A stretch of 42,016 nt of DNA from Polyangiaceae bacterium (GCA_029261965.1 JAJDAH010000226.1:1-42016); one strand, 5' to 3'; positions 1-42,016 are shown, counted from the first letter of the stretch. Program-made: numbers and translations. Notes: generated from the sequence alone by a model not told the origin.

Positions 1-347
1 ACCTGCTGGCGGCGAAAAAGGGACGTCGGGGAGAGCACTACATTCTCGGGGGTGAGTGCGTCACGTCGCGCGAAATGCTCGAGCGCGTGGCCAGAGCCGC
101 CGGTGGCCGTCCGCCGCGATTCACCGTGCCCGACGCCGTGATGCTCGGCATTGGGCGCGCGATGGACGCGGTGGCCGAGCTGAGCGGGCGACCCCCCCTC
201 ATCAGCACCGAGATGGCGATCCAAGCGACCTTCCGTGTGTGCGGCTCGAGCGCCAAAGCCGAGCGCGAACTCGGCTACCAGATGCGCCCTCTGGATGACT
301 CGCTTCGAGAGTCCGTCGATTGGTACAGCGCCCAGGGTCTGCTCTGA
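1..347 (+). CDS. Partial NAD-dependent epimerase/dehydratase (extended SDR), C-terminal end
   Basis: Only the last ~114 codons are present; the gene enters from the left edge (codon boundary at base 3) and stops with TGA at 345-347. The visible part starts with a segment of the form KGRRGEHYILGGE, typical of the substrate-binding half of dihydroflavonol-reductase/HpnA-like extended SDRs, and ends with the usual closing segment (ELGYQMRPLDDSLRESVDWY). The Rossmann fold and YxxxK site lie outside the window. The same C-terminal signature (GERYIL..., DLGF.PRPL..TI) is seen in the SDR at 2741-3712, so the two are probably paralogues. It converges on the DUF4105 gene with only 3 bases between stop codons. 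The substrate cannot be told from this fragment. Confidence 0.8.
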   Translation, partial: LLAAKKGRRGEHYILGGECVTSREMLERVARAAGGRPPRFTVPDAVMLGIGRAMDAVAELSGRPPLISTEMAIQATFRVCGSSAKAERELGYQMRPLDDSLRESVDWYSAQGLL

Positions 348-350
348 CGC

Positions 351-1454
351 TCAGTCAACCGGGCGCGGGTTTCCGCGGGCCACGACTGCGTGGGCGAGGC
401 CGGGCACGAGCACCAGCGCCAGCAACGGCTGGTGCAAAACGCCCACCGCGACTCCCAGAGAGACGGCCAGAAGGGCGAGCAATCTCACTCGAGCGTATTT
501 GACGCGCGCCGCTCGCGACAACCACGGCAGCGCTAGGTCGGTCGGCCAAAAGACGAGCATCGCTTCGTTCCATCGAAGCTCCGGTACGGTCGAAACGAAC
601 GCCGTCAGCCACACCACGACGGCAACGAGTCCAAGACTCGAGCCCACGACGACCAAAAGAGCCCGCTCGACCCGGGAGCGACGCGCGCCGAGCCAAACGA
701 GCCCCGCCAGCGACGCTGCGGCCGCCGCCTCGTACGGCCATTCCGCGGTGGGAGCTTGCTCGAACTTGCGGCCCGCTCGACGGTGGATGAGCTCGGGAGC
801 GACTCCGAAGCGGCTTTGCACCGCGCGCCGCAGTACCTGCGGCAGAAACATCGCATCGTACTCGGTGGGTTTTTCGTCGGCACGGCGTCCCACCAAGAGA
901 CGGCTCGCCTGACGAAACAGTTTCTGCTCGGCCAATCCGGCGCGTCCCAGGTCCCGGTAGGTCGGCCCGAGCGGCCCATCGGCTCCTTGCCGGAGGCGCC
1001 CGCCAGTTGCGTCGTCGATGATGTCTCTGACCCGCGTCGAGCAGTTGTCGTCGAAGTGGTGGTACACGTAGTAGCGATTCTCGTCCAAAGAGTCCGAGGC
1101 GAGCTTGCTCGCCACCCGACGGGCCTCGGCGTCGTCGAGCGGGAGGCGTTGACGCCAAATCGTACGGTCGGCGCGTTCGTACGCAGCGATCATCTTCTTC
1201 GGCGTCCAAACGGAAACCCAGAACCGCGACGTCCCGCGCAAGAACTCCCACCCGAGGCGCTCGGGCGGCGAGCCGAAATCCGTCGTCCCGTAGTTGTAGC
1301 AACGACTCTTGCTCGACGTTGAGTCGTAGACGACGCACACCGCGGCGTGGCCGAACCTCTCGAAGACATGCTCCCCTTGATCCATCGTGTAGAGCTCGAT
1401 GATCGGGGGCCCCGAAGATCCGAGCGCCGCTAGAACTGCGAGATGGGGCAGCAA
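351..1454 (-). CDS. DUF4105 / Lnb N-terminal-domain-like membrane protein
   Basis: 367 aa. The N-terminal half matches the DUF4105 (Lnb N-terminal periplasmic domain) pattern: a FGHAAV segment with His36 and a DDNCSTRVRD segment with Cys138, the His and Cys expected to form the active site in this family. The C-terminal ~130 residues contain about four hydrophobic membrane spans. Family knowledge: Lnb proteins of some Firmicutes move an acyl chain within lipoproteins to make the lyso-form; most bacterial DUF4105 proteins are uncharacterised, so a lipoprotein or peptidase-like role is inference. The start is uncertain: the frame opens with TTG at 1454, only three codons after an in-frame stop, with no clear ribosome-binding site and a short signal-like stretch. 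A neighbouring-frame ATG at 1467 raises the possibility of a small frameshift at the 5' end. Confidence 0.75.
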   Translation of the reverse strand: MLPHLAVLAALGSSGPPIIELYTMDQGEHVFERFGHAAVCVVYDSTSSKSRCYNYGTTDFGSPPERLGWEFLRGTSRFWVSVWTPKKMIAAYERADRTIWRQRLPLDDAEARRVASKLASDSLDENRYYVYHHFDDNCSTRVRDIIDDATGGRLRQGADGPLGPTYRDLGRAGLAEQKLFRQASRLLVGRRADEKPTEYDAMFLPQVLRRAVQSRFGVAPELIHRRAGRKFEQAPTAEWPYEAAAAASLAGLVWLGARRSRVERALLVVVGSSLGLVAVVVWLTAFVSTVPELRWNEAMLVFWPTDLALPWLSRAARVKYARVRLLALLAVSLGVAVGVLHQPLLALVLVPGLAHAVVARGNPRPVD

Positions 1455-1733
1455 GGTCCGCAGTCATCGTGGCACATTCCCCGGTGCCGTGACGGGGCGC
1501 AGCAAGTCTGGTCCTCGGCCGGGCCGCTCACTGGACCGCAGTGGTCGACAGGGGTTGCGCACGAATATTGCGGACACATGTTGGCTCTTGCCCGGGTTGG
1601 GCCCTCTCGCCCGAACCCAGCTGCCCCTCACGCGTCGGCTCCGCCGACCGACCGGAACTGCAAACGCCCCTACCCCGGGGCGTAGTCGACCGGACAGAAC
1701 CCTTCCACCCTCTCGAACAACAGGAGACAGCTC

Positions 1734-2192
1734 ATGCTAGCTAGAATCAACCACTTCGCGCCGCTCGGGTTCGGACCTCGACGTCGAGCCGGCAACTCGA
1801 TGTTCCACGTCCTCGAACAGGAAATGGATCATCTCTTTCGCAACTTCGAGGCGCGGTCCTTCGAGCCGGAAACCAACCGACTCGGTCCCGCCCTCGACAT
1901 CGAAGAAAAGGAAGACTCATTTTTCGTGCGCATCGAGGTCCCGGGTTTCGCCGAAAAGGATCTCGACGTCAGCCTCGAGCAAGACCGACTCGTCATCAGT
2001 GGCGAGCGCAAGGCGACGGCGCCCGAGGGCGAAGAGCCTCGAACCCTCGCCAAGTTCAAACGAGAGCTCAGGCTCGGCAATCTCGTGAACGCCGCTGACG
2101 CCTCCGCGACGCTCGAGCACGGGATTCTGTCCCTCGAGCTCCCGAAGGTGAAAAACCCAGAGCCGCGGCGGATCGCCATCAAAGGGAGCTGA
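1734..2192 (+). CDS. Hsp20/alpha-crystallin family small heat-shock protein
   Basis: 152 aa, normal length for a bacterial small heat-shock protein. An N-terminal arm (about 1-45) with aromatic residues leads into an alpha-crystallin domain (about 48-140) carrying the family hallmarks (DIEEKEDSFFVRIEVPGF, then KFKRELRL). The C-terminal tail has the I-x-I oligomer-locking motif (RIAI, residues ~146-149). These proteins form large oligomers that hold unfolding proteins for refolding by ATP-dependent chaperones. The ATG at 1734 is preceded by a good ribosome-binding site (AGGAG, about 1722-1726). The 279-bp upstream region holds no gene. Its position a few kb from the USP/HPF island makes co-regulation plausible, since Hsp20 is a classic member of dormancy regulons, but no canonical sigma-54 element was found upstream. 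Confidence 0.93.
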   Translation: MLARINHFAPLGFGPRRRAGNSMFHVLEQEMDHLFRNFEARSFEPETNRLGPALDIEEKEDSFFVRIEVPGFAEKDLDVSLEQDRLVISGERKATAPEGEEPRTLAKFKRELRLGNLVNAADASATLEHGILSLELPKVKNPEPRRIAIKGS

Positions 2193-2219
2193 GACGACCG
2201 CCCGATGGTAGCCGCAGAG

Positions 2220-2239
2220 CCCGAGTCACCGAGCTCGGG
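2220..2239. terminator. Possible bidirectional hairpin between hsp20 and the receiver gene
   Basis: A 6-bp perfect inverted repeat (CCCGAG at 2220-2225, CTCGGG at 2234-2239, loop 8 nt) sits between the convergent hsp20 and receiver genes and overlaps the receiver stop codon. There is no T-tract on either side, so termination is inferred from position only. Confidence 0.3.
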
Positions 2240-2648
2240 TGCGCAAGGCTCCGACGAGGCGGTGTGAAATCTCTTCGTGCAGCGCCTGCATGCCGTCCGT
2301 CTTGTTGATGAACGAGGCGGAGGGCACGCGGGCGCGAAGCCCCTCGGCGGCCTCCTCATCCACGGCAGAAAAGAAAACGATGACGACCGCCGGATTTTTC
2401 TCGAGCAACAACGCCGCGATCTGCTCTCCATCTAGCGCGGGCATCATCACGTCGAGGACGACGACGTCGGGTCGATGCTCGCGAACCAAATTGGTCACAC
2501 CGAACCCGCTCTCGCTCGTCATGGTTCGCAACCCTTTGTGCTCGAGGAATCTCGACGCGAGCCTGAGCACGTCAGCGTCGTCATCGACGAGTAGGGCGAG
2601 CGGGGCGAGCGGGGCGAGCGGGGCTTCTTTCACGGACGTTTCTCCCAT
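2226..2648 (-). CDS. Stand-alone response regulator receiver (REC) protein
   Basis: 140 aa, a single receiver domain. Visible hallmarks: the acidic pocket VDDDAD (residues 21-26), phospho-acceptor Asp66 in VVVLDVMMP, and the conserved Lys in the INKTDG segment near the C-terminus. There is no output domain, so it probably works as a phospho-relay intermediate or by protein-protein contact. It starts with ATG at 2648. The first ~20 residues are a Pro/Ala/Leu leader encoded by a 9-bp tandem repeat and precede the domain proper. It converges on hsp20 across 33 bp that include a small inverted repeat. No partner kinase is adjacent; the nearest kinases in the window are near 20.6 and 22.3 kb. Confidence 0.88.
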   Translation of the reverse strand: MGETSVKEAPLAPLAPLALLVDDDADVLRLASRFLEHKGLRTMTSESGFGVTNLVREHRPDVVVLDVMMPALDGEQIAALLLEKNPAVVIVFFSAVDEEAAEGLRARVPSASFINKTDGMQALHEEISHRLVGALRTRAR

Positions 2649-2740
2649 CCCCCACTTCGCAACGCATCAGCATACGCCCGTTTCGAAGCTCCGGCCCAAT
2701 CCGTGACGCGCCAAAACCAACGGCTCCACTGCCCGCATCG

Positions 2741-3712
2741 CTACGCAAGGCCTCGTTCGCGGAACCAAAGCACGGTGTCACGAATGGTGTCGGCCAGCGG
2801 CCGTGGCGAAAAACCTAGGTCGCGGCGAGCCTTTTGCGCATCGATCCGTTGATATCGACACAACGTGTCGAGCGACTCCGTCGTGAATAGGGGGCGTTCG
2901 CCACGCATCCTCGAAATCGCCGTCATCACCGGTGCACTCGCCCGCGCCAACCACATCGGCGAGCTGAACCGCGGCGCGACCGTGCCGCTGAACTCGGAAA
3001 CGAGATCCGCCAGACGTCGCGCGGTGGCGTATTCGCCCATGAGTATGTAACGCTCGCCGGTTTTGCCTCGCCGCTCCGCGGCCAGGGTCGCCGCCACGAC
3101 GTCGCGCGCATCGACCCACGGAAAGCCCGCCTCGACCAGGCCGGGAAGCTCGTTTTTCATGAGTCGACGAATCATCTCACCCGTCAGCGACGGGCGGTGG
3201 TCTTCGGGCCCGATGACTGCGACCGGGTTGACGACCACGGCATCGAGCCCGCGCGCCACACCAGCCAGCACGTGACGCTCCGCCATCGCCTTCGAGCTGT
3301 CGTAGGCCGCTGGTCGCGAGGTCAACGCCCGGCTTTCGTCGATGACTTCGTCGACGCGTTCCGGCTCGAGCGCGTGGATCGAGCTCATGTGAACCAACCG
3401 ACGCACCCCGGCATGGAGACACGCTCTCACGATGTTCGCCGCTCCGCCGGCATTGACTTGCTCGACGAGCCCGCCATGCGGGCCGTCGATGGAGATGAAC
3501 GCGGCCAAGTGAAAAACCGTGTCGACGCCTTCGCATGCCCTCGTCACCCGAGGGCCGTCGCGAATGTCACCGCGAGCGACCTCGACACCTGGCATGTGCC
3601 ACGCGGCGTCCCCAGAGCGGACGAAAGCGCGCACGCGATCCCCACGAGCGAGCAGCGCCGGGACGAGGTGGGTGCCAATGTGGCCCGTCGGGCCAGTGAC
3701 CAGGACGCTCAA
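2741..3712 (-). CDS. NAD(P)-dependent epimerase/dehydratase (extended SDR)
   Basis: 323 aa. The N-terminal Rossmann motif is TGPTGHIG (residues ~6-13); an Asp-containing motif (GDIRD) and FHLAA follow; the catalytic site is the Tyr-x3-Lys in YDSSK; the substrate domain has GERYILMGEY and ends in DLGFSPRPL. This is the dihydroflavonol-4-reductase / hopanoid-associated epimerase type of extended SDR. The substrate is unknown; nucleotide sugars or isoprenoid/steroid-type ketones are the usual ones. The start is a TTG at 3712 with no clear Shine-Dalgarno, 22 nt after the stop of the upstream SDR (3735-4841). The two probably form an operon, possibly with translational coupling. It is closely related in layout to the partial SDR at the left edge. 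Confidence 0.88.
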   Translation of the reverse strand: MSVLVTGPTGHIGTHLVPALLARGDRVRAFVRSGDAAWHMPGVEVARGDIRDGPRVTRACEGVDTVFHLAAFISIDGPHGGLVEQVNAGGAANIVRACLHAGVRRLVHMSSIHALEPERVDEVIDESRALTSRPAAYDSSKAMAERHVLAGVARGLDAVVVNPVAVIGPEDHRPSLTGEMIRRLMKNELPGLVEAGFPWVDARDVVAATLAAERRGKTGERYILMGEYATARRLADLVSEFSGTVAPRFSSPMWLARASAPVMTAISRMRGERPLFTTESLDTLCRYQRIDAQKARRDLGFSPRPLADTIRDTVLWFRERGLA

Positions 3713-3734
3713 CGGGGTTTTGCCGGCCGGGTGC

Positions 3735-4841
3735 TCAGGCCGCGCCAGTGCGCGCCGAGCTGGGCTCGCGGCGCGATGCCGACGCCTCGCGCGACTGGAC
3801 TCGCGAGGGAACGAGCCCTCGCCGGGCGAAGTGCTCGTAGGCCTCGTAGAATGCTTCTCTCACGTTCGTCGGCCGATAGCCGAGCTCGGTCTGCGCCTTT
3901 TGGGTGTCCGCACGGCGCCGCATCCGCAGAATGCGAATCGCCCCCGGCGTGAGCAGCTGATGCACGTTCGGAAAGAAGTTGGTCAGGACGAAACTGGCCA
4001 CTTCGCTGGTCACTGCCATCACCGAGCCGGGGATCCGCATGCGGGTCGGGGGGCGGCCGGTGACCTCGTGCAGCAGCGCCATGATTTCGTCGATCTCCTT
4101 GTATTCGGTGCTGAAGATGTACTTCTGGCCGCCTCGCCCACGATGCATGGCGAGCATGTGGCCGTCGACGATGTCCTGAGCGCGCACCCAGTCGAAGCCG
4201 CCCGGCACGTACGCGCGCAAGCGGCCGTGCGTGTGATCGATGATCGTTTGGCCCATGCGCGACGGGTTGTAGTCGTGCGGCCCAATGAGCGCGCACGACG
4301 TGGCGATGATCACGTCGAGCCCGTCAGCGAACGCTTTGAGGCACTCGTGCTCGACGAGCACTTTGGTGTGGGCGTAGGGCAGCGACTTGTCGAAGGGATA
4401 GAACGGTCGTCGCTCGTGACCGGGTTTCGACGGATCGTCGAGATCGTAACCCACCGCGCTGAACGAGCCGGTCACGACCACCCGCGCGACGTCGGCGTCC
4501 TTCGCCGCGGACAGGAGGTTCCGCGTGCCGAGCACGTTGTTCTCGAAGATGCCCCGAGCCGCTCGCGCGCCGGCGTTGACTGTGGAAATCGTCGCCGCCA
4601 CGTGGAAGATCGTTTCGCAACCCTCGACGGCCTTCTCTAGGCTCGCGGGCTCTCGCAAGTCGCCGTAGATGCGCTCGAGCTCGAGACCGTCGACACCAGT
4701 GTTGTTGTCCCCTGGGCGCAGAAGCACTCGTACGTCCCTGCCCTCGTCGAGCAGCCGGCGGACGAGATTAGCGCCGAGGTGGCCGGCGGCGCCGGTCAAC
4801 AGCACCTTTCCGTCGAAGCGTCGATGTTCGTTCACAGCCAT
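3735..4841 (-). CDS. NAD(P)-dependent epimerase/dehydratase (extended SDR)
   Basis: 368 aa. The Rossmann motif is TGAAGHLG (residues ~16-23), followed by YGDLRE and FHVAA segments; the catalytic Tyr-x3-Lys is in PYAHTK; the substrate domain has GQKYIFSTEY and ends in ELGYRPTNV. The last ~25 residues are a Ser/Arg-rich tail outside the fold. The ATG at 4841 has an upstream AGAGGG ribosome-binding site. It is divergent from the PFK-2/FBPase-2 gene with a 110-bp shared intergenic region, and is first in a likely two-gene operon with the SDR at 2741-3712. Substrate unknown. Three SDRs of the same class within 5 kb suggest tandem duplication or a short pathway. Confidence 0.88.
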   Translation of the reverse strand: MAVNEHRRFDGKVLLTGAAGHLGANLVRRLLDEGRDVRVLLRPGDNNTGVDGLELERIYGDLREPASLEKAVEGCETIFHVAATISTVNAGARAARGIFENNVLGTRNLLSAAKDADVARVVVTGSFSAVGYDLDDPSKPGHERRPFYPFDKSLPYAHTKVLVEHECLKAFADGLDVIIATSCALIGPHDYNPSRMGQTIIDHTHGRLRAYVPGGFDWVRAQDIVDGHMLAMHRGRGGQKYIFSTEYKEIDEIMALLHEVTGRPPTRMRIPGSVMAVTSEVASFVLTNFFPNVHQLLTPGAIRILRMRRRADTQKAQTELGYRPTNVREAFYEAYEHFARRGLVPSRVQSREASASRREPSSARTGAA

Positions 4842-4951
4842 GAATTACCCTCTTGAAGAGTGCCCCGAGACGACAGGCGACGGGCTATATCACGAATATC
4901 CGTGGCGGCGGAGTGGCCCTCGCGAGCGCCTCGGGCCATGGTTCGGCGCAA

Positions 4952-6211
4952 ATGCATCTGACTCAGCTCGATGCGGCCCCGCTGGCGCTGGTCATGGTCG
5001 GTCTGCCGGCACGGGGCAAGACCTACCTGGCCAGGAAAATCCAAAGATACCTTTCTTGGCTGGGGTATCGAACCCACGGATTCAACGTCGGTGACTACCG
5101 ACGACGTCGGCTCGGCGCCAAACAACCTCACGATTTTTTCGACCCCGACAACCCCGCTGGTGCGGCGCTTCGGCGCGAGGTAGCCATGGAGGCGCTCCAG
5201 GCGATGCTCGACTGGTTCGAGGAGGGCGGAAACGTCGGCATCTACGACGCCACGAATTCCACACACGCCAGGCGCCAAGCCGTCTACGAGCGGTGCCACA
5301 CGGCCGGCGTGCGCGTGATCTTCATCGAATCGATCTGCGACCGGACAGTGGTCGAGCAGAACGTTCGCGAAACCAAGCTGCGTTCACCCGACTACGCCGA
5401 CTTCGAACCGGAGCGCGCCGTAGAGGACTTCAGAAAGCGCATCGCCCACTACGAGCGCAGCTACGAGACGCTGGCCGATCCAGAAAAGAGCTACGTCAAG
5501 ATTATCGACGTGGGCCGCCAAGTCGTCATCAACCGCATCGAGGGGTACCTGCCAGCTCGACTCATTTCGTTCCTCATGAACGTTCACAACACGCGGCGGC
5601 CGATATGGCTGACGCGCCACGGGGAGGCCGAGTTCAACGTGCGGGGCACCATCGGTGGCGACTCTCCGCTGAGTCCTGCCGGCGAGCAGTATGCGCACTC
5701 GCTCGCCCAGTTTCTGAGCGAGCGCATCGCCGACGGCGAAGAAGTCACGGTTTGGACGAGCGCGCTCAGGCGCACGATTCAGACCGCAGAACAGCTACCG
5801 ACCGAAACCTCGGCTTGGCGAGCGCTCAACGAAATCGATGCCGGAATCTGCGACGGCATGACCTACGATCAGATCAAGACCCGACATCCCGTAGAGTTCG
5901 CCGCTCGGCAAAACGACAAGTTCCGATATCGCTATCCGCAGGGCGAGTCCTACGCGGATGTGATTCAACGAGTCGAACCCATCATCGTCGAGCTCGAGCG
6001 CCAGCGCCGCCCGGTCATGCTCATCGTTCACCAAGCGGTAGCGCGCGTCCTCTACGGCTATCTGATGGGGCTACCTCAGGAGGAGTGCCCGCACATCGCC
6101 ATCCCGCTGCACACGGTGGTTCAGCTCACCCCGAACGCCTACGGCTACGAAGAGCAGCTATTCCCGCTCGAACCGGATCTGGGAGCGGCACGCTCGAGCT
6201 CGTCGTCCTGA
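4952..6211 (+). CDS. Bifunctional 6-phosphofructo-2-kinase / fructose-2,6-bisphosphatase
   Basis: 419 aa from the ATG at 4952; an in-frame TTG at 4853 would add 33 residues of low-complexity sequence. The N-terminal kinase half (about 10-215) has the Walker A GLPARGKT (17-24), then FNVGDYRR and YDATNS blocks, in the same order as animal and fungal PFKFB enzymes. The C-terminal half (about 218-400) is a histidine-phosphatase domain with all expected catalytic residues: Arg222-His223 in LTRHGE, Arg274 in RRTIQTAE, Glu294 in LNEIDAG, His360 in VHQAV. Such enzymes make and destroy fructose-2,6-bisphosphate, the activator of glycolytic PFK-1 and inhibitor of FBPase-1. Both active sites look intact. 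It is convergent with the DUF2330 gene and divergent from the SDR pair. Confidence 0.93.
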   Translation: MHLTQLDAAPLALVMVGLPARGKTYLARKIQRYLSWLGYRTHGFNVGDYRRRRLGAKQPHDFFDPDNPAGAALRREVAMEALQAMLDWFEEGGNVGIYDATNSTHARRQAVYERCHTAGVRVIFIESICDRTVVEQNVRETKLRSPDYADFEPERAVEDFRKRIAHYERSYETLADPEKSYVKIIDVGRQVVINRIEGYLPARLISFLMNVHNTRRPIWLTRHGEAEFNVRGTIGGDSPLSPAGEQYAHSLAQFLSERIADGEEVTVWTSALRRTIQTAEQLPTETSAWRALNEIDAGICDGMTYDQIKTRHPVEFAARQNDKFRYRYPQGESYADVIQRVEPIIVELERQRRPVMLIVHQAVARVLYGYLMGLPQEECPHIAIPLHTVVQLTPNAYGYEEQLFPLEPDLGAARSSSSS

Positions 6212-6216
6212 CGAGC
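6198..6216. terminator. Possible bidirectional hairpin at the end of the PFK-2/FBPase-2 gene
   Basis: A 7-bp perfect inverted repeat (GCTCGTC at 6198-6204, GACGAGC at 6210-6216, 5-nt loop) spans the stop codon between two convergent genes. No T-tract follows on either strand, so the call rests on position and stem strength only. Confidence 0.3.
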
Positions 6217-6222
6217 GACCAG

Positions 6223-7899
6223 CTAGCGCCGTCGCCGGCGGCGTCCCCACCCGAAGGCCAGGAGCGCGGTCAGGGCGCCGGCAACGAGCGACCGGCTGCT
6301 GGGATTTCCCGGCACGGAGCACGCGCAACCGCCGTCTGCCCCATCTCGATACCCCTGCTCGGCGTTCGAGCGAGACAGGCCGGTATCGATCGTCTGTGCG
6401 TTGTCGCTGAGAACTCGCAACGTGCCGTCGGGCGCGAGCTCTTCGATCCGCTCCACCCACGGCATGGTGCTCGGGAACGTCGGCCAGGTGTTGGCGTCCG
6501 GCATGGCGATCTCTCGGCCGTCGGGCAGCGTCATCACGTTCAGCCCGCGGCAGAAGGTGCGACGGTCCGCCATCGCCGGCAGTCCGACGTCGGACAGGCC
6601 CGACACGGCCCGAAACTGGGGATCGACGTCCATCTCCGCCGGCGAGACGGTGGTGAACATCCGTGTGAGATAGGGATTTCTCGCGAGCAGATCCTGCGCG
6701 TGCAAGCCGGGATCGATGATCCGTTCGGACATCGCGGCAGCGAATCTCGGGCCGTCCCACTCTGAAAGATCCGCCTGCGCCTGATAGCAGCTCAGGCAGC
6801 TGTAGTAGTCGTCGGCGCTCACGCCAGCCGGTCTCGGGAGAAACTCCTCGAGCAGCGGTGCGACGAGCGCGTGCGTGAAGGAGCAGAAGCCAGGATCGCA
6901 ACTCGCCAAGCCCTGGACTTGCAGCTCGTCGACGATCAGCACGGGATCGATGGTCTCGAAGACACTCGCGTCCCAGTCCTGGCTGTAGATCCCACCGAGC
7001 CCGACGATGCTGCTCGGCCCGGCGTACTCGGTGGCGAAAGCGTGCCCGTCCGCGCCCTCGGTGTCCGCTGCGTTCGACACGACCTCGCCGTAGTTCGACG
7101 CGGAATTCGCCCAGTCGATCCGGAGCGGGTTGAGCACCATGTGTTTGTAGTTGGTCGGCACGACCCGATCGCCGCCCAAAAAGAAGGTGCGCACTCCCAT
7201 GTCCGGCGTAGCCGCCACGGCGGTCAGACGTAAGGGGATCGCCGGCTCGGAACCGAGGTACCGGAAGCTCAACGGATGGATTTCGTCGAGCCCTGTCCCA
7301 GCAGTCAACTTGACGGCCGCAAAGACGAAGCCGTCCTGCACGTAGGGAGCGAGCAGTTCGACTCCGTTCTGAGCCGTCTGATATTGGTTCGCCGTCAGCC
7401 ATTCGTCGACCTCGGTCGCCGTACCTCCTTCGAGCACGACCACGTCGAAGACACCGACCGTCTTTCGCAGCACGACTTCTGGTCCGCCCGGCTCGGACGG
7501 TGGAGAACCGCCGAACACGGCACCGTCGCCGCTGGTGTTTTCGTTCACCCCCCGGTTGCCGCAGGAGTCGATGGTCGTCGTGAAGCCGTAGGTGGGAACC
7601 GTCGAAGACAGCATGTTTTGAAACAGCTGATTCGAGCTCACCTGCACGTCGGGGATCGACGGCATGGGCACGACCCAGGCAAACCGCGCCGGATCACCCG
7701 TGTACTGAATCTGAACGTGAGCTTCGACCGAGTCGCCGTCGACCACGAAGAGGATATTCTCGCCGCTTTGGTCGACCGGCATGGCTGTCGGCCCGGTGTC
7801 GCAAAAGGTACCGCCGCACGCCTCGGCCTCTCCCGGTGCCACGAGGGCACACAGCGCCAACGGTGCAATCATCCAACGGTGCAGATTCTGATAAGTCAT
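6223..7899 (-). CDS. DUF2330 surface protein with MYXO-CTERM-like anchor
   Basis: 558 aa from the ATG at 7899, which has a GAGGG ribosome-binding site. The N-terminal signal peptide is about residues 1-28. The mature protein begins with the Cys-rich ACGGTFCD motif and the DQSGENILF stretch typical of DUF2330. The C-terminus has a GCAC cysteine motif, a ~17-residue hydrophobic span and a run of six arginines, the layout of MYXO-CTERM sorting signals that direct proteins to the outer surface of myxobacteria. The body contains several more cysteines (CDPGFC, CLSC), likely disulphide-bonded. DUF2330 has no known activity. It is divergent from the M16-LysM gene with 149 bp between starts. Surface location is inferred from the signals. 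Confidence 0.88.
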   Translation of the reverse strand: MTYQNLHRWMIAPLALCALVAPGEAEACGGTFCDTGPTAMPVDQSGENILFVVDGDSVEAHVQIQYTGDPARFAWVVPMPSIPDVQVSSNQLFQNMLSSTVPTYGFTTTIDSCGNRGVNENTSGDGAVFGGSPPSEPGGPEVVLRKTVGVFDVVVLEGGTATEVDEWLTANQYQTAQNGVELLAPYVQDGFVFAAVKLTAGTGLDEIHPLSFRYLGSEPAIPLRLTAVAATPDMGVRTFFLGGDRVVPTNYKHMVLNPLRIDWANSASNYGEVVSNAADTEGADGHAFATEYAGPSSIVGLGGIYSQDWDASVFETIDPVLIVDELQVQGLASCDPGFCSFTHALVAPLLEEFLPRPAGVSADDYYSCLSCYQAQADLSEWDGPRFAAAMSERIIDPGLHAQDLLARNPYLTRMFTTVSPAEMDVDPQFRAVSGLSDVGLPAMADRRTFCRGLNVMTLPDGREIAMPDANTWPTFPSTMPWVERIEELAPDGTLRVLSDNAQTIDTGLSRSNAEQGYRDGADGGCACSVPGNPSSRSLVAGALTALLAFGWGRRRRRR

Positions 7900-8048
7900 G
7901 ATTCCCTCGCTAGGGGCTACTCTACAGCCGCGTTGGGGCGTCCGCCAATGGACGTTTCGGCGGGCGCCTCGCCAGCCGCGGCCGACGCCGCGCGCTTCGA
8001 TCGCCCGGGTTTTGTGAGCACCGTCTCGTATCGTGCTAAGCGCGACCG

Positions 8049-9746
8049 ATGATGAGGGCGACCGCACGATTGCTCGCTCTGGCGACGGTGGGCGCGACGA
8101 CGAGCATCGGCGGGGTCGCCATCGCCCAGGCTCCCGCGAAGGCTCCTTCTGAGAGTGCAGCTCCCGAGCTCGAGAAGGAGCGGCTGCAAAATGGGCTCCG
8201 GCTGGTGATGAACGTGGACCGAACGGTCGCGACCGTCGCCATTTGCACGACTTTCGACTTCGGCATGAACGCCGAGACCGAGGACACGGCCGGGATGCTG
8301 ACGATCGTCAACCGATTGCTACTCGCTGGACGCCGGACGCCGACCGGAACCGACGCCGTCGCTCTCGTGCATGCGCGCGGGGGGCGTGTTTCTTCCCACA
8401 TCCAGAGCGACACGGCGAGTCACTGTGTCGAGCTCCCCGCGCACTCCATCGCCGTTGGATTCTGGCTCGAGGCCGAACGACTCAAGCCCCACTCGCTCGT
8501 GAAAACTGGTTTCGATGGGCGAGCAAAGAAAGTCATCGAGGAACTGAGCGCGGCGCTCGACGCCGAGCCCTACGGCAGAGCAGCCCTCAGGGTACAAGAG
8601 CTCGTCTTCCAGGGCATGCCCGGCTACTCGAACACGCCTCTCGCCGCCGTCCGCGGCTCTCCACCTGACTACGACGCGGCGCGCGACTTCCATCGCTCGT
8701 CGTTCACCGTGTCTCGTGGCGTGCTCACCATTTCTGGCGACATCGACCCGCCGACGGTTCGAGCGCTGGCAGGCGAACACTTCGGCGCTTTGTCCGCCAG
8801 CGACACGTCGTCGACGGCTCCACCGACCGGCAAGCTCCGCCAGACGAGTGAGCGATACGCCGCGGTGGAAGACGAGCACATCTCCTCTCCCGGACTATTC
8901 TGGGGCTGGCCCGGCCCGCCCAAGGACAGCGACGAGCATGCCGCGCTGCTCGTTGCTACCGAGATACTCGCCGGCGGCGCTGGCGCATCGCTGTCTCGCC
9001 GCCTCGTCGACCGCGACCTCGCGACCGCCACGCGGCCCCTGCACGCCGAGCTCGAAAAATACTCGCTCGTCGGGTTTCAGATCTTGCTGACGAAGGGCGC
9101 CATGGTCCGAAAAGCAGAGGCGGTGCTGCATGAAGAAGTTGCGCGCCTGAAGCGTCGCGGGCCGACCGCCGCCGAGCTCGCGCGAGCGAAGCGCCGAATC
9201 CATCTGAGGAGGCTCCTGGGGCTCGAGTCGAACCTCGACAAAGCACTCGCGATCGGCCGCTACGAGGCGCTCGGCCGCAAAGACTCGCCGTGGGAGCTCG
9301 CTCGAATCGATGCGGTGACGATCGCCGCCATCCGCGAGGCCGTGGCTCGAACGCTCGCGCCAGTTCGGCGAACGACGGTCGAAGCCCATCTGCCGCTACC
9401 ACCAGCAGGAAAAGTCCCGACAACCAGAAAGCGTATCCACATCGTGCAGTCCGGCGAGAGCCTGATCGGAATCGCCAAGCGCTACGGAGTCGACGTGGGT
9501 CACTTGGTGACCAAGAACGGCATCGACCCAAAAAAGGCGATCCACCCGGGCCAAAAGCTCGTCATCGTGGGCGGCAAGCCGAAGAAAAAACCGCGGGTAC
9601 ACGTCGTGAAAAAAGGAGAGGCCCTGAGCATCATCGCCAAGCGGTACGGCGTGAGTGTGCGGGCACTGACGGGGGCCAACGGTCTCAGCAAACAGAAGCC
9701 GATCCGACCCGGCCAGCAGCTGATCGTGCCCGAGAAGTCCCCCTGA
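8049..9746 (+). CDS. Exported degenerate M16-family (insulinase-like) protein with two C-terminal LysM domains
   Basis: 565 aa. The N-terminal Sec signal peptide (about 1-27) ends in AIAQA. Residues ~40-450 follow the two-lobe M16 layout: an LQNGLRLVMN first strand, a middle VSRGVLTISGDID block and an AELARAKRR helix. The HxxEH zinc site is missing: the place where it should lie reads EDTAGMLTIVNRLLL, with no His or Glu pair. It is therefore probably not a protease and may act as a structural or partner subunit, as in MPP-alpha-like or PqqL-like pairs. Two LysM domains (about 462-503 and 517-560) should bind peptidoglycan. It starts at the first ATG of ATGATG (8049). Intact M16 partners usually sit nearby, but none is seen in this window. 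Confidence 0.85.
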   Translation: MMRATARLLALATVGATTSIGGVAIAQAPAKAPSESAAPELEKERLQNGLRLVMNVDRTVATVAICTTFDFGMNAETEDTAGMLTIVNRLLLAGRRTPTGTDAVALVHARGGRVSSHIQSDTASHCVELPAHSIAVGFWLEAERLKPHSLVKTGFDGRAKKVIEELSAALDAEPYGRAALRVQELVFQGMPGYSNTPLAAVRGSPPDYDAARDFHRSSFTVSRGVLTISGDIDPPTVRALAGEHFGALSASDTSSTAPPTGKLRQTSERYAAVEDEHISSPGLFWGWPGPPKDSDEHAALLVATEILAGGAGASLSRRLVDRDLATATRPLHAELEKYSLVGFQILLTKGAMVRKAEAVLHEEVARLKRRGPTAAELARAKRRIHLRRLLGLESNLDKALAIGRYEALGRKDSPWELARIDAVTIAAIREAVARTLAPVRRTTVEAHLPLPPAGKVPTTRKRIHIVQSGESLIGIAKRYGVDVGHLVTKNGIDPKKAIHPGQKLVIVGGKPKKKPRVHVVKKGEALSIIAKRYGVSVRALTGANGLSKQKPIRPGQQLIVPEKSP

Positions 9747-9831
9747 GCCCTAGATAACCAAAGCAACTTCCTGCACTTACGGAAGGGGGGCGCGCGCCCC
9801 ATCAAAACCCCCTGCTAGACTCCGCCGCTAC

Positions 9832-10890
9832 ATGGACGCGAGCGACGCTTCGGCGGCCCTCAAAGAAGCGCTCGAGTCGGCTCGGGGCAAGTCGGTAGTC
9901 ATCTTACTCAGTGGCCACCCCGACCCGGACGCCATCGGAAGCGCACTGGCGCACCAGCGCATCTGCGCCGAGTTCGACGTCGCGACCACGATTGCGCACG
10001 TGATGCCGGTCTCGCGGCCCGAAAACCGAGCGTTGGTCAAACTGCTCAACATCCCGCTGACGCTGATGGACTCCACGAAGGATTTCGAGCAGTTCGACTT
10101 CATTTCGCTCGTCGACACCAACACCGTGGAAAAGAAGGTAGAGCTCCCCGAGAGTCTCAAGCTGCTGACGGTGGTGGATCATCATCGAGATCAGGCGCAA
10201 TCGACTGACGCGCCGTACGTCGACATTCGTCCGAGCTATGGCGCCACGTCGACCATCTACGCCGAGTTTCTCGAAAAGGGCTTCGCGACTCTCACCGGCG
10301 AAACGCAGGACGACACGAGAGTCGCGACCGCGTTGTTGTTCGGAATCGAGACCGATACCGACGACTTCTCCCTGGCGACTCGCGCCGACTTCGAGGCCGC
10401 TGCTTTTCTGAAACCCTTTGCGGACGCCCCTCTGCTCAACCGAGTCGGCCACCGCACGATGACCGCGGAAACGATGGGGGCGGTCGGACGAGCGCTGACG
10501 GACATGGAAGTCATTCGAGACTTCGCTTTCGCCGCTGTCGGCAGAATTTCGGCGCACGACCGCGACGCCATTCCCACCGCTGCGGACTTCATCCTTCGTC
10601 GCGAGGACATCGACACGGTGCTGGTCTACGGCATCGTCGGCGACCGCATCGACGGCTCGCTGCGGACCAACAGCGCGAGCGTGGACCCGTCCACGTTCCT
10701 CGAATCCGCGTTCGGAAAAGACGACGCCGGCCATCCCTATGGCGGCGGCCGTGCAGACAAGGGTGGATTCCAGATCCCGCTCGGTTTGATCGCGGAAATC
10801 GACGACGTGGAAGGGCTCGCCAAGATGGTGCGTCAAGTCGTCCGCAAGCGCCTCGCGCGGGTCATCCCCGACCTCGAGAACGGCTCTTAG
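9832..10890 (+). CDS. DHH/DHHA1 family phosphoesterase (NrnA/oligoribonuclease-like)
   Basis: 352 aa. The DHH domain shows motif I GHPDPDAIGS (Asp31, Asp33), the VDTN motif and the name-giving VDHHRD motif; the C-terminal DHHA1 domain has GGGRADKGGFQIP, the glycine-rich substrate-binding loop. These Mn-dependent enzymes degrade short oligoribonucleotides (nanoRNA), pAp or cyclic dinucleotide linear products; which one applies here cannot be told from sequence. ATG start at 9832. The 85-bp upstream gap holds a GC palindrome. The gene ends in a 29-bp tail-to-tail overlap with the ATP-cone/nuclease gene on the other strand. Confidence 0.9.
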   Translation: MDASDASAALKEALESARGKSVVILLSGHPDPDAIGSALAHQRICAEFDVATTIAHVMPVSRPENRALVKLLNIPLTLMDSTKDFEQFDFISLVDTNTVEKKVELPESLKLLTVVDHHRDQAQSTDAPYVDIRPSYGATSTIYAEFLEKGFATLTGETQDDTRVATALLFGIETDTDDFSLATRADFEAAAFLKPFADAPLLNRVGHRTMTAETMGAVGRALTDMEVIRDFAFAAVGRISAHDRDAIPTAADFILRREDIDTVLVYGIVGDRIDGSLRTNSASVDPSTFLESAFGKDDAGHPYGGGRADKGGFQIPLGLIAEIDDVEGLAKMVRQVVRKRLARVIPDLENGS

Positions 10891-11734
10891 CCTTCCGCTT
10901 GGACGCCTTTTTTCGCTTCTCGATTAGCCGAGGAAGCTCCCTCACTTCGTCGAGCACGCGGTCAGCAGCCTCGTCTCTCAGGCCGAGCGCCGTGAGATGC
11001 TCTGGTTCGGACAACAGATCCTGGCTCAGCACGACGTCGCGATCGAGCAGGGCCCGGACTTGACGAGTCTTCAACGAGGTCAAGCAAGTCACCGGATACA
11101 AGCGCTCGCGCTCGATGATGTCGCGCAAGCTCTCACCCGGTGGATCGTCGAGACCTCTCAGAGTGAGCCCCGCGCAAGCCGAATACTGTGCCGCCTCGGT
11201 CGTGAAGGACGTATTGGTCACCAACCAGAAGTCGGTAACGGCGCCACTGGCCTTTAGGTCGAGCGCTCGCGCGTGAACATAGAGCGCGACCTTGAGATCG
11301 GGCTTGCGATTCGGCTGACCATGATACTTGCACTCGACCCCGAGCCGCCGGTTGCCCCGTTCAGCCAAGACGTCGACCTCGTGCTTCACGCACCGCCCTG
11401 CCAGCATCATGTTGGTGGTTGTTTCGTAGCCGTCCGCGGTGAGGATGGCGGCCACGAACTTCTCGAACGAAAACCCCCCGGGCCCGAGACTCGTGACGGC
11501 GCGGCGCAACCCATAGCGCCCCGCCAGCGGTCGCGCTTCTGTGCGCAACAATCGAAACGCGAGGCCGTAGATCTTCCGCGTGCTCATCCCTGGAGTCAGG
11601 CGCTCGCGAACCTGCGCGAGGATGCGCTTGACGACGTCGGCAGAGGCCCCCGCGCGCTGGAGCGATTTCCTGAGCTTTCGCTCATCGTAGGATTCTATTT
11701 CCCCGGTGGATTTGACGATGTCGATGCGAGCCAT
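10862..11734 (-). CDS. ATP-cone domain fused to Mrr-like PD-(D/E)xK nuclease domain
   Basis: 290 aa. Residues 1-~85 form an ATP-cone (KSTGEIESYDERKLRKSL), the nucleotide-sensing module known from ribonucleotide reductases and NrdR. Residues ~88-170 look like an Mrr-type restriction-endonuclease fold: FEKFVAAIL helix, HEVDV with Asp121, and VECKYH with Glu134 and Lys136, so the catalytic D...ExK set is present. The C-terminus is Lys/Arg-rich. ATP-cone/REase fusions exist as uncharacterised families; a nucleotide-gated DNA-cleaving or DNA-repair role is inference. ATG start at 11734, 11 nt after the molybdopterin oxidoreductase stop, so it is probably the last gene of the USP-CBS-HPF operon. 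It overlaps the DHH gene tail to tail by 29 bp. Confidence 0.82.
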   Translation of the reverse strand: MARIDIVKSTGEIESYDERKLRKSLQRAGASADVVKRILAQVRERLTPGMSTRKIYGLAFRLLRTEARPLAGRYGLRRAVTSLGPGGFSFEKFVAAILTADGYETTTNMMLAGRCVKHEVDVLAERGNRRLGVECKYHGQPNRKPDLKVALYVHARALDLKASGAVTDFWLVTNTSFTTEAAQYSACAGLTLRGLDDPPGESLRDIIERERLYPVTCLTSLKTRQVRALLDRDVVLSQDLLSEPEHLTALGLRDEAADRVLDEVRELPRLIEKRKKASKRKAKSRSRGRG

Positions 11735-11745
11735 GGTCTCGGCGG

Positions 11746-13875
11746 TCAACGATCCGCGACAGAAACGCTCACCGGTGCACTGTTGAGAGCCGAGGCTCCG
11801 CTCAAGCGATCGGTTCGTGCATCGTCCACGAGCTCGTTGACGCTGACACCAGCGTGTTTTCTGGCAACGCCCTGCCGAGCGCCGTCGACATCGTGACCCC
11901 AGCCGTGCGGCATGTTCACCGTGCCGCGCATGACTTCGTCGCTGAGCACCACGGGCACCACGATGCTTCCCGTACGCGATTGTACCCGGGCTCGCACGCC
12001 GTCTCCGAGGCCGCGTTCCTCCGCGTCCAACGGGTTCATCAACAAGGTGCAACGGTCCTTGCCTTTGACCAGTCTCTGACAGTTGTGCATCCAGGAGTTG
12101 TTGCTGTGCAGGTGTCGCCGACTGACCAAGGTGAGCTCTTGGCGGCGCCCTTCTTCGAGGCGAGCCCGCAGTCGCGTCAAGTCGTCGGCGATCGGCGTCG
12201 GCATCAGGCGGATCTTCTTGTCCGGCGTGTTGAGGATCCGCGGCAGTCTTGGCTCGAGGGGCCCGAGATCGACTCCATGCGGCGCCGCTTCCAGGTCCGC
12301 GATGCTCAACCCGTACGGGCCCAGCCGCAGAATCAAATCCAAGGCGCCTCGAGCGCCCCAGCGGCCGGCCAACCACTTGACCGCGCGAGTGCCAATCGAC
12401 TGGAGCCCTCCGCGGCGGGCCCCAATCCGTCGCACGAGCTCCATCATGATTTCGTAGTCGCCACGCGCCCCGGGGGAAGCCGGAACGACCGCCGGCGCGA
12501 ACTGCGCGAAGTTTCGAACGCCCAGACTGAAGAACAGCAACGGGTACTGCTCTTTCTCGAGCCCGAACGTCGGCGGCAAGATGATGTCTGCGTGCCGCGT
12601 GGTCTCGTTCAAATAAATGTCGAGACAAAGCACGAAGTCGAGCTTGGAGATAGCCGCGTCGAGGCGAGGCCCGTTGGGCAACGACAGGACTGGGTTTCCC
12701 GCATGGGTGATGAGCCCTCGAATTTGCCCCTCGCCCGCCGTCTCCATCTCCTCGGCGAACGCCGCAACTGGCAGCTCGCCATTGAACTCGGGTTTGCCGC
12801 TGACGCGACTCGTCCAGCGCGCAAACTCGCCGGTCTGACCCACAACTCGCGCGATGCCTGGCAGATCCGCTGCTGGCGTATTGAACATCGCACCACCTGG
12901 ACGGTCGAAGTTCCCGGTGACGATGTTGAGCGCATCGATCAACCACGTCGCGACGGCGCCGAACTCCTGAGCGGAAATTCCCATGCGGCCGTAGCAAACC
13001 GCCGTGCGGGACGTACCGAACCTCTGGGCGAGCTCGCGAATGGCGCCAGCACCGATCCCGGTGATCGGCGCGACCCTCTCCGCGGTGAACGGATCCATCG
13101 CTCGTTCGAGCGCCTCGAGCTGCTCCAAATGCGGGGCCAGACGAGTCGTATTGGTCCAGCCTTCGCGGAAAATCGTCCTGAGCAGCGCCGCCAACAGCAG
13201 CGCATCGGTTCCCGGCCGAATGAAGTGGTGAGCGTCAGCGAGCTGCGCCGTCTCGCTCCGGCGGGGATCGATGACGACGAAAGTGCCGCCACGACGCTGG
13301 AGGCGCTGCAGACGCTTCTTGAAGTCCGGCGCCGTCATGATGCTGCCGTTGGACACGAGGGGGTTCGCGCCGAGGATGAGCAAAAAATCCGTGCGGTCGA
13401 TGTCCGCAATCGGAATCGTCGCTTGGTTTCCGTAGAGCAGACTCGCGACGAGAGTGCGCGGAAGGCCATCCACCGACGCGGAAGAGAACACGCTCCGCGT
13501 CTTGACGACCTCTCGCAAAGCGCTCAGCCCGAGAAGTGCCGAATAGCTGTGACCCGTGGGATTGCCCACGTAGAACGCCACCGCGTCTTGCCCGTGCTCA
13601 CGCTGAACCTCGACGATGCGCGCTGCCGCTTCGTCGAGCGCCTCGTCCCACTCGATCTCCTCCCAATCCGTGCCGCGCCGCCTGAGCGGTCGTCGCAAGC
13701 GATCCGGATCCTCGTGGATGTCCTTGAGCCCGAGCGCTTTGGGGCAAATATGGCCACGGCTGAAGGGATTCTGCGTATCGCCGCGAATTCCCGCGATTCG
13801 CTCACCGTCGAGCTCGACGGCCAGCCCACACGATGCCTCGCAAAGCGGACAGAGCGCGTATTGGGTTCGAGTCAT
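11746..13875 (-). CDS. Molybdopterin-dependent oxidoreductase (formate dehydrogenase-like, MopB family)
   Basis: 709 aa from the ATG at 13875. The N-terminal Fe4S4 motif is C-x2-C-x3-C (Cys9, Cys12, Cys16) with the fourth ligand at Cys44 (GHICPK). The molybdopterin-binding core follows (GANPLVSNGS, VVIDPRRSETA, YGRMGISAQEFG, THAGNPVLSLPNG). The C-terminal molydopterin-dinucleotide-binding domain has SRRHLHSNNSWMHN and VNMPHGWGHD. The segment that normally carries the Cys/Sec metal ligand (about 120-140, SSASVDGLPRTLVASLLYG) contains no Cys. There is no Tat signal, so it should be cytoplasmic. The substrate is unknown; formate dehydrogenase or assimilatory nitrate reductase-like are the nearest guesses. 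It lies 68 nt after the PGPGW-like gene and 11 nt before the ATP-cone gene, in a likely long operon. Confidence 0.9.
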   Translation of the reverse strand: MTRTQYALCPLCEASCGLAVELDGERIAGIRGDTQNPFSRGHICPKALGLKDIHEDPDRLRRPLRRRGTDWEEIEWDEALDEAAARIVEVQREHGQDAVAFYVGNPTGHSYSALLGLSALREVVKTRSVFSSASVDGLPRTLVASLLYGNQATIPIADIDRTDFLLILGANPLVSNGSIMTAPDFKKRLQRLQRRGGTFVVIDPRRSETAQLADAHHFIRPGTDALLLAALLRTIFREGWTNTTRLAPHLEQLEALERAMDPFTAERVAPITGIGAGAIRELAQRFGTSRTAVCYGRMGISAQEFGAVATWLIDALNIVTGNFDRPGGAMFNTPAADLPGIARVVGQTGEFARWTSRVSGKPEFNGELPVAAFAEEMETAGEGQIRGLITHAGNPVLSLPNGPRLDAAISKLDFVLCLDIYLNETTRHADIILPPTFGLEKEQYPLLFFSLGVRNFAQFAPAVVPASPGARGDYEIMMELVRRIGARRGGLQSIGTRAVKWLAGRWGARGALDLILRLGPYGLSIADLEAAPHGVDLGPLEPRLPRILNTPDKKIRLMPTPIADDLTRLRARLEEGRRQELTLVSRRHLHSNNSWMHNCQRLVKGKDRCTLLMNPLDAEERGLGDGVRARVQSRTGSIVVPVVLSDEVMRGTVNMPHGWGHDVDGARQGVARKHAGVSVNELVDDARTDRLSGASALNSAPVSVSVADR

Positions 13876-13943
13876 GCGCCTAGCCTGGCGCTGATTGCCC
13901 GCGCCGAAAAGGCATTCGAAGCCTGTGGGCGGCGGCCGCCATT

Positions 13944-14435
13944 TCAACCACCGACGCGGTCACTTGGGGGGTCGTCGCCGGAGAGAAGCACCAGAGGCCG
14001 CCTCCCGGCCCGACGGCGTAGCCCGTTGACACCCGTCAGCACCGGACCCCACCGTAGGATCCGGCGCTGGATCCGACGCTTGCCCGGAAAGTCCACCAAC
14101 ATCGTCGCAGCGAGAATCGTCAGAATGCCTTGCCCCGGCAAGAACAACATGGCGACTCCCGCGAGGAACAGAAAGACACCCACCGCATTTTTGAGGCCGC
14201 GGATCGCCAACCGCCAGGGTTCGATCGGGCCGCGCTCGATTCCCAACTCCGAGCGTTCTTGTCGCGAAAAATAATCCTCCGGGACTCGCGCGAGGAACCA
14301 GGGGATCCCGACGACGTTGAGAACGAAGAATACCACTGATCCGCCGACGAGCGCGCCGAGCACTGCCGGCTCGAGCAACCAAGTGGCCAGCGGGTGCGAC
14401 CAACTGGGTAACCATCGCTCGAGTGCCGTCGGCAT
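13944..14435 (-). CDS. Small membrane protein, PGPGW-type
   Basis: 163 aa from the ATG at 14435 (a TTG at 14444 would add three residues). There are two main hydrophobic regions: about 24-46, and ~85-115 with AMLFLPGQGILTILAATML, resembling the short PGPGW repeat of a family of putative transmembrane proteins. A basic segment (FPGKRRIQRRI) follows on the cytoplasmic side. No biochemical function is known. It sits between the HPF gene (48 bp) and the molybdopterin oxidoreductase gene (68 bp), all on the reverse strand, so it is probably part of the same operon. Confidence 0.7.
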   Translation of the reverse strand: MPTALERWLPSWSHPLATWLLEPAVLGALVGGSVVFFVLNVVGIPWFLARVPEDYFSRQERSELGIERGPIEPWRLAIRGLKNAVGVFLFLAGVAMLFLPGQGILTILAATMLVDFPGKRRIQRRILRWGPVLTGVNGLRRRAGRRPLVLLSGDDPPSDRVGG

Positions 14436-14483
14436 GAGCCGCAAGGCTAGCGGCTCCAGATCCGGCAGGCGAATCAGCGCGAT

Positions 14484-14840
14484 TTAGGAGCTCGAGCCGT
14501 GCGGCCGCCGCTGGGTCGAGCGACGCCGTGAAATGAAGTCGCTCAACTGCCGCGCCGCGCCGTCGAACGCATCGTTTACGGCGACGTAAAGGTCCGCGTG
14601 CTCGTCGCCCTTGTCCCTCGAGCGGCCCACCACCAGCTCCTCGCCTGGCAAGCGAAGGTCGATGCGGACCCGAAAATTGTTCCCATGCTGGTGGTGGCGA
14701 TGGGGGGCCTCCAGAGTCACACGGCACCCGCTGAGCTCACCATGCAGGGCTTCGAGCTTTTTCGATCGCTCGCGAACCAGCTCCTCGACGCCGTCAGAAT
14801 GCTCGATTCCGTGAAACGTGACTTGTACGCGCGATGTCAT
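14484..14840 (-). CDS. hpf: Ribosome hibernation-promoting factor / RaiA family
   Basis: 118 aa, the short type without the C-terminal dimerisation domain. The fold begins VQVTFHGIEHSDGVEELVRERSKKLEALH and has the conserved late block HADLYVAVNDAFDGAARQL. These proteins bind the 30S decoding site in starved or energy-depleted cells and silence or protect ribosomes. ATG start at 14840, 6 nt after the CBS gene stop, so it is almost certainly co-transcribed with it. Its presence among USPs and a CBS protein downstream of a sigma-54 element supports a growth-arrest or dormancy role for the operon. The symbol follows the family; raiA would be equally fair. Confidence 0.88.
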   Translation of the reverse strand: MTSRVQVTFHGIEHSDGVEELVRERSKKLEALHGELSGCRVTLEAPHRHHQHGNNFRVRIDLRLPGEELVVGRSRDKGDEHADLYVAVNDAFDGAARQLSDFISRRRSTQRRPHGSSS

Positions 14841-14846
14841 GGCTGG

Positions 14847-15260
14847 TTACTCGAACAAAGGCCGCGCGGCGCGCAACACGTCGACGTAGCTCACGATTCC
14901 CACCAAGGCGCCGTTGTCAGCGGAAACGACTGGAACAGCACCGATCTTCTGCTCGAGCATCAAGTCGATGGCGTCCTTGACCTCGGTCTCGGGGCCGATC
15001 GAAAGCACGTCGCCGGCCATCAAGCCGCTCACGGGCGACGCGAGCCGTTGTTTTGCTTCCTCCGGCGAGTCGAGGGCGCTCAGCTCCGGCAACATGAAAC
15101 TGCGGAGATCTCGGTCACTGATGATTCCGACGAGATCCCCGTCGTCGAGAACCGGCAAGTGGCGAGCGTCGAGCTCGAGCAGAGTGGCCAACACCTCCTG
15201 CACGCTCTGCTCCGCCTGAACCACCACGGGGCTCTTCGTCATGACTTCTTCGACGACCAT
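14847..15260 (-). CDS. CBS-pair domain protein
   Basis: 137 aa from the ATG at 15260, which has an AGGAG ribosome-binding site. It consists of two CBS motifs: about 5-60 (VMTKSPVVVQAEQSVQEVL ... LVGIISDRDLR) and ~78-130 (GLMAGDVLSIGPETEVKDAI ... LVGIVSYVDVLR). CBS pairs bind adenosyl compounds (AMP, ADP, ATP, SAM, NADH) and report energy state. With no other domain it resembles mycobacterial Hrp1, a hypoxia-induced CBS protein of the DosR regulon. It lies 23 nt after the USP at 15284-15772 and 6 nt before hpf, in one operon. Confidence 0.9.
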   Translation of the reverse strand: MVVEEVMTKSPVVVQAEQSVQEVLATLLELDARHLPVLDDGDLVGIISDRDLRSFMLPELSALDSPEEAKQRLASPVSGLMAGDVLSIGPETEVKDAIDLMLEQKIGAVPVVSADNGALVGIVSYVDVLRAARPLFE

Positions 15261-15283
15261 GTTGCGACTCCTAGACTGGTTGT

Positions 15284-15772
15284 TCAGGACACTTTCTTCG
15301 CCACGGCGGGCGCTGGTGCGCTGCGGACGGTCATCACCGGGCATGGCGCCCGACGGACCACCTTCTCCGCCACACTTCCGAGGAAAAGGTGCTGGAAACC
15401 ACTTCGACCGTGGGTGCCCATCACGATGAGATCGTGCTCACCGCGAGCGGCCTCCTCGACGATGACGGCGGCCGCGCCTCCCATTTCCACCCGGGGCCGC
15501 AGGTTAGTCGTCAGCTCGAGCCCTCGCTTGGCCACCAGGGTTTCGAGGTCCTTTGCGGCTCGCTTCTGCGAGTACTCGGCGAGAGACGACGCCGCGCCAT
15601 CGTCCTCCATCCACACCATCAAGTCGGGGCGAATGAATCGCGGCGGCTCCCACACATGAAGCACCTCCACCGCGGCATCGAAGCGCGCTGCGAGTTCGAG
15701 CGCCTGGCTCAGCGCGAGCTCCGAACCGTCCGAGAAGTCGACGGGAACCAGAATCTTCTTGAGCTGCGGCAT
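15284..15772 (-). CDS. Universal stress protein (UspA family)
   Basis: 162 aa from the ATG at 15772. The first strand is KKILVPVDFS; the ATP-binding signature G-x2-G-x9-G-S is present as GTHGRSGFQHLFLGSV, so it is the nucleotide-binding type. The C-terminus is Ala/Pro/Val-rich after VRS. A near-perfect sigma-54 element ends so close to the ATG that the transcript would have almost no leader, and no good Shine-Dalgarno exists. It is the first gene of a reverse-strand run: USP, CBS, HPF, PGPGW-like, MopB, ATP-cone. It is divergent from another USP (15992) across a 219-bp control region. Confidence 0.93.
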   Translation of the reverse strand: MPQLKKILVPVDFSDGSELALSQALELAARFDAAVEVLHVWEPPRFIRPDLMVWMEDDGAASSLAEYSQKRAAKDLETLVAKRGLELTTNLRPRVEMGGAAAVIVEEAARGEHDLIVMGTHGRSGFQHLFLGSVAEKVVRRAPCPVMTVRSAPAPAVAKKVS

Positions 15773-15785
15773 GACGTACTCACAC

Positions 15786-15801
15786 AGCAAGCCACGTGCC
15801 G
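15786..15801 (-). promoter_or_regulatory. Sigma-54 (-24/-12) promoter for the USP-CBS-HPF operon
   Basis: On the reverse strand the 16-mer reads CGGCACGTGGCTTGCT and matches the sigma-54 consensus TGGCACG-N4-TTGCW at every defined position but the first. GG and GC are exactly 10 nt apart. The C of the GC lies 15 nt from the A of the USP ATG, so the predicted start of transcription is about 3 nt before the ATG. Confidence 0.8.
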
Positions 15802-15842
15802 GCACTGGCATGCCCGAAAGTCGAAGAATGCACCCGGCACCA

Positions 15843-15855
15843 CGCAAACGTTGCG
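15843..15855. promoter_or_regulatory. Candidate enhancer palindrome CGCAA-N3-TTGCG in the divergent USP control region
   Basis: A perfect 13-bp palindrome, CGCAAACGTTGCG. It lies 41 bp upstream of the reverse-strand sigma-54 element (15786-15801) and 107 bp upstream of the forward one (15963-15978), and could serve both. The same motif is found upstream of other sigma-54 elements in the island (23711, 16429, 20548). It is proposed as a binding site for the NtrC-type activator encoded at 23878; that assignment is inference. Confidence 0.55.
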
Positions 15856-15962
15856 CCGACACCTGCCTCGACGCAGATTCTGCCATCGAGTTCCGCCCCG
15901 CCGCACCCCGAACACTGAAAGCGGAGCACTCGACGCGCAATGAACGCCGTTGCGTCGCTCGA

Positions 15963-15978
15963 CGGCACGGGCGTTGCT
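15963..15978 (+). promoter_or_regulatory. Sigma-54 (-24/-12) promoter for the USP at 15992
   Basis: CGGCACGGGCGTTGCT matches the consensus TGGCACG-N4-TTGCW at all defined positions but the first, with exact GG-N10-GC spacing. The C of the GC is 15 nt before the ATG, giving a predicted leader of about 3 nt, the same geometry as the divergent USP promoter. Confidence 0.8.
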
Positions 15979-15991
15979 GGTCGATTGCTCG

Positions 15992-16420
15992 ATGGCATCA
16001 TCGTGGACTGCGCAGCGAGTCTTGGTTCCTGTCGACCTCTCTGGACCGTCAGCTAGGGCTCTCGAGGTCGCCGGGTCGATCTGTGAAAGTGTGGACGGAC
16101 TGCACGTCGTCCACGTTCTGCCCGATCTGAGCGCCACTGAGCCCGGCGTCGTTTGGGAAACCGTCACCGACGAAACCCGCACGGAACATGCGGAAAACGC
16201 CGTTCGGAAGTGGATGCCAGAAAAGCTTCGCTCGGTTCGAGTCAGCGTTCGCATCGGCAACGCCGCCCGGGAAATCACCGCACTTGCCGCCGAGCAAGCC
16301 AGCGAGCTCATCGTATTGTCGTCGCACGGACGTACGGGAACTGCCCGCCTGTTGATCGGATCGGTCGCCGAGCACGTCGTTCGCCTCGCGAGCTGTCCCG
16401 TGCTGGTGCTGCGAAGTTGA
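15992..16420 (+). CDS. Universal stress protein (UspA family)
   Basis: 142 aa from the ATG at 15992; a TTG at 15950 would add 14 residues but lies upstream of the sigma-54 element and so outside the predicted transcript. The first strand is QRVLVPVDLS; the nucleotide-binding loop reads SSHGRTGTARLLIGSV, with the first Gly of the usual G-x2-G replaced by Ser. No Shine-Dalgarno is present, fitting a leaderless transcript from the element at 15963-15978. It is divergent from the USP-CBS-HPF operon and followed after 110 bp by the next USP, which has its own sigma-54 promoter. Confidence 0.92.
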   Translation: MASSWTAQRVLVPVDLSGPSARALEVAGSICESVDGLHVVHVLPDLSATEPGVVWETVTDETRTEHAENAVRKWMPEKLRSVRVSVRIGNAAREITALAAEQASELIVLSSHGRTGTARLLIGSVAEHVVRLASCPVLVLRS

Positions 16421-16428
16421 GCGCCTCG

Positions 16429-16441
16429 CGCAACCCGTGCG
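16429..16441. promoter_or_regulatory. Candidate enhancer palindrome (one mismatch) upstream of the USP at 16531
   Basis: CGCAACCCGTGCG matches CGCAA-N3-TTGCG at 9 of 10 defined positions. It lies 35 bp upstream of the sigma-54 element at 16477-16492, a spacing close to that at the other promoters. Its role as an activator site is inferred from this repeated arrangement. Confidence 0.45.
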
Positions 16442-16476
16442 TGGGGGTGCGGGGCGACCGGCGCAGAAACCCGTCT

Positions 16477-16492
16477 TGGCACATCGTGTGCA
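16477..16492 (+). promoter_or_regulatory. Sigma-54 (-24/-12) promoter for the USP at 16531
   Basis: TGGCACATCGTGTGCA contains the perfect -24 box TGGCAC and the -12 core TGCA with exact GG-N10-GC spacing. The predicted start is near 16503, leaving a ~28-nt leader with a good ribosome-binding site (GGGAGGAG) before the ATG at 16531. Confidence 0.8.
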
Positions 16493-16530
16493 CCCTCTCG
16501 TTCAGCCCCTAGCGGGGAGGAGACAAGGCC

Positions 16531-17196
16531 ATGAACAACCCAAAAAGCACCCATCCCTACATCGTCGTCGTCGGTGTCGACTACTCCGACACGGGAACTC
16601 GAGCGCTGCACCGCGCGTTCGAGCTGGCCAGCCGTGAGAGCAACGCCGAACCTCACGTCGTTGCCGTCGCGGGTGCCTCCGGACCCATGCTCCGGGTCGA
16701 GCTACCAGACGAAATCGCCGTCGTGACCATCGAGGAGGCGTCGAAACACCTAAAAGACTACGTTCAGAAAGAGCTCGAGAAGTTCCAGAAAGGGGGCGGT
16801 AGTCTGAATTTTGCTCGAGTCGTCACGCACGTTCGCGTAGGCGCGCCCGCCCACGAGGTTGCCCAATTGGCAGCGGATCTCGAAGCGGACATCGTCGTCG
16901 TCGGCACTCACGGTCGAAGGGGCGCGCAGCGCCTTCTGCTCGGCTCGGTTGCCGAAGGCACTGTCCGACTCACGCAATGTCCGGTCCTAGTCGTGCGGCC
17001 CAAGGACTACTCTGATGGCATCAAAGTCCCTCAGATCGCCCCACCATGTCCCCGGTGCGTCGAAGCGAGAAAGGCGTCAGGCGGCGAGAACCTCTGGTGC
17101 TCGCAACACAGCGAGCGACATGGCGCGCGTCACACCTACCACTACGTCAGTCGAAACTCCGGAGCCCGCGAGAACATGGGCCTGACGTTTCGATAA
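16531..17196 (+). CDS. Universal stress protein with C-terminal Cys/His-rich (zinc-ribbon-like) extension
   Basis: 221 aa, longer than a plain USP. Residues 1-~155 are a USP fold: IVVVGVDYS first strand and the ATP motif GTHGRRGAQRLLLGSV. A C-terminal extension (~165-221) has CPRC, then WCSQH about 18 residues on, then a His-rich stretch ending HTYHY. Two Cys pairs plus His look like a small zinc-binding knuckle. ATG start at 16531 with a strong GGGAGGAG ribosome-binding site. It is driven by its own sigma-54 element. It is convergent with the USP at 17218-17679, 21 bp between stops. The extension may bind a metal, a partner or RNA; none is shown by the sequence alone. Confidence 0.9.
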   Translation: MNNPKSTHPYIVVVGVDYSDTGTRALHRAFELASRESNAEPHVVAVAGASGPMLRVELPDEIAVVTIEEASKHLKDYVQKELEKFQKGGGSLNFARVVTHVRVGAPAHEVAQLAADLEADIVVVGTHGRRGAQRLLLGSVAEGTVRLTQCPVLVVRPKDYSDGIKVPQIAPPCPRCVEARKASGGENLWCSQHSERHGARHTYHYVSRNSGARENMGLTFR

Positions 17197-17217
17197 ACCG
17201 GCCCTCTGGGGGGCGTC

Positions 17218-17679
17218 TCACTCGTCGGTGGGACCGCGCACGGTGAGCACTGGGCACGGCGCACGCCGAACCACACGCTCGGCGACGCTGCCGATGAGCA
17301 TGTGCTTGATTCCCCGGCGTCCGTGCGTGCCGATGACAATCAAGTCGTAACCGCCCTCGAGAGCGAGGCGCTCGATCGTCTCATGGGGAACGCCGTCGAG
17401 AACTTCGTTCGAAACCTTCACCGATCCGGCATCGACCTTGGCGAGGAATTCCGCCATCTCGGCCCCGTAGTATTCGCGGGCAAAGTCCTCGATCGGAACG
17501 TGTTTTTGTTCCGCGGTGGTCACCATCATTCCTGGTTGAACGTACCGAGCCGGTTCGACCACGTGAACGACGTGGACCTCGGAGCCGAGCTTCGTCGCCA
17601 TCTCGATGGCGAGTTGCAGCCCGGAGGCGCTACACGCGGAAAAATCGGCGGGAACTAGGATCTTGTCGATGGATCGCAT
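17218..17679 (-). CDS. Universal stress protein (UspA family)
   Basis: 153 aa from the ATG at 17679. The first strand is DKILVPADFS; the ATP-binding signature is GTHGRRGIKHMLIGSV; the C-terminus ends in the usual PCPVLTVRG block. No Shine-Dalgarno precedes the ATG (the upstream bases are CCCCC), fitting the near-leaderless transcript predicted from the sigma-54 element at 17692-17707. It lies 62 bp after the P-type ATPase stop on the same strand, so it can be read both from its own promoter and by read-through. Confidence 0.92.
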   Translation of the reverse strand: MRSIDKILVPADFSACSASGLQLAIEMATKLGSEVHVVHVVEPARYVQPGMMVTTAEQKHVPIEDFAREYYGAEMAEFLAKVDAGSVKVSNEVLDGVPHETIERLALEGGYDLIVIGTHGRRGIKHMLIGSVAERVVRRAPCPVLTVRGPTDE

Positions 17680-17691
17680 GGGGGAATCGCC

Positions 17692-17707
17692 TGCATTGGG
17701 CATGCCA
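17692..17707 (-). promoter_or_regulatory. Sigma-54 (-24/-12) promoter for the USP at 17218-17679
   Basis: On the reverse strand TGGCATGCCCAATGCA matches the consensus at all but two defined positions (C to T in the -24 box, T to A in the -12 box), with exact GG-N10-GC spacing. The C of the GC is 14 nt from the ATG, predicting a ~2-nt leader. A TTGCG half-site lies at 17736-17740, but the full palindrome is not present. Confidence 0.65.
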
Positions 17708-17741
17708 GCGCCATCTTGCCACACACGCCCGTCTCTTGCGC

Positions 17742-20486
17742 TCAGGCAGAACCCCGAGCATCGGCGCCGGACCGGTCGCCAGGAGCGGTCCACGCTCCCG
17801 CCAGCCGCCGGGTCACCACTTTCTCCAGCTCGCCTACCACGAGCGCGCTCGCGCTCACGGCGAGGGCGATGGCGACCTCTCCGGGCGAAAGCGGTTGGGT
17901 GCGAAAAACCTCGTCGACCACGGGGACGTAGACGGCGATCCCTTGCAGGAGCAACGCCACACCGAACGCCGCGAGGAGACTTCGGTTGCCGAACGCACCG
18001 AGGGCGAAAATGGAATCCGTACGCGACCGACAGTTGAACGCGTGAAATAGCGGCGCAATCGCGAGCACCGTGAACGCCATCGTGCGAGCGGTCGTGATGT
18101 CTCCAGATTGCGCGTGGTACGCAAACACCAGGAGGCCGAGCAGCGCCATCCAAATCCCGTGGCCCACGAGCCAAACGCCGTCCACGAAAGAAACGAATCC
18201 AGCGCCCGGATCTCGGGGCCCGCGGGCCATCGGGTCGAGATGGACGGGTTCTCGACCGAGCGCCAGCGCGGGCAGCCCATTCGTGATGAGATTGATCCAC
18301 AGAATTTCCGTGGGAGTGAGGATCGGCGGCCAGCCGAGAAGCGACGCGAAGAAGACGGCAAGCACGAGGCCGGTGTTTACGGACAGCAGAAACAGAATGA
18401 ACTTCTGAATGTTGGAGAAGATGACCCTGCCCTCTTCGATCGCGGCGACGATGCTGGCGTAGTTGTCGTCGGACAGCACCAAATCGGCCGCCTCCCGTGT
18501 GACGTCGGTGCCCCCCTTGCCCATGGCGATGCCGATCGTCGCCGCCTTGAGCGCCGGGGCGTCGTTCACGCCGTCGCCAGTCATCGCCACCGACATTCCC
18601 ATCGCATCGAATGCCTGGACGATGCGCAACTTGTGGAGCGCGGTCGCGCGCGCCACGATCGCGACACGAGGCAACCTGCTAGCCAGCTCCTGATCGTTCA
18701 TCTCGTCGATTTGGGCGCCGCTCAAGAGCTCCCCCTCGACTAGCCCAACCTCGTTCCCGATGGCCCGGGCCGTCTTCGGGTGGTCTCCGGTGATCATCAT
18801 CGTCGCCACGCCAGCCTTTTTGGCCGTGAGTATGGCCGCGGGGACCTCGGGGCGCGGGGGGTCACTCATCCCGACGAGCCCGATGAGCGTCATCTCGGTT
18901 TCGAGAACGTCCAACGGCGTCGAATGCGCTGCTCGTCGCTCGGCAATGGCGAGCACGCGGAGGCCGTCCGCGGCCCACGCCTCCATTCGAAGAGCCAGCT
19001 CCTCTCGGAGCGCTGCCTCCAGAGGCACCGGCTCCCCCGCTTCGTCGAGCACGGATACGCACGCCGCGACGACCGATTCGAAGGCGCCGTGGGTGTACCC
19101 GACGACCCCGCCCTCACGCTCGGCGACCCGGACAGTGGCCAGCCGCCGCTCGCGATCGAACGGTCTCTCCCCCGTGATCAGTCGTTCGTCGGCGCCGAAG
19201 TCAGCCCTGGCGTACAAGTCGAGCAACGCGCCGTCGGTGGGGTTTCCAGCGATGTGGCGACCACCCTTCGCATCCACTGAAACCGACGCGGCCGGGGCGA
19301 ATCGGCAGGCGGCAACGAGGCGCCGGAGCACACCGTGGCGCTCGGGTGAAAGCTCTTTGCCCCCTCGATATAGACGCAGCAAGGCGGTGTCGTCTCCAAC
19401 GTCCGCTCGAAGATGGGCCGTCGCCAGTCGTCGAACCGTCATTTGGTTCTGGGTCAGAGTCCCGGTTTTGTCCGAGCAAATGACCTGCGCGGAGCCGAGA
19501 GCCTCCACGGCGGGGAGCCGGCGCACGAGCGCGTTGCGTGCCGCCATCCGCTGGACTCCGAGCGCCAACACGATGGTGGTCACTGCCGGGAGCCCCTCGG
19601 GGATCGCGGCGACCGCGAGACTCACCGCGGTCAGGAACAAGAGAGAGAAGCCGGCGTCGGTGCGCAACGCCTGCACCGCGAAGACGATCATGCCGATGGC
19701 GACGCACCCCACGACGACCCAAGCCCCAAAACGCCGAAGCTCCGCCTGCAAAGGTGTTTCTGGAGCATCGACGGCGCCGAGCATTCCGGCAATCAGACCC
19801 AGCTCGGTCTGCATGCCGGTCGCGACGACCACACCCGTAGCTCGGCCCGCCGTGACATGAGTGCCCATGAAGCACAGAGTCTCGCGCTCGGCCAGCGCCG
19901 TTTCGTCGGGCAGCTCAGCGGTCGAGTCCTTGCGGACGGGAGCACTTTCGCCCGTGAGTGCCGCCTCGGAGACAGCAACGTCCGAAGCCTCGAGCAGGCG
20001 CAGATCTGCCGGGACACGGTCGCCCTCGCCCAGAAATACCACGTCTCCAGTGACCAGCTCCACCGCGCCGACAGTGGCGCGCTGTCCGTCGCGCGACACG
20101 CGCGCCACCGGTGCTGTCATGCTTTGAAGAGCCTCGAGTGCGGACTCGGCCTTCCGCTCCTGCACGAAGCCGATGACGGCGTTCATCAAGACGATGATCC
20201 CGATCGCGATGGCATCGCCGTAGCGTGCGAGCGTCGACTGCGGCGCATCGTCGTACAGCGCGAGCACCACGGCGATGACGGCCGCCACGAGCAGCGCGAC
20301 TACGGTCACATCGCCGAATTGCCCGATGAACCGGCGCACGGGGCCAGGCTTGGGCCGTTCGGCGAGCTGGTTCGGACCATCCGCGAGTAGACGTCGCCTC
20401 GCCTCGCTGGTCGACAAGCCGGCGTTTCCGGTTCGCAGCGCGTCACAGACGGCGTCGGGTGCCAGCGAGTGCCACGGGCGCTTCAT
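17742..20486 (-). CDS. P-type cation-transporting ATPase (type II, Ca/Mn or CtpF-like)
   Basis: 914 aa from the ATG at 20486. N-terminal cation-ATPase domain (~5-70), actuator with TGES (178-181), the M4 motif AIPEGLP (~294-300), the phosphorylated Asp339 in CSDKTGTLTQ, an N-domain, the hinge MTGDGVNDAPALK, then WINLITNGLPALALG in M6 and a C-terminal cation-ATPase domain with four hydrophobic segments. This is the SERCA/PMA-like class, not a heavy-metal CPx type. The ion is not certain: PEGLP with NTG and WINLxTNGLPALALG fits Ca2+/Mn2+ exporters and mycobacterial CtpF. It is divergent from the globin-coupled kinase gene and has a sigma-54 element with near-leaderless geometry. Confidence 0.93.
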   Translation of the reverse strand: MKRPWHSLAPDAVCDALRTGNAGLSTSEARRRLLADGPNQLAERPKPGPVRRFIGQFGDVTVVALLVAAVIAVVLALYDDAPQSTLARYGDAIAIGIIVLMNAVIGFVQERKAESALEALQSMTAPVARVSRDGQRATVGAVELVTGDVVFLGEGDRVPADLRLLEASDVAVSEAALTGESAPVRKDSTAELPDETALAERETLCFMGTHVTAGRATGVVVATGMQTELGLIAGMLGAVDAPETPLQAELRRFGAWVVVGCVAIGMIVFAVQALRTDAGFSLLFLTAVSLAVAAIPEGLPAVTTIVLALGVQRMAARNALVRRLPAVEALGSAQVICSDKTGTLTQNQMTVRRLATAHLRADVGDDTALLRLYRGGKELSPERHGVLRRLVAACRFAPAASVSVDAKGGRHIAGNPTDGALLDLYARADFGADERLITGERPFDRERRLATVRVAEREGGVVGYTHGAFESVVAACVSVLDEAGEPVPLEAALREELALRMEAWAADGLRVLAIAERRAAHSTPLDVLETEMTLIGLVGMSDPPRPEVPAAILTAKKAGVATMMITGDHPKTARAIGNEVGLVEGELLSGAQIDEMNDQELASRLPRVAIVARATALHKLRIVQAFDAMGMSVAMTGDGVNDAPALKAATIGIAMGKGGTDVTREAADLVLSDDNYASIVAAIEEGRVIFSNIQKFILFLLSVNTGLVLAVFFASLLGWPPILTPTEILWINLITNGLPALALGREPVHLDPMARGPRDPGAGFVSFVDGVWLVGHGIWMALLGLLVFAYHAQSGDITTARTMAFTVLAIAPLFHAFNCRSRTDSIFALGAFGNRSLLAAFGVALLLQGIAVYVPVVDEVFRTQPLSPGEVAIALAVSASALVVGELEKVVTRRLAGAWTAPGDRSGADARGSA

Positions 20487-20498
20487 TCGCGCAATCGA

Positions 20499-20514
20499 TG
20501 CACGCGGCGTGCCT
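20499..20514 (-). promoter_or_regulatory. Sigma-54 (-24/-12) promoter for the P-type ATPase
   Basis: On the reverse strand AGGCACGCCGCGTGCA matches the consensus except at the first base and one T of the -12 box, with exact GG-N10-GC spacing. The C of the GC is 14 nt from the ATPase ATG, predicting a ~2-nt leader. Confidence 0.7.
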
Positions 20515-20547
20515 CGCCCATATTCTGCGCCCACCTCACCTGGAGGG

Positions 20548-20560
20548 CGCAAGATTTTCG
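20548..20560. promoter_or_regulatory. Candidate enhancer palindrome (one mismatch) between the ATPase and globin-kinase genes
   Basis: CGCAAGATTTTCG matches CGCAA-N3-TTGCG at 9 of 10 defined positions. It lies 33 bp upstream of the ATPase sigma-54 element, and 80 bp upstream of the divergent globin-coupled kinase ATG. A role for the kinase gene too is possible, but no sigma-54 element was found on that side. Confidence 0.45.
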
Positions 20561-20640
20561 CCCCGCCGTGGTTTGGAGTACGAAGGTGGCAGCCAAAGCC
20601 GCCCAAGTCGGCGGCATGGCGATTGCGTAAGTCCGAATCG

Positions 20641-21780
20641 ATGGACCCCCAAAAGTACGCGAGCATCTGCGAGTACGTCGATTTCGACGAAACGACCAGC
20701 GCGACCCTCGCCACGATCCATCCACACGCGGCCCCCCACTTCGAACGAATCGTCGACGATTTCTACGAAGCCATCGACAGGCACCCCGAAGCCCGCGACG
20801 TCATCACCAGCCGGGAGCAAACCGAGCGGCTGAAAAAAACCCTCGTCTCCTGGCTCGATAGATTGCTGCGGGGGCCCCATGACGCGGCGTACGTTGAGGC
20901 TCGATCACGAATCGGGCGAGTGCACGTCCGCATCAACCTCCCGCAGCAGTTCATGTTCACCGCGATGAACCGCATTCGGACTCAGCTCCTCGGGGTAGTG
21001 CACGACACGCTGCCCAACCGCGAGCAATGTGTGACTGCCGCTCATGCTGTCAATGCCGCACTCGACATCGAGTTGGCGATCATGCTCGATACGTACCGAG
21101 AAGATCTCCTCGCCAAGCAACGCGCCACCGAGCGCCTCGCAACGATAGGGCAACTCGCCGCGAGCATCGGCCACGAGCTCCGAAACCCCCTCGGCATCAT
21201 CGAGTCGTCGTTGTTCCTGATGCAGAAGCAAGTCGAGAAGGCGGCGATCGACGACGAAGTGTTCGAGAAACACCGCGCTCGAATCTCGAACCAGATCAAG
21301 CATTGCGGCAAGACGATCACCGACTTGCTCGAGCTCGCGCGGGATCGCCCACCGCGCCGGCGGCCTCTCGAAGTGGCGAGCGTGGTCGACAGCGCCCTCG
21401 ACACCGCGGCGATCTCGCCTGAAATCACCGTGAAAATCGTAATCTCCGACGGGCTGACTCTCACCGGCGATGGCGACCAGATCCGTCAGGTGTTGATCAA
21501 TCTGTTGAGCAACGCGGGCGCCGCGCTCGACGGAAGTGGCGGGATTGCCATCGAGGCCGAACGCGAGAAGGACGGCACGGTCATGCGAGTCCGGGACGAC
21601 GGGCCTGGGATCCCCAAGGCCGACCACGAACGCGTGTTCGAAGCCCTCTACACCACGAAAGCGAAGGGCACCGGACTCGGCCTAGCCCTCTGTCGGCGGA
21701 TCATCACCGCGCACGGCGGAGAGATCGGGCTCGAGCCTGCAAACCACGGCGCGTGCTTCCGTGTCTGGTTGCCCGACTAA
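20641..21780 (+). CDS. Globin-coupled sensor histidine kinase
   Basis: 379 aa from the ATG at 20641. Residues 1-~155 form a sensor globin (protoglobin-like): the proximal heme ligand is expected to be His95 in the diagnostic IGRVHVRINLPQQF segment. Residues ~165-235 are the HisKA dimerisation domain with phospho-acceptor His178 (GHELRNPLG), and ~265-379 the HATPase domain with the N-box (INLLSNAGAAL), G1 (DDGPGIP) and G2 (GTGLGLAL) boxes. Related kinases, such as AfGcHK from Anaeromyxobacter, sense O2 or heme redox state. No membrane spans, so it is cytoplasmic. It is followed after 57 bp by a receiver-only protein. No Shine-Dalgarno is evident. It is the obvious signal input for the island. 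Confidence 0.93.
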   Translation: MDPQKYASICEYVDFDETTSATLATIHPHAAPHFERIVDDFYEAIDRHPEARDVITSREQTERLKKTLVSWLDRLLRGPHDAAYVEARSRIGRVHVRINLPQQFMFTAMNRIRTQLLGVVHDTLPNREQCVTAAHAVNAALDIELAIMLDTYREDLLAKQRATERLATIGQLAASIGHELRNPLGIIESSLFLMQKQVEKAAIDDEVFEKHRARISNQIKHCGKTITDLLELARDRPPRRRPLEVASVVDSALDTAAISPEITVKIVISDGLTLTGDGDQIRQVLINLLSNAGAALDGSGGIAIEAEREKDGTVMRVRDDGPGIPKADHERVFEALYTTKAKGTGLGLALCRRIITAHGGEIGLEPANHGACFRVWLPD

Positions 21781-21837
21781 TTCCGTGATCCGCGGCAACC
21801 CGTTGCGAACAGGCATACGCGCTCTTAGGGTAGCGAC

Positions 21838-22215
21838 GTGGCCAGCGCAACGACCATCCTCGTGGTCGACGATCAAGAGGAGCTAGCGGAGAACCTCGCC
21901 GAAATCCTCGAGGGCGCGGGTTACCGAACGCTCGTCGCTCACACGGCGGAGGACGCCGTCGAAGCCGTGCGCACACGAGAGGTCGCCGGCGTGGTCGCCG
22001 ACTACCGACTACCCGGGCAGAACGGGGTCGATATGATCGCGTCACTCCGCGCCGCCGGCTCGACCGCGCCAGTGGTGGTCGTCACCGGTTTCGCCGACGA
22101 CGCGGTCGTTGGCGACGCCGAGCGAGCCGGAGCACTCGAAGTGTTGGCAAAACCGGTCGACGTGCAGAAATTGCTGGGCATAGTGGGCGACGCCACCGAG
22201 AGAAAGCGGCACTGA
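21838..22215 (+). CDS. Single-domain response regulator (REC)
   Basis: 125 aa starting at GTG 21838. A receiver domain only: the acidic pair is in LVVDDQEE, the phospho-acceptor Asp in VVADYRLPGQNG, and the conserved Lys in LAKPVD. It lies directly after the globin-coupled kinase and before the REC-PAS kinase, so it is probably the phosphoryl acceptor of one or both. As in AfGcHK systems, the partner is an adjacent receiver without a DNA-binding domain. The 3' end overlaps the sigma-54 element of the next gene. Confidence 0.9.
   Translation: MASATTILVVDDQEELAENLAEILEGAGYRTLVAHTAEDAVEAVRTREVAGVVADYRLPGQNGVDMIASLRAAGSTAPVVVVTGFADDAVVGDAERAGALEVLAKPVDVQKLLGIVGDATERKRH
22163..22175. promoter_or_regulatory. 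Weak variant of the enhancer palindrome upstream of the hybrid kinase promoter
   Basis: TGCAGAAATTGCT keeps GCA and TTGC of the CGCAA-N3-TTGCG motif but differs at three of ten positions. It is noted only because its distance to the sigma-54 element at 22207 (31 bp) is the same as at the other promoters. It lies inside the receiver coding region. Confidence 0.2.
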
Positions 22216-22222
22216 AGTTGCA
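22207..22222 (+). promoter_or_regulatory. Sigma-54 (-24/-12) promoter for the REC-PAS histidine kinase
   Basis: CGGCACTGAAGTTGCA matches the consensus at all defined positions except the first and the G after the -24 CAC, with exact GG-N10-GC spacing. It spans the stop codon of the receiver gene. Predicted start about 22233, leaving a ~23-nt leader before the ATG at 22256. Confidence 0.7.
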
Positions 22223-22255
22223 CGTGGGAACCAGTAGCGCCGCCGGGCTAGTGCC

Positions 22256-23701
22256 ATGAGCCGAGCGCGCGGTGGCCGCGCCATGTCCAGCAACCTGGTC
22301 CTCATCGTCGATGACAACCGCGACCTCGCGGAAAACATCGCCGAAATTCTCAGCAGCTCGGACACGTTGAAGATCGACTGCCGCGTATGCGGGGACGCAA
22401 AAACGGCGCTACGCGAAGCGGAGCAATCGGACGTCGATCTGGCGCTGGTGGATCTTCACCTCCCCGATGGAGACGGTTTCGAGCTCATCAGCGGGCTTCG
22501 CGAGCGCTCTCCGTTCGCCCAGGTGGTCATCGTGACCGGCGACACCACCCTCGAGAGCGCGATCGAAGCGGTTCGCCAGGACGCGTTCGGCTACGTCCTG
22601 AAGCCGTTTCACGGCGTCGACCTCATCGGCACCGTCGAGCGTGCCATCAAGCAATCGTCGCTCGAACGCGAAAGCGAGGAGCTCCGGCGCGCCCTCGAGG
22701 CCTCGGAGGACCGCCATCGCCAAGTCGTCGAGAACATGCCGGCGTTCGTGCTCGCACTCGACCATCGGGGCCAAATCCTATTGTGGAATCGGCGCTTGGA
22801 GGAAGTCAGCGGTTACCCTCACAGCGAAATGCTCGGCACGTCCGGCCGCGACCTCATTGGCGAGACGGGGGGCGAGCGGCGGCTTCCGATCAAGAGTGGC
22901 GGCCATCGGCTCGTTCGTTGGGTCCTTCAACAGGTGCCGGACGGTGAAGAAAACGAGGTCGAGACCTACGCCATGGGCGTCGACGTCTCCGTGGAATACG
23001 AGCGTCTGCGCGACAAGCTCCGGACCGAGCGCCTCGCCGCCGTCGGAACCCTCGCCGCAGGTTTGGCTCACGAGGTACGCAATCCCCTAAACTCGGCGAC
23101 GCTACAGTTGCAAGTGCTCGATCGGCGAATCGACAAGGGTCAAACCGACGCGGAATCCCTGAAGAGCGTCACTCGGACCGTTCGAGAAGAAATCGCCCGA
23201 CTCGACAACCTCGTCAGCGACTTTTTGGCGTTCGCACGGCCGCGCACACTCGAACTTCGCTCCGAAGCCCTCAACGATCTACTCACGTCGTCATGCGAGC
23301 TGGTCGCGCCCGAGGCGTCGGCCGCCGGCGTCGATATCGTGCGCGACTTCGACGACGCCGTCGGAAACGTGCGCCTCGACTCGGAACGGCTGAAACAAGT
23401 GTTGCTCAACCTCTTTCGAAACGCGCTCGAAGCGATGCCCGACGGCGGAACACTGACCGTGTCGAGTCGTCGAGCCGATTCCGCCGGTTTCGCCAGTATC
23501 GAAGTTGGCGATACCGGTCAGGGATTCGAAGACGACGCGCCGATCTTCGACGCCTTCTTCACGTCGAAGGAGGGCGGCACCGGGCTCGGCTTGGCGATCG
23601 TGCACCGCATCGTTTCCGAGCATGGGGGCATGGTCACCGCGGAGTCCGCTCCGGGTCGGACCGTGCTGCAGGTCCGACTGCCCCAACCTCGCTCGGCTTA
23701 G
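22256..23701 (+). CDS. REC-PAS-histidine kinase
   Basis: 481 aa. An N-terminal receiver (~12-130, phospho-Asp in LALVDLHLPDGDG, Lys in VLKPFHG) is followed by a short coiled segment, a PAS domain (~155-255, VVENMPAFVLALDHRGQIL), HisKA with the acceptor His in LAHEVRNPLNS, and HATPase with FRNALEAM, DTGQGF and GTGLGLAI. The N-terminal receiver suggests its activity is set by phosphorylation from another kinase, plausibly the globin-coupled one, with the PAS adding a second signal. No membrane spans. The ATG at 22256 is used; a later in-frame ATG at residue 10 also precedes the domain. It lies 176 bp upstream of the NtrC-type regulator that it most likely phosphorylates. Confidence 0.9.
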   Translation: MSRARGGRAMSSNLVLIVDDNRDLAENIAEILSSSDTLKIDCRVCGDAKTALREAEQSDVDLALVDLHLPDGDGFELISGLRERSPFAQVVIVTGDTTLESAIEAVRQDAFGYVLKPFHGVDLIGTVERAIKQSSLERESEELRRALEASEDRHRQVVENMPAFVLALDHRGQILLWNRRLEEVSGYPHSEMLGTSGRDLIGETGGERRLPIKSGGHRLVRWVLQQVPDGEENEVETYAMGVDVSVEYERLRDKLRTERLAAVGTLAAGLAHEVRNPLNSATLQLQVLDRRIDKGQTDAESLKSVTRTVREEIARLDNLVSDFLAFARPRTLELRSEALNDLLTSSCELVAPEASAAGVDIVRDFDDAVGNVRLDSERLKQVLLNLFRNALEAMPDGGTLTVSSRRADSAGFASIEVGDTGQGFEDDAPIFDAFFTSKEGGTGLGLAIVHRIVSEHGGMVTAESAPGRTVLQVRLPQPRSA

Positions 23702-23710
23702 CCAGGTTTG

Positions 23711-23723
23711 CGCAATTTTTGCG
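23711..23723. promoter_or_regulatory. Candidate enhancer palindrome CGCAA-N3-TTGCG upstream of the NtrC-type regulator
   Basis: A perfect copy, CGCAATTTTTGCG, in an AT-rich stretch that stands out from the GC-rich background. A related but degenerate sequence with GCGCA and ACGCG follows at 23729-23744. It lies 81 bp upstream of the sigma-54 element at 23805, a normal distance for an NtrC-type enhancer, and suggests that the regulator controls its own gene. Confidence 0.55.
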
Positions 23724-23804
23724 TTTTGGCGCATTATTTACGCGTTTCGCCAGGATCCAGCACAGCACGGCCAGTGTTCACCGCTCTTTATCGAGCTACT
23801 TCGC

Positions 23805-23820
23805 CGGCACGACGCGTGCA
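23805..23820 (+). promoter_or_regulatory. Sigma-54 (-24/-12) promoter for the NtrC-type regulator operon
   Basis: CGGCACGACGCGTGCA matches the consensus at all but two defined positions, with exact GG-N10-GC spacing. Predicted start about 23831, a 47-nt leader, with a GGAG ribosome-binding site before the ATG at 23878. Confidence 0.75.
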
Positions 23821-23877
23821 GTCACACGGCCGGACGCGAGGAACTCGCCGAGCCGGGTCGAAGGACGGAGAGAGCAC

Positions 23878-25284
23878 ATGGGCAATCGGGGACGAATTCT
23901 GGTGGTCGATGACGAGTCGAACGCTCGCAACGCGCTCGCGGAGATCCTGAAGGAGGAGGGATTCGGCGTCGAAACCGCCGCCGACGGCTTCAAGGGCCTG
24001 TCGCGGGCGGCCGACTTCGGGCCAGATCTCGTGCTGACGGACCTCAAGATGCCAGGGATGGACGGCATCGAATTCTTGAGGAAGCTACGAGACGCCGAGC
24101 CCGACGTTGCTGTCGTCGTCATGACCGCCTTCGGCGCGGTGGACACTGCCGTCGAGGCGATGCGGGCGGGTGCCGCCGACTACCTCACCAAGCCACTCAA
24201 CACAGACGAGCTCCTGGTGGTGCTCGATCGGGCGCTGGAGCATCGGCAACTGCGACGCGAGACCACAGAGCTCAAGACACAGTTGGCGGAGCGCTACCGC
24301 TTCGAAAACATCGTTGGGTCCTCCCAAGAAATGCAGCAGGTCTTCAAAACCGTGGCGCAAATCGCGCCGAGCCGCGCCACCGTGCTTTTGACGGGGGAGT
24401 CCGGGACCGGCAAGGAGCTCGTGGCCGCAGCCATCCATCATCGGTCCCCACGGAAGGATGGGCCGTTCGTCCGGCTGCATTGCGCGGCACTCGCGGAGAA
24501 CCTTCTCGAGAGCGAGCTCTTCGGCCATGAACGCGGATCGTTCACCGGCGCGGATCGCCGGCGCGAGGGTCGGTTCGAACTGGCCGACGGCGGAACGCTA
24601 TTTCTCGACGAAGTAGGAGAGATTCCCGTCGCGACGCAGGTGAAGCTGCTCCGAGTTCTGCAAGAGCACGAATTCGAAAGAGTGGGTGGCAACGAAACGA
24701 TTCGCACTGACGTTCGCCTCATCGCCGCCACGAATCAGAGCCTGAAGAAGATGGTCGACGCCGGCACCTTCCGCGAAGATCTCTACTATCGGCTCAATGT
24801 CATCAACCTGCGCATGCCTGCTTTGCGCGAGCGCGCGTCCGACATCCCTGCTCTGGCTACACACTTTCTGCAACAGTACGCTTCCGAGAACGCCAAGTCG
24901 GTCGAACGCATCAGCGAGGACGCGCTATCGAGACTCGTCAACTACGATTGGCCGGGCAACGTTCGTGAGTTGGAGAACGTGATCGAGCGAGCTGTCGTCC
25001 TCGCCGAGAGCTCGACCATCGAACCTCAGCAGCTGCCCGCCGAGGTCGCACCGACCACGGACAACGGCGCCGCGCCACACATTCCCGGCTCATCGATGGC
25101 CGACGTCGAGCGCTTCGCGATTCTCGAAACCCTGGAAGCCATGGGCGGCTCCACGACACGCGCCGCCGAGATGCTCGGCATCAGTGTGCGGAAGATCCAG
25201 TACAAGCTGCACGAGTACGGCGCAGCTCCGAAAAGCGGCGTGCCCGTCATCGAACAAGACGACCCAAAGGAGGCCCCGAATTGA
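23878..25284 (+). CDS. NtrC-family sigma-54-dependent response regulator
   Basis: 468 aa in the classic order: receiver (~5-120; Asp55 in LTDLKMP, Lys in LTKPLN), AAA+ sigma-54 activator domain (~145-380), and a Fis-type helix-turn-helix at the C-terminus (TTRAAEMLGISVRKIQYKL). The AAA+ part has Walker A GESGTGKE, Walker B GGTLFLDEVGE and the sigma-54-contacting loop GSFTGA (220-225), a minor variant of GAFTGA. It should open sigma-54 promoters when phosphorylated. It is preceded by its own sigma-54 element and a perfect enhancer palindrome, so it is likely autoactivated. The stop codon overlaps the TTG start of the USP at 25281. It is the best candidate for the regulator of all seven sigma-54 promoters here. 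Confidence 0.95.
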   Translation: MGNRGRILVVDDESNARNALAEILKEEGFGVETAADGFKGLSRAADFGPDLVLTDLKMPGMDGIEFLRKLRDAEPDVAVVVMTAFGAVDTAVEAMRAGAADYLTKPLNTDELLVVLDRALEHRQLRRETTELKTQLAERYRFENIVGSSQEMQQVFKTVAQIAPSRATVLLTGESGTGKELVAAAIHHRSPRKDGPFVRLHCAALAENLLESELFGHERGSFTGADRRREGRFELADGGTLFLDEVGEIPVATQVKLLRVLQEHEFERVGGNETIRTDVRLIAATNQSLKKMVDAGTFREDLYYRLNVINLRMPALRERASDIPALATHFLQQYASENAKSVERISEDALSRLVNYDWPGNVRELENVIERAVVLAESSTIEPQQLPAEVAPTTDNGAAPHIPGSSMADVERFAILETLEAMGGSTTRAAEMLGISVRKIQYKLHEYGAAPKSGVPVIEQDDPKEAPN

Positions 25285-25745
25285 GCACGTTCGAAAAAAT
25301 CTTGGTCCCGGTCGATTTTTCGGAAAGCTCCAAGGCAGCACTCGAACACGCCGCGTTCTTGGCGACAGAGCTCGGCTCCTCGATCGAAGTCATGCATGTC
25401 GTCGAGCCGCCCGATTTCGTCCCTCTCGACACGGCGCTCGCCGGCGTTGGCACCGGCGCCATGCCGCAAACGCTCGGAGAGATTGCCCGCCAGCAGGCCG
25501 AGAAGGATGTGGCGGAGCTCATCGATGGCGTGGACCGAACGAAGCTCAAGGCGATCGATGCGAGCGTGCGAACCGGGTACGCCCACGAAATCATCGTGGA
25601 CGAAGCCGAGAAGCACGACCTCGTGGTCATGGGAACGCACGGCCGAACGGGTCTAGCCCATCTGGTCATGGGGAGCGTCGCGGAGCGAGTGGTCCGTCGG
25701 TGCAAGTCACCCGTGCTGACGGTGAAGGCGCCGTTGGGGTCCTAG
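25281..25745 (+). CDS. Universal stress protein (UspA family), translationally coupled to the regulator
   Basis: 154 aa. It starts with TTG at 25281 in the TTGA overlap with the regulator stop, with AGGAGG 7 nt upstream, so translation is probably coupled. The first strand is EKILVPVDFS; the ATP-binding signature is GTHGRTGLAHLVMGSV; the C-terminus is SPVLTVKAP. It is very similar in layout to the USP at 15284-15772. A USP in the same transcript as the sigma-54 activator links the USPs directly to this signalling system. Confidence 0.93.
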   Translation: MSTFEKILVPVDFSESSKAALEHAAFLATELGSSIEVMHVVEPPDFVPLDTALAGVGTGAMPQTLGEIARQQAEKDVAELIDGVDRTKLKAIDASVRTGYAHEIIVDEAEKHDLVVMGTHGRTGLAHLVMGSVAERVVRRCKSPVLTVKAPLGS

Positions 25746-25793
25746 AGTGCGGTGGAGCCGAGTTTTGCAAGGGATCACAGACCCGGGGAACGA

Positions 25794-26366
25794 GTGACTC
25801 GACGCACGCACATCATCGACTCCCTCGAGGACGAGCATCGCTTGATCGCGGAGGTGACGGATGCGTTCGGCCGATTTCTGAACGCCATCGACGAAGTCGG
25901 CGAAGTGGATCGAGCGGATCTATCTCAGTTCGCACGATTTTTCGTCGAGTTCGCGGACCAACGCCACCACGAGAAAGAGGAGGACATCCTCATGCCGGCG
26001 CTGGTGCACACCAGTCTCCGTTGGGACGAAGGGCCGCTATCCCAGCTACGAGCAGACCACGAGCAAGAGCGCTATTTCATCGAAGCGTTCCAGCAGCTCG
26101 CCGCACAATCGGCAGCGCTCAGCATGGAAGACCAACGGCACCTCGTGTCGGTCGGGCGCGAGTTCATCGAGCTTGGTCACCGGCACATGGGCATCGAGCA
26201 AGACCACGTGTACCCCATCGCGCGTACGCTGCCCGGCGAGCAAATAGAGGCGCTCACCGAGCGCCTGACTACCTTCGAGCAGTCCGTGGGACCTGAGGGT
26301 GCTTCGGAGCTCGAACTCGTGGCCCGTGGGCTCATCGACAAATACCCGAGTGGCGCCGCAGCCTGA
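25794..26366 (+). CDS. Hemerythrin (HHE) domain protein
   Basis: 190 aa from the GTG at 25794; a GTG at 25752 would add 14 residues. It is an all-helical four-helix-bundle pattern with the expected iron ligands spread over four helices: His in EDEHRL, His/Glu in HHEKEED, His/Glu in DHEQER, and His with Glu/Asp in HRHMGIEQDHVYP. Such domains hold a di-iron site and bind O2, NO or act in iron/redox sensing. It lies 48 bp after the USP and before a strong terminator, so it is the last gene of the regulator-USP-hemerythrin operon. A second oxygen-binding protein beside a globin kinase strengthens the O2/redox reading of the island. Confidence 0.88.
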   Translation: MTRRTHIIDSLEDEHRLIAEVTDAFGRFLNAIDEVGEVDRADLSQFARFFVEFADQRHHEKEEDILMPALVHTSLRWDEGPLSQLRADHEQERYFIEAFQQLAAQSAALSMEDQRHLVSVGREFIELGHRHMGIEQDHVYPIARTLPGEQIEALTERLTTFEQSVGPEGASELELVARGLIDKYPSGAAA

Positions 26367-26369
26367 GAG

Positions 26370-26392
26370 AACGCGAAAAGGGCGCGTTTTTT
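26370..26392 (+). terminator. Rho-independent terminator after the hemerythrin gene
   Basis: A stem AACGCG (26370-26375) and CGCGTT (26383-26388) with a 7-nt loop is followed at once by a run of six T (26387-26392, the first two in the stem). It begins 3 nt after the hemerythrin stop codon and closes the sigma-54 island. Confidence 0.8.
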
Positions 26393-26441
26393 AGCCTGTC
26401 GATGCCGCGTGCCGAGCTGTGAATCGCGGCTGAAGAATTTA

Positions 26442-26477
26442 GTCGCACTGTAACCACCTCCGTCGTTATAGTGTGAC
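26442..26477. promoter_or_regulatory. Long inverted-repeat operator upstream of the REC-XRE regulator
   Basis: Arms GTCGCACTGTAAC (26442-26454) and GTTATAGTGTGAC (26465-26477) are inverted repeats with 11 of 13 positions matching, separated by 10 bp, and lie 62 bp upstream of the ATG at 26540. Arm centres are about 23 bp apart, roughly two helical turns, as expected for two dimers or one extended dimer. It is probably the binding site of the XRE domain encoded just downstream (autoregulation); this is inference. Confidence 0.55.
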
Positions 26478-26539
26478 TGAAATCCGGCTCAAGCCCGCGA
26501 CCGAGCCCGCAAGAGTCCCCTTGGCGGGGAGGAGGAGAG

Positions 26540-27148
26540 ATGGGTGTGGAAGTACCGTCGGTTCGAATCCTGATAGTCGACGACGACAAGGCCATCTGCG
26601 ACTACATGCAGACGTTGCTCGAACGCGACGGGTTCGAGGTCAAGACGATCAGCGACCCCACCCTGGTCGAGAACGAGGTTCGGCAGAGCCAGTACCACGT
26701 CATCATCCTCGACCTGATGATGCCGAAGCTCGACGGGATCGAGGTGCTGCGACGGATTCGCAACATCGACAGCGACATCGCCGTGGTCATCTTCACCGCG
26801 CACCCGAACCTCGATTCGGCCGTGGCGTCGATGAAACTGGACGCCGTCGACTACATCAAGAAGCCGTTCAACGTGGACGAATTCCGCGAAGTGCTCGCGC
26901 GGGTGATGCGGAAGAAGGGCTTAGCCCGTACGCCGGAAGAGCAACTGCACAAGATCATCGGCGATACGATTCGCACGCTGCGAAAAGAGAAAGAGCTCAC
27001 CCTCAAGCAGATGAGTCGCCGAACCGGGCTCAGCATCTCGCTCTTGTCGCAAATCGAACGCGCCGAATCGAGCCCGTCGATTTCGAGTCTCTACAAGATC
27101 GCGATCGCGCTCGACTCGCGGATCCAAGAGCTCTTCGGGCGCGCGTAG
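26540..27148 (+). CDS. Response regulator with REC and XRE-type helix-turn-helix domains
   Basis: 202 aa. Receiver at ~6-125 (acidic pair in IVDDDKA, phospho-Asp in ILDLMMPKLDG, Lys in IKKPFN), then a linker and an XRE/Cro helix-turn-helix at ~140-200 (LRKEKELTLKQMSRRTGLSISLLSQIERAESSPSISSLYKIA). REC joined to XRE is an unusual output pairing; most response regulators end in OmpR, LuxR or Fis-type domains. The ATG at 26540 has a GGAGGAG ribosome-binding site. It stands alone after a terminator, without an adjacent kinase, so it may be served by the kinases at 20641 or 22256. A palindromic operator lies upstream. Confidence 0.9.
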   Translation: MGVEVPSVRILIVDDDKAICDYMQTLLERDGFEVKTISDPTLVENEVRQSQYHVIILDLMMPKLDGIEVLRRIRNIDSDIAVVIFTAHPNLDSAVASMKLDAVDYIKKPFNVDEFREVLARVMRKKGLARTPEEQLHKIIGDTIRTLRKEKELTLKQMSRRTGLSISLLSQIERAESSPSISSLYKIAIALDSRIQELFGRA

Positions 27149-27152
27149 CGTT

Positions 27153-27575
27153 TCAACGAGGCGCAGCCGCGTGGCGAGCGCGGCTCGACTCGCCCTCAAT
27201 CCGTCGTTTGGTCCAGCGACCGGCCTCGGCGCGGGCGAGGAGGAGCTTTTGTGTCTGAGGCTCGAGCCCGAGCGTGGCGCGAACGTGGGACAGTCGAAGA
27301 TGAGTCGCTGAACCCAGCCACGGCAGGTCGCGAACGAGTAGATGGATGGCGACAGCCCGCCACAACGTCACGGCGTTCAGCCGAAGACCCGGCTCTGCCG
27401 CAAGACGGCGAAGCGACGAGGACTTCCGGCGCCGGGACCGGAGCGCACTCAGGTCTCCCCCATAAACGTGCTCCACGAGCAGCGCACCAATCCGCGAAGC
27501 TTCGGAAATCGTCTGCGGCACCGCCCACCCCCGCAGCCGGGCGACGGCCCAAGCGTGCAGGTCGTCATTCACCAT
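27153..27575 (-). CDS. Hypothetical protein
   Basis: 140 aa from the ATG at 27575. It is an Arg/Leu-rich, probably all-helical protein with no signal peptide or membrane span. The last third (LRLSHVRATLGLEPQTQKLLLARAEAGRWTKRRIE) looks like a small helical DNA- or protein-binding segment of the kind found in DUF1016-like and ParB-like proteins, but I cannot assign a family. It is convergent with the REC-XRE gene, 4 bp between stops. It may be genuine, since codon use resembles its neighbours, but the function is unknown. Confidence 0.55.
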   Translation of the reverse strand: MVNDDLHAWAVARLRGWAVPQTISEASRIGALLVEHVYGGDLSALRSRRRKSSSLRRLAAEPGLRLNAVTLWRAVAIHLLVRDLPWLGSATHLRLSHVRATLGLEPQTQKLLLARAEAGRWTKRRIEGESSRARHAAAPR

Positions 27576-27760
27576 GCCCACTCTAGAAGCCAACCTCGTG
27601 CCACCCCCGAGTCTCGCGAGGAAACACCCACCCGCCCATCAACCAGCCTATCCGGTTGGCACCCCACCCCCCCACCGCCAACCAAGTTTCCACCCGCAAT
27701 CGATTCGTCAGAATCGATGCCAGAAAAAAAAGACTGACTGGCTCGCACCATGGCCAAGCA

Positions 27761-27807
27761 GGGGGATTTTCGATGCCCTCCCCCTGCGGGGGCATCGAAA
27801 ATCCCCC
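27761..27807. repeat. 18-bp perfect inverted repeat downstream of the tRNA
   Basis: Arms at 27761-27778 and 27790-27807 are exact reverse complements (18 of 18), with an 11-nt loop that can also form an alternative CCCCC/GGGGG hairpin with the inner arm. It lies 24 bp downstream of the reverse-strand tRNA. On that strand no T-run follows directly, although a run of nine T occurs about 30 bp further on. It may be a tRNA transcript terminator or processing signal, or a mobile palindromic element. Confidence 0.7.
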
Positions 27808-27831
27808 GGCCGAGATCGAGACAAAAGTCAG

Positions 27832-27905
27832 TGCCGAAGGAGGGACTTGAACCCACGACACGACGCTTATGAAGCGCCTGCTCTAACCACCTGAGCTACT
27901 TCGGC
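27832..27905 (-). tRNA. tRNA-Met (anticodon CAT)
   Basis: On the reverse strand it folds as a full cloverleaf. The acceptor stem is GCCGAAG paired with CTTCGGC. The D-arm has AGCTCAGGTGGTTAGAGC, the anticodon loop is TTCATAA, and the T-loop is TTCAAGT. The discriminator base is A and CCA is not encoded. The G1:C72 pair makes it an elongator rather than an initiator Met tRNA. An Ile tRNA with a lysidine-modified CAT anticodon cannot be excluded. Confidence 0.93.
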
Positions 27906-27930
27906 GTTCGCGAGGACCGGGAATATGCTC

Positions 27931-27976
27931 GGCTTTCGCGCCGCCGGTCAAGGCCGTTGCCCGGCGGCGCGAAGCC
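27931..27976. terminator. Strong hairpin after the S8 protease gene
   Basis: A 13-bp perfect stem (27935-27947 with 27961-27973, 13-nt loop) can be extended by GGC/GCC past one bulged base. It lies between the S8 protease stop (28028) and the tRNA 5' end (27905), both on the reverse strand. No T-tract follows on that strand; on the forward strand CCTTTT follows. It is called a terminator by position and stem strength. Confidence 0.5.
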
Positions 27977-28027
27977 TTTTCCTAGACTCGCTCGCCGCTT
28001 TCATCAGGCCCTTCGACGAACTCCGTT

Positions 28028-31000
28028 TCAGCGTCTCTTGCGACGCCTGCGGAGCCCCACCGCCCCAAGCGCGACAAGAACTCCCCACGGCGTGAGCTGG
28101 CTGACCGGAGCGCCCGCGGCTCGGCACGAGCATCCTCCCTTGGCTCTCACATCGCCGGGCGCGACTCCGGCGTCGGTGCCTGCATCCCCGCCATCCACGG
28201 GTTGATCCGGAAGGACGCAACGCCCGTCGCTGTCGACTGGCAGCGGCGCCGCAGCTCCCAACCGGGTCCCTTGATCGAGCTCGACGTCGACATTGCCGGT
28301 GTTGCGATTGTCGTGATGAAAGCTCTCCCAGTCGATTGTCCCATCCGACGAGCCATTCGTGTGCCAGGCGTAGAGCCACCCCGCCCTCGTCGGAACCACC
28401 ACCTCGAGGGTGTCGTCACCATCGAGGTCGCCGACGGCGGCGGTCGATGCGACCCATTGTCCCGTGAACTTCGGCCACCCCTCGGGCTCCCGTCCACAAG
28501 CGTCGGCGGCGTGCACGTAGTAGCCACCGCTGCCGATGATGACCTCCGGATAGCCATCCCCGGAGACGTCGGCGATCACCTGGTTGTTGAAGAACGTGAA
28601 ATCTTCGATGACCACCGGGCTCGCCGGCATCATCTTGCCCGTGCCGAGATCCCACATGCTGAGCATGAACTGGGCGGTACCGCCCCGCGTCCCGCTCGCC
28701 TGGAGATTCTGAGCCACGCTCAACGACGCCCCCGAGGCCGTCACGTCCGGGAGGCCGTCCTGATTCAAGTCACCGAGCGCCGGCTGGGCGAACAACGGGA
28801 AGAAGGTATCGGGCAGAATCGCCTTCGAGTCCGGCCCGAAGATCGTCGCGTTTTCCACGCCCCGCGTCGGCTCCATCGTGAAGGGGTCGATGCGCTCGGG
28901 CAGCGCATTGGAAGGTGTCGAGCTGAGGAGCCGCTGAGTGCCTGGGTCGGCGGGCACGATGAGCGGAGCACTCGCGTTGCCGTGGAACACGGCCTCGAGC
29001 TTCCCGTCGCCGTTCACGTCGCCAACGATGGGCGAGTTCGGCACCCCTTCGGCAACCAGCGGGAACAGGTTGAAAGACACGACGCCGACGGGCCAATTCG
29101 GGAAGTATGGCGTTCCGCCGGGCGTGTCGTTGCCCCGTCCGTCCACCAGATAAAACGCACCGGCGGTGCTCCCGGTGCCGAGTCGCTCGTTCGAGCCGAC
29201 AACGAGGTCCGGGATGCCATCCTCGTTGAAGTCACCGACAGCCGGTGTCGTCATGATCCGGTTGTATTCGACCTCGAGGGTCGGGTGATGGATGCGCACG
29301 GGCCACCCTGGCAACACGCTGCCGTCGGCCTTGTACACGTGGACGAAACCATCGAAAGCGGCCTGAATGATCTCGAAGCCACCGTCACCGTCCATGTCGG
29401 CGAGCACCGGCGCGGCGAACGCCCCGCGAGTAATGCGAAACTCCGTATCCATGCACAGCGGGGGCCGCGGGCTGTCGTCGAGCGGACAAGAGGGCACCGC
29501 CGGAAGTGTCACGGGCCACCCCGGCAAAGTCTGGCCGTCGTTGCCGATGACGTAGATCGTGCCCTTGTAAGTGCTGAGCACGATGTCGATCGCGCCGTCT
29601 CCGTTCATGTCGGCTAGCGCGGGCGCCTGAGTGGCCGGCTCGCGGGCAACGTCCGGGTCGACGCCGTCGGGCGAGGTGTACCCGGGCGCTGCCCTGTAGT
29701 CCGGGCGGCTCGGATCCCCATCGAGCCCGTCGAGCAACTTGGTTCGAAACGGAAAGCCGGCAATTTGCTCGGGCGTTCCGCTCGCGAGGCTCCAAACGTT
29801 CACGACACCATCGCTCGTCGCGTTCACGATGTCCCGGACTCCGTCGCCATCGATGTCCGCGAGCTTCGGGGCGGTCTCACCCGACGCTCCGATGTAGATC
29901 GGAAAGCCGTCGACGAGATCCGGGTCCTCGTGAACGTAGTAGGCGCGACGGAGCTCACCAGGAACGTCGCCGATGCTTCCACCGTAGTGCGCGACCGAGC
30001 GCACCCGAACCGTAATCGTGAAATCGTTTTCTCCGAGCTGGCTGTCAGGGTCTCGCTCGTGGGTGACGTCGAGGTCTCGAATGTCGAGCTCCGCGAGCGG
30101 TTGTCCGTCCGAACCGATCGCGGGGTCGTTGCTCGGAACGTTGTCCATCTGCTTGATGACCTGAAACTCGCTGTCGGACGGCTCCACCCCTGGAGCCCAC
30201 TCGACGATGACGTCGTAACTGTTGGCACGCCTCGCGCTGACCGTGCCCATGATGGGAACCGGTCCGGCGACTTGGTCCCGGTAGAGCACCTCGAACCAAT
30301 AGGGCCGCGTGATGTCGACGTCCGGGGGAATGCGGCCGTCGCGAACCCACTCCACGGCTGTATTGGCGTTGACTCGTCCGTATCCAAACCGTTGGTCGAA
30401 GCCCTCCTTCGACGCGAACTGTCGAGAGCCCGGATCCGCGCTCTCGGGGACAAAAATGTCGTCCGCGGTCATCGTCAGAAGCTGGGCGACTTCTCCGGCG
30501 TTGAGCGGCGGCGTCAGCCCGACCTCGGCGCCCATGGAGTAGACGAGCCCGGCAACCCCGGAGAGACGGCCCACCGCCTCGCTCGAGCAGCCGGTGCCGG
30601 ACGCCGAGAGGTAGTTTTGAGCCCCGTAGTTGGTGCACGTATTGAAGTGCAGAAAGCTCTCGGCCGTCGTGCTCTGTTGGTCCGAGCCCAGCATCGTGAT
30701 CGCATGCACCGGGAGCGTGTGATTCGCCGTCGCCGGCACGTTCTGATGGCGCGAGTTCTCGTCCGCCATGCTCGCGATGATCACCGTCCCGTTCGCCCAC
30801 GCGTAGTCCATCGCGCGTTGAGCGAAGCGACTCATGAACACCGTGCCGAGCGCCTCTTGCACGACCTTCGCCCCGATGTCGGTGGCATAGACCACCCCTT
30901 GGGAGTAGTCCTGAACGTCGGTGATGAAACTGTCACCGACGCGCAGCGGAACGAAGCGGCAAAGGGGGCATACGCCAATGTCGCCCATGCCATTGTTTCC

Positions 31001-31786
31001 TTGGGACGCCGAATCGTTCGCCTCGCCAGTCCCGTGACCGAACCGGGTGTCGTCGTAAGGATCGTTGTCGTTCTTGAAGAAGTCCCAACCCGAGATGTCG
31101 TCGACGTAGCCATTCGCGTCGTCGTCCGTCCCGTCGGAGAAGTTGAGAATGAGATCTCCGGCGTCGAGAATGCCGTTCCTATTGGCATCGCCCTTCGGGT
31201 TCGAGCCCGTGGCATCCGGCTGGAGCCTGGGGTCGTCGGCCCAATCCGACACGGTGACGATGCCGTCGCCGTTGCAATCGAAGCCGTTGATCGCGGTGCA
31301 GGCGCTACTGTCCGCCATCAGCGGCTTGTGCGGCTCGAGCTCACCGAGATTGAGGAACGCCTTCTGGGCGAGATCGGCGTGATCCCACTCGATTCCGGAG
31401 TCGAGCACCGCAATCACCGTCTCGTCTGTGCCGATGGTGTGTCGCCACGCGAGATCGATGCTCATGCCCGACGCCGTTTCTTCGGGACGAATGGGTGGCG
31501 CTCCGGTCGAGCGATCCGGAATGAACGAATAGAACTGCCAAAGGCCAGGCGAACGATCGGCCGCGCGATCGGCGGCGACATACCCGTAGCCTGGGTCGTT
31601 GGGCCAGTTCGTGCTGTCCGCGAGATCACCGGACGTCGCCGTGACCGGCGGCGGCCAGGCGGCATCTACCCGGCTCTCGAGTCCGACGACGCCCAGAGCT
31701 CCAGCGGCGAGCAAGAGCGCTAGCCGACGACCGGTGAACCGGTTCGAGCGAGCAAAAGCAAACGAAAAGAAACGAGCGTTCGACAT
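28028..31786 (-). CDS. Subtilisin-like (S8) surface protease with FG-GAP repeats and MYXO-CTERM anchor
   Basis: 1252 aa from the ATG at 31786, which has an AGGAG ribosome-binding site. Signal peptide ~1-43. The S8 domain has Asp129 (VLDSGIEWDH), His251 (FGHGTGEAN), oxyanion Asn344 and Ser401 (GCSSEAVG). Between Asp and His sits an insert (~160-250) with dockerin/EF-hand-like Ca loops, including DCNGDGIVTVSDW and DANRNGILDAGDL. After a fibronectin-like region come about eight FG-GAP/VCBS blades of the DxDGDGxxDIV type from ~680 on, enough for a beta-propeller. The C-terminus has GGCSC, a hydrophobic span and RRRRKRR, a MYXO-CTERM sorting signal. It probably degrades proteins or processes partners at the cell surface. 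It is divergent from the pseudokinase gene. Confidence 0.92.
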   Translation of the reverse strand: MSNARFFSFAFARSNRFTGRRLALLLAAGALGVVGLESRVDAAWPPPVTATSGDLADSTNWPNDPGYGYVAADRAADRSPGLWQFYSFIPDRSTGAPPIRPEETASGMSIDLAWRHTIGTDETVIAVLDSGIEWDHADLAQKAFLNLGELEPHKPLMADSSACTAINGFDCNGDGIVTVSDWADDPRLQPDATGSNPKGDANRNGILDAGDLILNFSDGTDDDANGYVDDISGWDFFKNDNDPYDDTRFGHGTGEANDSASQGNNGMGDIGVCPLCRFVPLRVGDSFITDVQDYSQGVVYATDIGAKVVQEALGTVFMSRFAQRAMDYAWANGTVIIASMADENSRHQNVPATANHTLPVHAITMLGSDQQSTTAESFLHFNTCTNYGAQNYLSASGTGCSSEAVGRLSGVAGLVYSMGAEVGLTPPLNAGEVAQLLTMTADDIFVPESADPGSRQFASKEGFDQRFGYGRVNANTAVEWVRDGRIPPDVDITRPYWFEVLYRDQVAGPVPIMGTVSARRANSYDVIVEWAPGVEPSDSEFQVIKQMDNVPSNDPAIGSDGQPLAELDIRDLDVTHERDPDSQLGENDFTITVRVRSVAHYGGSIGDVPGELRRAYYVHEDPDLVDGFPIYIGASGETAPKLADIDGDGVRDIVNATSDGVVNVWSLASGTPEQIAGFPFRTKLLDGLDGDPSRPDYRAAPGYTSPDGVDPDVAREPATQAPALADMNGDGAIDIVLSTYKGTIYVIGNDGQTLPGWPVTLPAVPSCPLDDSPRPPLCMDTEFRITRGAFAAPVLADMDGDGGFEIIQAAFDGFVHVYKADGSVLPGWPVRIHHPTLEVEYNRIMTTPAVGDFNEDGIPDLVVGSNERLGTGSTAGAFYLVDGRGNDTPGGTPYFPNWPVGVVSFNLFPLVAEGVPNSPIVGDVNGDGKLEAVFHGNASAPLIVPADPGTQRLLSSTPSNALPERIDPFTMEPTRGVENATIFGPDSKAILPDTFFPLFAQPALGDLNQDGLPDVTASGASLSVAQNLQASGTRGGTAQFMLSMWDLGTGKMMPASPVVIEDFTFFNNQVIADVSGDGYPEVIIGSGGYYVHAADACGREPEGWPKFTGQWVASTAAVGDLDGDDTLEVVVPTRAGWLYAWHTNGSSDGTIDWESFHHDNRNTGNVDVELDQGTRLGAAAPLPVDSDGRCVLPDQPVDGGDAGTDAGVAPGDVRAKGGCSCRAAGAPVSQLTPWGVLVALGAVGLRRRRKRR

Positions 31787-31928
31787 CGGTCTCCTGGCAG
31801 CGATTGGGGCGCGGGCGGCGGCTCGCCGGAAGTACAACGGCAGGGGAAAAAGCGGTCTGGGGAGCGTTTTCGCGAGGTTAGCACGAACCCGCGGACCGCC
31901 CGAACTGGTACTCTTGTTCGTCTCGGCC

Positions 31929-34900
31929 ATGCCTCCTCAAGATGCCCGCGCTGACGATCAGCTCGCCCGGCCGGACGCGCTCGTGGGGGCTCGGCTAGGG
32001 GGCCGGTACGAGGTCCAGAAACGCCTCGGCGCGACCAGCCTGGCGGGAGTGTTTCTGGCTCGCGACACCGAGAGCGGGAGCACCGTTCGCCTCGAAGTCA
32101 TTCACCCACACTTGGCTAGAGATCGAAAGTTCGTCGAACAGTTCGAGGCGGCGCTCTCACCTGCGCGCAAACTCAAGCACCCCGGCACTCTGGGTGTGTT
32201 GCAACAGAACATCGAGCGGGTCGAAGGAGAATGGCTGGTCTATGCCACGACGAAACCGTTCGAAGGGGCAGCGATCGTCGACGCGTTCCGCCACGAGCTG
32301 CCGTCGCTCGACACCGCGGTGCAGATCGGCCTCGAGGTCCTAGACGCGCTCGATCACGCGAACAGCCAGGGCGTCGTGCACGGCGACATCTGTCCGGAGA
32401 ACGTCTTGGTGGCCCGCGATGGTGGCGACGTGCGCGTCAAGGTTGCCGGATTCGGCGTGTCCTCGCTCGCCGCGTCGCTCATCCCCTCAATCGGATACGG
32501 CCCGGTCGCGAGCGGTCCGCCGTACTGGAGCCCCGAGCGCGCGCGCGGAGACGACGCGACCCCCTCGATGGACGTGTATGGCGTGGGGGCGCTTCTCTAC
32601 GAGCTGCTCACCGGCTCACCGCCGTTCGAATCATTGTCGCCCATGGAGCACCTTCGGCTGCACACGGAGCAGACCCCAGAACCCCCGAGTCGTCGAGCGC
32701 CCGAACGCAACAACCCGGAGGCGCTCGACCATGCGGTGCTGCAAGCCCTGAACCCCGAGCGCACGGAGCGTTTCGCCGACGCCGCCGGGTTCTACCGAGC
32801 GCTAACCCAAATCAGCACCGAGATCTCGAAGTCCGGGGTCGATGCCGAAAGGGTGCTCCCGCTCCCCGGTGCAGTGGGCTGCGACGCCCTGCTCGACCGA
32901 ATTCGCTCGTTCGCCGTTGCGCCCGCCGGACCCGCACGACGGGGCCATGCCGTGTTGTTGCTGGGTGCGGCGGGCTCGGGAAAAACGACGATCGCGCGAG
33001 CTGCGGCCGTCGAGCTTCGTGGAGGGTCGATACGTCCGATCTTGATGGACGGTCGAGCCGGCAACTCCGTATCCCTCGGCCCGTTCATCGAATTGCTCCG
33101 AGCAGTTCTGGGTGTTCGGCGGGGCGCCGGTCGCAAAGTGCTAAAAGCGGCCGCCGATGCTCTGGACCGGCTCGGGCTCGACGCCCTCGACACCGAACGC
33201 GTGCTCGATCTCACTTCGGCGAGGCCGCCGACTCGGGTTCTCGGACCGCAGATCGCACACCGCGAAGAATCGACGGCGCTCCGCCACGCCGTGACCGCCC
33301 TTTTGGAAGTCACGCCGTCGCTCCTCATCATCGACGACGCGGACTCCCTCGACCCGGCATCTCGTCGTCTGGCGGGCGAGCTGATGGCGCGTTCGTCGAG
33401 TCGACCCTACGGTGTGCTGCTCACGGCTCGATACGATCCTTGGCCCGAGTGGCAGCCTTCGCACGCCGTGCGAATCGACGTGCCCGAGCCGGACGAAAGC
33501 ACCGCCATCGGCATCGCTCGGTCGCTGCTGCCCGCCGCGGCCGAGCAAGTCGTCAACCAGGTTGCCGACGTTTCGAAACGCTCCCCTTGGCTGCTTTCAC
33601 TTCGGGCACGTGCCGTGCGCGCCGCGAGCGGTGACCCCGAGAAAGCCGCGGCTTCTCTCACGGAATCGCCTGAAGCACTGGTCAAGTTGATCCTCGACGC
33701 GACCTCGGCGCCGGCACGTCGATGGTTGATGGGGGCCGCGCTCTCGGGGAAGCGAACACCACTCGCCCTCTTGGATTCTTGGCAACCGGCCACGGGAAGT
33801 CACGACGAGCTGACCAAATCGTGCATCGCCACGGGCCTCGTGCGACGCGAGGGCGACTACCTGGTCTTCGAAACCGAGGGCACGCGGGTCGCCGTGGGAG
33901 ATCTCGTCCCACCGGCGGAAGCCAAAGACATCCACCGCCATTTCTCGAGATGGATGTCGAGCGGCGAGCCACCGCGAGGAGAGATTCAAGTCATCGCGCG
34001 CCATCTCTTCGCCGCAGGCGACGTCCCCGGAGCCGCCAACCGATACGAACAGGCCGGTCGCGCACTCTTGGCGCGGGAAGACGGCGGAACCGCGACTCAG
34101 TTGCTGACATCGGCACGGGCGGCATGGCAGGAGGTCGACGAGCCGATCGGGGCCGGTCGATCCGGCTTGCTCCTGGCGGAGGCTTGCCTGCTGGCCGGCG
34201 ACACCCGTAGCGCCGAAGAGGCTTTGAACGAAGCGTCCGCCGAGCTCAAACGCGCGCCTCCTCCGGCGGACGACAAGAAAGCTCGACGTCGACGCGCGAT
34301 ACTGGAAGCAGCAGCTCTCAAGGTCGAGGCCAGACTGCGCCGAATGCAAAAACGCAGCGACGAAGCCGCAGCCATCCTCGAGCGCGCCGTCGGTTTGATC
34401 GCCACGTCGGGCTACTCGCGAGAGTGGTACGAAATCGAGCACGAGCTCGTGAGCTTGCTGCTCGAAATGGACCGCCTGGAAGCCGCGCACCAGCACGCAC
34501 TCGAGGCCGTCGAGGTCGCTCGCGCGCTGGACAAGCCGGTGGAAGAGGACTTGAGTTTGTCGTCGATGAGCGCAACCCCGACGACTGTTTCCCTGGCAGA
34601 TGCCCTCAGTCAGTCCGGCAAAGTTCAACTGGAGCTCGACAAGGTCGAAGACGCCCGCGAATCGTTCGAAAACGCGAGCAAACATGCCGCCGCCGTGGGC
34701 AACGAGTCCGCCGGGGCCCGTGCCCTCGCCAACCTCGCCCACGCCCTGGCCACCGGCGGAAACGACAGCGAAGCGAGCGAAAAGGCGACTGTGGCACTCG
34801 CTCTGGCCACCCGCGTCGGCGACCGTGACGCCGCGGCGAGGATCGCGCTGAGCCTGGGCACCTACCGCCTGCGGCTCGGCCAGCCCGATGACGCACTCGA

Positions 34901-34994
34901 AGCGTTCAAGCAAGCGCGGCTCTTGGCTGCTGCCATCGGCTGGCACCAAGGCGAAAAACTCGCCAAAGAGGCCACGGTCCGCGTCAATCGGTGA
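31929..34994 (+). CDS. Protein pseudokinase - ATPase - helical repeat (TPR-like) regulator
   Basis: 1021 aa from the ATG at 31929. Residues ~25-300 have a Ser/Thr-kinase fold, but the ATP Lys of the VAIK strand is Glu56 (VRLEV), the DFG Asp is Gly174 (GFG) and the Gly-rich loop is poor. Only the catalytic-loop Asp153 and Asn158 (HGDICPEN) are kept, so it is probably a pseudokinase. Residues ~338-550 form an AAA-type/STAND ATPase with Walker A GAAGSGKT (346-353) and a LLIIDDAD Walker B. Residues ~650-1021 are Ala/Leu/Glu-rich helical repeats of TPR type. The layout resembles myxobacterial PknB-ATPase-TPR regulators. It is likely a scaffold or signal switch. It is convergent with the TonB-like gene, 6 bp apart. 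Confidence 0.88.
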   Translation: MPPQDARADDQLARPDALVGARLGGRYEVQKRLGATSLAGVFLARDTESGSTVRLEVIHPHLARDRKFVEQFEAALSPARKLKHPGTLGVLQQNIERVEGEWLVYATTKPFEGAAIVDAFRHELPSLDTAVQIGLEVLDALDHANSQGVVHGDICPENVLVARDGGDVRVKVAGFGVSSLAASLIPSIGYGPVASGPPYWSPERARGDDATPSMDVYGVGALLYELLTGSPPFESLSPMEHLRLHTEQTPEPPSRRAPERNNPEALDHAVLQALNPERTERFADAAGFYRALTQISTEISKSGVDAERVLPLPGAVGCDALLDRIRSFAVAPAGPARRGHAVLLLGAAGSGKTTIARAAAVELRGGSIRPILMDGRAGNSVSLGPFIELLRAVLGVRRGAGRKVLKAAADALDRLGLDALDTERVLDLTSARPPTRVLGPQIAHREESTALRHAVTALLEVTPSLLIIDDADSLDPASRRLAGELMARSSSRPYGVLLTARYDPWPEWQPSHAVRIDVPEPDESTAIGIARSLLPAAAEQVVNQVADVSKRSPWLLSLRARAVRAASGDPEKAAASLTESPEALVKLILDATSAPARRWLMGAALSGKRTPLALLDSWQPATGSHDELTKSCIATGLVRREGDYLVFETEGTRVAVGDLVPPAEAKDIHRHFSRWMSSGEPPRGEIQVIARHLFAAGDVPGAANRYEQAGRALLAREDGGTATQLLTSARAAWQEVDEPIGAGRSGLLLAEACLLAGDTRSAEEALNEASAELKRAPPPADDKKARRRRAILEAAALKVEARLRRMQKRSDEAAAILERAVGLIATSGYSREWYEIEHELVSLLLEMDRLEAAHQHALEAVEVARALDKPVEEDLSLSSMSATPTTVSLADALSQSGKVQLELDKVEDARESFENASKHAAAVGNESAGARALANLAHALATGGNDSEASEKATVALALATRVGDRDAAARIALSLGTYRLRLGQPDDALEAFKQARLLAAAIGWHQGEKLAKEATVRVNR

Positions 34995-35000
34995 GCCCGG

Positions 35001-36296
35001 TCACATGCCCCGGCGCCCCACGGCCGGGTTCAGCGCGTCGAAGGTGATGTTGACCGACAGCTGTGACTTGCCGAGCTTCGGCGGCAGAGGACCGAACGGG
35101 GAAGCACGCAAGACGGCGGCCAGCAAGTTGTCGTCGAACTCCTTGATGCCACTCGTGCGAACGACCTTCACCGACGTGGCGTGCCCAGTTCGCGTCACGG
35201 TCAGTGAAACGATGGCCAGTCCGCCACGTCCCTCTTCGATGGCCCAGTCGGGAAACGCGTTTTCCCAGTAGGGATCTACCTGCCGCTTGAGTGCACGAAG
35301 GTACCGCCAAAGCCTCGGATCGAGGCCCGAAGCTCGTCGCGGCCCGCCGCCGGCACCCGCCGCTTTGGATCGCGAGCCCGGCCCTTTCTTTCCCGCATTG
35401 CCCGGCGCGCCAGGGCCGGTCTTTCCCCCAGCGCCAGTGCGCTTGCGCCCGCCGGCGGAGCTCGCGTGAACGAGTGACCGGACGGCGTTAGCGACCTCTT
35501 GGGAGCTATCGGTCGTATCGTGGGGACGAGCGCGTCGATTCGCAGGCACGGCGGCGCGGGCCCGCGGAACCGACGCTCGAGCCAAAGTCACCCGAGCGCT
35601 CCGATGGAATCGCCGGTCCGGGGCACCATCGCGAACCCCCGCGCCGTCCCGCTGTCGCGCGCTCCCAACGCGCGCTCCCCCCGGTCTGTTCTCGTCGCCC
35701 CCGAGCTCGGCAGCGAAGCCTCCCAGCCGCGAGCCCTCGCTGGCCGCCTCGCTCCCAAAAAGAACCCCGCGAGACGGATCGTAGCGACTTGGACGCCGCC
35801 GCTCCTGCCGCGCCCCTTGGCCACTGGCGAGAAATGACAACTGCATCGGATTCGGCGTGGCTCGGCGGTCGTCCCAGCTCTGCCGGAGGCGGCTGGTTTT
35901 CAGGCGGTGGGCCTGGCTGCGGGTCAGGTCGTTGATGTCGTCTCGGTCGAGCGTCAGGCCGTCGATGTTGTCGGCGAGATTGAGCGCGCGCTCGCCGTCG
36001 TCGCCGCCGCGGCCAGCGCGGCGTGTATCAGGACGGGGCTCGTCCTGCCCTCCTCCGGTCGTTACTGGCTCGGGTCGTGTTTTGGCATCCGGATCGGGCT
36101 GTTCCGTTCCGCCCAAAAACATCGGCGGCAAGTCGAGCCCATCCGCGACTTCTTCGGTCGTCACTTCGATCGGGCTCGCGGGTTCTGCGGAGTCCGGCCG
36201 TGACTCCTGCCAGAACCAAGCACCGGCACCCAAGATGACGGCGTGGAGCGCGGCCGAAGCGATGACGGCACCCGGGGCGGCCAGCAGCTTACGCAT
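35001..36296 (-). CDS. TonB-family protein (energy transducer-like)
   Basis: 431 aa from the ATG at 36296, in a TGATG overlap with the tatD stop (a GTG at 36299 is one codon earlier). There is one N-terminal membrane span (~10-30), then a long low-complexity periplasmic linker rich in Gly, Arg, Pro and Ser (~50-330). The C-terminal TonB-like domain (~335-425) has YWENAFPDWAIEEGRGGLAIVSL and VKVVRTSGIKEFDDNLLAAV. It is similar in layout to TonB and to AgmX/GltJ-type gliding proteins, but lacks their other domains. It may transmit proton-motive force to an outer-membrane receptor; no ExbB/ExbD or receptor is nearby. Confidence 0.8.
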   Translation of the reverse strand: MRKLLAAPGAVIASAALHAVILGAGAWFWQESRPDSAEPASPIEVTTEEVADGLDLPPMFLGGTEQPDPDAKTRPEPVTTGGGQDEPRPDTRRAGRGGDDGERALNLADNIDGLTLDRDDINDLTRSQAHRLKTSRLRQSWDDRRATPNPMQLSFLASGQGARQERRRPSRYDPSRGVLFGSEAASEGSRLGGFAAELGGDENRPGGARVGSARQRDGAGVRDGAPDRRFHRSARVTLARASVPRARAAVPANRRARPHDTTDSSQEVANAVRSLVHASSAGGRKRTGAGGKTGPGAPGNAGKKGPGSRSKAAGAGGGPRRASGLDPRLWRYLRALKRQVDPYWENAFPDWAIEEGRGGLAIVSLTVTRTGHATSVKVVRTSGIKEFDDNLLAAVLRASPFGPLPPKLGKSQLSVNITFDALNPAVGRRGM

Positions 36297-37102
36297 CACC
36301 CTCCATCGTGACCCACCTCGATGGCGGCCGCCAGCGGTGCGCCGAACCGCGCCTGGGCGTTTGCAGTCGTCGCTTGCTCGATGTCGCTCAAGCTCTCACC
36401 GCGCAGCTCGGCCAGGCGTCGCGCGGTGTGCTCGACGAGTGCCGGCTCGTTCTTCTTGCCGCGTTTGGGAACAGGGGCGAGATACGGGCTGTCGGTTTCG
36501 ACGAGAATGCGATCCCCCGGCGCCCAGGCCGCCACCTCGTGAACCGACGTGGCGTTCTTGAACGTGACGATGCCGGAGAAGGACAAATCAAACCCGAGAT
36601 CGAGCGCTCGACGCGCAAACGCCTTGTCTTCGCTGAAGCAATGGATGACTCCACCTACATCGGCCGCGCGCTCGGCTTCTAGTATGTCGAGAGTGTCGCC
36701 GCGCGCGTCGCGGGTGTGAATGACCAGCGGCTTCTTCACCTGGCGCGCGATCGCAATGAACCGCCGAAGCACGTCCTGCTGAACGTCGCGAGGCGAGCTG
36801 TCGTAGTAGTAGTCGAGCCCGACTTCTCCGACGGCGGCTACGCACGGCCGGCTCATCAGCGCCAAAAGATCGCGTTCGAGCGCTTCGTCGGAGCTCGATG
36901 CCTCGTGGGGGTGAACCCCAACCGTCGCGACCACGTCGCGACGTCTCTCTGCGAGCTCGACGGCTTCGCGCGCAACTGCGAGTCCCCCGACTCCGACCGC
37001 AATGAACGCGCCGACTCCGCCCGACCTCGCTCGCTGGATGACGGCATCGGCGCCCTCGGGGAAATTGCCTCGGTCGAGGTGGCAATGCGTGTCGACGAGC
37101 AT
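36296..37102 (-). CDS. tatD: TatD family metal-dependent DNase
   Basis: 268 aa from the ATG at 37102, the usual length. Metal-binding motifs are all present: DTHCHLD at the N-terminus, the GEVGLDYYYD Glu, the IHTRDA His, the VIHCFSE His and the VETDSPYLAP Asp. TatD enzymes are 3'-5' exonucleases/deoxyribonucleases that act in DNA fragmentation and repair. It lies 11 nt after the APC permease gene and overlaps the TonB-like gene at TGATG, so it belongs to a translationally coupled cluster. Confidence 0.95.
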   Translation of the reverse strand: MLVDTHCHLDRGNFPEGADAVIQRARSGGVGAFIAVGVGGLAVAREAVELAERRRDVVATVGVHPHEASSSDEALERDLLALMSRPCVAAVGEVGLDYYYDSSPRDVQQDVLRRFIAIARQVKKPLVIHTRDARGDTLDILEAERAADVGGVIHCFSEDKAFARRALDLGFDLSFSGIVTFKNATSVHEVAAWAPGDRILVETDSPYLAPVPKRGKKNEPALVEHTARRLAELRGESLSDIEQATTANAQARFGAPLAAAIEVGHDGG

Positions 37103-37113
37103 TCTTTCGGAGC

Positions 37114-38391
37114 CTAACGGGTTTTCAGGCGCCGCGCGTAGATGAGCACGACGCCCAGCATCAGTACGCCACCCCAGATCGCCGCTTCTATGGCCTGGGC
37201 GCTGATGGCGACACCGCCGATGGCGATCAGCGCCAGTGGCGTCGGCCACAAGTGGCTTCGGCGGAGCCCATGCTCACGTCGCCAGGCCAGAGCCACCAGA
37301 GCCGCCGTGCTCATCACGAATTGCGCCAGCACTGCGAGACTCGAGAGGACGAACAACTCGGTCAGCTTGCCTGAAACCGAGATACCGAGAGCAAGCGTGG
37401 CGGTGAGCCAGAGCGCGCGCTGTGGCACACGGCGTTTGTCCTCGACGCCCACCCAATCTCCGAGCGCATCCGCACCGTTGAGTGCGAAGAGGTAGCGCGG
37501 GCTCATCGCGAACATGCCAAACGCGATCCCGAGCGCCGACACGTTCGTCCCCACCGCTACGAGCCCTGCCGCCCAGTCGCCCCCGTAGACTCTCGCCGCG
37601 TCGACGAGCGGGGCATCGCTTTTCGACAACTCGGGCAGGGCGCGAACACAGACCGCGTGGAGCACCACGTAGAGTGAAACGGCCAATCCGAGCGATCCTA
37701 CAGTGGCCACGGGCACCGAGCGGGACGAGCCCCGAGCGTTGCCTGCAGGAAGCGGAACGACTTCGAAGCCTTGGGTGGCAAAAACCGCGATGAGCACCGC
37801 TCTACCGAAGTCCTCTACGGTGAATGCAGCCGCCATGGAGGGTGGAGTCACCGCGCTCGACAGGGCAATTCCGAGCCCGGCCAGCAGGACGAGCGGAACG
37901 AGCTTGAGAACGGTGACGGCGGTCCAGGCTATCGCGCTCGGTTTGAGACCCGTAGACGCGATCGACGCCAACCCGACGACGACCAACGCGGCGAAGAGTC
38001 GTTGCTCGTTCAGGGAAACGAACCCGAGGCTCGGGCCACCGAACTTGGCGATGCCTGCGACTACCGTCGCGGCGCTGAACAACGCCGAAGCGTACGCAAT
38101 CCAGCCCACCAGGTATGCCGGCGTCGGACCGAACGCGGCACGTGCCCAAACGTAGGGCCCACCGTCCTGGTCGAAATGGCCGCCGAGAGTCGCATAGATG
38201 ATGGCGATCGGTGCGAGCGCGAGCGCGGTCGCCGCGTAGACCCCGACCCCGGCCATGCCGGGCACCAGACCGGCGACTTCTGTCGGTGTGAAAAAGATCC
38301 CGACGCCGACGATTCCGTTGATGCCGAGGGCTAGTAACGAGACGAGCCCAAGCGCCCGAGTATCCGTCGCGGCGGCGGGATCCTGAGCCAT
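37114..38391 (-). CDS. APC-superfamily amino acid permease
   Basis: 425 aa from the ATG at 38391; a GTG at 38436 would overlap the prkA stop and add 15 residues. About 12 hydrophobic spans. TM1 contains the APC signature GINGIVGVGIFFTP, the unwound glycine-rich substrate site, and the first helices carry GGHFDQDGGPYVWAR as in many amino-acid permeases. It is an inner-membrane amino acid or polyamine transporter; the substrate is not evident. It lies 16 nt after prkA and 11 nt before tatD on the same strand. Confidence 0.92.
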   Translation of the reverse strand: MAQDPAAATDTRALGLVSLLALGINGIVGVGIFFTPTEVAGLVPGMAGVGVYAATALALAPIAIIYATLGGHFDQDGGPYVWARAAFGPTPAYLVGWIAYASALFSAATVVAGIAKFGGPSLGFVSLNEQRLFAALVVVGLASIASTGLKPSAIAWTAVTVLKLVPLVLLAGLGIALSSAVTPPSMAAAFTVEDFGRAVLIAVFATQGFEVVPLPAGNARGSSRSVPVATVGSLGLAVSLYVVLHAVCVRALPELSKSDAPLVDAARVYGGDWAAGLVAVGTNVSALGIAFGMFAMSPRYLFALNGADALGDWVGVEDKRRVPQRALWLTATLALGISVSGKLTELFVLSSLAVLAQFVMSTAALVALAWRREHGLRRSHLWPTPLALIAIGGVAISAQAIEAAIWGGVLMLGVVLIYARRLKTR

Positions 38392-38407
38392 CGAACCGAG
38401 AAAACCC

Positions 38408-40660
38408 TCAGGTGAGAAGCTCGGCGTACCGCTCACGAAGCAACGCTGCGCCGGCGTCCTTGACCGAAGAGTCTTCGTACCCGAAACGCGACTTCATCTC
38501 GCCCACCAGCCCGTCGGCGGCTGAGCGGCGAGCGTCGTCGAAGCCACCGGTGTCGCCGGAAAGCACCAGCACCGCATCGCGGCAGAGCTTCGCCACGGCC
38601 ACGCGCCTCTCGGAGAAGACGGCGTCCCGGAGCTTCGCGAGCTGCGGCTTGAAGACCCGCTCGTTGTCCATGGGCTCGTCGGGGTTGTCGATCGCCCACG
38701 CCGCTACACGGTTGATGAGCGAGTGGCGCAGTGGCTCGGCCTTGTCGGTGCTCCCGAGAAGCGCTTCCACCTCTTCCATCAAGCGGGCGTCCGGCTCTTC
38801 GTGGGCGCCGGTAACCTCGTTGCGCACTTTCTCCCCTTTCACCCAGTAGCTGACGTGAGTGATGTAGCGGTCGAAGAGGTCGGAGTACCGAGTCTCTTCC
38901 ACGAGTCCGCTCGCCACCCGAACTTCGTCTTCGAGCATGTCGAGCAATCGGGCCTTCAACAGCTCGCGGAACTGGACGTGATCGTGGTACCCGCCGGGCA
39001 GCCTCTCCTGCTGAAGCCATTCATACTCGCTCGTGCGCTCGCAGAGTTTGTCCAGCTCGTCGAGCACGGCGAACGGCGAAAGGCAGTCGTAGTGCTCGCT
39101 CTGGGCCGCATCGAGGAGCACGGTCCGCATGGCCCTCGGACTGGCTCCGATGCTGCCCTCGTAGATTGGATACGGATCGCTCTCGCGAAAGATCACCGGC
39201 ACGTTGGCGCTGAGTAGCTTCGCGGACTCGTCATCGAGACGTGCAGGCGTCGTGCCACTGCCGTAGAGATCCATCTTTTCGAAAGCCGTGAGCTCGGAAA
39301 CGATGGCGGAGAGTGGCTTTTCGTAAGCGTCCGGGTCTGGACGCCGCATTCGCGTGAGCGTCGCGAACATCGCCGCGAGCTCGGTCGCGTGGGGCGCTAC
39401 GTGCGTGCGGGCCTGCGGAGCAATCTGCGCGTCGTAGATCGCGAGCTCATCGGTCCAGCTTCGCAGATATGGGCAACGAACGAGCTCGAGGCGGCCGCGA
39501 AAGCTCGCGAACTCCGGGTGCTCGCGAAACGCCGCCAAATGGTTTTCGTTGCCGCTGCCGAGCAGCACGCAGTTGAGTTGCAGGTTCTGCGAGCGGAGCG
39601 CGACCTCGCCGGTCTCGGCGGTAATCTGGAGATACTTGAACGCGTCGATGGGTCGTTTCAGCAGATCGGAGAACTCGAGCACGCCGCCGGTAGCGTCGAC
39701 GAGCTCACCGAACGCCTCGAACAGTGTCACCGCCTGAAGCGACGTCGGCAGAGCCGCCAGCGAACGATCGCTGGTCACCTGACGCTCCCCAGCATCGATG
39801 CTCAACTGAGGGCCGAGAGTCACGGCTCCCACGCGATAGCGGCGAGAGATGAAATATCGTTCGATTTGCACGTGCCGCAGCACCTCGCTGAGGTCGCCGT
39901 CGTAGCTCATCATCAAGGTGTCGAGGACTTGCCGGCCCTTGTGCGATACGCGGCCTCGGAGCAGCCACTCCGGCGGCTCTCCTTCGACACCAGCTCTTTC
40001 GTACGCACGTTCGAGCACGACTTGACGCTGCGGGGCGGGTAGCAAGAACAGGGGGTGGTCGCGCACCTCCATGTGCACGCGGGAGTCGATCTGGTCATCC
40101 GGTAGGTGCGCGTAGCTCTTGTCCTTCGCCCGGGCGCCGCGCTTGTCCGCAAATCCGATGGCGCCCTTGAGAAGCCCCTCGGTCGGGAAGACCCAGTGGA
40201 ACCGATACAGCGGTCCGTCGTCGAGAGAAGAGTAGTGCTCGAGAGCGGACATGACCGCCGCCGCCACCGTGCTCTTTGCCGAGCCATTCGGTCCGTGAAG
40301 CAGGATGAGGCGGTTCGGCCGCCCCTCCCTCACGAAGTTCGAGAGCACGCGGTAGAGTTCGCCCTGGACCGATTCCTGCCCGACGAGTGCATCGCGCCGG
40401 CGCTCGCCGTCCTGACGCCACGGCAGGTCAAAAAGTCGGAACCGTGTGTGCGTTCCGGCGGGACGTTCGACGTCGGTGCGGCCGTAGTGGTCGAACATGT
40501 CCCGGACGTATCGGGCGGCGTCCCGCGTGTAGCGAACCGGGTCGGAAGCGAAGAGGTCGAGATATTCCTCGAACGAGAGCACTCGGCGCTCTTCGTTGAA
40601 GCCTCGCTCGATATCACGCGAGATTTCGCCCAGGTCGTCGAGGATGCCCACGGGGACCAC
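38408..40660 (-). CDS. prkA: PrkA family AAA+ serine protein kinase
   Basis: 750 aa starting at GTG 40660 (a second GTG at 40651 is possible). The N-terminal AAA+ PrkA domain has LVGQESVQGE, Walker A HGPNGSAKST, DQIDSRVHMEVRDHPLFLLP and SLQAVTLFEAFGELV. The C-terminal PrkA kinase-like domain follows. Family knowledge: PrkA proteins (Bacillus PrkA, E. coli YeaG) are linked to stationary phase, sporulation and nitrogen starvation, usually with YeaH and SpoVR genes. Those partners are not in this window. Here prkA heads a cluster with the APC permease and tatD, 50 bp after the lipoprotein gene. It is another growth-arrest gene near the stress island. Confidence 0.93.
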   Translation of the reverse strand: MVPVGILDDLGEISRDIERGFNEERRVLSFEEYLDLFASDPVRYTRDAARYVRDMFDHYGRTDVERPAGTHTRFRLFDLPWRQDGERRRDALVGQESVQGELYRVLSNFVREGRPNRLILLHGPNGSAKSTVAAAVMSALEHYSSLDDGPLYRFHWVFPTEGLLKGAIGFADKRGARAKDKSYAHLPDDQIDSRVHMEVRDHPLFLLPAPQRQVVLERAYERAGVEGEPPEWLLRGRVSHKGRQVLDTLMMSYDGDLSEVLRHVQIERYFISRRYRVGAVTLGPQLSIDAGERQVTSDRSLAALPTSLQAVTLFEAFGELVDATGGVLEFSDLLKRPIDAFKYLQITAETGEVALRSQNLQLNCVLLGSGNENHLAAFREHPEFASFRGRLELVRCPYLRSWTDELAIYDAQIAPQARTHVAPHATELAAMFATLTRMRRPDPDAYEKPLSAIVSELTAFEKMDLYGSGTTPARLDDESAKLLSANVPVIFRESDPYPIYEGSIGASPRAMRTVLLDAAQSEHYDCLSPFAVLDELDKLCERTSEYEWLQQERLPGGYHDHVQFRELLKARLLDMLEDEVRVASGLVEETRYSDLFDRYITHVSYWVKGEKVRNEVTGAHEEPDARLMEEVEALLGSTDKAEPLRHSLINRVAAWAIDNPDEPMDNERVFKPQLAKLRDAVFSERRVAVAKLCRDAVLVLSGDTGGFDDARRSAADGLVGEMKSRFGYEDSSVKDAGAALLRERYAELLT

Positions 40661-40710
40661 AGGGTATCACCCTTCTCCTCGCACGCCGATTGGCGATGTA
40701 GCGGCGACCG

Positions 40711-41223
40711 TCAGTTCACGAGAACGTCGAGGGCGAGATCGCGCTTCTCGATCAGGCATTTGTCGTCGGTACACACCGAGAACGAGAACCGTCCACCGAT
40801 CTTCTTTCGCCCGGCGGTTTCTGGCGTAAATGCCACTTTCATCACGACCTGCTCTTTCGCGATCGTGGCCGCATCCTTCTTGACGACCTGATTCGGAAAC
40901 TTCACTCCGTCGGCGGGCTGCAACTTGAGCTTGTAGGGATACTTGTCATTGCACTTGAACACTCCTTTTGCCGCAAGCACGACTTCCACGAAACCCGACT
41001 CGCCAACCTTGTAGTCGCCGCCAGCGCTGCGGATCTCGAGGTTGAAGTTGTCCTCGGAAAACTTCGGCGCGGCCGCCGCGGCGGGCGCCGGCGCAGTGTC
41101 TGAAGCGACCTCTTTGGCCACGCTGGCCGGGGGGGACGTCGGCTCCGGCGTCGCACTCGTTTCCTTGCTGCAAGCAATCCCGGCGACGAGGGCACCGGCG
41201 AGTACGGCCACACTTAGATGCAC
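40711..41223 (-). CDS. Putative lipoprotein of unknown function
   Basis: 170 aa from the GTG at 41223, which has a GAGGTG ribosome-binding site; an ATG at 41283 would give a longer N-terminus without one. The signal peptide ends in a lipobox (AGIAC, Cys at ~18), followed by a Thr/Ser/Pro/Ala-rich linker (~20-55). The mature domain (~56-170) looks like a small beta-sandwich with Cys in FKCND and SVCTDDKC, possibly disulphide-bonded. No family recognised. It lies between the Ser/Thr kinase (85 bp) and prkA (50 bp) on the reverse strand. Confidence 0.75.
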   Translation of the reverse strand: MHLSVAVLAGALVAGIACSKETSATPEPTSPPASVAKEVASDTAPAPAAAAAPKFSEDNFNLEIRSAGGDYKVGESGFVEVVLAAKGVFKCNDKYPYKLKLQPADGVKFPNQVVKKDAATIAKEQVVMKVAFTPETAGRKKIGGRFSFSVCTDDKCLIEKRDLALDVLVN

Positions 41224-41308
41224 GCGAGCACCTCGCTCGGCCACGGGTTCGTTCGAGCTATCATTTCTGTACATACGGTTCACGGCATCGAATGGTTGCG
41301 CACGAGGC

Positions 41309-42016
41309 TCAACTCATGATGAACAGCACGATGACCACGCCGAACACCAATGCAACCCCACCAACGACAACGGGAATCAGCCAGGTTCCACCCGTCGTCG
41401 GCACCTGGAGCGGCATGTCGTCCCCCGGCAGGGGCCCCGCCATCGGGGAAGGTCCCAGGGCTTGGGGTGGCGTGGGCATCGCCACCGGCCCGCCGACCGG
41501 CGGCGCAGGCGCTGCTGCTTGACCGGGCACCTGCGGTGAGTTTTCGAGTCCCATGCCGAGGGCGTCGCCCTCACCAAAAAATCCGTCGGTTGTTGCGTCG
41601 ACCGGAGGTCCAACCGGAGCGGCTACCATGAGCTCCGGCATTCGCTGGTCGATTTGCGCTTGCAGATCTTTTTCCGGGGTCCTCGCCCATGAAAAATGAT
41701 CCCCTACTAGACCGTAGGCCGTCCCGAGCGCATCGGCGAGAGCTCCGACGGAAGGCGTGCGCACCGCGGCACTCTTCTTGAACGCGTTGCTCATCACGGC
41801 GTCGACCGTCGGGGGCGCGGGGTACTTCTGATCCTTAGATCGCTCGCTGACCGGGACAGGTTCCTTCGTCAAGATCTCGAGCAGGATGCTGGGACCATTG
41901 TTGCCCTGAAACGGAACCTGCGCCGTAATGCACTCGTAAACGATGGCCGCGAGGGCCCACACGTCCGCACGATGGTCCAGGGTATCGAGACCCTGTGCTT
42001 GCTCCGGCGCCATGTA
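41309..42016 (-). CDS. Partial Ser/Thr protein kinase (PknB-type), C-terminal part
   Basis: The 5' part is cut by the right window edge. The visible end begins at subdomain VIII (YMAPEQAQG), continues through DVWALAAIVYECITAQVPFQG (subdomain IX) to the end of the kinase fold at ~100. A Pro/Ala/Gly-rich linker and one C-terminal membrane span (WLIPVVVGGVALVFGVVIVLFIM) follow. This is the layout of a bacterial receptor-type Hanks kinase, but with the membrane span at the very C-terminus and almost nothing after it, so there is no extracellular sensor. The active-site half is not in the window. Confidence 0.88.
   Translation of the reverse strand, partial: YMAPEQAQGLDTLDHRADVWALAAIVYECITAQVPFQGNNGPSILLEILTKEPVPVSERSKDQKYPAPPTVDAVMSNAFKKSAAVRTPSVGALADALGTAYGLVGDHFSWARTPEKDLQAQIDQRMPELMVAAPVGPPVDATTDGFFGEGDALGMGLENSPQVPGQAAAPAPPVGGPVAMPTPPQALGPSPMAGPLPGDDMPLQVPTTGGTWLIPVVVGGVALVFGVVIVLFIMS

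Follow-up and report, generated by a model that had tools for sequence, protein, structure and literature searches.

A probable Nmp-like NtrC/sigma54 regulon with predicted near-leaderless mRNAs and start-adjacent sigma54 promoters in a Polyangiaceae bacterium

The 42,016-nucleotide stretch of Polyangiaceae DNA analyzed here (GCA_029261965.1 JAJDAH010000226.1:1-42016; referred to as the window) probably carries an oxygen-responsive, Nmp-like NtrC/sigma54 regulon in which five mRNAs are predicted to be near-leaderless, and the start-adjacent placement of sigma54 promoters seen in these genes appears to be widespread in the order, as part of a broader leaderless habit. We hold this reading with reasonably good confidence. 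In the mechanism that we propose, low oxygen would activate a relay in which a protoglobin kinase, a response regulator and a hybrid kinase feed an NtrC-type activator; this activator would bind enhancers resembling GCGCA-N5-TGCGC and open poised sigma54 complexes, steps that are modelled on the established biology of NmpRSTU and of sigma54. The targets switched on would be genes for universal stress proteins (USP), CBS, HPF and P-type ATPase proteins, along with the regulon's own sensor. As five promoters have their -12 element close up against the coding sequence, the corresponding mRNAs should begin on the AUG or 1-3 nt before it, and would be translated by a leaderless route, without a Shine-Dalgarno (SD) sequence.

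Leaderless mRNAs have so far been tied to sigma70-type promoters. If the lineage routinely makes such mRNAs from sigma54 promoters, hypoxia and developmental regulators would be linked directly to SD-independent translation, and many start-codon annotations would be corrected.

Genes of the cluster and their likeness to NmpRSTU

On the minus strand, the cluster contains USP1 (15284-15772; Pfam PF00582, 3e-37), which is followed on its 3' side by genes for a two-CBS-domain protein (14847-15260, minus strand; PF00571), preceded by an SD-like AGGAG, and for a protein of the HPF/RaiA ribosome hibernation factor family (14484-14840, minus strand; PF02482, 3e-13), both probably in the USP1 operon. 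Three further universal stress proteins, all matching PF00582, are encoded by USP2 (15992-16420, plus strand), the leadered USP3 (16531-17196, plus strand) and USP4 (17218-17679, minus strand). A cation P-type ATPase (17742-20486, minus strand; PF00122/PF00689/PF00690) is divergent from four regulatory genes on the plus strand, namely an NmpU-like protoglobin histidine kinase (20641-21780; PF11563, 2e-36, with HisKA and HATPase domains), an NmpT-like single-domain response regulator with a GTG start (21838-22215; PF00072), an NmpS-like receiver-PAS-histidine kinase hybrid recognized by domain search (22256-23701), and an NmpR-like NtrC-type sigma54 activator of receiver-AAA-Fis architecture (23878-25284; PF00158, 4e-74). 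The genome encodes one rpoN and about 50 activators.

When judged by domains, gene order and binding motif, the part of the cluster from 20641 to 25284 resembles NmpRSTU of M. xanthus, an oxygen-responsive phosphorelay made of a protoglobin kinase, a receiver, a hybrid kinase and an NtrC-like regulator, with the gene order nmpU-T-S and with a regulon to which genes for a CBS protein, a USP and a P-type ATPase belong, as does nmpU (PMC11841059). Common to both are the protoglobin kinase, the single receiver, the receiver-kinase hybrid, the NtrC-type regulator and the U-T-S order. Candidate sites resembling GCGCA-N5-TGCGC also lie near sigma54 elements in the cluster, and the CBS protein, USP, P-type ATPase and nmpU itself recur among the NmpRSTU targets and the genes of the cluster. 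The two nonetheless differ in that nmpR here comes after nmpS, and in that the cluster has several USP genes, together with an HPF gene and the gene of a P-type ATPase that resembles a general cation pump.

In an NmpRSTU system, NmpR sites would be expected to have a GCA-N5-TGC core, to lie near sigma54 promoters and to be spaced by 14-15 nt. Our search for NmpR-like sites was based on the consensus from the M. xanthus study, GCGCA-N5-TGCGC (PMC11841059), with at most one mismatch. Two sites, 14 nt apart, were found between the divergent USP1 and USP2 (15842-15885), of which the first (15842-15856) reads ACGCA-N5-TGCGC and the second (15871-15885) shows the core only. Another lies upstream of USP3 (16428-16442), with its centre at about -68. 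The region between the divergent ATPase and nmpU-like genes (20516-20561) contains two sites, 16 nt apart (20516-20530 and 20547-20561), and two more, 4 nt apart, lie upstream of the nmpR-like gene (23710-23743). The core is kept in only some of the predicted sites, and pair spacings vary between 14, 16 and 4 nt. Most sites are as far from the sigma54 elements as would be expected of enhancers, while one (20489) overlaps the ATPase promoter. Seven of the ten best NmpR-like sites of the window fall in the 839 bp of intergenic DNA of the cluster (P = 1.4e-10).

A second system for comparison is the DosR dormancy regulon of M. tuberculosis, in which genes of the USP, CBS, HPF and P-type ATPase kinds are controlled by heme-based sensing. 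DosR does not belong to the NtrC-type sigma54 activators, however, and the cluster is like this system in gene content and likely role only.

Sigma54 elements and predicted leaders at the locus

A preliminary description of this DNA had placed the -12 C at a fixed distance from the ATG in four genes (starts 15772, 15992, 17679 and 20486), and these elements, when re-derived, bear this out, with GG-N10-GC kept and with 13-14 nt between the C and the ATG. The element of USP1, CGGCACGTGGCTTGCT (15786-15801, minus strand; C at 15787), heads USP1-CBS-HPF and leaves 14 nt to the ATG at 15772, as does that of USP2, CGGCACGGGCGTTGCT (15963-15978, plus strand; C at 15977), to the ATG at 15992. The gap is 13 nt for USP4, with TGGCATGCCCAATGCA (17692-17707, minus strand; C at 17693; ATG 17679), and for the P-type ATPase, with AGGCACGCCGCGTGCA (20499-20514, minus strand; C at 20500; ATG 20486). 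The set turned out to be slightly understated, as a fifth gene, that of the protoglobin histidine kinase (ATG 20641), has a 14-nt gap from its element, CGGCATGGCGATTGCG (20612-20627, plus strand; C at 20626). The elements display the sigma54 pattern of GG at -24 and GC at -12 with N10 between them, in the context of the TGGCAC/TTGC consensus.

Taking the C as -12, a convention on which all leader lengths given here rest and from which actual sigma54 starts shift by a few nt, the predicted leaders are 3 nt for 15772, 15992 and 20641 and 2 nt for 17679 and 20486. The earlier proposal that transcription starts close to the ATG is supported in silico, where the position of the sigma54 element gives about 0-3 nt. 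The choice of ATG in the near-leaderless genes is credible, since conserved domain residues appear a few codons downstream ('ILVPVDFS' in the USPs and 'WHSL' in the ATPase).

Three other promoters of the locus had been described as having leaders of 23-47 nt, and our predictions agree. The USP3 element (16477-16492, plus strand) is separated from the ATG by 39 nt, with a predicted 28-nt leader and a strong SD; the nmpR-like gene (element at 23805-23820, plus strand) has a predicted 47-nt leader with an SD-like GGAG; and a sigma54-like element before the nmpS-like gene (22207-22222, plus strand), for which the evidence is weaker, predicts a 23-nt leader to 22256, without a clear SD. Pairing of the upstream 20 nt with the anti-SD separates the two groups: the five near-leaderless genes reach -2.9 to +0.3 kcal/mol, i.e. 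they are without a Shine-Dalgarno, as was said of the original four, whereas 16531 and 23878, which have leaders, reach -11.0 and -7.9 kcal/mol, respectively. With genes of both kinds probably answering to a single regulator, the locus would offer a natural set for testing whether leaderless translation changes when oxygen is low. The chance that five of the eight local promoters fall in one 2-nt bin is about 3e-4 under a uniform model of 11-60 nt.

Spacing across the genome and in relatives

When GGCAC-N5-TTGC was searched for in the same genome and an ATG was required within 6-36 nt, 58 pairs were found, compared to 11 for the reversed pattern. Gaps of 11-16 nt account for 29 of the 58 pairs (P = 1.6e-7; the uniform expectation is 19%), with a peak at 13-14 nt (15 pairs; P = 2.9e-6). 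The earlier argument against chance spacing is thus upheld both locally and genome-wide. That the motif matches themselves are a product of chance in a GC-rich genome is suggested by the GC-rich intergenic DNA and by the bare motif, which is no more common than its reversed control when no ATG is required (15 versus 13). The motif together with an ATG is, however, in clear excess over the reversed pattern and sharply positioned, and the locus itself has an NtrC-type regulator as well as enhancer-like sites. A chance origin of the motif-ATG pairs was rejected on the basis of the reversed-pattern controls, and we give this explanation a very slight probability.

About 23 credible genes of this genome have a gap of 17 nt or less, and include USPs, a flagellar rod protein, pilin-like proteins and many lipoproteins. 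This should be considered along with the suggestion, also made in the preliminary description, that start-adjacent promoters were selected in the regulon for selective translation of their mRNAs when ribosomes hibernate. An HPF-family gene indeed probably lies within the USP1 transcription unit, an HPF gene with a 13-nt gap occurs in one relative from the order, and it is established that 70S ribosomes can initiate leaderless mRNAs (cited in PMC12340547). Nonetheless, flagellar, pilin-like and lipoprotein genes, as well as sigma70-type elements, share the architecture, while USP3 (16531) and another HPF gene of the genome (at C305) carry long, SD-bearing leaders. Moreover, a structural study of RafH, a hibernation factor of mycobacteria, argues that the recruitment of leaderless mRNA would likewise be blocked by bound HPF (PMC10799931). 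As unrelated gene classes have the same spacing, hibernation-specific selection was rejected, and we consider this part of the description improbable. The reading of an Nmp-like regulon whose promoters follow a layout common in the lineage is preferred.

The same layout recurs in relatives. Among the matches listed for 30 relatives from the family and the order, 60 of 141 have gaps of 11-16 nt (P = 2.5e-10), and near cases were seen in 20 of the 22 relatives with a credible gene. Enrichment is lower among the matches listed for other classes of the phylum (22/66; P = 0.005) and mild among those listed for other non-Firmicute phyla (18/66; P = 0.07), while the matches listed for the sampled Firmicutes include nine of 44 at gaps of 11-16 nt and none at 13-14 nt. 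Credible genes are opened by 22 of the 26 fetched matches of relatives with gaps of 13-14 nt, and genes by all of a further 20 chosen matches from several groups (gaps 13-15 nt), although the open reading frame filter is imperfect, as 10 of 21 matches with gaps of 5-10 nt likewise open credible frames. Individual orthologues conserve the distance: flgB from two different families has gaps of 13 and 14 nt with differing spacers, and two genomes of deltaproteobacteria that do not belong to the sampled phylum keep a gap of 14 nt at lpxC, so that the layout is enriched in the lineage and not confined to it. No conserved start-adjacent sigma54 site was found for P-type ATPase homologues of other genera, and the cluster is not preserved in HPF-paralogue neighbourhoods of relatives.

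Sigma54 sites of E. coli, in which the C is also at -12 and the predicted start is 19 bp from the motif centre, have a -24/-12 consensus and a geometry identical to those described here, but the shortest leader of a protein gene among the listed intergenic sense sites is 18 nt and none is 6 nt or less (PMC4591121). The peak at gaps of 11-16 nt is absent from the E. coli ChIP data, as it is among the matches listed for the sampled Firmicutes.

Two leader architectures and a probable leaderless habit

Credible genes pooled from this genome and its relatives are sparse at gaps of 18-22 nt, and the two sides of this region differ in SD content, with an SD-like sequence in 11 of 62 genes at gaps of 11-17 nt and in 23 of 32 at gaps of at least 23 nt (P = 6.5e-7). 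The lineage thus appears to have two classes of sigma54 promoter, one that is start-adjacent and one with longer, SD-bearing leaders. These data also bear on the possibility that the sigma54 elements are true but that the main transcripts start further upstream, the spacing merely reflecting compact intergenic regions. Dual promoters are common in bacteria, yet compactness predicts neither the sharp mode at 13-14 nt nor the scarcity at 18-22 nt, the SD contrast between the classes is left unexplained, and orthologues keep the spacing despite different spacers. We therefore see upstream starts of the main transcripts as unlikely, and favor transcripts that begin at or near the AUG, although further promoters upstream may add longer ones.

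A comparable placement is seen for sigma70-type elements. Across 703 kb of this genome, from which the background was taken, TANNNT before first ATGs is concentrated at -20 to -11, with a peak at -15 to -12, unlike before internal ATGs, and its placement in relatives is the same. This degenerate profile was used instead of TATAATN{2,32}ATG, which yielded 14 matches in this genome versus 18 in the control. A published survey reported leaderless genes in eight of 33 deltaproteobacterial genomes, with a mean of 15.8% (PMC3160421). Leaderless genes of Deinococcus-Thermus (PMC12340547) share with the cases described here a core promoter element that adjoins the start codon at a fixed spacing, with no SD. 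The elements in that group and in the survey are, however, of the sigma70-type TANNNT form, whereas those described here are sigma54 -24/-12 elements that need an ATP-using activator, and the open-access literature that we examined describes no sigma54-adjacent leaderless class. Given the TANNNT peaks and the survey, our finding is most suitably regarded as the sigma54 side of a wider tendency towards leaderless genes.

The genome-wide recurrence, the likeness to NmpRSTU and the presence of seven of the ten best sites in the cluster, when combined, make hypoxia-induced sigma54 mRNAs, in a lineage that broadly uses leaderless messages, the most likely reading. We lean, with less assurance, towards the more general view that a sigma54 core promoter fused to the start codon is the default in this lineage, yielding activator-gated leaderless mRNAs whose control would lie wholly at transcription initiation. 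The base before the start codon fits a start on the AUG itself: C is found at -1 in 30 of 38 genes with gaps of 13-14 nt, compared to 29 of 61 ordinary ATG starts (P = 0.003), an excess consistent with a pyrimidine-purine start in which the A of the AUG serves as +1.

Conservation of the gap between orthologues

When loci were compared across genomes, the distance between the -12 C of the sigma-54 element and the ATG was found to be preserved at 13-14 nt in orthologous genes, namely lpxC (loci L376 and L380), flgB (L394 and L395) and lipoprotein genes (L381-L383 and L377-L379). For lpxC, this gap is kept in two deltaproteobacterial genomes, both of which lie outside the sampled phylum. In several genomes and before unrelated genes (L376-L379), the spacer from the -12 element to the ATG forms a GCTTC-N-GAAGC inverted repeat.

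Lipoprotein genes and an outlier relative

Lipoproteins, mostly uncharacterised ones, are abundant among the near-leaderless sigma-54 genes (gap of 11-17 nt), as seen at loci L028, L033, L048, L155, L164, L165, L169 and L172, and at L225-L324 in the relatives. By motif count in genes of the own genome and its relatives, a lipobox-like motif is present in 24 of 62 near-leaderless genes, as compared to 8 of 32 long-leader genes (gap of 23 nt or more). Among the matches listed, the relative G019 (3.3 Mb, same order) presented 29 strict sigma-54-to-ATG matches against one for the reversed-motif control and, per Mb, far more matches than the other relatives, making it an outlier.

Other stress loci and overlapping annotations

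The own genome holds a second stress cluster (L375, G000:C305:22000-41000) with three universal stress proteins (USPs), a paralogue of the hibernation factor HPF and several sigma-54-like sites, with gaps of 12, 13, 21 and 42 nt, among others. In a relative, an HPF paralogue adjoining USPs (L370, G025:C50, at about 9244) has its own sigma-54 element 13 nt before the ATG.

Within the window, the gene for a subtilase with FG-GAP repeats (28028-31930, minus strand) and that for a protein kinase-AAA-TPR protein (31599-34994, plus strand) overlap, as annotated, by 332 bp on opposite strands, and the start of one of the two is therefore probably misplaced.
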